Shown here piece after piece: positions 1 to 40,452 of a stretch of 40,452 bases of DNA. The notes beneath the pieces were generated by a model. It saw only the letters and a list, made by a program, of their open reading frames with translations, was not told the DNA's origin and ran no database searches. Position 1 is the first letter of the stretch. Every line of letters begins with the position of its first letter. Origin of the DNA: an uncultured Clostridia bacterium (GTDB lineage Bacteria; Bacillota; Clostridia; Oscillospirales; Ruminococcaceae); contig CANQLI010000012.1 of the NCBI GenBank assembly GCA_947624675.1, positions 1 to 40,452 on the forward strand. Direction: 5' to 3'. A program made the translations under genes and the position numbers.

Positions 1-63
1 GCGCCGGGCAATCGCCATGCTGATCTGTCCCGCGCCTGTTACAAGCATAACTTCTTTCTTCAT
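1..63 (-). CDS. SDR-family oxidoreductase, N-terminal fragment
   Basis: Only the first 21 codons are inside the window; the gene continues past its left edge. The visible N-terminus carries TGAGQISMAIARR, the glycine-rich dinucleotide-binding turn of short-chain dehydrogenases. The ATG at 61-63 is preceded by a good AGGAGG site with about 7 bases spacing. It lies 15 bp after the stop of the next aldo/keto reductase, so it is probably the distal gene of the same leftward operon. Substrate cannot be guessed from this fragment. Confidence 0.6.
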   Translation of the reverse strand, partial: MKKEVMLVTGAGQISMAIARR

Positions 64-78
64 CGTGAAAACCTCCTG

Positions 79-1179
79 TTATTGATTGAAATATTGATTG
101 ATTTCTTCCATTCGTTCGCTCTGCCTTGTCTTAAACGGGCAGCGGTTATCGCAGTGGCCGCACCCGATACAGGCATCCGCCTTGATGGTGAGTTTATCGT
201 AGTGGTCAGCGGCCATTTTGTCACCGGCCAGAGCCAGATCATAGTATTTGTTTACAAGTCCAATGTCGATTTCCGCAGGACACGGTTGGCAATGATTGCA
301 GTAAACACAGTTCCCCATAGCCGTAGCAGGAGTAAATTTCCCGATTACGGAATAGTCCTTTTCATTCTCCGGCGCTTCGGCAAAGCCTATAAGTTCCTGC
401 AAATCGGTGAGATTCCGTACACCGGGAACGACTGCAAGCACGCTGGGGCGGTCGAGGGCGTACTGGATACACTGGTATCTTGTCATGGTAACACCGAAAG
501 GCGAGGTTTTTCCGTCCAACAGCTTCCCGCCGTGAAAAGGCTTCATCACCGAAATACCTATACCCATAGCCTCACAACGACGGAACAGTGCTGCCCGCTC
601 GGAATTTGTTCCAATGCCATATTCATCGCCCTGCTCCAAATCGTAAGCGGGATTGATGGAAAACATCATCAAATCCACGGGGATCGTATCAAGCACCCTT
701 TGGGCGACTGACGGCGTGTGTGACGAAAAGCCTAAATGACGCACCTTTCCAGAGGTTTTCAGTTCTTTTATGTAGTCAAGAACGCCCGCAGAAACAAGTT
801 CGTCAAAGTCCTCGTCCTCGTCCACACAATGCAGGAAACCGAAGTCCGCATAATCCGTGCCAAGCGTCTGAATTTCCCAATCAAAAGTATTTTTTATTTT
901 ATCCAAATCTCTCGACCAGCCGTACTCGCCTTCCTCGTTGTAGACCGCGCCGAAGTGGAGTTGGAACATCACCTTTTCCCGCTGACCCGCAATCGCTCTG
1001 CAGAAGGGAGCATATACGTTACGCCCACCGGCACAGAGGTCAAAGAAATTGATCCCATGTTCGATCGCGGTTCGGATAACCTGTTCAATCTCCGTATCGG
1101 AGCAGTTCTGTATTTCGCCCATACCGAGGCCGAGAACACCGATCCTCTCGCCGCCGTGCGGCAACTTTCTGTATTCCAT
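79..1179 (-). CDS. Aldo/keto reductase with C-terminal 2x[4Fe-4S] ferredoxin module
   Basis: A 366-residue protein. The N-terminal two thirds is an aldo/keto reductase barrel: GVLGLGMGEI near the start, INFFDLCAGG (the position of the barrel D...Y motif, with no tyrosine obvious here), and DFGFLHCVD where family members carry the active-site histidine. The C-terminal part has CVYCNHCQPCP and CIGCGHCDNRCP, two clusters typical of 8Fe-8S ferredoxins, so electrons may come from or go to an iron-sulfur pathway. I chose the ATG at 1179, preceded by AAGGAAG, over an upstream ATG at 1203 that overlaps the neighbouring gene. It starts 10 bp after the stop of a related gene, and the two may be a duplicated pair. 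Cytoplasmic; substrate unknown. Confidence 0.85.
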   Translation of the reverse strand: MEYRKLPHGGERIGVLGLGMGEIQNCSDTEIEQVIRTAIEHGINFFDLCAGGRNVYAPFCRAIAGQREKVMFQLHFGAVYNEEGEYGWSRDLDKIKNTFDWEIQTLGTDYADFGFLHCVDEDEDFDELVSAGVLDYIKELKTSGKVRHLGFSSHTPSVAQRVLDTIPVDLMMFSINPAYDLEQGDEYGIGTNSERAALFRRCEAMGIGISVMKPFHGGKLLDGKTSPFGVTMTRYQCIQYALDRPSVLAVVPGVRNLTDLQELIGFAEAPENEKDYSVIGKFTPATAMGNCVYCNHCQPCPAEIDIGLVNKYYDLALAGDKMAADHYDKLTIKADACIGCGHCDNRCPFKTRQSERMEEINQYFNQ

Positions 1180-1189
1180 AATGACTTCC

Positions 1190-2317
1190 TTATGTGCGGT
1201 CAAACTGGGCGGCGCAGTCTTTCAGCCTTGTGATCACATTGATCTGCTGGGGACAGGCCCGCTCGCACTGGCCGCAGGCGATACAATCGGAGGCGCGGCC
1301 CCCGTTCTTTACCGCTTGGGCGTACTGGCGTCTGCCCTCCTCCAACTGCCCCCATACAAGCTGTTGGTTCCGGGCGGCAAAAATCTCAGGAATCGCAATC
1401 TTTTTCGGACAGCCCGCCGTGCAGTAATGGCAGGCGGTGCAGGGAATGGATTTTACGCCGGTCATAATTTCCTGTGCCTTGCGGACGGTGGCCTGTTCCG
1501 CACTGTCCAAAGGCTTGAAAACTTTCATGTAGGAGAGATTGTCCCTCATTTGGTCTATGTTGCTCATACCGGACAGCACCGTAATGATTCCGTCCAGAGA
1601 AGCGGCGTAACGAATCGCCCAAGAAGCAAAGAAAGCGTTCGGATCAGCTTCCCGGAATACCTTTTGTACTGCCGCGGGCGTATTTGCCAACGCGCCGCCT
1701 TTGACCGGCTCCATTACCACGATGGATTTGCCGTGGCGTCTGGCGACCTCATAATTCTCACGGGCCGTCACATCGGGATTTTCCCAATCGGCGTAATTGA
1801 GCTGAAGCTGCACAAACTCGGCGTCTGGGTGGGCGGTAAGCAATTCGTCCAGAATATCCGGCGTGGCATGGAAAGAAAAGCCCCAATGCCGGATCAGTCC
1901 TTTTGCTTTCTGCTCCTTTACAAAATCCCAAATGTGGTATTTGTCATAGGTTTTGTAGTTCCCCGCCTGCAAAGCATGGAGCAGATAGTAGTCGAAATAG
2001 CCCGCGCCGGTTCGCTCCAAACTGGTATAAAACTGTTGCTTGGCGGTCTGCTCATTGTGAGCGCCCATCCATGCGCACAGCTTGGTTGCCAGCGTAAAAC
2101 TTTCACGGGGATAGCGGTCTACCAAAGCCTCTTTCGCGGCCCGTTCAGAATCGCCGCCGTCATACACATAGGCGGTATCAAAATACGTCAGCCCCGCCTC
2201 CATGAACAGATCCACCATCTTTTTGACCTGTTCCACATCAATTTTTCCTCCCCGTTTGGGCAGACGCATTAGGCCAAAACCCAGCTTCGGGGTGTTTTCT
2301 CCAAAATATTGTTCCAT
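1190..2317 (-). CDS. Aldo/keto reductase with C-terminal 2x[4Fe-4S] ferredoxin module
   Basis: A 375-residue paralogue-like neighbour of the gene to its left. It shows KLGFGLMRLPKRGG at the N-terminus, the barrel motif YFDTAYVYDGG, YYLLHALQ with the active-site histidine, and two C-terminal cysteine clusters, CTACHYCTAGCP and CIACGQCERACP. The start at 2317 has CAGGAGG eight bases upstream; a longer reading to 2416 would overlap the flavodoxin gene and lacks support. The flavodoxin gene ends 13 bp upstream. Flavodoxin next to ferredoxin-tailed reductases suggests flavodoxin- or ferredoxin-linked redox chemistry, but this is inference. Confidence 0.87.
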   Translation of the reverse strand: MEQYFGENTPKLGFGLMRLPKRGGKIDVEQVKKMVDLFMEAGLTYFDTAYVYDGGDSERAAKEALVDRYPRESFTLATKLCAWMGAHNEQTAKQQFYTSLERTGAGYFDYYLLHALQAGNYKTYDKYHIWDFVKEQKAKGLIRHWGFSFHATPDILDELLTAHPDAEFVQLQLNYADWENPDVTARENYEVARRHGKSIVVMEPVKGGALANTPAAVQKVFREADPNAFFASWAIRYAASLDGIITVLSGMSNIDQMRDNLSYMKVFKPLDSAEQATVRKAQEIMTGVKSIPCTACHYCTAGCPKKIAIPEIFAARNQQLVWGQLEEGRRQYAQAVKNGGRASDCIACGQCERACPQQINVITRLKDCAAQFDRT

Positions 2318-2330
2318 GGTATCCTCCTGT

Positions 2331-2849
2331 TTACTGTAATGCTTTTTTTGCCCACGCCGCCACTGTGCTTTCAGATCTCGCGGCGTCCGCACCATGAACG
2401 GCAAGTCCTTTTCCAAAGGACGCGCCCTTGCAGATTTTCTTCAGGTCACGTTCGCAGGAACCGAGACCGCTGCCCTCATGGGTCATGACGGCCACTACAT
2501 TTTTGCCGGTGAAATCCAGCCTTTCAAGCTGGGTGAACACCGCCATCGGGAAAGTTCCCCACCAGCAGGGACCGCAGACGAAGATGTTGTCATAGCCCTC
2601 AATGCTGTCCAGATACTTTTTCAGCTCCGGCCTTGCCTGTTCGCGCAGTTCTTTTTTTGCCTCGTCAATGCAGGCATAATAGTCGGCCGCATATTCTTTT
2701 ACCGTCTCGATCTGAAAAAGATCGCCGCCAACTGCCTTCTGAATGAACTCTGCCACGATCTCCGTATTGCCCTTGGCAATATTTTTGATGCTGCCGTTCC
2801 AGTAATTTTCTCCTTTGCGGGAGTAGTAGATGATCAGATTCTTAGCCAT
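2331..2849 (-). CDS. Flavodoxin family protein
   Basis: A 172-residue protein starting MAKNLIIYYSRKGENYW, the first beta strand and phosphate-binding region of flavodoxins, although the classical (S/T)xTGNT loop is diverged and stretched (SRKGEN...KGNTEIV). CGPCWWGTFP matches the FMN-ring-binding region of long-chain flavodoxin-like proteins. Length fits the family. It probably binds FMN and shuttles electrons for the iron-sulfur aldo/keto reductases downstream. The start has AGGAGG (within AATTTTAGGAGGAATT) at good spacing. Cytoplasmic. Confidence 0.85.
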   Translation of the reverse strand: MAKNLIIYYSRKGENYWNGSIKNIAKGNTEIVAEFIQKAVGGDLFQIETVKEYAADYYACIDEAKKELREQARPELKKYLDSIEGYDNIFVCGPCWWGTFPMAVFTQLERLDFTGKNVVAVMTHEGSGLGSCERDLKKICKGASFGKGLAVHGADAARSESTVAAWAKKALQ

Positions 2850-2876
2850 GATAAATTCCTCCTAAAATTTTTTGTT

Positions 2877-3875
<999 letters not shown>

Positions 3876-4244
3876 TTAAAATGTTGACACAGCGGCCTCC
3901 GTGATCCGCCATGTGTTTTCACTATGAGCCAGCGTCATTCGGATATACAGCCTCCATGTGTGGCGACCTCCGCCAAAAACTGCGGCATTTACAATGCTTT
4001 TTCCGTGCAGTGTCGCATTTTCCCCATGAATTTCTGTTTTTATCTCCTGATGAGCCGTGGAATAGTAGTTCAGAGTTCCATCTTCTACGGAGCGGATAAA
4101 CACTTCTTTGGATTGCCGCATACCCGTCATGTGGATCAACACGAAGCTGTCATCGAGGACCTCGGAAAGAAGCCTGCCGTCTTTCCGTACCATGCCGTCA
4201 TACATCTGCCGGTAACAGTTTTCTATCTTTTTCTGTTCGGTCAC
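3876..4244 (-). CDS. NTF2-like / SnoaL-type small protein
   Basis: About 122 residues with the pattern of nuclear-transport-factor-2-like proteins: an N-terminal helix (KKIENCYRQMYDGMVRKDGRLLSEVLDDSFVLIHMTG), then alternating strands ending HTWRLYIRMTLAHSENTWRITEAAVSTF. Such proteins form cone-shaped pockets and act as small enzymes or ligand binders; no catalytic residues can be assigned. Start choice: ATG codons at 4262 and 4259 have only a weak AAAGAAG upstream, whereas a GTG at 4244 has GGGAGG seven bases before it, so GTG is preferred. It is first in the leftward redox cluster. Confidence 0.7.
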   Translation of the reverse strand: MTEQKKIENCYRQMYDGMVRKDGRLLSEVLDDSFVLIHMTGMRQSKEVFIRSVEDGTLNYYSTAHQEIKTEIHGENATLHGKSIVNAAVFGGGRHTWRLYIRMTLAHSENTWRITEAAVSTF

Positions 4245-4348
4245 TGCTTCGCCTCCCATCATCTTCTTTACAATTCATATTGTACGGATTTTCGTTCCAA
4301 AGAGCAATTCGGATTTCGGGGCTTATCTATAAGTAAATGCTAATATGA

Positions 4349-4372
4349 AAAAGAGCCTGCATTGGCAGGCTT
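4349..4372 (-). terminator. Orphan leftward intrinsic terminator
   Basis: Read on the minus strand, AGCCTGC-CAAT-GCAGGCT makes a 7-bp stem followed by CTTTTTC. A terminator in this direction should close a leftward gene lying to the right, yet the next gene is rightward. It may be a remnant of a rearrangement, or it may isolate the leftward cluster from antisense transcription. Confidence 0.45.
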
Positions 4373-4513
4373 TCGCTGTTGCGTCAATTAGACGGGGAAG
4401 GCCCCACAAAATCCACTTCTGATTAAGGGCCAGATGGAGCTTCATTATTATAGACGACCAGTAGCAAGACGCAGAGAGAATAAAGAGAATTTCTTATATT
4501 CATTCACCGAGTA

Positions 4514-4542
4514 TTGACCTTTCAAATAGATAGTGTTATACT
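4514..4542 (+). promoter_or_regulatory. Sigma-A-type promoter of the chimeric GPx-HsdS gene
   Basis: TTGACC (4514-4519), 17-bp spacer, TATACT (4537-4542), about 45 bp before the start codon. This was presumably the original promoter of the glutathione peroxidase gene and now drives the fusion. Confidence 0.75.
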
Positions 4543-4590
4543 ATCAATATTGCAAGATTAAATCTTGCGAAAATGAACGGAGGTAACGGT

Positions 4591-5520
4591 ATGAGCATCT
4601 ACGATTTCAAAATCAAAGCACAGGACGGAAGCGAGGTGGCACTTTCCGATTACAAAGGGAAAGTTCTTCTCATTGTTAACACGGCGACCGGGTGCGGATT
4701 TACACCGCAGTATGACGAGCTTCAAGACCTGTATGAGCTTCATCAGAAGGACGGGTTGGAGATCCTCGATTTCCCCTGCAATCAGTTCGGGGAGCAGGCT
4801 CCGGGCAGCGACGAGGAAATTCACAGCTTCTGCACCGGACGGTATGGCATCACCTTTCCGCAGCTCCCCGATGAGGGAACGGGAGAAGAGCTTTACCGCA
4901 AAATCCAGTCGGAAAAGCAGGCGCTCATCAAGGCAGGAAAAATTAAAAAGGAAAAGCCCCTGCCTGAAATCTCGGACGACGAAAAGCCGTTTGATATTCC
5001 CGAAAGCTGGAGGTGGGTGAGACTGGGGAGCCTTCTTGAAAAACTTGTTGATGGCACGCATAGAACCCCTAAATACACGCTTTCGGGTATACCGTTTGTA
5101 TCTGTTACAAATATGAGCAGCGGAAAATTAGACTTGTCAAATACAAAATTTATTTCTGAAGAAGAACATCAGGAGTTATGGAAAAGATGTAATCCAGAGC
5201 GGAATGATATACTTCTTTCAAAAGTCGGAACCACCGGCGTTCCTGCTATTGTAGATACAGATATACAATTCAGTCTTTTTGTCAGCGTTGCGCTGCTCAA
5301 ATTCAATAAACAGCTTTTAGATATTGATTTTCTTGTATATGCCATTTTGACGCCTGACTTTCAAAGGCAGTGTCAGGAACACACAAGAGGGATTGGCAAC
5401 AAAAACTGGGTCATTGTTGATATTGCAAATACGGTGTTTCCCCTCCCACCCCTCATCGAGCAGAAGCGCATTGTTGCAAAGCTTGAGGAACTGCTGCCGC
5501 TGTGTGAAAAATTAAAATGA
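4591..5520 (+). CDS. Chimera: glutathione peroxidase N-terminus fused to HsdS C-terminal half
   Basis: A 309-residue in-frame fusion. Residues 1-90 are a glutathione peroxidase: SIYDFKIKAQDGSEV, NTATGCGFTPQY with the peroxidatic Cys near residue 35, and FPCNQFGEQAPGSDEEI. At YGITFPQ the sequence switches to a Type I restriction specificity subunit: GTGEELYRKIQSEKQ, KPFDIPESWRWVRLGSL (central conserved helix and entry to a target-recognition domain), one recognition domain, then PLPPLIEQKRIVAKLEELLPLCEKL. The peroxidase has lost its C-terminal half, including the conserved Trp/Asn region, so peroxidase activity is unlikely. The HsdS part has one recognition domain and no hsdM or hsdR nearby. 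Start at 4591 follows ACGGAGG; an in-frame ATG at 4573 is less well placed. GPx and HsdS identities are secure; function of the hybrid is unknown. Confidence 0.85.
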   Translation: MSIYDFKIKAQDGSEVALSDYKGKVLLIVNTATGCGFTPQYDELQDLYELHQKDGLEILDFPCNQFGEQAPGSDEEIHSFCTGRYGITFPQLPDEGTGEELYRKIQSEKQALIKAGKIKKEKPLPEISDDEKPFDIPESWRWVRLGSLLEKLVDGTHRTPKYTLSGIPFVSVTNMSSGKLDLSNTKFISEEEHQELWKRCNPERNDILLSKVGTTGVPAIVDTDIQFSLFVSVALLKFNKQLLDIDFLVYAILTPDFQRQCQEHTRGIGNKNWVIVDIANTVFPLPPLIEQKRIVAKLEELLPLCEKLK

Positions 5521-5529
5521 GGTAAAAAA

Positions 5530-6565
5530 ATGAACGATAATAAAGAATGCCCTCTATGTGGAGGATCTGCATATTTTCAGTCTGATTATCAGCGTGATTT
5601 GGCATTTTATATCTGTCCTGTATGTGGACGTTTTGAACATAAAATTCTTGGTAATGAGCGTAATAGATTTAGCAGAAACAAAGTTGCTTCTTACGTATTT
5701 TACAATAGGTTTTTAGCCAGTTCTTTTCCATCCGAATATAGATATCATACTTTTCGCACAAAGGAAGAGTGCGATAAATATAACAAAGCTTTTGATAAAG
5801 GGAATAATGTCAAAGGTCGACCAGTGCATATGGATAATGACTTGATTGATGCGTGGTATCCAAAAACATTTTCTGAACGTATAGATTACATCATTAAATA
5901 TCTTGGTACACATATTGAACATATCGGACAGCAAATCGCATTTTCTTACCCCGAAATGCTTAGTTTACTTTTCATTGATAGAAAAGAGCTTATTGAAACC
6001 TATACTAAAAGAGAATGGATACAAAGGGATAAAGACACTTGTAAATCTGAAGCGAAATATATTGGATTCATTGGTCGATTCAAACACTATTCAGTATAGT
6101 TTCGGTACAGAAGATGAAAAAGCTGTTTTTATTACGCTTACACCCAAAGGATATGCCCGTGTTGATGAGTTACAAAAAAATACCGCATACGGGAAAGCCG
6201 TGTTAGTTGCAATGAAATTTGGTAACGATACGATTCTGTTGCGAGAAGCTATACGAAAAGGAATTATAAATGCCGGATATGTTGCCGTGTTTATTGATGA
6301 AGTTCAGTATAATGATTTTATTGCGCCGGAACTGCTGAAACACATTCGTGATAGCAAATTCGTAGTCGTTGATCTGACACACCAGAATAACGGTGCGTAC
6401 TTTGAAGAGGGATACGCAATGGGGCTCGGAAATCCTGTTATTCAGCTCTGTAAGCAGGATACGACACTACATTTTGATATCGCACAGAAAAACACAATTA
6501 TGTGGCAAGTCGAAGACTATATCCCAGACAAGCTCTGTAATAGGATTAAAGCAACGATAGATTGA
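5530..6565 (+). pseudogene. Zinc-ribbon + nucleoside deoxyribosyltransferase-like protein, frameshifted
   Basis: The first frame (5530-6099) opens with CPLCGG...CPVCGRF, a four-Cys zinc ribbon, followed by a helical region. The conserved remainder lies in the +1 frame up to 6565: ITLTPKGYARVDELQK (winged-helix-like linker) and then a Rossmann-like domain with GKAVLVAMKF, FVVVDLTHQNNGAYFEEGYAMGLGNPVIQLC and TIMWQVEDY. That last domain matches the deoxyribosyltransferase/TIR-like (DRHyd-type) effector family known from prokaryotic conflict genes. Joined together they give about 345 residues, a plausible full-length protein. The frame must change somewhere around 5990-6100. It may be inactivated, a sequencing error, or less likely a programmed shift; I see no clear slippery heptamer. 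It sits 9 bp after the chimeric HsdS gene. Confidence 0.7.
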
Positions 6566-6629
6566 GAAACCTTATTCATTCGAAGACTATAAACAGTCAA
6601 CATTGCTGTATTAAAAGGAGCATATAAAA

Positions 6630-9623
6630 ATGAAAATTGCGATTGTTCATTTAAGCGATTTCCATATTAACGCCGGAGAACGATTTTTATCACAAAAAAT
6701 AGAGGGCATTTTGTCAGCATTAAATATTCTTGGAAAAGTAGATGACTATATTGTTGTCTTTTCCGGAGATTTATCATATTCTGGACAGGTAAATGAATTC
6801 AAGAGTTCAAGATATTTGTTTGGAAAAATAATCAGTGGCATCAAGCAAAAGAACGACAATAAATTTGTCAACTTATTTATGGTTCCAGGAAATCACGACT
6901 TATGCCTTACTAAAAACGAACGTAATAGGAAAGATATACAGGTTCACTATGACAACGGAACAATTTCGGAATTGCTTCCGGCTGAAAAATCATATTTGGA
7001 GAACTATTATTTATACTCAAATGCTAACGGGAAAATACCGTATGATATTTTCTTGAACAAAAGATATTGCACTTTCGACGAATATAAAATGCAATTCAAC
7101 TTGATTAATACGGCACCGTTTTCGACTCTTCAGCCAGATGACAAAGAACTGCATTATTTCCCGGAAGATAAAATCAATTTGTTGTCACGATCTGCAGATA
7201 CAAATTTATGCATTACAATTATGCACCACAGTTATGAGTGGTTTAACTGGAATTACAAATCCAACTTAGAAAAGGCTATTATTGACAATTCTGAGTTGCT
7301 TTTATATGGTCACGATCATAGGGAACATACCACGTCATTATCTATTGATAATAGTTTAGATACGTGGATTTCGTCAGCGGGTGAGATGAAATTCTCCTCG
7401 CTCGATGCAGAAGATTCCTTTAATTCCATTGTAATTGATACTGAAACAAATTCCTTTGATGGATATGTTTTTAATTGGGATAAAAAAACACATATTTATA
7501 TACACAAACTTGTTGCATCTCAGAAAAGTTTGCAAAACCATTCGTCTAAACTTATGCCTTTACCCAGCTTTATAAAAGGCATTAAACAGGATAACTATAA
7601 TCAATCCGATGATTTTACTAAATATTTTGTATTTCCAAAGTTGGTATCAAAGTCTCAAAATGAATACAATAAAAACGAGATAGTCGCTAATGTCGAGGAA
7701 TTAACCGATTTGTTAAACGAAAAGAAGAAAATCATCATTAGTGGTGCAACAAACTCCGGCAAAACAACATTGTTAAAATACTTGTATTGCACATTAACAA
7801 ATAAAAAGATTCCATTATATTTAAGTGCAGATGCAAGACCAAATATAAAGGCACACAATTTTATTAAACATCTCTTTGAAGAAGAATACGGCGAAGATTC
7901 ATCTCTGTTTGAAAGATACCAACAGATGGAGCTGGATAAAAAAGTGTTAATTGTAGATGGCTGGGATTTACTAAATGCCAAAGGTCAAAATTCCATTATA
8001 CATAAAATCGAAGAATCATTTGGTTATGTAATAATTAGTGTTAGCAACTCTCGGACAAATATAGTAGACGAAATCAAAGGTGAACTTGATGAATCGACAC
8101 CATACTATGAGCTACACATCAAACCCTTCTTCACAGAAAAAAGAAATGAATTGGTTCGTAATATTTGTCTTCAAAAAAGCACATTTAATGACGACGCTGC
8201 AATAAATGTTAATCGATTAATTGATAGTCTTGTCCAGAATAATAGCGGATTGTTTTCCTTAAACCCTGCATTCATTGTTAGATATACAAATTGTTTTATT
8301 CAGGATCCATATCAAGATTATACTAAAGGAGAAGCGGTCTTTAGTAAAATTTTTGAGTTTGAGTTGAATCAATCGATAATTAAATTTGCTAAACGACAGG
8401 ACGCAGATGAGTTGTTCACGGCTTTTGAGGAAATAGCCGGCTATATGTATGCTAATAAAAAAGATGAACTTCCAGTCGAAGAAGTCCGAGCCATAATTGA
8501 TAGTTACAATAGTATTTATGGTGAACACGTTAATGTAAGAGATGTCATTGACATTGGTAAAAAAGCTAAAATATTACGAGAAACTGAGGAACTATCGGTA
8601 TACTTTCTTAACAAAAATCATTTGTCATATTTTATTGCCAAATATTTAATTAGAGCTTCACAAGGAGAACCGACAGATACAAGTGGTATTGAATATGCCT
8701 TAGAGAATATTTGCTTTGGAATAAATTCTGATATTGTGCTGTTTATTTCCTACATACTGAACAACACAAGAATTCTTGCTTCCATAAGCAACTATGCTGG
8801 TGAATTACTGGAACCTTGGGACGCACTTAGTTTCTCTGATAAAAACATATCAATAATTCACAATGTTCCATTGAAACAAATTAATCCTCCTTCGGAAGAA
8901 GAAAGGAAGAAATATGATGATACTAAAGAAAAATCAGAAGAAATAAACTATTCGGAAGACACCATCGAAGCAAAAGGTCTGTTTGATTACGATGACGGCG
9001 ATATTGATAGATACCAATATAGGCTTGTACGTGCAATAAAATATACTGAAATGATTTGTAAGGCACTTCCGGCTTTTCACAATACACTTAAGATTAGCCA
9101 GAAGAACGAATTGGTTGATTCTGTATATTTATATCCACGCAAAATTGTTTATGCCCTATTACGTCCGTTGGATATGAATATCAAAGACCTGTGTGGGGAT
9201 ATTATTGAATACGCTAAGCAGAACGAAAAAAAGAAAAAGGATGGCAGCGAATATACCGAAACTGATATTATGAAAATGTTTAATGATTCTGCTCGAGCTG
9301 TAATGCTCAGTATGTTCGACCATTTTTCTGAACTTGCTACAAGCCCAAAATCGTATGAATTGCTCATTAATAAAAAGGCTGAGGATATGAGTGAACATAT
9401 AGAAAGATTGCTGATAATCGAAAGTACAGGCAATACTGATTACCTGACAAAAGAAGCAGAATCATTACTTAAAGAATGCCAAGGAACAGAGTATGATACA
9501 ATGATACGGTTAGTGGTTCGTAAACATTTATTAACTCATAGGGAACTGCCGTTCAGTAAGAAACAACAAGTAGTTGATAGAATCTTTGGACAAGGGTATA
9601 GAAAATATTTCCTTATGAGTTAA
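6630..9623 (+). CDS. Metallophosphoesterase-STAND-like NTPase (candidate antiphage protein)
   Basis: 997 residues. N-terminal calcineurin-like phosphoesterase: LSDFHI, FSGDLSYSG, MVPGNHDL, IMHHSYEW and YGHDHREH (about residue 227), so all five metal-binding motifs are present and the domain should be active. A P-loop NTPase follows: GATNSGKTTLL (Walker A, residues 372-382) and KVLIVDGWDLL (Walker B). The remaining ~500 residues are helix-rich with no motif I recognise, as expected for a sensor region. This effector + NTPase + long helical tail order is that of STAND defence proteins such as Avs, but with a phosphoesterase effector. AAAAGGAG precedes the ATG. AT-rich and unlike the GC-rich DNA to its left. 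Defence role is inference from architecture and neighbours. Confidence 0.8.
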   Translation: MKIAIVHLSDFHINAGERFLSQKIEGILSALNILGKVDDYIVVFSGDLSYSGQVNEFKSSRYLFGKIISGIKQKNDNKFVNLFMVPGNHDLCLTKNERNRKDIQVHYDNGTISELLPAEKSYLENYYLYSNANGKIPYDIFLNKRYCTFDEYKMQFNLINTAPFSTLQPDDKELHYFPEDKINLLSRSADTNLCITIMHHSYEWFNWNYKSNLEKAIIDNSELLLYGHDHREHTTSLSIDNSLDTWISSAGEMKFSSLDAEDSFNSIVIDTETNSFDGYVFNWDKKTHIYIHKLVASQKSLQNHSSKLMPLPSFIKGIKQDNYNQSDDFTKYFVFPKLVSKSQNEYNKNEIVANVEELTDLLNEKKKIIISGATNSGKTTLLKYLYCTLTNKKIPLYLSADARPNIKAHNFIKHLFEEEYGEDSSLFERYQQMELDKKVLIVDGWDLLNAKGQNSIIHKIEESFGYVIISVSNSRTNIVDEIKGELDESTPYYELHIKPFFTEKRNELVRNICLQKSTFNDDAAINVNRLIDSLVQNNSGLFSLNPAFIVRYTNCFIQDPYQDYTKGEAVFSKIFEFELNQSIIKFAKRQDADELFTAFEEIAGYMYANKKDELPVEEVRAIIDSYNSIYGEHVNVRDVIDIGKKAKILRETEELSVYFLNKNHLSYFIAKYLIRASQGEPTDTSGIEYALENICFGINSDIVLFISYILNNTRILASISNYAGELLEPWDALSFSDKNISIIHNVPLKQINPPSEEERKKYDDTKEKSEEINYSEDTIEAKGLFDYDDGDIDRYQYRLVRAIKYTEMICKALPAFHNTLKISQKNELVDSVYLYPRKIVYALLRPLDMNIKDLCGDIIEYAKQNEKKKKDGSEYTETDIMKMFNDSARAVMLSMFDHFSELATSPKSYELLINKKAEDMSEHIERLLIIESTGNTDYLTKEAESLLKECQGTEYDTMIRLVVRKHLLTHRELPFSKKQQVVDRIFGQGYRKYFLMS

Positions 9624-9626
9624 GAA

Positions 9627-9744
9627 TAACATATTGCCGTGTTGGTCCCGCCCCAACTTAGTCGTTTTTGTTCCATAGATTACGACTCAACTTTTGGAAC
9701 AATTAATGGGCGTGTCATCTCGCCACGCTGACGGCAATATGTTA
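9627..9744 (+). ncRNA. Candidate structured RNA with pseudoknot, or short inverted-repeat element
   Basis: Starts three bases after the stop codon of the 997-aa gene. A perfect 14-bp closing helix pairs TAACATATTGCCGT (9627-9640) with 9731-9744. Inside are a hairpin (GTTGG 9641-9645 with CCAAC 9653-9657), two interleaved helices (AGTCGT 9660-9665 with ACGACT 9682-9687; TTGTTCCA 9668-9675 with TGGAACAA 9695-9702) that form an H-type pseudoknot, and a hairpin (GCGTG 9710-9714 with CACGC 9724-9728). The loop at 9649-9653 (CGCCC) could also pair with GGGCG at 9708-9712. I found no obvious coding potential. Strand is assumed from the preceding gene. It could instead be a MITE-like element with 14-bp ends. 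Confidence 0.55.
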
Positions 9745-9817
9745 ATAATAGTATATGTTACTTTTCTTTGAATTATTCATTTATAATTCAAATAGGCATG
9801 GGAAAAATCTCTCGTAC

Positions 9818-9964
9818 CTATTTTGTGAGCTTGATTATAACCTCATCAACGCCGTCTGTATATTTGCCTTGTGCTATAAGTGCATTGCGCAGATCAAGCA
9901 GGCATTGTATTACGAGGTGGTACTCGGTGTCGGTGAGGGAGAGATAGTACTTGCGCTTTCTCAT
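9818..9964 (-). CDS. Small transposon-associated protein (48 aa)
   Basis: A 48-residue gene starting MRKRKYYLSLTDTEYHL and ending EVIIKLTK. I recognise this as a type of small protein common in Firmicutes mobile elements beside tnpV; its function is not established. GGAGG lies ten bases before the ATG. The upstream tnpV reading frame, once its frameshift is corrected, would stop at 9961-9963, overlapping this ATG, so the two were probably translationally coupled. Its presence marks this stretch as the edge of a decayed mobile element. Confidence 0.6.
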   Translation of the reverse strand: MRKRKYYLSLTDTEYHLVIQCLLDLRNALIAQGKYTDGVDEVIIKLTK

Positions 9965-10271
9965 ACGAACATCGCCTCCGCGTAGACCGTTTCGGTTGCT
10001 CGCTCACGGATGTTATTCATCCGCTGCCCCACTTCATTGGATCAGTAGCTTTGAGCTGCTCAGTGATACCTTCGTTGGCGGCATACTCATTTACTAACCG
10101 AAGAAAAAGTTGTTGTGCTTGTTCTTCGGTATCGGCGATGTGGGAATGGAGCTTACCGGAAGTGAGCAAATTGTAATACAAGACTTTATGATGCTGCTTT
10201 AAGTACCGCAGATGGCGCTGTCCCCATACGCCGATGGGCTGTTCTTTTTCGGATGATAACTCCAAAAACAA
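9961..10271 (-). pseudogene. tnpV: tnpV remnant (transposon-encoded TnpV-family protein)
   Basis: The reading frame contains QPIGVWGQRHLRYLKQHHKV, LTSGKLHSHIADTEEQAQ and LKATDPMKW, the core of TnpV-family proteins found in clostridial transposons. Two lesions are visible. The N-terminus is missing, cut at about 10262 where another gene fragment begins. The frame breaks after MKW at 10030: in the adjacent frame the sequence continues GQRMNNIRERATETVYAEAMFV before a stop at 9961, consistent with loss of four bases inside an expected WVG. The protein is therefore not functional. The role of TnpV in transposition is poorly defined. Confidence 0.75.
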
Positions 10272-10672
10272 CCGAGTACAACGAAAAACAGTTTGCCGCC
10301 TTACTAAAGACCTTTGGTGACGGCACTAATTCGGCACTGAATAATATTACTGTTTATTCGGCTAGAAGCGGCGAGTTCTTTGACATTGGCGGCAGCATTG
10401 ATGGTACAGTGTTAGACTTATCTAATGCAATGCTTACAGCAAGGGCTTTCTCAATGATAATTAATAAGCTTGGTGATGGTTGCGTATTGAACATGAAAAA
10501 CATAACCGTAATAAAAGAGGGCATTGATAATATGTATAATTTGGGCAAAAAAGTTGATGGAACAGCTATAATGCTTGACGCATCAACGCTTCCACAGAAA
10601 GCTCTTGATATGGTATATAACAAGCTCGGCGACGGCTGCCATATCTCAACTGGTAACTGTGCAATAGAATGA
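10253..10672 (+). CDS. Unknown protein, probably 5'-truncated fragment
   Basis: Up to 139 residues. I do not recognise the family. It has three related segments, KTFGDGTN, INKLGDGC and YNKLGDGC, with LDLSNAM and IMLDAST between, suggesting a repeat protein with units of 40-60 residues. The ATG at 10253 has no Shine-Dalgarno site and lies inside the antisense tnpV remnant, so the gene was probably cut by the rearrangement that removed the tnpV N-terminus. A strong terminator follows at 10705, as expected for an authentic gene end. Expression is doubtful. Confidence 0.45.
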   Translation: MITPKTTEYNEKQFAALLKTFGDGTNSALNNITVYSARSGEFFDIGGSIDGTVLDLSNAMLTARAFSMIINKLGDGCVLNMKNITVIKEGIDNMYNLGKKVDGTAIMLDASTLPQKALDMVYNKLGDGCHISTGNCAIE

Positions 10673-10704
10673 TTTTGCAAACAGCTTTACTTAAATAATA
10701 ACAT

Positions 10705-10735
10705 CGGTGCAGATCTCCGGGTCTGCACCGTTTTT
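10705..10735 (+). terminator. Intrinsic terminator
   Basis: CGGTGCAGA (10705-10713) pairs perfectly with TCTGCACCG (10722-10730) across an 8-base loop, followed by TTTTTG. It ends the fragment gene 10253-10672. Confidence 0.9.
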
Positions 10736-10747
10736 GTATTTGTCAAT

Positions 10748-10779
10748 AAACTGCACTGAATATTTAATTGGTTTTATAA
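10748..10779 (+). repeat. Direct repeat, left copy, flanking the HAD/M24 pair
   Basis: A 32-bp sequence beginning AAACTGCACTGA that recurs at 12294-12325 with two mismatches, in the same orientation. The copies lie at the 3' end of the HAD gene and just upstream of the M24 gene, so they bracket the two-gene unit exactly. Confidence 0.75.
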
Positions 10780-11481
10780 TTACAATGTATTATCTATTAT
10801 ATCCAGCAACTCTTTAAGTGTAGTAATCTCATAATCTTGACCAAAGTTCTTTTTCTCATTGCTTCGGTTTATAAGTACAGATATTGCACCTGCATTCCTT
10901 GCACATAGAATATCTTTCATTTCGTCCCCGACAAAAATTATCTGGTTTGTATCGACTTCAAGTTTCTTTGCAATAAGTTGCAGTCCTTTAGCATTTGGCT
11001 TGCGATATCCTATATCATTTGATGTATAAGGGTATTGAATGTATTTCATAACAGGAGCTATATCTTCAAGTGCATACTTGTTATCCATTCCATAAGCCAC
11101 ATCAGTTAATGTCCCAACTATAATTCTTTTTTTATTTAATTCTTTCAAAGTATTTTCAACCTCTGGGAATATCACAGCATCATTTCTAAAAAATGAATAA
11201 AATGAGTCTTTAAATTCTTCTATTTCACTTTTATCAAGATTTGTAATCTCAATCATTTCGCCCAAAATAGTATCTGAAGAAACCTCCCTTTCCCTAGGAT
11301 TGATTCTTGTATTATATTTTGTCAAAACTTGAATTGCATTTTTATAATCATTTTCCGAGAAATTAAGATTGCAATCATTAGCCATTTTTTCAAGTGCGGG
11401 ACGATATAACTTTGACCAATTCAGTGGTTTGTTGTATCGTACCAATGTTTCCCCAATATCAAATATAACTGCCTTAATCAA
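10780..11481 (-). CDS. HAD-superfamily hydrolase
   Basis: A 233-residue protein opening with VIFDIGETLV, the HAD nucleophile motif, with glycine-glutamate in place of the usual DG of DxDGT, as seen in several HAD families. VGTLTDVAYG supplies motif II, YRKPNAKGL the motif III lysine and VGDEMKDILCARNAG motif IV. The all-helical insert after motif I points to a phosphoglycolate-phosphatase-like subgroup. Likely a cytoplasmic phosphatase of a small phosphate ester. It starts with TTG at 11481, with GGGGG six bases upstream. It lies 26 bp after the M24 gene, so the two are probably co-transcribed. AT-rich, unlike the housekeeping genes further right. Confidence 0.85.
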   Translation of the reverse strand: MIKAVIFDIGETLVRYNKPLNWSKLYRPALEKMANDCNLNFSENDYKNAIQVLTKYNTRINPREREVSSDTILGEMIEITNLDKSEIEEFKDSFYSFFRNDAVIFPEVENTLKELNKKRIIVGTLTDVAYGMDNKYALEDIAPVMKYIQYPYTSNDIGYRKPNAKGLQLIAKKLEVDTNQIIFVGDEMKDILCARNAGAISVLINRSNEKKNFGQDYEITTLKELLDIIDNTL

Positions 11482-11507
11482 AATTTAACCCCCAAGTCTT
11501 TATACTA

Positions 11508-12194
11508 CTATAGCTCTTTCAGTTTCCTGTTTTCAAAATAATAAATATTTTCTTTTTTGTACCCATACTTTGAGCCCGGAACGCTAATATGTGGCTCAAA
11601 TGTAAAATAAGCTACATCACTAAACTTTCGCTTATTTCCTTTTTCAGTATATACTCTGTCATCTTTATTTTTAACAATAGAATGACCTAAATTTCCCATA
11701 AAATCAAGGTTGATAAATCCATACTTTGTTATGATTTCATTGATATGAAAGTACAATTCTTCAAAAGTTGTTTGTGGCTTTACGAAATTCAATAATTCTT
11801 TATGTAATATATCTTCCATAATTAAACCATTTCGCCATTCTGTATTTTTAACATCTTTGCTATCCACGACAATACCGTTTTCGATGATAATCGTCCTTGC
11901 ATAGTCTCCCCAAATGTTATTGTTTTGCGGACTTAAATCTACAGTTATAATATCATTTTCACCAATGATTCGATCACTTGTCGTATATTGTTTTCCTGAC
12001 ACAGAAACTATTGTCTCATCTCCGGCAAACACAAATGCGCCAATATCCCAATACCAAAATGAGTCTGCTCCTAGCTCTAACATTTTCTGCTCACACATTT
12101 CTCTTACTTCAATAAGATTCATTCCGGGATGAATACTTTGCTTTAAAAATTTTATAGTGTCCTTTGCGATCTGTTGTACCTGTTTGTATTTCAT
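11508..12194 (-). CDS. M24 family metallopeptidase (creatinase/aminopeptidase-like)
   Basis: 228 residues resembling the pita-bread fold of methionine aminopeptidases and Xaa-Pro peptidases. Probable metal ligands appear in order: TVDLSPQ (Asp), WGDYARTI (Asp), GNLGHSIV (His), FTFEPHI (Glu) and a final Glu in the YFEN region. It lacks the N-terminal creatinase domain of larger relatives. I use the ATG at 12194, preceded by AGGGTGG, instead of the longer TTG reading. A cytoplasmic peptidase or peptidase-like enzyme; substrate unknown. First gene of a two-gene unit with the HAD hydrolase. Confidence 0.8.
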   Translation of the reverse strand: MKYKQVQQIAKDTIKFLKQSIHPGMNLIEVREMCEQKMLELGADSFWYWDIGAFVFAGDETIVSVSGKQYTTSDRIIGENDIITVDLSPQNNNIWGDYARTIIIENGIVVDSKDVKNTEWRNGLIMEDILHKELLNFVKPQTTFEELYFHINEIITKYGFINLDFMGNLGHSIVKNKDDRVYTEKGNKRKFSDVAYFTFEPHISVPGSKYGYKKENIYYFENRKLKEL

Positions 12195-12293
12195 TTCAAA
12201 CCACCCTGTTATCAAAAATCACGGCTATACGTGCAAATATAGTATTTTAACATTAAAACAAATGCTAAACTACTTATTATTGTATTTATCTTG

Positions 12294-12325
12294 AAACTGC
12301 ACTGAGTATTTAATTGGTTTAATAA
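12294..12325 (+). repeat. Direct repeat, right copy
   Basis: Near-identical to 10748-10779: begins AAACTGCACTGAGTATTTAA, differing at the G and near the end. See left copy. Confidence 0.75.
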
Positions 12326-12619
12326 AATTCAACACTCAAATTTATATTTAACTGGTAAATTGCTATTAAAAGTATATATTTTTTTAATGAATATGTCAAT
12401 GTTGCAAAAACTGATTTAAGATTGAAATGATTCTGGCAAGATAACAGTGAGAGTAATTGTAATGATTCCGACTGTATATAGAATAAAGTTTTGCGCGTAC
12501 ATGGAAGTTTGGCTGAAGTCAAAAAGAAAGGATATTACGCTCTTTAAAAACAGTCTAAATCTGTTTTAGAAAGTTAATTGTAATTGGCTATGAAACCTAA
12601 TCATAAGCGCACGAATTCC

Positions 12620-12648
12620 TTGAAGATAGGCGAGGATTGTGTTATAAT
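12620..12648 (+). promoter_or_regulatory. Promoter of the GNAT-NTase/GrpB operon
   Basis: TTGAAG (12620-12625), 17-bp spacer, consensus TATAAT (12643-12648). The leader from here to the first start codon is about 130 nt. Confidence 0.8.
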
Positions 12649-12785
12649 ATAATTATAAATTTGGAAAGCGTTATTTTAAATACTTCAATATAAAAAGTAT
12701 GTAGGCGAATAAGTTTGGAATAAAGTGAAAGTTTGAGGCTTCCAAGATAAACAACGGGTCAATGCGGTAAGGAGGAATATATTAT

Positions 12786-14066
12786 ATGATTTCATTTCGT
12801 ATTCTTCAGAAAAATAAAGCAACCGATATCTTACCGATTCTTTTCAAAATCTTACACTCTAATATGAGTTTGATTGCGCCAACCGGAAACACTTATGAAG
12901 ATGACTACAGATTATGGATTGATTCTGTTGCTCCGGCATTAAAAAAGGATGCAAGACAGATTATTTTGATTTATGATGATACTGAAATTATTGGATATTT
13001 TCAGTATTATGTCAACGCAACAACCTTTATGATGGAAGAAATTCAGTTTAATAAAGAGTATCAAGGCACGGGAGTGTTCCGTCAGCTATACTCCTATATT
13101 TTTGAGATCATTCCGAATGAAACACTTTATGTAGAAGCATACGCACATAAATCAAATCAGAAATCTCAAAGCATACTAAAGCACATAGGATTGCAAACCA
13201 TAGGTGAGAACAAAAACGGAAACATCTATCATTTTCGAGGCGATTGTTACGAAATGCTCAAAAAATACAATGCTCGAAAGAATGCGATTGAGAAAATGAC
13301 CTTTGAGATCAGCAACATTCTTTCCGAATGTTCTCCGTCAGTTTACCTTTATGGCTCAATTCCTTTGGATGATTTTCGTTTTGGTTGGAGTGATATTGAC
13401 ATCCTTGTATTGACAGATAAACAGATGTCCCAAAATCAGGCTAACAAGCTCGTGAAACTTCGTCAAACAATGCTTGAAAAGGATTCAGGCAATCTGTATT
13501 ATCGTCTGTTTGAGGGCGGTATGCTGACATTGGACGCTTTTATGTCGAAGTCCTCCGACAGAGTGGTCTACTGGGGTAGCAGAGGTGAAAGAATTACTGA
13601 TACATATGTATTTGACAGTTTCAGTATGGCTGAACTGATTGAAAGCGGTATTTTATTGAACGGTAGCGATGTCCGCAGCCAATTGAAATCACCGAGCTTC
13701 GTCGATTTGTATGCAGATGTGAAACGCCATTACGAAACCATAAGAGAATATGTAGATAAAACAGAACGCAATCTGTATTCCTTTGGATGGCTATTGGATA
13801 TAGCGCGATGCCTATACACGCTTAAAACAGGAAAAATAATTTCAAAAACTGCCGCAGGAGAGTGGGCTTTACGAAATAATTTATGTCCGGTTTCTGAAGC
13901 CCTTAAAATTGCTGTGAAGGTACGCAAAAATCCATTAGTATATAAGTACGAAAAGGAAATACTGGACTACGCACAAACGCTTGCAGAGTCGATACAACGC
14001 TTTGCCGATGTGCTTGAGAACGAATTGACATATGTAAAGGAGATGTGCAATAGATGCTCGGATTAA
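12786..14066 (+). CDS. GNAT acetyltransferase-nucleotidyltransferase fusion
   Basis: 426 residues in two domains. Residues 1-160 are a GNAT domain with the acetyl-CoA loop QGTGVFRQLY and the late HKSNQKSQSILKHIGL helix. From about 170 a polymerase-beta-type nucleotidyltransferase follows: YLYGSIPLDDFRFGWSDIDILVLTD has the GS and DxD catalytic signature (Asp about 203 and 205), and the C-terminal helices (RNLYSFGWLLDIARCLYTLKTGKIISKTAAGEWAL) resemble those of aminoglycoside adenylyltransferases of the AadA type. It could modify an aminoglycoside-like substrate with either group, but this is not proven. AAGGAGG precedes the ATG. First gene of a coupled four-gene operon. Confidence 0.8.
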   Translation: MISFRILQKNKATDILPILFKILHSNMSLIAPTGNTYEDDYRLWIDSVAPALKKDARQIILIYDDTEIIGYFQYYVNATTFMMEEIQFNKEYQGTGVFRQLYSYIFEIIPNETLYVEAYAHKSNQKSQSILKHIGLQTIGENKNGNIYHFRGDCYEMLKKYNARKNAIEKMTFEISNILSECSPSVYLYGSIPLDDFRFGWSDIDILVLTDKQMSQNQANKLVKLRQTMLEKDSGNLYYRLFEGGMLTLDAFMSKSSDRVVYWGSRGERITDTYVFDSFSMAELIESGILLNGSDVRSQLKSPSFVDLYADVKRHYETIREYVDKTERNLYSFGWLLDIARCLYTLKTGKIISKTAAGEWALRNNLCPVSEALKIAVKVRKNPLVYKYEKEILDYAQTLAESIQRFADVLENELTYVKEMCNRCSD

Positions 14067-14623
14067 AACGCGGAACGGTGAAACTGTATGACCACGAATC
14101 GGCGTGGGAAACGGAGGCACAGCAAACGATCGCTCGCTTAAAGAAAATTCTCGGAGATGTCATTAAAGACATTCAGCACGTCGGCAGCACGGCTATTACC
14201 TCTATCAAGGCAAAGCCGATCATCGACATTGCGCTTGCAGTTGATGATTTTAACGATATTTTGGCATACGAAAAGGAACTGAAAGGCGCTGGATTTTATT
14301 ACCGTCCGGGTAAGCAGGAGAATATTCCGAATCAGCTGCTGTTTGCCTGTGGTAGCTATTACGACGGCACAGGTGAAAAGCAGACCCATTTTATTCATGT
14401 GGTTCTGACCGACAGCGCTGACTGGCACGATTATATAAACTTTCGAGATTATCTCAACAGCACGCCGTCAGCAGCGAAAGCATATGAGGACTTAAAGCTG
14501 TCACTTGCCGCCGCAGCGCCGATTGACAGCGGTCGTGAAAAATACACAAGCGGCAAGTGGGATTTTATCAACAGTGTTCTTCTAAAAGCACGGGATAGGA
14601 GTAAATTAGTATGCAACAAATGA
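14054..14623 (+). CDS. GrpB family protein (UPF0157 nucleotidyltransferase-fold)
   Basis: 189 residues with the GrpB signature QHVGSTAITSIKAKPIIDIALAV, in which GST and the Asp residues match a nucleotidyltransferase fold, then THFIHVVLTDSADWHDYINFRDYLNSTPSAAKAYEDLK. Family length fits. Biochemical role is unknown for the family; some members adjoin CoaE. The start overlaps the previous gene by 13 bp, so translation is probably coupled. The C-terminus similarly overlaps the next gene. Confidence 0.88.
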   Translation: MLGLKRGTVKLYDHESAWETEAQQTIARLKKILGDVIKDIQHVGSTAITSIKAKPIIDIALAVDDFNDILAYEKELKGAGFYYRPGKQENIPNQLLFACGSYYDGTGEKQTHFIHVVLTDSADWHDYINFRDYLNSTPSAAKAYEDLKLSLAAAAPIDSGREKYTSGKWDFINSVLLKARDRSKLVCNK

Positions 14624-15420
14624 CCGCTGAACTTCGCTCCAAATTTATGGCGTTACAAAAAAACGGCGATCTCATTGCGATGATTTGTGAGTTGAATCAG
14701 ATATTAAAGAGTAATCCAGCGGATGATATGTTGACCGGATTTTGTTATTGGAATTTATCGGACTGCTATGCTATGCGGCGAATGGCACAAGAGGAATATC
14801 AAAATCATCGGCAGTTTGCCAATTTTATTGAGGGTATGCCAAAACAGTATCAGTTCTGGTGCGTTTGTGATGCAACTCAGCGTTTTACTCTTGAAAGCGG
14901 CGGGTACGGGGAATTTTGGCAGCAGCTTTATCAAAACGCTGTGAAAGAAAATACAGAAATAACAGATTGTGAAGCTGTGGCGTTTGAATCGCACCGTGCC
15001 GCATTTTCAGTTAGTCCAGCTATAAAAGCGTCAGAGAGTACAGTTGAATTTGCTGCACAGAGCTTTAAAGACTTTCTCGATATAGCTCAGCGTAGTGAAA
15101 GCATTGATTTTTACAGGCTTATTTTTTCGTCTCTATGTCTTAGGAATTTCGGAGAAACAGATGTCTGTATAGAAGATTTATGCCGTGTTATGTTACTGCG
15201 ATTAAAAGAAAATGCTTCGCCGAGAGTATTTGCAGCAGGCGAGTGGGATGCCATAAACGGGAAAAGAGGGAAGCAAAACGAGGCAAGTGTAGGACTTAAT
15301 GCTGTAATCAATTCTCTGATAGACATAGAACGAATTAAAGAGGCAAACGAGCTTTATATTACAGCCAAAAAACACGGTATGAAATCCAACGCTTATATTG
15401 AACGGAGGCTTAAAGTATGA
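14611..15420 (+). CDS. Hypothetical protein, helical, operon member
   Basis: 269 residues, no family recognised. It appears helix-rich, with possible TPR-like spacing near the start (LIAMICELNQILKSNPADDMLTGFCYWNLSDCY), and ends SLIDIERIKEANELYITAKKHGMKSNAYIERRLKV. No signal peptide or membrane segment. It overlaps the GrpB gene by 13 bp and the next gene by 4 bp (ATGA), so it is made together with them and may bridge or regulate the enzymes. Confidence 0.65.
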   Translation: MQQMTAELRSKFMALQKNGDLIAMICELNQILKSNPADDMLTGFCYWNLSDCYAMRRMAQEEYQNHRQFANFIEGMPKQYQFWCVCDATQRFTLESGGYGEFWQQLYQNAVKENTEITDCEAVAFESHRAAFSVSPAIKASESTVEFAAQSFKDFLDIAQRSESIDFYRLIFSSLCLRNFGETDVCIEDLCRVMLLRLKENASPRVFAAGEWDAINGKRGKQNEASVGLNAVINSLIDIERIKEANELYITAKKHGMKSNAYIERRLKV

Positions 15421-15911
15421 CTCTTTATCACGGAAGCCCGGTAGACGGTTTAAGTGAGTTAAAGCCCTTTTTATCCGAGCACGATAAGCCATATATTTAT
15501 TTTTCGACTGAACCGTTGGTTGCGTTGCTTTATGCAGTTAAGCCGGTCCCGAAGCCTTTCAGCTTTTATCCTTACGGCTTTGACAAAGACGGATGTGTCG
15601 TTTATTCCGAATACTTTGAAAACGCATTTTATGAGCTTTATCACGGTAAAACAGGTTACCTGTATCAGTGTGAGAACATCGAAAGTGCCGAGAATCCGAC
15701 CGTTATCAACTGCGCATATGTCTGTACCGGGGCGGTCAAAGTGGATAGGCTAACTGTTATTCCTGACTTATACGCTTTTTATAAGGAACAGGCAGATAAG
15801 GACAAGTTTCGTGTCAAACCGCGCTGTGAAATTTCCGAAAATGAAATGAGTTATGTTCTTGATGAATTGCGAAAAAGTACAATCTGTCATCCAATCCTCG
15901 GCACCCCATGA
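15417..15911 (+). CDS. Hypothetical protein, possible ADP-ribosyltransferase-like fold
   Basis: 164 residues. It begins TLYHGSPVDGLSELKPF and continues YIYFSTEPLVALLYAV. A strand with Tyr-His-Gly-(S/T), then a Phe/Tyr-x-(S/T) strand followed by a helix, is the pattern of NAD-binding ADP-ribosyltransferase-like folds (RNA phosphotransferase and PARP-like groups). The Glu needed for transfer cannot be assigned with confidence, so it may instead be an unrelated small enzyme. It overlaps the preceding gene by 4 bp and closes the operon. Confidence 0.6.
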   Translation: MTLYHGSPVDGLSELKPFLSEHDKPYIYFSTEPLVALLYAVKPVPKPFSFYPYGFDKDGCVVYSEYFENAFYELYHGKTGYLYQCENIESAENPTVINCAYVCTGAVKVDRLTVIPDLYAFYKEQADKDKFRVKPRCEISENEMSYVLDELRKSTICHPILGTP

Positions 15912-15931
15912 GCCTGTTTTTGCAGGCGCAT
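15912..15931 (+). terminator. Weak hairpin at operon end
   Basis: GCCTG-TTTTTG-CAGGC (15912-15927) followed by GCATTTTCC. Short stem and a weak T-run; may be a modest terminator. Confidence 0.35.
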
Positions 15932-16173
15932 TTTCCGGATTTGTGGGATAAAATCTGTTAAATATATAAGAAAAAACTACCTAAATGAATTAGCCTGGGT
16001 TTGAATTTGAAATAAGACTAGCAGTGCCAGACGATGTGCTTAAGTGTGCGGATATATAAGAAATCGTGGATGTTTGCTTTGACTTTGGTAAAATCTCAGC
16101 TGAATACGCAAATGTAGTTTTTCAATCAACTCTTTGATTTTCTAATTTTCAAAATTTATTCAACATTATACAT
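15932..16173. other. Intergenic, possible remnant of a coding sequence
   Basis: No intact gene. One plus-strand frame from about 16009 reads EIRLAVPDDVLKCADI, stop, EIVDVCFDFG, which faintly resembles the start of a GNAT acetyltransferase that has decayed. Weak evidence only. Confidence 0.2.
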
Positions 16174-16210
16174 AAAGCCCGGGATTCAATCAATTTGAAT
16201 TCCGGGCTTT
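16174..16210. terminator. Strong bidirectional terminator
   Basis: A 16-bp near-perfect stem: AAAGCCCGGGATTCAA (16174-16189) with TTGAATTCCGGGCTTT (16195-16210), one G-T wobble, 5-base loop, with A and T tracts at the ends. It separates the rightward operon from the leftward alaS-HIT-purD operon. Confidence 0.85.
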
Positions 16211-16253
16211 GATACATATAATAACAACGGAGTGATTGTTTTGTGCTTGATAG

Positions 16254-17609
16254 TTATTGTCTTAGATACACACCGTTTTCCTCAATATAGTCCTCCATAT
16301 CCTGCTTGTACTCAAGATCAAGAGGATCATTGGTAAGTGCCTTAAGGGCTCTGGCACCTATGTCCTTTCTGAAATGAACATTGTCCCAGCTTATTTTTGA
16401 TACGGCAGCATAGCATTTGTCTAGCGAACCCTGAAGTGTGTACGCTGTACAGGTCACACCCAAAACTCTTCCACCGTTAGTCACAAGCTTAGAGCCGTCA
16501 GCTTTTGTTCCTGCGTGATAAACAAACGCTCCGTTTACCTGTCCGTTTCGGTCAAGACCGTCGATAATAACTCCCTTCTGATAACTTCCGGGGTATCCGC
16601 CGCTTGCCATTATAACACATGAGCAGTAGCCTGATTTCCAGCTTATCTGAGCATCTTTTAAATTGTGATTATATATCTTTACCATAATATCAGCAAGGTC
16701 ACCGTTGAGCATCGGCAAAACGACCTGAGTTTCGGGATCTCCGAATCTGCAATTAAACTCTATCACCTTAGGACCCTTTGGAGTCAGCATAAGTCCGAAG
16801 TATAAACAGCCCTCAAAGGTTCTGCCCTCAGCTTTCATTGCATTTACGGTAGGAAGAAAGATCTTTTCCATACATTCATTTGCAATTTCATCAGTGTAGT
16901 ACGGGTTTGGCGATACCGTACCCATTCCTCCAGTGTTTAAGCCTTTGTCGCCGTCAAGAGCTCGTTTGTGATCCATTGAGGAGATCATCGGAACAACAGT
17001 TTCACCGTCGGTAAACGACAATACTGATACCTCAGGGCCGGTAAGAAATTCCTCAATAACAATTCTGAGACCGGATTCTCCAAACTTTTTATCGTTTATC
17101 ATAGAGTTTACAGCATCTATTGCTTCCTGCTCGTTCTGAGCGATTATTACGCCCTTTCCGAGTGCGAGTCCGTCCGCCTTTATTACCGTCGGATATGTGT
17201 TTTGCTTTTTAATATACTCAATAGCTTTGTCAGCGTCGGTAAAAACTTCGTAAGCAGCTGTTGGTATATTGTATTTTTTCATAAGCTCTTTTGAAAACAC
17301 TTTGCTGCCTTCGATAATTGCGGCAGCCTTTGTGGGTCCGAATGTCATAAAGCCCTCATTACGCAAAGCGTCTGCCATTCCCATAACAAGGGGATCGTCC
17401 GGAGCAACGACAACCATATCAACAGAAAGCTGTTTTGCAAGAGAAACAACTCCGTCTATATCTGTCGCCGAAACCGAAAAGCATTCGGCATATTTTGATA
17501 TTCCGCCGTTTCCTGGTGTACAGTAAAGCTTATCTACAAGCTTGCTTTCTTTAAGCTTCATAATGATTGCGTGTTCTCTTCCTCCACCGCCGACAACGAG
17601 AATTTTCAT
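16254..17609 (-). CDS. purD: Phosphoribosylamine-glycine ligase
   Basis: 451 residues. PurD joins 5-phosphoribosylamine and glycine with ATP, the second step of purine synthesis, in the cytoplasm. MKILVVGGGGREHAI is the N-terminal PurD signature; the ATP-grasp region has PTVIKADGLALGKGVI, MDHKRALDGDKGLNTGGMGT and KVIEFNCRFGDPETQ. The start at 17609 has AAGGAGG nine bases upstream. It is last in the operon alaS-HIT-purD, 20 bp after the HIT gene; no other pur gene is in the window, so its placement with alaS is unusual but compatible with growth-linked control through the T-box. Confidence 0.97.
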   Translation of the reverse strand: MKILVVGGGGREHAIIMKLKESKLVDKLYCTPGNGGISKYAECFSVSATDIDGVVSLAKQLSVDMVVVAPDDPLVMGMADALRNEGFMTFGPTKAAAIIEGSKVFSKELMKKYNIPTAAYEVFTDADKAIEYIKKQNTYPTVIKADGLALGKGVIIAQNEQEAIDAVNSMINDKKFGESGLRIVIEEFLTGPEVSVLSFTDGETVVPMISSMDHKRALDGDKGLNTGGMGTVSPNPYYTDEIANECMEKIFLPTVNAMKAEGRTFEGCLYFGLMLTPKGPKVIEFNCRFGDPETQVVLPMLNGDLADIMVKIYNHNLKDAQISWKSGYCSCVIMASGGYPGSYQKGVIIDGLDRNGQVNGAFVYHAGTKADGSKLVTNGGRVLGVTCTAYTLQGSLDKCYAAVSKISWDNVHFRKDIGARALKALTNDPLDLEYKQDMEDYIEENGVYLRQ

Positions 17610-17629
17610 ATTATAATACCTCCTTATTT

Positions 17630-17974
17630 TTAACCAGCCGGCCATTCAAGCTCTCTTCCTGCAAGAATGTGAAAATGAATATGAAAAACGGTCTGTCCGG
17701 CTTGTTCACCGCAGTTATTTACAACTCTGAAACCGTTTTCACCGAAGCCTTCGTCCTTTGCGAGCTTAGCTATAACCTCATAAATGTGTGCGATGTAAGA
17801 TGAATTATCAGGACTTATTTCAAGTGCTGAGGATATATGCTTTTTCGGAACAGCAAGGTAATGTATCGGTGCCGCAGGGGCAATATCCTTAAATACATAT
17901 ACCTTTTCATCCTCATATACCTTTTCCGAGGGAATTTCACCCTTGATTATTTTGCAAAACAAACAGTCATCCAT
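17630..17974 (-). CDS. HIT-family nucleotide phosphoramidase (HinT-like)
   Basis: 114 residues. DCLFCKIIKGEIPSEKVYEDE has the zinc-type CxxC of HinT proteins, and QTVFHIHFHILAGR is the histidine triad HxHxH. Members hydrolyse purine nucleoside phosphoramidates and aminoacyl-adenylates, which makes its position directly after alaS sensible. Length is typical. GGAGG is well placed before the ATG. Confidence 0.95.
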   Translation of the reverse strand: MDDCLFCKIIKGEIPSEKVYEDEKVYVFKDIAPAAPIHYLAVPKKHISSALEISPDNSSYIAHIYEVIAKLAKDEGFGENGFRVVNNCGEQAGQTVFHIHFHILAGRELEWPAG

Positions 17975-17990
17975 AACAATAAACCTCCTT

Positions 17991-20639
17991 TTATTGAATA
18001 AATTGAGATACGATCTCGTTTACTTTTGTAAGAGCCTCGTCAATTTTATAGATGTCTCCGACTCCGCCCATAGCGCTGTCAGGTTTTCCTCCGCCTTTTC
18101 CGCCTGTGAGAGCGGAAACTTTCTTTAAGATATTACCTGCGTGTGCGCCTTTTTCAATAGCGGATTTAGAGCAGGAACAGTGGAGTATACCTTTTTTTTC
18201 GCCGGCTCTTCCGAATATTACCGCCACAACCGGCATATCCATAGACTTTATCTGATCTCCTATTTTTCTTAAAATATCAGAGCCTGAGTTAGCCATAAAG
18301 CTCGCAATAACCTTTACACCGTTTACTTCGTTTCCGTTGCTGACAAGATTTTTGATCTCTCCTAAAGCAAGCTTGTCATTAAGTGTTTGTACTTCTTTTT
18401 CAAGGCTCTTGACATTTGAAAGAATGCTTTCACATTTTGCAATAAATGAGGATATGTCGTTTACCTTGAGCATATGACTTGCTTTTACTATTGTTTCGTT
18501 AAACGAGTTAAACAGCTTTAAAAGTCCTCTTCCTGTAACGGCTTCGATTCGCCTTACTCCTGCGGCAACAGATGATTCGGAAACTATCTTAAAAAGTCCT
18601 GCCTGTGAGGTGTTCTTAAGATGAGTTCCGCCACAAAGCTCAACGGAAAAGTCACCCATTGAAACAACTCTTACGACCTCGCCGTATTTCTCTCCGAAAA
18701 GAGCCATAGCTCCAAGCTCTTTAGCTTCATTTATCGGCATCTCTTCAGTTTTTATCTCAATCGAATCCAAAAGCTTTTGATTAACAATAGCTTCGATCTT
18801 TAATATCTCTTCAGGGGTTACAGCGTTAAAATGTGAAAAGTCAAAACGAAGTCTGTCTGCACTTACAAGCTGACCCGCCTGATGGACATGATCTCCGAGG
18901 ACTTCTCTTAACGCCGCCTGCAAAAGATGTGCACAGGAGTGATTTCTAGTAACTGACATTCTGGTCGCTTTATCTACATTAAGGTGTGCTGCCTGTCCGA
19001 CAATTATTTCTCCATCGGTTACTTTTGCGGTATGCGCTATCTTTCCGGCGACGACCTTTTGAGTATCTGTAACGGTTAGCTTTCCGGTTTCGGTGGTAAT
19101 AGTTCCGATGTCTCCGACCTGTCCGCCGCTTTCCGCATAAAAAGGAGTTTTTTCAGTCACGATATAAACATCGTCGCCCAAAGATGCTTTTTCGATAAGC
19201 TCGTCGTCTGTTGCGATGTAGTTTATTGTGGAAACACAGGATAGGGTATCATATCCTACAAATTCAGTGTGAAATGCTCTGTCGATCTTATGAAAAACAG
19301 TTTCGTCCGCTCCCATATATTTTGAGCCGCCTCGCGCCTCTCTTGCTCGCTGTTTTTGTTCCTGCATACATCTGTTGAATTCTTCCTCATCACAGGAAAG
19401 TCCCTGTTCTTCAAGAAGCTCACGGGTAAGATCAATAGGAAATCCGTATGTGTCTGAAAGTAAGAAGCATGATTTACCGTCAAGCATATGTTTCCCGCTT
19501 GATTTTAACTCGTCTATAAATCCGCTGAGTATGTTCATTCCTCTGTCTATCGTCTCATTAAAGCTTTTTTCTTCGTTAGTGAGGAGCTTTTCTATGTAGT
19601 CAAACTTTTCGATAAGCTCTGGATATTCTCCTTTTGAATTATCAACAACAGTTTTAACTAATTCGCTTAAGAAAAGTCCATTTATATCAAGAAGCTTTGC
19701 GTGACGAACGGCTCTTCTTATGAGACGGCGCATTACATAGCCTCTTCCCTCGTTAGACGGGAACACTCCGTCGGATGCCATAAATGTGACTGAACGAATG
19801 TGATCGGTTATAACACGGATGGATACATCTTTTTTATGATCCTTTCCGTATTCGCATTTTGCGATCTCGCAAACCTTATCTCTTATAGCCTTGACAGTGT
19901 CAACATCAAATATTGAATCTACATCCTGCATCATTACCGCAAGACGCTCCATACCCATACCGGTGTCGATATTTCTCTGTTTAAGCGGAGTGTATGTTCC
20001 GTCCTCGTGACGCTCAAACTGAGTGAACACCAGGTTCCAGAACTCCATATATCTATCACAGTCGCATCCGACTGTACAATCGGGCTTACCGCAGCCGTAC
20101 TTTTCACCTCTGTCAAAATAGATCTCAGAGCAGGGCCCGCACGGACCGTCAACTCCTGCTTCCCAGAAGTTATCCTCCTTACCCATTCTGAATATTTTGT
20201 CCTCGGGGAGTCCGATTTTTTCGTGCCATATCGAATAAGCCTCATCGTCCTCTTCATATACGGAAACATAAAGCCTGTCGACAGGAATCTCAAGAACGCT
20301 TGTACAGAATTCCCAAGCCCAAGAAATAGCATCTTCTTTAAAGTAGTCTCCGAAAGAAAAGTTTCCGAGCATCTCAAAAAAAGTTCCGTGTCTTGCGGTA
20401 ACTCCTACATTTTCAATATCTCCTGTGCGTATACATTTCTGACAGGTCGTCATTCGTTTTCTTAGAGGTTCCTCCTGACCTGTAAAATACGGCTTAAGAG
20501 GAGCCATTCCGGCGTTTATAAGTAAAAGACTGTTGTCGTTTTGCGGAACGAGCGGAAAGCTCTTGTGTCTTAAATGTCCTTTGCTTTCAAAAAATCTCAG
20601 AAACATATCTCTGAGTTCGTTAAGTGAATAGTTCTTCAT
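17991..20639 (-). CDS. alaS: Alanyl-tRNA synthetase
   Basis: 882 residues, full length. Charges tRNA-Ala. Catalytic domain: LRDMFLRFFESKGH, FINAGMAPLKPYF-type motif (here LLINAGMAPLKPYF), RHGTFFEMLGNFSFGDYFK. Editing domain: RNHSCAHLLQAALRE and CGGTHLKNTSQ, giving the zinc ligands HxxxH and CxxxH. C-terminal DHHA1 region: GGKGGGKPDSAMGGV. The start at 20639 has AAAGGAG upstream. Preceded by a T-box leader, so expression should rise when tRNA-Ala is uncharged. First gene of the operon with HIT and purD. Confidence 0.98.
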   Translation of the reverse strand: MKNYSLNELRDMFLRFFESKGHLRHKSFPLVPQNDNSLLLINAGMAPLKPYFTGQEEPLRKRMTTCQKCIRTGDIENVGVTARHGTFFEMLGNFSFGDYFKEDAISWAWEFCTSVLEIPVDRLYVSVYEEDDEAYSIWHEKIGLPEDKIFRMGKEDNFWEAGVDGPCGPCSEIYFDRGEKYGCGKPDCTVGCDCDRYMEFWNLVFTQFERHEDGTYTPLKQRNIDTGMGMERLAVMMQDVDSIFDVDTVKAIRDKVCEIAKCEYGKDHKKDVSIRVITDHIRSVTFMASDGVFPSNEGRGYVMRRLIRRAVRHAKLLDINGLFLSELVKTVVDNSKGEYPELIEKFDYIEKLLTNEEKSFNETIDRGMNILSGFIDELKSSGKHMLDGKSCFLLSDTYGFPIDLTRELLEEQGLSCDEEEFNRCMQEQKQRAREARGGSKYMGADETVFHKIDRAFHTEFVGYDTLSCVSTINYIATDDELIEKASLGDDVYIVTEKTPFYAESGGQVGDIGTITTETGKLTVTDTQKVVAGKIAHTAKVTDGEIIVGQAAHLNVDKATRMSVTRNHSCAHLLQAALREVLGDHVHQAGQLVSADRLRFDFSHFNAVTPEEILKIEAIVNQKLLDSIEIKTEEMPINEAKELGAMALFGEKYGEVVRVVSMGDFSVELCGGTHLKNTSQAGLFKIVSESSVAAGVRRIEAVTGRGLLKLFNSFNETIVKASHMLKVNDISSFIAKCESILSNVKSLEKEVQTLNDKLALGEIKNLVSNGNEVNGVKVIASFMANSGSDILRKIGDQIKSMDMPVVAVIFGRAGEKKGILHCSCSKSAIEKGAHAGNILKKVSALTGGKGGGKPDSAMGGVGDIYKIDEALTKVNEIVSQFIQ

Positions 20640-20661
20640 TAAAAAATCTCCTTTTACAAAA

Positions 20662-20895
20662 AATAAAAGCCCGTCCAAACTTATGGGACGAACTTTGATA
20701 ATTCCGTGGTACCACCCAAATTGCAGCACAAGACCTGATAAGTGCCGCCGCTCGTGATCTTTAACGCAGAAATACGCTGCGGTTTTCCGCAGTGCTCAGG
20801 GTTAGCCGCCAAGAGACGCCTGAAAGCTTACACCGACCGCTTTCTCTCTAAAAGACGCAAAACCTTGGGTAAGTCCCGTCACAGCAATATTTACT
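20662..20895 (-). promoter_or_regulatory. T-box riboswitch upstream of alaS
   Basis: On the minus strand the leader shows AGAGAG/GGTGTAAG-like stem I features, a plausible specifier region at CGGCTAACC (alanine codon GCT), and the hallmark GGGTGGTACCACGG at 20703-20716. The UGGU of this bulge complements the ACCA end of tRNA-Ala. A terminator follows: CGTCC...GGACG with GGGCTTTTATTTTTT (20662-20693). Uncharged tRNA-Ala should stabilise the antiterminator and allow alaS transcription. The exact specifier position is inference. Confidence 0.92.
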
Positions 20896-20902
20896 AAAAA
20901 TA

Positions 20903-20931
20903 AGTATATCAAAAACCATAAAAAAAATCAA
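20903..20931 (-). promoter_or_regulatory. alaS operon promoter
   Basis: Minus strand TTGATT (20926-20931), 17-bp spacer, TATACT (20903-20908). Transcription would start near 20896, at the beginning of the T-box leader. It overlaps the 3' end of the membrane-protein gene. Confidence 0.7.
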
Positions 20932-21341
20932 GGGGTTTTATAAATATTTTTGTGTTCACAAAACAACCGGCATATAATAAAACTGTTTACAGGCATAGTT
21001 AAGAAAGACACCAGTACCCAGACAAAAGAAAATTTTAAACATACCTGACCGTATAGGTTAAGTCCTGCCTCACTGTAATCCCATATATTAAGACCAAGTC
21101 TGATGTTTAAAAAGTAGCCCATAGCCCCTTCCATAAAAGTGATAAAAGCCCCGCAAACCAATGCACACAAAAGTGATGAAAAAAAGCTTTTTCTAAAGCT
21201 GTCAGCAATACTTATAAAAAGCATACATATTCCGCCTAAGACGCCCATTGTTATGTGGGTATATCCTCTGTATAAAAGCTCTATGACCCCATATCCGAGC
21301 GCACCTATGCAAAACAATGTGAACGATTTTAGATACTCCAT
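20928..21341 (-). CDS. Putative ABC-transporter-type membrane protein (PF06541-like)
   Basis: 137 residues with about four hydrophobic helices. The pattern YGVIELLYRGYTHITMGVLGGICML and SSLLCALVCGAFITFMEGAMGYFLNIRLGLNIWDYS, with conserved Glu, Arg/Gly, Trp-Asp-Tyr-Ser, matches the small clostridial membrane family called putative ABC-transporter type IV (CmpB-like). Actual function is undetermined. AAGGA precedes the ATG. It is the only gene between the tRNA and alaS. Confidence 0.7.
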   Translation of the reverse strand: MEYLKSFTLFCIGALGYGVIELLYRGYTHITMGVLGGICMLFISIADSFRKSFFSSLLCALVCGAFITFMEGAMGYFLNIRLGLNIWDYSEAGLNLYGQVCLKFSFVWVLVSFLTMPVNSFIICRLFCEHKNIYKTP

Positions 21342-21416
21342 TTTCTTACTATCCTTACCCCGAGTTTTATTTATCTGATAACTGTTTTATGTTGTGCCGG
21401 GACAGCAAAAAAATTC

Positions 21417-21445
21417 TTGACAAAGATAAAAAAATGTGGTAACAT
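21417..21445 (+). promoter_or_regulatory. tRNA-Leu promoter
   Basis: TTGACA (21417-21422), 17-bp spacer, TAACAT (21440-21445), 17 bp before the mature tRNA start. Confidence 0.75.
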
Positions 21446-21461
21446 ATTTAAGCTATGATAT

Positions 21462-21548
21462 GCCGGTATGATGGAATTGGCAGACGTGCTGGACTCAAAA
21501 TCCAGTGGTAGCGATACCGTACCGGTTCGACCCCGGTTACCGGCACCA
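21462..21548 (+). tRNA. tRNA-Leu (anticodon CAA)
   Basis: Acceptor GCCGGTA pairs with TACCGGC (21538-21544); discriminator A and CCA are encoded. D-arm and T-arm (CCGGTTCGACCCCGG) are normal. The anticodon stem CTGGA/TCCAG encloses loop CTCAAAA, giving CAA for codon UUG. The extended variable arm is typical of a class II leucine tRNA. Confidence 0.96.
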
Positions 21549-21593
21549 ACCCGCAGTAAGCTGTAATTTTGCTTGCTGCGGGTTTTATATTTT
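21549..21593 (+). terminator. Terminator of tRNA-Leu
   Basis: A 13-bp stem, ACCCGCAGTAAGC (21549-21561) with GCTTGCTGCGGGT (21571-21583), one wobble, followed by TTTATATTTT. Confidence 0.85.
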
Positions 21594-21818
21594 GATATAT
21601 AAAACGATATTTACAATTATCCTCCTGACTGAGCAACTAAAATTTATGGTACGCATATGTGGTGTCTTTATGTTTTTCGCATAAAGAGATTTAACAAATA
21701 TTTTTCCTTTTCATACTTATGAATTGCACTTTTTTACATTTTTTATAAAAGGCTTTAATTGTAAGCTATAATAAAAAAGCAAACAAACATTATTGTTCAT
21801 TTAAGGAGGTGTTTTATA

Positions 21819-22109
21819 ATGAAAACAGGCGCTTGGGATTTCAGCAATTCAAGTTCGACCGGACTTCCGGAAAGGGTTGCTACCGGGTTTACTGAGGCGA
21901 CACAAAATCTTATGGGTGCGAATTATGAATTTTTGCTTTACTGCGGAAATCAGGTAGTAAATGGCATAAATCACATGATTATCTGCAATAAAACTCTTGT
22001 TACAAAGGAAGGCCATGGATCACTTGTTGTTATGATCCTTCACGAAAAACCGATCGATGAAATTAAAAGCGAGTTTTCTATTCTTTCAATTACAGACATT
22101 GATCAGTAA
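21819..22109 (+). CDS. Cystatin-like small protein
   Basis: 96 residues. The layout follows cystatins: a short N-terminal segment with a Gly (KTGAWDF), an N-terminal helix (RVATGFTEATQNLMGANYEFLLYC), then GNQVVNGINHMIICN, which contains the QxVxG motif that inserts in the cleft of papain-type proteases, then VVMILHEKP. No signal peptide, so it appears cytoplasmic or non-classically exported. A strong AAGGAGG precedes the ATG. Family identity is inferred from motif and length; inhibition of a C1 protease is not shown. Confidence 0.6.
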   Translation: MKTGAWDFSNSSSTGLPERVATGFTEATQNLMGANYEFLLYCGNQVVNGINHMIICNKTLVTKEGHGSLVVMILHEKPIDEIKSEFSILSITDIDQ

Positions 22110-22570
22110 TTTATCTAACTCATATTAGTTTTTCTAGTAAAGTAAAAAGCAAAATTATATTTAGTATTATGTCAGACAATTCTCAGCATTTTGTCGGGAT
22201 AAATCAACTTGACAATAGTTAGGCTATGAATTTAAGTTTGCTCTGACAGAACAGCTTGTTATTTGCAGAGCAAATCATAAGCTGTGAAAAGTTTAAGAAG
22301 GCTGCAAGTCATCTGATAAGATAGGCTTGCAGTCAATTTTATTCATAAGCTGTAATGAAAGAATGGAATTCCTTAAGTATGACGGCATTCTTTCTTTTGG
22401 TGATGCCGTTTGAATTTAAAGAACATAGCTATATCACAGTAATAGAAACATATAAGCTTTTAAAAACTTACATTTAAACTTTATAACTTACTAAAATATC
22501 TAAACCCAACACAAATAAAAATAACTTTTCGTCTTTTTCAAAAAATTTCTACAATTTTTTTATTTTCCTC
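22110..22570. other. Intergenic region with two hairpins
   Basis: 461 bp, no credible gene. CTGCAAG at 22302-22308 pairs with 22326-22332 and is followed by a T-rich run. GAAAGAATG at 22357-22365 pairs with CATTCTTTC (22386-22394), followed by TTTT; it may be a terminator for the cystatin-like gene. Confidence 0.45.
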
Positions 22571-22599
22571 TTGACAAGTTTTATTTAAAGTGCTATTAT
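22571..22599 (+). promoter_or_regulatory. Promoter of leader peptide / dockerin gene
   Basis: Consensus TTGACA (22571-22576), 17-bp spacer, TATTAT (22594-22599). The transcript would begin near 22606, 49 bases before the leader start codon and 280 before the dockerin gene. Confidence 0.8.
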
Positions 22600-22654
22600 G
22601 TATTCAAAGTCAGATGAAAAATGACTATTATTTTTTGAAAAGGAGTGAATTTTA

Positions 22655-22714
22655 ATGTACAGATCGTTTTTTGTTAAAACATTAAACGGGGGGGGGCTAT
22701 TCCTACTTATTTAA
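22655..22714 (+). CDS. Leader peptide with G9 tract (19 aa)
   Basis: ATG at 22655 with AAAAGGAG eight bases before it, encoding MYRSFFVKTLNGGGLFLLI. Codons 12-14 are a run of nine G residues (22688-22696). If one G were lost, the frame would stay open to 22826, through the terminator hairpin at 22758-22790; if one were gained it would stop near 22730. Translation signals and promoter are good, but no homologue is known to me. It may be a regulatory leader or a small peptide gene. Confidence 0.5.
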   Translation: MYRSFFVKTLNGGGLFLLI

Positions 22715-22757
22715 CATATCTGTACTAAAAAATTCCCTTAATTTAATACGATATATT

Positions 22758-22795
22758 AGGCGTAGTATGCTTATTTGGCGTACTGCGCCTTTTTG
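22758..22795 (+). terminator. Strong terminator / attenuator before the dockerin gene
   Basis: A 13-bp stem, AGGCGTAGTATGC (22758-22770) with GCGTACTGCGCCT (22778-22790), two wobbles, 7-base loop, then TTTTT. No second promoter is evident between here and 22886, so the dockerin gene seems to depend on readthrough. Confidence 0.8.
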
Positions 22796-22885
22796 TGTTT
22801 GCGGAGGTGATATAGATTCGGGGTGATTTAGAAGAAAGCAGACACAGACACGGTAACATTTAAAACTATTCTGGAGGAAAAAATT

Positions 22886-25297
22886 ATGAAATTTAAAAGA
22901 ATCTTAAGCGGCATTCTTGCCGCGACGGTAGCGGCGACATCGCTGATAGGGGCGATGTCAATTACGGCTTCGGCAGTGAATGAGGACGATTATTTTCAAT
23001 ATAGTTATAATATTTACGTCTTTGACCCGCCTGAGTATATTGTAACATTAAAAGCAGATGCGGATTTCTCAAAGCTTAATAACGGTGAGTTGGTAGTACC
23101 CGATACATTTGATGACGGTACAAACGGTTCAGCAAATGTTAGTATTTCTACCTTGTCCGCAAGCTCTACGGGTAATGATACCATAAAGTCGATAAAAACT
23201 AAATCTTCAATGTTCAGCGTAAATATGCGTGCATTCAGGTATCTGAACGCTTTAGAAAAGGTCGAGTACACAAACACAGGTGTATTGAAAGTTAACAATA
23301 GGACTTTTGATAGTTGCTCAACAACATTAAAGGATATATATATACATGCTTCCTCGGTTGAATTTAAAACCGGTAGTAGCCCCCAGCAAGTATTTAAAAC
23401 TTTTATTGACAACGAGGGTGCGAAGATCCATGTGTACAGCGAAACAGTAAAGAAGCAGATAATCGAAGCAACAGCAGGTGGCTCTGCTCCTGTTACTGAG
23501 GATAAAATCGTTGTTGAAGCATCAGAACTGCCAACACCGGAAGTAACGGTAGCTTGTGAAGATATTGATTATGCGACGCAGGACGGATTTAAGCCAACGG
23601 CAACCGTAACATTAAAGGGTGCGCCGGTCGAAAACCCGACTGTTACATATTTACTGTATGACGATGCAGACTGCACTAAGCTTACGAACGGCAACGGTAA
23701 TATTTCCTGGAGCAGAATACCGGTAGGAACATACTACATAAGAGCAACAGTTGTAGGAAACGACAGTTATCAGAGCGCACGCTCTAAGCCTTTAGAGGTA
23801 CATGTTAAAGAGGTAGTCTTAGATAAAACAAAGCTAAACGAGGCGATAGAGGCGGCGACCAACTTTAAAAAGAGCGCGGTCGAAGGGGATTATGATTCCG
23901 ATGCTTGGCGTAATGTCTTCGGAAGCCAAATGGCACTGCAAAAGGCACAGACTATTGCAAATGACCAAAATAACTATTACGGTCAGACGGACATAGACTC
24001 AGCGACAAAGACACTTAACGAGGCGCTGGAGAAATTAGAGAACTCACCTGCTGACGCAACAGCGGAGTGGGCGGAGCTTGAAAAGGCTATCGCAGACGCA
24101 GAGGCGTTAGATAAAAACGAGTACACAGCGGACAGCTATTCAAAGCTTGAAAGCGCATTAAAGAGTGCGAGAGCTCTAACGAAAGAAACAGCTACAAAAA
24201 CAAAAATAGAAAGAGCAATAGAATCAATCAATACCGCGATAGAGGGTCTTGTGATAGATCAGGTAATTATACCTGCGGGCGGACCGATAGCATATATATA
24301 CAAAGGCGGACAAATAACAGCTATTGCTAACGGCACAGCAGATGAAAGTATGGTAGGAGCGGCACAAATCAAATTTACATTTGACTGTGCGACAGACACA
24401 GGCTTTAATCCAAACGCATCAATAGAGATAAAGGCGGTAGTAAGCGGCACGGAAAACTATAATAAGTTTGCAGGCTCGGACGGTGCATACAAGACCGGAA
24501 CTACCGGCTGGGAAGTAACTCTTCCGCTGACAAATCCGATAGCAAGCGGAGACAGCTATGAGTTGAGCGGTTCGACATATGCATGGAGCAATGCAGCAGA
24601 CTATGTATATGCGATCACGAAGGTAGAGTTTCTTGATGCAACGGGACATATTCTAAAGACAATTACGGATAAAACGGCAGCACAGGACGAATTAGATGCG
24701 GTAATAGCTGAGGCAGGTGCGATAGATGCGGCAGCTTACACAGAAGAGAGTTATTCAGAGCTGACGAAGGCAATCGAGGCAGCAAAGGCATTAACAGATG
24801 AATCGACAGTAGAAGAGCTCAAGGCAGCAGCAGGCGCAATCAAGGACGCAATAGCAGCGCTTGTTGAAGTTTCAAAGGGAAATGATGTAAGCGGAACGGT
24901 AACGACACCGGGCATAGATGCAGAAGTAACAGTAACGGTAGCAACAGCGGACGGCGAGGCAGTTGCGGAGGCAACGGCAGCTAGCGGGGAGTATACGATA
25001 CCTGAACTTGAGGACGGAGAATATGTAATAACATTCGCAGCAGAAGGATATGTTACAAGGAGCTACACAGCGACAGTAACAAACGGCGAAATAGATATCG
25101 AAGCTGAGCTTCACGCAGTGGGCGACATCAACGGCGACGGAAACATCACGACCGTAGATGTAGGACTTGCGAACGCTCACGCTAAGGCAACAAAGACTCT
25201 CGAGGGATACGATTTTGAAGTAGCTGAAGTATCCGGCGACGATATTATAACGACAGTTGATGTCGGAATTATAAACTCGACAGCAAAGAGAGTATAA
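22886..25297 (+). CDS. Secreted multidomain protein with FIVAR-like repeats and type I dockerin
   Basis: 803 residues. Signal peptide 1-30 (RILSGILAATVAATSLIGAM, cut near TASA). A leucine-rich-repeat-like segment follows (RAFRYLNALEKVEYTNTG), an Ig-like domain at about 210-310, three FIVAR-type helical repeats near 313-388, 395-456 and 597-660, a beta domain between the second and third (perhaps carbohydrate-binding), a carboxypeptidase-regulatory-like domain from about 665, and a dockerin from 746: GDINGDGNITTVDVGLANAH, whose second calcium loop (SGDDIITTVD) is less canonical. The dockerin should anchor it to a cohesin on the cellulosome or cell surface. Good GGAGG before ATG. No catalytic domain recognised, so it is probably structural or adhesive. 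Confidence 0.88.
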   Translation: MKFKRILSGILAATVAATSLIGAMSITASAVNEDDYFQYSYNIYVFDPPEYIVTLKADADFSKLNNGELVVPDTFDDGTNGSANVSISTLSASSTGNDTIKSIKTKSSMFSVNMRAFRYLNALEKVEYTNTGVLKVNNRTFDSCSTTLKDIYIHASSVEFKTGSSPQQVFKTFIDNEGAKIHVYSETVKKQIIEATAGGSAPVTEDKIVVEASELPTPEVTVACEDIDYATQDGFKPTATVTLKGAPVENPTVTYLLYDDADCTKLTNGNGNISWSRIPVGTYYIRATVVGNDSYQSARSKPLEVHVKEVVLDKTKLNEAIEAATNFKKSAVEGDYDSDAWRNVFGSQMALQKAQTIANDQNNYYGQTDIDSATKTLNEALEKLENSPADATAEWAELEKAIADAEALDKNEYTADSYSKLESALKSARALTKETATKTKIERAIESINTAIEGLVIDQVIIPAGGPIAYIYKGGQITAIANGTADESMVGAAQIKFTFDCATDTGFNPNASIEIKAVVSGTENYNKFAGSDGAYKTGTTGWEVTLPLTNPIASGDSYELSGSTYAWSNAADYVYAITKVEFLDATGHILKTITDKTAAQDELDAVIAEAGAIDAAAYTEESYSELTKAIEAAKALTDESTVEELKAAAGAIKDAIAALVEVSKGNDVSGTVTTPGIDAEVTVTVATADGEAVAEATAASGEYTIPELEDGEYVITFAAEGYVTRSYTATVTNGEIDIEAELHAVGDINGDGNITTVDVGLANAHAKATKTLEGYDFEVAEVSGDDIITTVDVGIINSTAKRV

Positions 25298-25335
25298 TAA
25301 CTAAGACATCTTCCAAATTTGTTACACATACGGAG

Positions 25336-25368
25336 AAGCGGCAAGCAGATTTTTGCTTGCCGCTTTTT
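25336..25368 (+). terminator. Terminator of the dockerin gene
   Basis: AAGCGGCAAGCA (25336-25347) pairs perfectly with TGCTTGCCGCTT (25354-25365), followed by TTTC. Confidence 0.9.
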
Positions 25369-25468
25369 CGTGGAGCGAATGGGTTATAATTAGGTGTAAT
25401 GCGAGTGTTTGACTTTTTTTAGAATATAGTGTAAAATAAAAATTGATTCACAAAAGACAGGTGATGAG

Positions 25469-26470
25469 ATGAACTACATAGGTTCAAAATATTCTTTGTT
25501 GGGCTTTATTAAAGAAACCATAGGAAATGTTACCGGGTATACAAATGGAGAAGGCCTTGTATTTGCCGATTTATTTGCCGGTACAGGAGTAGTCGGAGCA
25601 GCATATAAAGAAATGGGTTTCAGAGTCATTTCTAATGATATTCAGTATTACAGTTATGTAATAAATAAGCATTTAATTGAAAATGTCCCAATACTTGACA
25701 GTACTCTACTTAACTATTTAAATTCTTTAGACAATGTTAAAGGTTTTGTTTATAACAATTATTGTTCTGGTTCAGGGAGCGCTCGAAACTATTTTACGGA
25801 CGCAAATGGTCAAAAATGTGATGCTATCCGAACTAAACTTGAAGAATTGTATAAAAAACATGAAATAGATGATTCTATATATTTTTATTTTCTTGCAAGT
25901 CTTGTAAATTCTATTGACAAATATGCTAATACAGCTTCGGTTTATGGTGCTTTCTTAAAGCATGTAAAAAAATCAGCACAAAAGGACTTTGTACTTGAGC
26001 TTCTTCCAGTTATTTCGGGAATTAAAGGAAAGGTTTATAATAAGGATATAAACGTTCTTATAAAAGAAGTTCATGGTGATATTCTTTATCTTGATCCACC
26101 ATATAACACGCGACAATATTGCACAAATTATCATGTACTTGAAACAATTGCGAGATATGATAATCCTCAACTAAATGGTAAAACAGGTCTTAGAGATTAT
26201 ACTGAGCAGAAGAGTACTTTTTGTTCAAAGCAGACTGTTAGTAAGGCGTTCGATTATTTGATTTCTCACGCTGATTTTAAACACATATTTTTAAGCTATA
26301 ATAATGAAGGATTGATGAGTCTTGACACGATAAAAGCTATAATGTCAAAATATGGTAAGTATGCATGCTATACGATGAATTATCGACGCTTTAAAGCTGA
26401 TAAAAACGAAAATCGCCAAATAGCTGCAAACTCAACAACAGAGTATATACATTGCCTTATAAAGGAGTAA
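25469..26470 (+). CDS. DNA adenine methyltransferase, D12 class (Type II modification subunit 1)
   Basis: 333 residues. NYIGSKYSLLGFI and VFADLFAGTGVVGAAY are the N-terminal helix and SAM-binding motif I; DILYLDPPYNTRQY is motif IV with DPPY, as in N6-adenine methyltransferases of the D12 class. KGKTGLRDYTEQKS and HIFLSYNNEGL are further family motifs. It modifies host DNA against the linked nucleases. It ends 3 bp before the second methyltransferase gene; two methyltransferases suggest an asymmetric site, with each strand modified separately. Confidence 0.9.
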   Translation: MNYIGSKYSLLGFIKETIGNVTGYTNGEGLVFADLFAGTGVVGAAYKEMGFRVISNDIQYYSYVINKHLIENVPILDSTLLNYLNSLDNVKGFVYNNYCSGSGSARNYFTDANGQKCDAIRTKLEELYKKHEIDDSIYFYFLASLVNSIDKYANTASVYGAFLKHVKKSAQKDFVLELLPVISGIKGKVYNKDINVLIKEVHGDILYLDPPYNTRQYCTNYHVLETIARYDNPQLNGKTGLRDYTEQKSTFCSKQTVSKAFDYLISHADFKHIFLSYNNEGLMSLDTIKAIMSKYGKYACYTMNYRRFKADKNENRQIAANSTTEYIHCLIKE

Positions 26471-26473
26471 ACA

Positions 26474-27268
26474 GTGCCAAAGTTTAATGATGTAAATTTG
26501 AGCCGATGGAAGGATTATTCGGATATTTATACTGATTCGTTGTGGGTTATAGAAAAGCGTGACAATTCAGGAGCGCATTGTGGTAGCTATCACGGAAACT
26601 TTATTCCTCAGATTCCACATCAGTTATTTTTAAGATACACTAAAAAGGGAGATTGGATATTAGATCCTTTTATGGGTAGTGGGACCTCTCTGATAGAAGC
26701 CCAACGACTCGGACGAAATTCTGTTGGCATTGAATTACAGGAAGAAGTCGCTAAAGAGGCATATCAACGTATACTTTCCGAAAAAAATGATCTTTGCCAC
26801 GGAAGGGTTTGCGTCGATGATAGCAGAACGGCGGATATTAGCAGTATAATGAAAAAGGAAGGAATAGAAAAGTTTAAGTTTATAATTTTCCATCCACCGT
26901 ATTGGGATATAATTAAATTTTCTGAGGACCAAAATGATATTTCAAATTCAAAAACACTAAAATTATATCTTGATAATTTTGGAAAAGTAATTGATAACAC
27001 AACTCAACATCTTGAAATGAATAGATATTGTGCTGTTGTGATAGGAGATAAATTTGCAAATAGTGAAATCGTACCGCTTGGCTTCCATTGCATGAATTTG
27101 TTTTTAAATCGTGGCTTTAAAATGAAAGCGATTATTGTTAAAAACTTTGAAGACACAAAAGGGAAATCAAATCAACAAGCTATTTGGCGTTATCGTGCTC
27201 TTGCATCAGACTTCTATATATTTAAGCATGAGTATATTTTTATATTTAAAAAGGTGAGGTTGTTTTAG
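26474..27268 (+). CDS. DNA methyltransferase (N6-adenine/N4-cytosine type, modification subunit 2)
   Basis: 264 residues. Motif I is DWILDPFMGSGTSLIEAQRLG with SAM-binding GxG, then VGIEL, then the catalytic motif IV, FIIFHPPYW. The order I-IV with a following variable part resembles gamma-type amino-methyltransferases; PPYW fits N6A or N4C. A GTG start at 26474 with AAAGGAG six bases before it is clear; the site overlaps the stop of subunit 1, so translation is coupled. The stop codon lies in the loop of a terminator. Confidence 0.87.
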   Translation: MPKFNDVNLSRWKDYSDIYTDSLWVIEKRDNSGAHCGSYHGNFIPQIPHQLFLRYTKKGDWILDPFMGSGTSLIEAQRLGRNSVGIELQEEVAKEAYQRILSEKNDLCHGRVCVDDSRTADISSIMKKEGIEKFKFIIFHPPYWDIIKFSEDQNDISNSKTLKLYLDNFGKVIDNTTQHLEMNRYCAVVIGDKFANSEIVPLGFHCMNLFLNRGFKMKAIIVKNFEDTKGKSNQQAIWRYRALASDFYIFKHEYIFIFKKVRLF

Positions 27269-27282
27269 CTACTTCACCTTTT
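27249..27282. terminator. Convergent terminator between methyltransferase and nuclease genes
   Basis: AAAAGGTGA (27249-27257) pairs with TCACCTTTT (27274-27282). Symmetric A/T ends let it act in both directions, and it separates the rightward methyltransferases from the leftward nucleases. Confidence 0.75.
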
Positions 27283-27315
27283 GATTTCTAAAATATACTT
27301 CTTAATCTTAAATGT

Positions 27316-28485
27316 TTAAACAATTCGTTTAAATGCGATTCCATTATTTTCAATGTCAAAGCCAATATACTCTAATGGTTCAATAATGACATTTTTATGT
27401 AATGGCGGATAACTGTTGCTAAAAGTTTTACAACTTTTTATGAATGTTTGATCGGCAGTGCTTTTAGCCAATACGCAAGGAATTATATGAATAACCACAT
27501 TCTTCTTAAAAGATGTATAATTTGGAACCATATAATCAATTACCCACCTGATATACCACGGAATCTGGTTGTTTAAAATCTCCATAAAAGGCTTAACACA
27601 CTTTAATTCAACAACTCTTATATACACATTTTGATCATTTCTCTGTATAGTCATAATATCTATGCGTTGCATTCCTACTCCGCACGATACTTCATTCCCA
27701 ATCCAACAAGTTAGATTGGGAAATTTTATCAGTAGACTGTTAAGGGGCTTTTTGTCAAAGTTCTGCATAATGTATGCCTGTAGGTGAGCTTCAAACGCAT
27801 TCCCATTTTTACATTTAAAAAACATTCTATGACTTATATCAACACTATCTGTCCTTCCGGTGTACGTATGTGATGAGTTATTATATATTATTTTAAAAGA
27901 ATTATCATCAAATGAGAATTGCTTTGATTTTTTTAACAAATAAGAATTATTTAAATTATTTATATAATACAATTTTTTAACAAGGCTGTTAAATTCATAC
28001 TTTGTTATCATCGTGCAACCACGGTTTCCTTTTAATTTACGATAAATTAGACTCCAACACATTTGATATGGACGCTTTACTTTATTTAGACTATCAAGGT
28101 AGTCGTGTTCTGAAACCCCATAGGCAAAGACTGTATCCGGTTCTATCCTAATTCTGAAGGTTAGTGGTTTGCATAGTTTATGTATAAGAAAATTATTTTC
28201 ATCGTTTTCATCAAAAAAGGCGGTGGTAGCTACTTTAAAAACCCCATAAAATCTCCCTGATTTTCCATTGTATGATTGTAGATAAAAAATTATTTTATCT
28301 CCTACTCTTATTCTTGATATATCTGCTATCATTCCTACGAGGTTACGTTCAGTTGTTGCATTGATTTTAACGTCAGGATTTAATATGAATGGAACTGTTT
28401 TATCTTTTGCCCCTGTTCCCGCAAACATATACTCAAGATGATATTTAAAGGTGGTTTTGTCAACAATAAAGACGTGATAGTTCAT
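27316..28485 (-). CDS. Putative PD-(D/E)xK restriction nuclease or specificity protein
   Basis: 389 residues. N-terminal 130 residues look like an EVE/PUA-type reader: MNYHVFIVDKTTFKYHLE, VGDKIIFYLQ, GRFYGVFKVATT. The C-terminal half has MQRIDIMTIQ...YIRVVELKCVKP, where Asp and Glu-x-Lys fit a PD-(D/E)xK nuclease core. So one protein may combine a DNA base reader with a nuclease domain. It starts 3 bp after the HNH gene and is likely its operon partner. Its exact role (second nuclease, specificity factor, or modified-DNA nuclease) is unresolved. Confidence 0.65.
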   Translation of the reverse strand: MNYHVFIVDKTTFKYHLEYMFAGTGAKDKTVPFILNPDVKINATTERNLVGMIADISRIRVGDKIIFYLQSYNGKSGRFYGVFKVATTAFFDENDENNFLIHKLCKPLTFRIRIEPDTVFAYGVSEHDYLDSLNKVKRPYQMCWSLIYRKLKGNRGCTMITKYEFNSLVKKLYYINNLNNSYLLKKSKQFSFDDNSFKIIYNNSSHTYTGRTDSVDISHRMFFKCKNGNAFEAHLQAYIMQNFDKKPLNSLLIKFPNLTCWIGNEVSCGVGMQRIDIMTIQRNDQNVYIRVVELKCVKPFMEILNNQIPWYIRWVIDYMVPNYTSFKKNVVIHIIPCVLAKSTADQTFIKSCKTFSNSYPPLHKNVIIEPLEYIGFDIENNGIAFKRIV

Positions 28486-28488
28486 AAA

Positions 28489-29106
28489 TTATGTTTTCCT
28501 TTCTTCCAAATGGCGTCTAAATTCCAATGGATCGTAACAAAAACAACCTTCACAACCATTTTCTTCACCATTATGTGTTTTTCCACCTTTGTAAAACGAA
28601 ATTGGATATCCAAGTTGTTTTGCGTCAAAACGTTTACCTGTTTTTTTACAGCTTTTGCAAAATTGTCGCTTTGCATCATTTGCTGCTTTACTTAAAGGTT
28701 GAAAATCGGAAATTTTTTGCTCTTGGTTTTTCATAACTCTGTCTTCATTCTTACGACCGTTTTTGTGATCACATTCAGGATTGGATGTTCCCAGGATAAC
28801 ACAACGCTTTGAGCATATTTCACGCTTTATGTCCGGACGAATGTGTTGTGAATATTTACCGTTGTTGAATCCAACCGTTCTTATTTCGTCTACTTTGTTT
28901 CCGGGAGTAATGGATCTGTTTCTTTCTATAAGATACTTTTTTCCAAATGATCCATCATCTCGTGACCATCCTGCACCGTTTAATAATTGTAATCCTTGAT
29001 ATTTTCCGACAAATTCGTCAACGGATACCCATCGGCTACAACCAGTTTCATCAATTTGTGCTAATTCTTCAAACAGTTCAATTTTCGTCATTTTTCTCTT
29101 AGTCAT
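28489..29106 (-). CDS. HNH-type Type II restriction endonuclease
   Basis: 205 residues. The N-terminal half (GCSRWVSVDEFVGKYQGLQLLNGAGWSRDDGSFGKKYLIERNR) is followed by CVILGTSNPECDHKNGRKND-type HNH motif (here PECDHKNGRKNEDR), FQPLSKAANDAKRQFCKSCKKTGKR with the zinc-like Cys pairs, and CEGCFCYDP near the end. This is the beta-beta-alpha-metal nuclease layout of several Type II enzymes with paired methyltransferases. ATG overlaps the stop of the controller gene by 4 bp (ATGA), so the two are coupled. Recognition site unknown. Confidence 0.82.
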   Translation of the reverse strand: MTKRKMTKIELFEELAQIDETGCSRWVSVDEFVGKYQGLQLLNGAGWSRDDGSFGKKYLIERNRSITPGNKVDEIRTVGFNNGKYSQHIRPDIKREICSKRCVILGTSNPECDHKNGRKNEDRVMKNQEQKISDFQPLSKAANDAKRQFCKSCKKTGKRFDAKQLGYPISFYKGGKTHNGEENGCEGCFCYDPLEFRRHLEERKT

Positions 29107-29327
29107 TGTTTTGTTCCTTCATTATCAATAAATAATTTGTATATTTCGACTTCCAACGCATCGGCAATACGTTGAATATTTTCCAAAGAAATACTCCTTT
29201 TAAATCTTTCAATATCGCTAATGTATGTCCTGTGTAAATTACTGATTTCTGCAAGCTTTTCTTGCGAAATTCCTTTCATATTGCGATATTTTCTAACATT
29301 CATACCAAAAACTTTAATTATATCCAT
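29103..29327 (-). CDS. XRE-type controller (C) protein of the R-M system
   Basis: 74 residues, the usual size of restriction-modification controller proteins. The helix-turn-helix is GISQEKLAEISNLHRTYISDIERFKRSISL. C proteins bind their own promoter and delay nuclease expression until methylation is complete. It is the first gene of the leftward unit with the HNH nuclease and the PD-(D/E)xK protein. Direct repeats CAA(A/T)AAGTC at 29366-29374 and 29381-29389 upstream are a possible binding site. Confidence 0.85.
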   Translation of the reverse strand: MDIIKVFGMNVRKYRNMKGISQEKLAEISNLHRTYISDIERFKRSISLENIQRIADALEVEIYKLFIDNEGTKQ

Positions 29328-29795
29328 TATATCACCCCTCTATACAAATTTTATAAATTTGAATACAAAAAGTCTACACACAATAAGTCACATCAGGTTG
29401 AAAGTTCTTTTTATTATTTAACTCATTTGAGTTTAAAAGCCACAAAATAGATGATCCAATTTTAAATGACGGTTTCTTTATGTCTTGTAAATTATATTTA
29501 CGATAAATATTTCCCTTATGGTTAATGATTTTATCAATTTATTGCTTCTTTCTTCGACTGTTACTTTTATTAAATAATCAGACAATATAATTGATCTATA
29601 CAGAAACATACTATTCCTTGTAGTCACTAACTGTGATGTTATCTTACTGTGGGATCAAAACCAGATGATATAACAGTATACAAATTAAGCATTGAAAAAT
29701 ATTTAATAGTGTGGTACAATAAAAACATAAAAAGGAAATTTTCTAAACATATGTTACATTAAAACTTGTTAAGTAAAAGAAGGTGAGGGGAAATT
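29328..29795. other. Intergenic region upstream of the controller gene
   Basis: 468 bp, AT-rich. Near 29366-29389 there are two direct repeats (CAAAAAGTC and CAATAAGTC, 15 bp apart) just before the controller gene, possible C-protein operators. I see no credible gene in the rest. Confidence 0.45.
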
Positions 29796-30173
29796 ATGAA
29801 AATAACTCATACGGCAGGATGGGATTAACTTGGTGATTTTGCTCCAGAATTTGCGCATTTTAACGATGATGTTTTGTTTGGCGAAAACTGGAACAACGGG
29901 GACATTGATATAAAGACGCACTGTATTATTACGATAGTAGTTTTGATGTCTTCAAGTGTTACGGATTCATCTTTGATACACCACCTTCAAAATGCAAAGG
30001 ACACGTCGTGACTAAGGAAGAGATAGCGGCGGTCATAACTCATACTGCTTTTTATGCAAGTTGGCCCAAGGGGGTGGGCGGTGTTTCATCTTGCTTTTGA
30101 GATGCCCGGAACCGAGTGTTCAAACGAATGGTTGGAGTCTGTCAGTGATGAGAATTATAAAAAGCTTAAATAA
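29796..30173 (+). pseudogene. Carboxymuconolactone decarboxylase-family protein, decayed
   Basis: A good Shine-Dalgarno (AGGTGAGGGG) and ATG start the frame MKITHTAGWD, then TAA where a codon such as CAA is expected. After it the frame continues LGDFAPEFAHFNDDVLFGENWNNGDID and LMSSSVTDSSLIHHLQNAK, with a one-base loss near 30000 before VTKEEIAAVITHTAFYA, and one extra G near 30074 before WAVFHLAFEMPGTECSNEW. These blocks match the carboxymuconolactone decarboxylase / AhpD-like family. With one stop and two frameshifts it is inactive. It sits directly ahead of a flavin reductase gene. Confidence 0.8.
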
Positions 30174-30253
30174 TCGGATTGAATATGTGATTTGTTGACT
30201 ATAATTATATAAGTAAATAATTTTATACATAGTAAGTAAGGAGGATCTTTATT

Positions 30254-30826
30254 ATGAAGAAAAATTTAGGTGTTGTACCGGCAGTGTATCCGATGCCTGT
30301 TTTAATGGTTGCTGCGTATGACGAAAACTCAAAGGTAAATGTGATGAATGCCGCGTGGGGTATGATCTGTGCTATGGATAAAATAGCGCTCTTTATTGAT
30401 GAAGATCATAAGACCACACAGAATATCCTGAAAACAAAAGCGTTTACTGTGAGTATCGCTGACAAGGAGCATATGGATGTTGCTGACTTTTTCGGTATTG
30501 CAACAGGAAATAAAATGACAGATAAGTTTGAGCGCACAGGTTATCATGCGGTCAAGAGTGAGTTTGTAAATGCACCTGTCGTTGAGGAATTTCCCGTTGT
30601 AATGGAGTGTGAGCTGGTTGAGGTAGTTAACACTGATAATATGTATGCAGTAGTCGGAAAGATATTAAATGTCGGCGCTGATGAGGATGTATTGTCAGAA
30701 GGTGGAAAAATAGACCCTGAAAAGCTGAACGCTCTTATTTTTGATCAATACCAGTCCGGATATTATGTTTCCGGTGAGAAAGTGGGAAAAGCTTGGAATG
30801 CAGGCGCAGGTCTGATGAAAAAGTAG
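30254..30826 (+). CDS. Flavin reductase-like FMN-binding protein
   Basis: 190 residues of the FMN-binding split-barrel type: VPAVYPMPVLMVAAYDENSKVNVMNAAWG at the N-terminus, KTTQNILKTKAFTVSIADKEHMDVADFFGI in the middle and EFPVVMECELVEVV with VVGKILNVGADEDVL. Such proteins bind FMN and either reduce flavin or act as small redox enzymes. AAGGAGG precedes the ATG. It stands alone between a decayed gene and the invertible segment; terminator follows. Confidence 0.9.
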   Translation: MKKNLGVVPAVYPMPVLMVAAYDENSKVNVMNAAWGMICAMDKIALFIDEDHKTTQNILKTKAFTVSIADKEHMDVADFFGIATGNKMTDKFERTGYHAVKSEFVNAPVVEEFPVVMECELVEVVNTDNMYAVVGKILNVGADEDVLSEGGKIDPEKLNALIFDQYQSGYYVSGEKVGKAWNAGAGLMKK

Positions 30827-30865
30827 TTTATTGATTATTCCCCAATGTTGAGTTGATAATATTTT

Positions 30866-30902
30866 AACCGCTTGAACTTTTAAAAGTTTAAGCGGTTTTT
30901 TG
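30866..30902. terminator. Terminator of flavin reductase, bidirectional
   Basis: AACCGCTT-G-AACTTTTA pairs with TAAAAGTT-T-AAGCGGTT (30866-30897), followed by TTTTTTG. Being AT-rich at both ends it can also stop leftward transcription emerging from the invertible segment. Confidence 0.85.
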
Positions 30903-31033
30903 TTAATACGATATCAAAACATTTTATAAAAAAAGCAAATAATTTTTAATTGCTAAAAATAACATTATAATGACAAAATTCGACAGACTTCTCATAAATT
31001 CTGCGTTATTCTGAAATAACAGATATTGCAATG

Positions 31034-31059
31034 TTCGCAAATTATGCTACTTTGTGAAA
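31034..31059 (+). repeat. Left inverted repeat (IRL) of invertible segment
   Basis: 26 bp, beginning TTCGCAAATT and ending TTTGTGAAA. Its exact reverse complement is at 32398-32423. No match outside the 26 bases on either side, so the boundaries are clear. Confidence 0.93.
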
Positions 31060-31125
31060 CGACCGCAACACTGTGAAAAAACAAGGGCTTTTATCGGTCA
31101 TGGATATTTTGACGGCTCAAAGTTG

Positions 31126-32235
31126 CTAAGCTATATTGAGCCTTTCAACATACCTTTTTTTCGCCTCAATAGAAGAATGAACATATCTGTTAAGAGTAAT
31201 GTTTACATTTGTATGACCGAGAAGTTCGCTGACTGCCTTTATGTCAAAGCCCTTTTCTATACACAGAGTTGCATAAGTGTGTCTTAGCAGATGAAAATTA
31301 ACTTCTCTTATGCCGCAGGCTTTAAGCACGGCCTTGAATCGGTATTGCATAGTTCGAGGTTCAACAGGCTTTTTAGTACCGGAAAGAATAAAGCTGTTTT
31401 GATCTTTTTTATTTTCCCCCAGTATCTTTAGTACAAACTCCGGTAATGGTATATCGCGCACCGAAGCTGTACTTTTGGGATCGCCCAGGTAAAGCATTGT
31501 TTTGTTAATACTGCCCGAGTTATCTGTTATGCGCTGAATGGTTTTTTTGACATGTACAGTTCCGTTTTCAAGGTCGATATCTCCCCATTTTAACGCGCAT
31601 ACTTCACCGATACGAAGCCCACTGTACATTGTAATAAGTATGCCGAGATTGCCGCAATTTAGATTATCAAGCAGATAATTTTTAAGCTTTAAGCGTTCTG
31701 AGTCATTTAAAACAGGTATATTTTTTCTTTCGTATTTAGGAATAAAAACATTCTTTATAGGATTAGACAGATCATATTTATACTCTGCATACTTTGAAAT
31801 GGACTTAAGTGTAGATAAAATATCCCGAACCATTTTAACCGATAAACTTCCAACGCCGTTTGATTTTCCGTAGGCAAGTTCATACTCAACAAATTCGTTT
31901 ATTTTAGCGGTGTCTATATCGGAATAGCTTATGTCCATAAAATACGGTATTATGTGTTTTGTGACTATTCTTTCGTAACAACAGTAGCTGGACTGTTTTA
32001 CCCTTAGCTTTATTGAGCTTAGCCATTCTAATGACAATTCCTTAAGACTTTTTCGACAGATGCTTTCCGAACCATTCGTGTACCTATACGCATCAAGCAT
32101 TTTTTGTTTAAGCTCTTTTAGTGTTCGTGCATAAAAATACTGATATTTTAGTTTTCCCTTGTCGTCCCTGTCAATGGGGATACGGCCTTCATAGCGTCCA
32201 TCCTTTCGTTTATAAATATTCATAGTACTCCTCAT
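31126..32235 (-). CDS. Tyrosine recombinase (site-specific invertase candidate)
   Basis: 369 residues in the Tn916-Int layout: an AP2-like N-terminal arm-binding segment (MNIYKRKDGRYEGRIPIDRDDKG), a SAM-like core-binding domain (about 60-165), and a catalytic domain with GLRIGE (Arg), HLLRH (His, Arg), a late GHTNVNITLNRYVH with the final His and nucleophile Tyr. The active site looks intact. AAGGAGG precedes the ATG at 32235; an in-frame ATG at 32223 also has a site (GAGGAG). It lies between perfect 26-bp inverted repeats with no other mobile-element gene, so it probably inverts its own segment. Leftward promoter: 32351-32379. Confidence 0.92.
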   Translation of the reverse strand: MRSTMNIYKRKDGRYEGRIPIDRDDKGKLKYQYFYARTLKELKQKMLDAYRYTNGSESICRKSLKELSLEWLSSIKLRVKQSSYCCYERIVTKHIIPYFMDISYSDIDTAKINEFVEYELAYGKSNGVGSLSVKMVRDILSTLKSISKYAEYKYDLSNPIKNVFIPKYERKNIPVLNDSERLKLKNYLLDNLNCGNLGILITMYSGLRIGEVCALKWGDIDLENGTVHVKKTIQRITDNSGSINKTMLYLGDPKSTASVRDIPLPEFVLKILGENKKDQNSFILSGTKKPVEPRTMQYRFKAVLKACGIREVNFHLLRHTYATLCIEKGFDIKAVSELLGHTNVNITLNRYVHSSIEAKKRYVERLNIA

Positions 32236-32263
32236 AAATATAACCTCCTTGTTTGACTGAAAT

Positions 32264-32294
32264 TTTGACGGCTAAATAATTTTTTATTTGACGG
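32264..32294 (+). promoter_or_regulatory. Candidate LytTR-type regulator site: two TTTGACGG repeats
   Basis: TTTGACGG occurs at 32264-32271 and 32287-32294, in the same orientation, 23 bp apart, about 18 bp upstream of the -35 of the outward promoter. LytTR regulators typically bind two direct half-sites about two helical turns apart upstream of -35. A third copy is at 31109-31116 inside the left end. Binding is inferred. Confidence 0.45.
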
Positions 32295-32312
32295 AGTTGT
32301 GAGTAAATCAAC

Positions 32313-32341
32313 TTTACAAATAAAAAAACTTGTGCTATACT
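32313..32341 (+). promoter_or_regulatory. Outward promoter inside the invertible segment
   Basis: TTTACA (32313-32318), exactly 17 bp, TATACT (32336-32341), pointing right through the inverted repeat at 32398 toward the agr-like operon (start 32474). This is the promoter expected to switch. Confidence 0.75.
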
Positions 32342-32350
32342 TTAGTTGAT

Positions 32351-32379
32351 ATTCTACCAAATTATTTAGATTTATACAA
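32351..32379 (-). promoter_or_regulatory. Recombinase promoter
   Basis: Minus strand TTGTAT (32374-32379), 17-bp spacer, TAGAAT (32351-32356), reading left into the recombinase gene. It is divergent from the outward promoter, with only about 10 bp between the two -10 boxes. Confidence 0.55.
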
Positions 32380-32397
32380 AAAGTATTTTTTATTGCC

Positions 32398-32423
32398 TTT
32401 CACAAAGTAGCATAATTTGCGAA
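32398..32423 (-). repeat. Right inverted repeat (IRR) of invertible segment
   Basis: Exact reverse complement of 31034-31059, 51 bp upstream of the LytTR regulator start codon. A degenerate direct copy of its core (AAAAAGTAGTATATTTTT) follows at 32432-32449. Confidence 0.93.
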
Positions 32424-32446
32424 AAAGCATTAAAAAGTAGTATATT
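32417..32446 (+). promoter_or_regulatory. Possible second, fixed promoter overlapping the right repeat
   Basis: TTGCGA (32417-32422), 18-bp spacer, TATATT (32441-32446). Weaker than the one inside. Its -35 is in the repeat and so would be restored by inversion; if active, it would give the operon a basal, orientation-independent transcription. Confidence 0.35.
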
Positions 32447-32473
32447 TTTATTATGTCTTCGGAGGATTTAAAT

Positions 32474-33187
32474 ATGCTTAGAGTTGCAATATGTGATGAT
32501 GATCAGAATTTTTGTTATAGTCTTGAAAGTATTATTCTTGAATATATGGAGTACATTGATGAATTGGTAGATGTATCGGCATATCATTCGGGAGAAAAAC
32601 TATTAAGAGATATGAGGAATAAGACGGGGTATGATATTATTTTCCTCGACATAGAAATGAATGGAATAAGCGGTATTGATGTAGGAATTGCGATAAGAAA
32701 AGAGTTAAACTTGTTTTTACCTCAAATTATTTATGTAACATCGCATGAATCATACGCCTTACAGCTGTTTCAGAATCAGCCCTTTGGATTTGTATCTAAG
32801 CCGGTAGTGGCGCAAAAGATACGAGATCTCATAAAGGAATACAAACGCCAGTTTGACAATGCAAATGTATATTTCGAGTTTAGTTTGGGAAAAACCATAA
32901 GCAAGATTGCGGTAAAGGACATACTGTATGTAAACAGTGTAACAAGAAAGCTTATGATACATACCGATACAGAGGTATTTGAGACATACAAAAAGCTTGA
33001 TGATTTTTGTAAACTTGGTATAAGCAAACATTTTGTGCGTATACATAAATCTTTTGCTGTTAATAATATGCACATTTCAAGTTATCACTACGATCGTATA
33101 AAAGTATCTAACGGTGAGGAATTGGTTATAAGCCGAAATTACCGTAAGCAGGTAAGAGCAAAATTGATCAAGCTGGAACATCAATAA
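32474..33187 (+). CDS. LytTR-family response regulator (AgrA-like)
   Basis: 237 residues. Receiver domain: AICDDDQNF with acidic pocket, IIFLDIEMNG containing the phospho-acceptor Asp, VTSHESYAL and SKPVV with the conserved Lys. C-terminal LytTR DNA-binding domain: SLGKTISKIAVKDILYVNSV, KHFVRIHKSFAVNNMHI, VVISRNYRKQ-type end (LVISRNYRKQ). It would be phosphorylated by the adjacent kinase and activate the operon. Start at 32474 has GGAGG eight bases upstream. First gene of the operon, 51 bp from the invertible segment. Confidence 0.93.
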   Translation: MLRVAICDDDQNFCYSLESIILEYMEYIDELVDVSAYHSGEKLLRDMRNKTGYDIIFLDIEMNGISGIDVGIAIRKELNLFLPQIIYVTSHESYALQLFQNQPFGFVSKPVVAQKIRDLIKEYKRQFDNANVYFEFSLGKTISKIAVKDILYVNSVTRKLMIHTDTEVFETYKKLDDFCKLGISKHFVRIHKSFAVNNMHISSYHYDRIKVSNGEELVISRNYRKQVRAKLIKLEHQ

Positions 33188-33198
33188 AGGGTGATAAT

Positions 33199-34434
33199 AT
33201 GGAAAGCGTTATTTACTTGTCTTGGAATCTGTTGCGGGTATATTCCATATACATACTGATAGATGTTTTTTTAAAACGAAAAGAAATAAAAAGTGTCTTT
33301 CTGTTAATAGCTTATATTGCATTTTTTGCAATAAATTCGGTTGCTTATTTATGCTTTGATTCTTATACGGTAAACATAGCATCTAATGTAATCCCTATAT
33401 TTTTAATAACTTTTTTGTATCAGTCTAAAATTTGGAAAAAAATATTTGTAACGATTCTTATTTATGCTATTTGTATGTTCTGGGAAAGTGTATTGTATGC
33501 ATTGTTTAATGCCATGCATATTGATAATTTATTAATTATTGGTGGATTTACCGAATCTATAATGCTATTCTTAACTGCCTTGTTTTTAAAAACACATTTA
33601 AAGCAAAAATTTAGACTGGAAGCTCATATTAAGGCGTTTTATTATTTTATGCTCATATTTATACCCGTTGGAAGCATAATAGTAGGTTATTTAACAATGC
33701 TACAATGGAATATAAAGTCACTCATTATAGGCATTATATTGTTATCAATAAACTTTTTAATTTTTTATTTGTTTGACGAGATTATAAAATCATATATGCG
33801 ACAGCAAGAGGCTGAAAGTATAAAACAGAATAAGCTTTATTTTCAGCATGAGCTTGAGGTAATGGAAAAATCACAGCTTAAAATGGATTGTCTGAGACAT
33901 GATATGAAAAATCATTTTTATAGGATCGAGTCTTATATAAAAGAAAACAATCTTAACGAATTGTTAGATTATGTTGAACAGGGAAAACAATCCCTGATAA
34001 CAGGAAAAGAGTATGCATTTACGGGAAATAAAAGTATAGATTGTATTTTAAATTATAAATTTGACGAGGCGATTAAAAATAATATAACCTTTTCGATAAA
34101 TGCGACGGTTCCTAATGTTACAAAAATCAATTCGTTTGATCTTAATACAATTTTAGGAAATATCTTAGATAACGCCATTGAAGCGGCAACAAAATCAGCT
34201 GATAAAAAAATCGATGTGTCTATAAATTATAATAAAAATACTTTAACTATCGTAATTATAAATTCTTATGACGGAAAGATAAATAAAAATTTTGCAACAA
34301 CGAAAGAAAATCCGTCAGGGCATGGCTTAGGCTTAAAAAGCGTACAAATAACAGCGGAAAAATATAACGGTCTGGTGGATTTCAGTTACAATAAAATGTA
34401 TTTTACAACAAAAATCCTATTATATGATGAATAA
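33199..34434 (+). CDS. AgrC-like sensor histidine kinase
   Basis: 411 residues. The N-terminal half is about six hydrophobic segments (residues 1-195), which serve as the peptide-sensing part in AgrC. The cytoplasmic part has a DHp-like helix with DCLRHDMKNHF (phosphorylated His), then a GHKL ATPase: ILGNILDNAIEAA (N box), SGHGLGLKSVQ (G2 box). Length and order fit the AgrC/ComD group. It is 11 bp downstream of the response regulator gene, so they are co-transcribed, and it should sense the peptide encoded just downstream. Confidence 0.93.
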   Translation: MESVIYLSWNLLRVYSIYILIDVFLKRKEIKSVFLLIAYIAFFAINSVAYLCFDSYTVNIASNVIPIFLITFLYQSKIWKKIFVTILIYAICMFWESVLYALFNAMHIDNLLIIGGFTESIMLFLTALFLKTHLKQKFRLEAHIKAFYYFMLIFIPVGSIIVGYLTMLQWNIKSLIIGIILLSINFLIFYLFDEIIKSYMRQQEAESIKQNKLYFQHELEVMEKSQLKMDCLRHDMKNHFYRIESYIKENNLNELLDYVEQGKQSLITGKEYAFTGNKSIDCILNYKFDEAIKNNITFSINATVPNVTKINSFDLNTILGNILDNAIEAATKSADKKIDVSINYNKNTLTIVIINSYDGKINKNFATTKENPSGHGLGLKSVQITAEKYNGLVDFSYNKMYFTTKILLYDE

Positions 34435-34452
34435 CTTTAGTTATTTTTAACA

Positions 34453-34479
34453 GGTTTTTACGAATTAAAAACCATTTTT
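34453..34479 (+). terminator. AT-rich hairpin between kinase and peptide genes
   Basis: GGTTTTT (34453-34459), loop ACGAATT, AAAAACC (34467-34473), followed by ATTTTTG. A weak terminator or attenuator that could separate the regulator genes from the signal genes. Confidence 0.45.
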
Positions 34480-34547
34480 GTCAAATTGTAGAAATAACTC
34501 CCTTTTGTGGCTATACTGTATATAGTAACAAAAAGGGAGGTTTTTTT

Positions 34548-34691
34548 ATGAAAAAGTTTTTGAAAAAGTATGGACATGTTTTTGCTGCATTGGCATTGGT
34601 GTTTACAACTTTAACAGTTAACTCGGCTTGTTCATTTGTTATTCATCAAGAAAAGCTACCCGAAGGCGCAAAAACATTGCGTAAGTTCTGA
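34548..34691 (+). CDS. Cyclic-lactone-type autoinducer prepeptide (AgrD-like)
   Basis: 47 residues: an amphipathic N-terminal leader (MKKFLKKYGHVFAALALVFT), core NSACSFVIHQ, and a charged tail EKLPEGAKTLRKF. A Cys followed by hydrophobic residues and a Pro-Glu acidic tail is the hallmark of clostridial cyclic lactone autoinducer peptides. The mature signal is likely a thiolactone ring based on CSFVI with a short N-terminal tail. GGGAGG lies seven bases before the ATG; the stop overlaps the AgrB start (TGATG). The exact ring end is inferred. Confidence 0.88.
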   Translation: MKKFLKKYGHVFAALALVFTTLTVNSACSFVIHQEKLPEGAKTLRKF

Positions 34692-35272
34692 TGTTTAATA
34701 AAATATCAGAAAGAATCACACAGCTTTTAGTCAAACAGGAAACGATAACAGCTTCACAAAAGGAATTATATCGTTACGGCTTTAATCAAGGCTTTACGAT
34801 ATTATTCAATGTAATAACAACATTAGTAATAGGTTGTGTATTCGGTATGGTGATCCAAAGCATAGTCTTCTTAATTTCGTACATACCGTTAAGGAGCTAT
34901 GCTGGAGGATACCATGCAAAAACACCTTGGAGATGTTATTTTGTTTCGGTGGTTTTAATGTACGTGGTTTTGTCGATAATAAAAATGATGCCACACTCGG
35001 TAATTGCGTATAGTTTAATTATTGGATTAGGCAGTATGGTTTGTGTAGCCTTGGCACCGATAGAGGATAAGAACAAGCCTCTTGACAAAACAGAACAAGT
35101 GGTTTACAAAAAGCGAACATACATAGTGTTATTCCTGGAATTATGTGTTGCACTACTTAGTTACTTTTATTTTAGAAGTGTATTTTATGTGATCTGCATA
35201 TCGGTATTCACAGAGAGTGTAATGCTTGTTTTGGGAAAGGTAAAGAACATTTTTATTGAAGCACGGGCATAA
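34691..35272 (+). CDS. AgrB-like peptide-processing membrane protease
   Basis: 193 residues, with several membrane segments. The catalytic His and Cys of AgrB appear in YAGGYHAKTPWRCYF. It cuts the AgrD-like prepeptide at its C-terminus and cyclises it. Residues 1-40 are charged and amphipathic (NKISERITQLLVKQETIT) as in the family. Its ATG overlaps the prepeptide stop by one base, so both are made in step. It closes the operon. Confidence 0.92.
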   Translation: MFNKISERITQLLVKQETITASQKELYRYGFNQGFTILFNVITTLVIGCVFGMVIQSIVFLISYIPLRSYAGGYHAKTPWRCYFVSVVLMYVVLSIIKMMPHSVIAYSLIIGLGSMVCVALAPIEDKNKPLDKTEQVVYKKRTYIVLFLELCVALLSYFYFRSVFYVICISVFTESVMLVLGKVKNIFIEARA

Positions 35273-35295
35273 TTTAATACTTGCATATAACCGTC

Positions 35296-35316
35296 AAATC
35301 AGTTTTGTGCTGATTT
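35296..35316 (+). terminator. Hairpin after the agr-like operon
   Basis: AAATCAG-TTTTGTG-CTGATTT follows the AgrB stop by about 24 bp, but lacks a clear T-run. It could be a weak terminator. A CCGTCAAAT (reverse complement of the TTTGACGG motif) overlaps its left side at 35291-35299. Confidence 0.35.
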
Positions 35317-35475
35317 AACGATTATAGAATAAACACATTTCACATATTTAATAATACAATGATTAATTATTTGCCGGCGTTGTTGCTTATTAAATGGTGG
35401 AGGTGTTAGGAAGAAGAATATGAGATATGAATATCGCATATTCAAAATCAAAATCTTATTAAGGAGGAAAAAACC

Positions 35476-37488
35476 ATGAAAGCAAAGAAGCTTATGGCAT
35501 CATTCGCAGCAATGGCGATGACAGCGACAGCGTTAACATCAGCAATGAGCGCATCGGCATTGAATGGAACAGGCACGTATACCGGAAGCGGAACTTATAT
35601 TGCAACATATACAACGCCCGAGTATTTCGGAAATACTGCCTTTAAGGTAAGTTACAAGTATAAAAGCCTTGACGAGGACGGTACCTATAAGGATAATGAT
35701 ACCGGAGAAGAAAAGGAAGTCGATTACAACGATACCTTAGAGTTCCTTGTTTTTGATTCAGTATGGGACGGCTGGAACAAGACAACTGTAGGACCAAACG
35801 GAATAGACTCAACAGAGCCTGTTACAGGTCCTAAGGTAGGTGAAACATATACCGCTACGGTAGATATTGCAACAATTGAAGAGAAGCTCGGTACCGAAAA
35901 CCCAGTACAGGGAATCAATCTTCAGCTTGGCGGAATAGGCGATACGGAAGTTACGATTGAGTCTATCGAATATGTAGCAGGCGGTCCGGTACAAGCCGGA
36001 GAAGTAACTATCACAGGTGACTGGGTAAAAGGTACAGGCGGAACAATGACTGTTAAGGATGGTACAGCATATGTACTAACAAATGAATGGAACATACAGG
36101 TTTCGAATTTCTCAACCGAAGGTTTTGTAAATCCGACAGTAGATGTAACCGTAACATATGACACTGCTCCGAATGACTTTGTACAAGCAGAGCTTCAGAC
36201 AATGGATGGTACACCGATCGTTGCGAACTATCCGGATGTAGATGTAACAGGAACATATACATACACTACGGAGATTCCGAGTGATGTAGATGCATTTATG
36301 GCTTGTTATGATCAGTGCACAGTAAAAGAGATCCACATTTATGATAACCACGAAGGCAATGCTCTGAATGTTTCAAATCAGACGGCAAGCGTAATAAACT
36401 CAGCACTTCAGCCGGGATTTGATCTTGGCGGAGCACTTGACGCATCTGATGACAGCGGCGATGCAAGTGAAACAGCATGGGGCAATCCTGTTGTAACAGA
36501 AGTATTGTTCCAGACAATAAAGTCTGCAGGCTTTAAGAGTGTAAGAATTCCTATAAGCTACCTTAGTGCTATTGACGCTAACGGAGATATTGATGACGAA
36601 TATATCGGCAGAATTCAGGCAGTTGTTGACAGAGCGCTTGATACCGGTTTATATGTAATAATTGATATCCATAATGATGGTGGTGAAGGTGTAACTGGTA
36701 AATGGATCGACATCAGTCTTCCGAATGGCAGTGCAGAGTTTAAAGCAATCGTAGCTAAATTCTCGGCAGCTTGGACCGAGATAGCTAAGACATTTGCTAA
36801 CTACAACGAGGCGCTTCTCTTTGAGGGCATGAATGAGGTTATGCTTCCGGGTAAGTACAATATGAGTAACTTTTCAATGCCTGCAGATTATGACGAACTT
36901 GTAAATGCATTCGCAAATATTATGGATTTAAATCAGGCATTTGTAGATGCAGTACGCGGAACAGGTAATGACGCAAATGATGACCGTTGCTTGATAGTAC
37001 CGGGATATAACACGGATATCAATATAACCGCTTATGGATTTGATGAAGAAATTTTCGCTATGCCAGATGACAGTTCAAAGGATAGGTTAATTCTTTCTGT
37101 TCACTACTATGATCCATATGATTTCGCCTTGAATGAATATGGAACAGATAAATGGGATAGTGATAGTGTTGTTGATGGTAAACCTTATATGGTTTCACAG
37201 CTTACAAAGATAGCAGGATATGATTATCCGGTATATGTTGGAGAATATGGTCCGATATTTAAAAATGATATTTCGGAAATCGTAGAGTATGTAGAGGCAT
37301 TTAATCAGGCAATATCTCAAGTAGCAGCAACAGGAAAGAGCATTTCAGCAGCTTACTGGGATAACGGAGTAATTGGTGTTGATGGTAAGGGTTCAGGCCT
37401 TATCGACAGAAGATTTAATATTGTTACTCCAACAGGAGCAAAAATTATTGCTGTGATCACAGGAAAAGTAATTGTTGCTACTATATGA
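35476..37488 (+). CDS. Secreted GH5 glycoside hydrolase (endoglucanase-like) with N-terminal beta domains
   Basis: 670 residues. Signal peptide 1-28 (KAKKLMASFAAMAMTATALT, cleaved near ASA). Two N-terminal beta domains (about 30-170 and 175-300), the second beginning VTITGDWVKGTGGTMTV, probably carbohydrate-binding modules. GH5 barrel from about 310: GFDLGGALDAS, VRIPISYLS, VIIDIHNDGGEG, FEGMNEV (acid/base Glu 454) and YPVYVGEYGP (nucleophile Glu 590). It hydrolyses beta-glycans such as cellulose outside the cell. It lacks a dockerin, ending TPTGAKIIAVITGKV, so it is free or held by its modules. Good AAGGAGG before ATG. It follows the agr-like operon and is a natural target of quorum control, but this is not shown. 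Confidence 0.92.
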   Translation: MKAKKLMASFAAMAMTATALTSAMSASALNGTGTYTGSGTYIATYTTPEYFGNTAFKVSYKYKSLDEDGTYKDNDTGEEKEVDYNDTLEFLVFDSVWDGWNKTTVGPNGIDSTEPVTGPKVGETYTATVDIATIEEKLGTENPVQGINLQLGGIGDTEVTIESIEYVAGGPVQAGEVTITGDWVKGTGGTMTVKDGTAYVLTNEWNIQVSNFSTEGFVNPTVDVTVTYDTAPNDFVQAELQTMDGTPIVANYPDVDVTGTYTYTTEIPSDVDAFMACYDQCTVKEIHIYDNHEGNALNVSNQTASVINSALQPGFDLGGALDASDDSGDASETAWGNPVVTEVLFQTIKSAGFKSVRIPISYLSAIDANGDIDDEYIGRIQAVVDRALDTGLYVIIDIHNDGGEGVTGKWIDISLPNGSAEFKAIVAKFSAAWTEIAKTFANYNEALLFEGMNEVMLPGKYNMSNFSMPADYDELVNAFANIMDLNQAFVDAVRGTGNDANDDRCLIVPGYNTDINITAYGFDEEIFAMPDDSSKDRLILSVHYYDPYDFALNEYGTDKWDSDSVVDGKPYMVSQLTKIAGYDYPVYVGEYGPIFKNDISEIVEYVEAFNQAISQVAATGKSISAAYWDNGVIGVDGKGSGLIDRRFNIVTPTGAKIIAVITGKVIVATI

Positions 37489-37568
37489 CATCGACTTTGT
37501 ACAAACTTCTAATTCATATTAGATCTACATAATAATATTATGTGATAAACACTGACAACATTCTAGTG

Positions 37569-37614
37569 ATATATGTTATGATTACTTGACATAACATTAA
37601 ATATATGTTATACT
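37569..37614 (+). promoter_or_regulatory. Promoter with paired ATATATGTTAT elements, copy 1
   Basis: TTGACA (37586-37591), 17-bp spacer, TATACT (37609-37614). ATATATGTTAT occurs at 37569-37579, before the -35, and at 37601-37611, over the -10, exactly 32 bp apart. The same arrangement recurs at 40278-40323. Confidence 0.8.
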
Positions 37615-37645
37615 CACACATAAGATATTATTGGAGGTAGATTAT

Positions 37646-39562
37646 ATGAAATTAAGATGCAGTGCGAAGAAAAATGATTATGCCGGCAATTCATTATGTA
37701 AAAAGTTTATTTCTGGTTTATTGGCGGTCGCTTTATTAGCGACTGCCAATATATCTTCTTTTGCAATGGATTCTGATAATTTTACACTATTCGGCAAATG
37801 CGGCGAAAACGCTACTTGGAGCTTTGATGAATCAACAGGCGTACTAACCATCTCCGGCACAGGGAATATGTATAAAAATACTCCTGTTGATCAGTGGGAA
37901 TATTATCCACTTAGGGAAAGTGTTAAGGAGGTAGTTGTAGAGGAAGGTATAACATCAATTACCGTATTCGCATTTGGACAGCGTGAATATTCTCAACCGT
38001 CTGCATATCCGAATTTAACTAAGCTTTCATTACCATCATCTGTTAGAAGTATTGAAAATTACGCTTTTTCAAAAGCAGGTTTGACTAGTATAGAATTCTC
38101 TGAGGGACTTGAATCTATAGGCGAGAGTGCTTTTAGCTATACAACAAAGTTAACAAGCATTGACCTGCCCGAAGGGCTTAAAACTATAGCTCCAAGTGCA
38201 TTTACACACTCTTCATTAACAGGAGATTTGATTTTACCTCAATCATTAAATGATATAGGTCAGGATGCATTTCAATTTACTGATATTACATCAGTTAATC
38301 TACATGAGGGAATGTCGTTAGGCGGCGCTGCTTTTGCAAATTGTAATAGTTTAAAAGAAGTGACTATACCGAAAAATTTAACTTATCCTGGGCGCGGCGA
38401 AATAAACATGGTTCGTTCAAACAAAGCATTTATAGAATGCAAAGGACTTGAGACGGTTACAATTTTAGGTGGGGGAACAGTTAAAATTCCTCTTGGCGGT
38501 GGTGATAAGGAAAACGGTCTTGCAAGAGAAATGTTTAGAGGTTGCACATCACTTAAAGTGATAATAATCAAAGCTGATGACATCAGTTATGTGGAAGCGT
38601 ATGATAATAGAGGTGGCGACATTTTAGGCACTTTTGATATGACAAACAACCCTACATTCTATATCTACAAGGACAGCACAACAGAAGCGACTCTTAGAAA
38701 TGCAGGATATCTTACAGATACAAATGTTGTGTATATTGCCAATAAGTCTGCTTTAGAGGAAGCTGTAAAGTCAGCTGTGGATATGGATGTAAGTCAGTAT
38801 ACCGCAGAATCTGTTGACGCCCTTAACAAGGCAATTGAGGATGGAAAATCGGTTATTGAAGACGAAGGGGCTAGTCAGGAGAAAGCTGACAATGCTGTAA
38901 AAGCTATCAAGGACGCTATTGACGGACTTAAGTATCCCCCTGCTGATTACACTGCGGTAGATGAAGCAATAGCAAAAGTACCTGATGATCTGAGCATTTA
39001 TACTAACGAAACAGCAAAGGCGGTCACAGCGGCAGTTGAAGCGGTTGACAGGACAAAGGATATCACCGAACAGGAGATAGTTGACGGATATGCAAAGGCA
39101 ATAGAGGACGCAGTTGCGGCACTTGAGCTAAAACCTTTAGGATCTGTCAGCGGAACAGTAAAAGCACCGGAAGCTAATAATATAACAGTAGAAGTATCTG
39201 CTAATGGTGGGGTTGTTTATACGACCGGGGTTGCTAATGGTGAGTTTACAATTCCTGAGCTGGAAAGTGGTGATTATGAAATAACCTTTACAGCGGAAAA
39301 CTGTGCTCCGAGGAGCTACAATATAACTGTAAAAGATGGAAATGTTGAACTTAGTGCAGAAATACATCTTTACGGAGATATAAACGGTGACAGAAAGATC
39401 ACAACAACAGATGTAGGACTGGCAAACGCTCACGCAAAGGAAATAAAAACGCTTGATGGATATGAATTGACCGTATCAGATGTATCAAAAGACGGTAAAG
39501 TTACTACAGCTGATGCAGGAGCTATCAATTCGCACGCACAAGGTGTTAGAACCTTGTGGTAG
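37646..39562 (+). CDS. Secreted BspA-type leucine-rich-repeat protein with FIVAR-like repeats and dockerin
   Basis: 638 residues. N-terminal signal region (KFISGLLAVALLATANISSFA, cut near 44). Residues 50-360 are BspA-type leucine-rich repeats: VKEVVVEEGITSI, IEFSEGLESIGESAFS, and others. Two FIVAR-type helical repeats (about 365-430 and 432-490), a carboxypeptidase-regulatory-like domain near 495-575, and a dockerin from about 577: GDINGDRKITTTDVGLANAH and SKDGKVTTADAGAINSHAQG. It matches the dockerin gene at 22886 domain for domain at the C-terminus. Likely a surface or cellulosome-bound adhesin. The ATG at 37646 has GGAGG nine bases before it, preferred over 37631. Confidence 0.9.
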   Translation: MKLRCSAKKNDYAGNSLCKKFISGLLAVALLATANISSFAMDSDNFTLFGKCGENATWSFDESTGVLTISGTGNMYKNTPVDQWEYYPLRESVKEVVVEEGITSITVFAFGQREYSQPSAYPNLTKLSLPSSVRSIENYAFSKAGLTSIEFSEGLESIGESAFSYTTKLTSIDLPEGLKTIAPSAFTHSSLTGDLILPQSLNDIGQDAFQFTDITSVNLHEGMSLGGAAFANCNSLKEVTIPKNLTYPGRGEINMVRSNKAFIECKGLETVTILGGGTVKIPLGGGDKENGLAREMFRGCTSLKVIIIKADDISYVEAYDNRGGDILGTFDMTNNPTFYIYKDSTTEATLRNAGYLTDTNVVYIANKSALEEAVKSAVDMDVSQYTAESVDALNKAIEDGKSVIEDEGASQEKADNAVKAIKDAIDGLKYPPADYTAVDEAIAKVPDDLSIYTNETAKAVTAAVEAVDRTKDITEQEIVDGYAKAIEDAVAALELKPLGSVSGTVKAPEANNITVEVSANGGVVYTTGVANGEFTIPELESGDYEITFTAENCAPRSYNITVKDGNVELSAEIHLYGDINGDRKITTTDVGLANAHAKEIKTLDGYELTVSDVSKDGKVTTADAGAINSHAQGVRTLW

Positions 39563-39913
39563 TAATTTAAAATTTAAAAGCTATGCAGGCAGTTTATCCT
39601 GCCTGCATAGATTTTATCTATTATTAAAAAATTTCGGTATTTAACTAATATGTTAATACTAATAATCGTTAAAAATATGTTTGTAACTTGATATTTATTC
39701 ATGGAGTAAAATCATTGGATTTTATTTTTATTAGCCAAAATCATAAAAAATTATCTGCAAAGCTCTTATAATTCTTGTTAAGCTTTGCAGACTGTGCATA
39801 TTTTAGTATAATATTCGTGCTCATTATAATACTGATAATCATATTTGGTATATAGTAAATAAGGAAATGATATTTTAAAAGGAAGGGTTATTTGCATTAA
39901 AATAATAAGTTTT
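39563..39913. other. Intergenic region with hairpins
   Basis: 351 bp, AT-rich, no credible gene. A terminator is at 39581-39612. A second inverted repeat, CTGCAAAGCT (39755-39764) with AGCTTTGCAG (39781-39790), has a 16-base loop and no T-run. Confidence 0.5.
39581..39616 (+). terminator. Terminator of the second dockerin gene
   Basis: CTATGCAGGCAG (39581-39592) pairs perfectly with CTGCCTGCATAG (39599-39610), 6-base loop, then ATTTTAT. Confidence 0.85.
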
Positions 39914-40222
39914 TTATTTTGACAATCTTTCAATTATATCAATAATTAACTGTACATCTGTGTCTTTGAGTTTTTTCAGCCCATCAAAGGCTTTACTTAA
40001 CAGTTCGGGTGTATCTATACTTTCGTCAAAAAAATCAGAAGGCGTGATATCAAAATAATCACAAATTGCAAACAACTCATTTAATGGCGGAAGAGATTTT
40101 CCGGACGAGATGTTAAAGATATAGCCTCTGCTGTGGCCTAAGTCATAACTCATCTTATATTCTGAGACACCTTTTCTTATGCGTAGCTGTGTGATCCTGT
40201 TGCGTACAAAATTATCATTCAT
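39914..40222 (-). CDS. XRE-family transcriptional regulator
   Basis: 102 residues. The N-terminal HTH is RITQLRIRKGVSEYKMSYDLGHSRGYIFNISSGKSLPPLNELFAICDYFDITPSDFF, a typical XRE/Cro fold with a conserved tail; the last 30 residues are helical (LLSKAFDGLKKLKDTDVQLIIDIIERL). GGAGG is ten bases before the ATG. It is divergent from the secreted-protein gene at 40355. Its own upstream region has an inverted ATATATGT (40254-40261), so it may repress itself and both ATATATGTTAT promoters. Assignment of operators is inference. Confidence 0.88.
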   Translation of the reverse strand: MNDNFVRNRITQLRIRKGVSEYKMSYDLGHSRGYIFNISSGKSLPPLNELFAICDYFDITPSDFFDESIDTPELLSKAFDGLKKLKDTDVQLIIDIIERLSK

Positions 40223-40277
40223 ATGTTTATACCTCCGTAATTATTTTATACCACATATATTCGACATTATTCTACAA

Positions 40278-40323
40278 ATATATGTTATTTTTACTTGACA
40301 AGTCAAATTATATATGTTATAAT
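40278..40323 (+). promoter_or_regulatory. Promoter with paired ATATATGTTAT elements, copy 2
   Basis: TTGACA (40295-40300), 17-bp spacer, TATAAT (40318-40323), with ATATATGTTAT at 40278-40288 and 40310-40320, again 32 bp apart and with the same placement relative to -35 and -10 as copy 1. Confidence 0.82.
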
Positions 40324-40354
40324 GGCACATAATTTATTTTTGGAGGTCGATTAT

Positions 40355-40452
40355 ATGAAATCGAAAAAATTTTTTAAGCGATTAACTGCATTAGCAACAA
40401 GTGCAGTTATGATCGCTTCATGTGTAACAACAACATCTTTATTCGCATCAGC
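40355..40452 (+). CDS. Secreted protein, N-terminal fragment
   Basis: The gene runs off the right edge after about 32 codons. MKSKKFFKRLTALATSAVMI and the following residues form a signal peptide, with lysines then a hydrophobic core. GGAGG is nine bases before the ATG, in a leader (GGAGGTCGATTATATGAAA) almost the same as that of the dockerin gene at 37646. Probably another cell-surface or dockerin protein. Confidence 0.7.
   Translation, partial: MKSKKFFKRLTALATSAVMIASCVTTTSLFAS

Follow-up and report, generated by a model that had tools for sequence, protein, structure and literature searches.

We found that a promoter-bearing segment, bounded by paired inverted repeats and holding its own recombinase gene, lies in front of the agr genes of an uncultured Clostridia bacterium; by far the best reading of the sequence is that the segment is invertible. 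At this locus (A), the receptor and the regulator of a quorum-sensing system appear to be under a flip-switch promoter in some uncultured gut bacteria, and sister receptors at two further loci (B and C) are probably switched by DNA flipping as well. The explanation that we hold with good confidence is that A is a flipping promoter switch, that the recombinase of A also flips B and C, and that the OFF state removes receptor, regulator and feedback.

The segment at locus A and the agr genes

A repeat search of the window (the whole stretch of 40,452 nucleotides that was analysed) found perfect 26-bp inverted repeats at 31034-31059 and 32398-32423, with a spacing of 1338 nt; the chance expectation for such a pair in the window is about 7e-7. 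The repeats flank a short segment, and the open reading frame between them carries the domains Phage_integrase (PF00589, 1.1e-26) and Phage_int_SAM_3, bearing out the original prediction of a recombinase gene enclosed by repeats. Among solved structures, those of an Int protein come nearest (6en0 and its kin; phmmer 4.4e-14). The features of the locus are as follows:

30866..30897, + strand: terminator hairpin of the left neighbour, with a T-run on the + strand only
31033..31059, no strand: left recombination site, a 27-bp palindromic site of which 26 bp are exactly repeated
31103..31120, no strand: TTTTGACGGCT motif 3' of the recombinase stop, from the repeat search; possible accessory binding site
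31126..32235, - strand: tyrosine recombinase gene within the segment, 369 aa; PF00589 1.1e-26
32259..32276, no strand: TTTTGACGGCT motif 5' of the recombinase start, from the repeat search and conservation
32313..32341, + strand: putative invertible outward promoter TTTACA-17-TATACT, near-invariant in three A, two B and one C switches
32398..32424, no strand: right recombination site, a 27-bp palindromic site
32417..32446, + strand: possible fixed promoter over the right site, TTGCGA-18-TATATT, weak (9/12 matches)
32453..33187, + strand: LytTR response regulator (PF00072, PF04397), likely start 32474 behind GGAGG (by eye)
33199..34434, + strand: AgrC-like GHKL sensor kinase (PF14501, 3.6e-25)
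34489..34548, + strand: hairpin and T-run covering the agrD ribosome site, with TATACT in the apical region of the hairpin
34548..34691, + strand: AgrD-like peptide precursor, 47 aa (TIGR04223, 38.7 bits, cut-off 19)
34691..35272, + strand: AgrB peptidase (PF04647, 6.6e-41, 140.1 bits, cut-off 23)

The TTTTGACGGCT motif is a possible accessory binding site, and CCGTCA flanks the recombinase gene on both sides in 16 of 21 loci. The outward promoter, predicted just inside the right repeat and found there, reads rightward from TTTACA at 32313 through a 17-nt spacer to TATACT, which is preceded by TG and ends at 32341. Since a consensus match is by itself weak evidence, the case for this promoter rests on its near-invariance in the six switches, in whose comparison it is the most conserved stretch; promoter-like sites in 30700-32600 numbered 12, against 7.8 +/- 2.8 in shuffles. 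Judged by sequence and conservation, the segment has the outward promoter of an inverton.

S. aureus-type agr consists of AgrB, AgrD, an AgrC-like kinase and a LytTR regulator. All four are present here, the sensor being an AgrC-type membrane protein with a GHKL kinase that reaches 35.5 bits with the NCBIfam model of staphylococcal AgrC, for which the cut-off is 500. Compared with the S. aureus type, the gene order is lytTR-agrC-agrD-agrB, the promoter of regulator and receptor lies on the putative invertible segment, and there are two extra receptor-regulator pairs without agrBD. The four genes had been predicted to form one operon behind the outward promoter; the genes are there, but a terminator-like hairpin stands before agrD-agrB (fold z of -5.2 in the window, -7.2 in L064 and -2.5 in L065). 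Because agrDB lie behind this hairpin and have their own start signal, the switch would directly drive lytTR-agrC.

LytTR-type direct repeats before agrD in the window were equalled by 168 of 300 shuffles. Among the 11 regions of this test, which is uncorrected, such repeats were supported at the two B loci (equalled by 0 and 5 of the 300 shuffles), at L009 (4) and at L012 (0), weaker at A of G008 (9), C of G008 (21) and L008 (25), and unsupported at A of G014 (71), C of G000 (63) and C of G014 (47). When further B-type repeats were sought in three genomes, only the two B loci were free of mismatches and a control pattern gave as many or more matches overall, so a wider regulon was not found.

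On the far side of the segment, a bidirectional terminator had been proposed at 30866-30902, facing the flipped promoter. This part of the original prediction failed, as the T-run lies on the + strand only; read leftward, the hairpin folds at -14.5 kcal/mol and is followed by AAAATATTATC, and no leftward terminator was found there in the terminator scans. A first scan of distal flanks (stems of at least 6 pairs, loops of at most 8), which missed large loops, returned 4 of 21 against 1.2 expected. A second (stems of at least 8, loops of at most 16, a loose T-rich-tail rule) returned 10 of 21, where mononucleotide shuffles lead one to expect 0.7. In this genus the second scan gave 0 of 8 flanks, and a bidirectional terminator on the OFF side of locus A was rejected.

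Three probable switches and one recombinase

The genome holds three switches, A in the window and B and C elsewhere, each having a pair of 27-bp palindromic sites and a lytTR-agrC of its own; the recombinase and agrDB are present at A only. A site scan of this genome at no more than one mismatch returned six places, which are the three pairs, and none for the reversed control pattern. At up to three mismatches the scan was unenriched (22 against 20 for the control), and enrichment is limited to sites with 0-1 mismatch. Two sister species carry the same sites: G000, G008 and G014 (recombinase 83-100%) have 6, 5 and 5, and the other 12 of the 15 genomes of the genus have 0-1.

Where complete, B and C have 299-324 nt between their sites, without a recombinase, and a near-identical promoter stands before lytTR-agrC at both. 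Adjacent genes encode leucine-rich-repeat, dockerin or cellulase-like proteins. The three receptors have a common sensor domain and diverged output domains. Moreover, site arms are alike within pairs and unlike between pairs. Within-pair arm mismatches came to 11 in this genus against a mean of 23.8 on re-pairing (2 of 720 as low), and to 1 against 5.3 (12/720) and 3 against 12.3 (2/720) in two other clades, in tests that include related loci. Different 9-bp cores would hold the three site pairs apart. At E <= 1e-40 the genome has one recombinase, so that three like site pairs stand with one enzyme, as for a master invertase of the RecV or Mpi type; the recombinase of A most likely acts in trans on the small switches B and C, though a recombinase more distant than this threshold might be their enzyme. 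In seven genomes of other genera, a 16-nt site pattern found pairs at the known loci and none in G019, together with one unpaired match in G139 (C113) and a single arm at C121; for L012 and L105 the sites were picked out by eye.

The recombinase belongs to a clade of 21 (support 100/98) that takes in all 14 agr-linked rows and two of the three lytTR-linked ones. Clade content alone was used, as a shuffle test of the agr label on the tree gave 500/500 and was uninformative. L013 was omitted, being the same record set as L012, and contigs of the same locus were counted once (L006/L007 with L064/L065, L103 with L009). The agr labels came from tblastn with the window proteins over stretches of unequal length, which diverged agr genes may escape; weak LytTR matches some kilobases from L017, L018, L069 and L073 were left unlabelled. 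Clade-mates in other genera adjoin lytTR/agr, with the promoter facing away in 14 of 14 loci from 10 genomes. This pairing of a recombinase clade with lytTR/agr in several genera of one family suggests a lasting strategy and not a lone odd locus. An order-level search found relatives at E <= 1e-100 in 2 of 394 genomes, its own and G216, and viral contigs gave one pattern match and zero relatives. Conjugative-looking genes were seen by eye near some relatives.

Orientation and alternative explanations

Locus A is complete and ON in all three genomes and was never found flipped; both orientations occur across species, with a single orientation within each genus. This constancy counts against the switch, as the orientation may be fixed. 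The predicted phase-variable agr is supported in part: an invertible promoter before agr is by far the best reading, and it widens to three switches, but the flipped state of A was not observed. At B and C, four contig ends lie within 5 nt of a site, against 0.014 expected from rounded contig counts, with other causes of contig ends possible; the switches broken at a site are C in G000, B in G008 and C in G014. These ends suggest that both orientations were present in the reads. In G139, the lytTR-side flank is joined to both segment ends across exactly 55 nt, and the left flank recurs unchanged at another locus of this genome.

It is possible, if unlikely, that only B and C vary in practice and that A is held ON in the genus as the source of recombinase and signal. 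The completeness of A in its ON state in all three genomes, when each genome's set has B or C broken at a site, fits this. However, the arms of A are exact repeats, the core change seen in G008 affects both of them, and the same enzyme would meet nearly the same sites at A as at B and C.

Somewhat more doubtful is a segment that flips while fixed promoters keep lytTR-agrC expressed, so that the switch modulates level only, or serves the recombinase. Two caveats of the original prediction point this way and stand: the weak promoter-like TTGCGA-18-TATATT is present at 32417-32446, and since the terminator scan showed no terminator-like site on the minus strand from the recombinase stop up to the left repeat, read-through from the recombinase is possible when flipped. 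In the 60% clade, TTGATT-17-TATAAT outside the right site (by eye) seems to be a fixed lytTR promoter. Set against these are the conservation of the flipping promoter above all other stretches and the short leaders of B and C, which by eye have no conserved fixed promoter between site and ribosome site.

The contig ends themselves might reflect short repeats or strain mixture in assembly and not inversion, as the near-identical loci in G139 would allow. We consider this improbable: six of the nine switches, with the same repeats, were assembled unbroken, and the ends fall at the repeat limit or 4 nt from it. A mobile element beside agr by chance would account for a tyrosine recombinase with terminal repeats, for the conjugative-looking genes and for a left neighbour that varies (flavin reductase in the window, a pyruvate phosphate dikinase-like gene in G008 and G014), but is highly improbable given lytTR/agr neighbours in 16 of the 21 clade rows and recombinase-free copies that retain sites and promoter before lytTR-agrC.

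Sites, promoters, genes, their conservation, the matched arms and the contig ends on sites are all visible in the sequence, from which inversion, action in trans, altered expression and feedback are inferred. Our preferred reading is a flipping switch at A, in which the enclosed tyrosine recombinase would recombine the two 27-bp sites and flip 31033-32424. The assembled orientation would be ON, the outward promoter transcribing lytTR-agrC, the agr regulator and receptor, and agrD-agrB would depend for their transcription mainly on the activated regulator. In the OFF state, receptor, regulator and feedback would be lost together. As to the proposal that such cells are deaf and mute, 'deaf' is too simple, because two further receptors with a similar sensor domain each have their own switch, and 'mute' would follow indirectly, through loss of feedback.

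Known switches and the meaning for quorum sensing

In Clostridioides difficile, the tyrosine recombinase RecV is described as inverting several promoter-type switches, one upstream of a signal-transduction operon, and as required for some switches and dispensable for others (PMC5903667, PMC8844915). The system described here resembles it in its tyrosine recombinase, several promoter switches and signal-transduction genes downstream, but the cmr switch of RecV regulates CmrRST, whereas switch A precedes agr genes (PMC5903667, PMC8844915). Several C. difficile phase-variable loci are reported to belong to the agr network; there agr acts on phase-variable loci, and here, in reverse, inversion would act on agr (PMC5903667). 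Mpi of Bacteroides fragilis, with at least 13 invertible regions including polysaccharide loci, is likewise described as one master enzyme for many promoters, but it is a serine recombinase, whereas the enzyme here is a tyrosine recombinase with receptor-regulator pairs as its likely targets (PMC5903667). Among gut Clostridia invertons, tyrosine recombinase genes have been linked to inverton groups, in a report whose main text does not contain the words quorum, LytT or AgrB (PMC11892184). The literature searched yielded no report of agr under an invertible promoter.

Quorum sensing is usually viewed as a decision common to all cells. If inversion gates receptor and regulator, a clone would split into heritable participants and non-participants, and genetically identical cells could differ in the signals they hear and send, which would bear on the balance between signalling and non-participation. 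The signature of site pair, promoter and lytTR-agrC offers a simple way to find further cases in existing reads. More tentatively, a single AgrBD signal may address three AgrC paralogues with a common sensor and different outputs, each independently flipped by the shared recombinase. If so, a clonal population would have up to eight listening states, and its quorum response would amount to combinatorial bet-hedging with exported proteins that bear dockerins.

A recombinase and promoter between inverted repeats

The genome to which the window belongs (G000; 2.08 Mb in 49 contigs, the window being contig C12) carries a pair of perfect 26-bp inverted repeats in front of an agr operon, and only about 7e-7 such pairs would be expected in the window by chance.

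Features of switch A and its downstream genes
31034-31059 and 32398-32423: perfect 26-bp inverted repeats
between the repeats, leftward: tyrosine recombinase, 369 aa, the sole gene there
inside the right repeat, rightward: promoter TTTACA-17-TATACT, reading into the LytTR response regulator gene
right of the switch, in order: LytTR response regulator, GHKL kinase, AgrD precursor, AgrB peptidase
downstream of agrB: GH5 cellulase-family gene, then leucine-rich-repeat (LRR) gene with a dockerin domain

The original prediction of an invertible promoter gating this operon is very likely right in its core idea, and its scope was understated, since we found three putative switches and a recombinase clade tied to lytTR and agr.

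The left neighbor of switch A is a flavin reductase gene in the window and a pyruvate phosphate dikinase-like gene (named by eye) in the sister genomes G008 and G014. Just left of the switch, 25469-29327 looks like a restriction-modification locus: beside a D12 N6-adenine methyltransferase it encodes a further DNA methylase and an ICEA-family protein, and it has a weak match to an EVE domain. Elsewhere in the window, 6630-9623 encodes a defence-like protein of 997 aa that carries a calcineurin-like phosphoesterase domain and matches STAND/NACHT NTPases weakly. Two single ORFs each match two families in succession: one a glutathione peroxidase and then the Methylase_S domain of type I restriction specificity, which is an unusual pairing (4573-5520), the other a GNAT acetyltransferase and then an AadA_C-like nucleotidyltransferase region (12786-14066).

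Three site pairs and one recombinase in G000

Scanning G000 with the pattern TTTCRCAAA-N9-TTTGYGAAA, we found sites with at most one mismatch in six places, forming three pairs (A, B, and C); the reversed control pattern gave no match in G000 at this threshold.

The two further switches of G000
switch B, contig C9: sites separated by 299 nt without a recombinase gene; faces its own lytTR-agrC, then an LRR-dockerin gene
switch C: one site takes up the final 27 nt of contig C32, the other the opening 27 nt of contig C34; lytTR-agrC on one side, a GH5 gene on the other

We infer that C32 and C34 belong together as one switch, because the two sites share a core and G008 has a complete C switch (L078). 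The promoter block occurs without mismatch in G000 at A and B only, which fits a C segment missing from the assembly. A single recombinase was detected in G000 at E <= 1e-40. Among the 15 genomes of the genus, G000 included, an 83% identical recombinase is present in G008 and G014, and site counts are six (G000), five (G008), and five (G014). The remaining 12 genomes have either one unpaired site match (six) or none (six). In two of the single-match genomes, G006 and G012, the match adjoins a recombinase of 63-65% identity, and in G012 a second arm is present but imperfect.

Across six switches, CTTTACAAATAAAAAA-CTTGTG-TATACT is near-invariant in diverged surroundings. The 9-bp cores of A, B, and C in G000 differ at 3 to 4 positions between pairs and at 0 or 1 within a pair. 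Re-pairing the arms at random gave mean mismatch counts of 23.8 in this genus (observed 11; 2 of 720 re-pairings as low), and of 5.3 (observed 1; 12 of 720) and 12.3 (observed 3; 2 of 720) in two other clades, the 60% and the 50% clade, figures that serve as a guide as the sets include related loci. Tyrosine recombinases generally require identity in the exchanged core. Matched cores are what a working switch would need; cores that differ from pair to pair would keep one switch from recombining with another.

The recombinase clade and promoter orientation

Relatives at E <= 1e-90 were found in 15 of 247 sampled genomes of the family. Of 45 recombinases placed in a tree, 21 form a clade (support 100/98) that holds all 14 agr-labelled and two of three lytTR-labelled entries, along with five members bearing neither label (L011, L066, L067, L108, and L113); no AgrB match was found beside the 24 recombinases outside it. 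Beyond the genus, 14 lytTR- or agr-linked clade loci occur in 10 genomes (L008, L009, L010, L012, L013, L022, L104-L107, and L109-L112). In all 14, the recombinase lies in line with lytTR, and a TTTAC-/TATAAT-type promoter at the far end points away (direction called by script for 12 loci, by eye for L012 and L105). At L115, outside the clade, the promoter faces lytTR. By eye, the 60% clade has a fixed promoter ahead of lytTR as well. A hairpin with a T-rich tail follows the far site in 10 of 13 flanks in other genera compared with 0 of 8 in this genus, so the bidirectional terminator originally proposed beyond the left repeat needs correction. At 16 of the 21 loci CCGTCA flanks the recombinase gene on both sides, and each complete small switch (three in all) contains TGACGG/CCGTCA; we guess at a putative accessory binding site.

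A related recombinase at L121 lies between 181-nt inverted repeats (2668-2848 and 4080-4260) that include the apparent 5' end of an exported-protein gene, where a promoter perhaps chooses between two gene copies. Related recombinases at L066, L067, L108, and L114 lie near conjugation/mobilisation-like genes (by eye), and at L066 and L067 GH5 and LRR genes also adjoin the recombinase.

Six switches assembled whole (A in G000, G008, and G014; B in G000 and G014; C in G008), every one with the promoter toward lytTR, so that locus A was seen only ON. The remaining three are interrupted at a site: in G000 (C32 end, C34 start), G014 (C2 start), and G008 (C29, which starts 4 nt ahead of a B site). 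Four contig ends lie within 5 nt of a site, compared with 0.014 expected from rounded contig counts. Because the same repeats left six other switches unbroken, the best cause would be a graph fork arising from two orientations in the reads. In G139, from another genus, one contig links the lytTR-side flank to both segment ends over exactly 55 nt, as two orientations would give, a reading weakened by a second G139 locus with an identical left flank. This genome has at least three lytTR/agr-linked switches of the clade with similar sites (L105, L107, and L109), two with identical left flanks, and recombination between loci may occur. Each group is found in one orientation, the complete A-, B-, and C-type switches facing lytTR and the 14 lytTR- or agr-linked clade loci of other genera pointing away, which counts against free flipping at equal rates.

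Receptors, agrDB control, and known systems

Searches for AgrB returned one gene each in G000 and G008, and one full plus one partial (45.6 bits) in G014. The B kinase as query had three strong matches each in G000 and G014, all beside switch sites, and weak ones (E 1e-14 to 1e-22) numbering two in G000 and three in G014; G008, where the right side of the B switch is absent, gave two matches. The B and C proteins are named AgrC-like from sensor similarity and a GHKL domain, and the B kinase matched none of the NCBIfam AgrC models. A shares 45-50% identity with B and C in the sensor domains, 20-32% in the kinase parts, and 16-33% in the regulators. Within one genome, identity between B and C is 71-94% for roughly the first 900 nt and falls to 49-56% beyond, where orthologues share 63-86%. 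This suggests that the sensor halves of B and C are shared or homogenised. B of G014 matches C of G008 at 77-86% over most of the first ~900 nt, about as closely as its own C, which argues against strictly within-genome exchange. Support in the sensor tree is weak (50-87 at inner forks) except for the split of A from B and C. A common ligand for the three receptors would be the simple reading, and the bold multi-receptor reading may hold.

The agrC-agrD gap of the window contains a hairpin and T-run, which extend over the ribosome site of agrD as well. The hairpin folds better than shuffled sequence (z = -5.2), as do those at L064 (-7.2) and, less clearly, L065 (-2.5), the A-type loci of the sister genomes. 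Terminator hairpins lie between agrC and agrD at L008, L009, L012, and, by eye, L105. The window hairpin carries a TATACT in its apical part, and a transcript starting at that point would therefore escape it. Direct repeats with a LytTR-like period are significant ahead of agrD at L009 and L012 and ahead of the B output gene; those ahead of the window agrD are not. The switch would drive the regulator and receptor, and the regulator would in turn activate agrDB. Deaf and mute OFF cells, as originally proposed, need recasting: regulator and receptor would be under the switch, with agrDB presumably reached through the regulator.

A 2019 survey reportedly covered invertible promoters in gut bacteria, and this locus type may be listed unremarked there, in supplementary tables, or in subscription papers. 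In the titles and abstract openings of papers retrieved for DNA inversion together with agr, LytTR, or quorum sensing, we found no invertible agr promoter, and PMC11892184, PMC10939037, and the review PMC11868660 do not use the word "quorum" in their main text. RecV switches in C. difficile include one at a signal-transduction operon (PMC5903667, PMC8844915); these and Mpi are the nearest cases to the agr switch in the sources covered. The mechanism is a known one, and its use in front of agr appears to be new.
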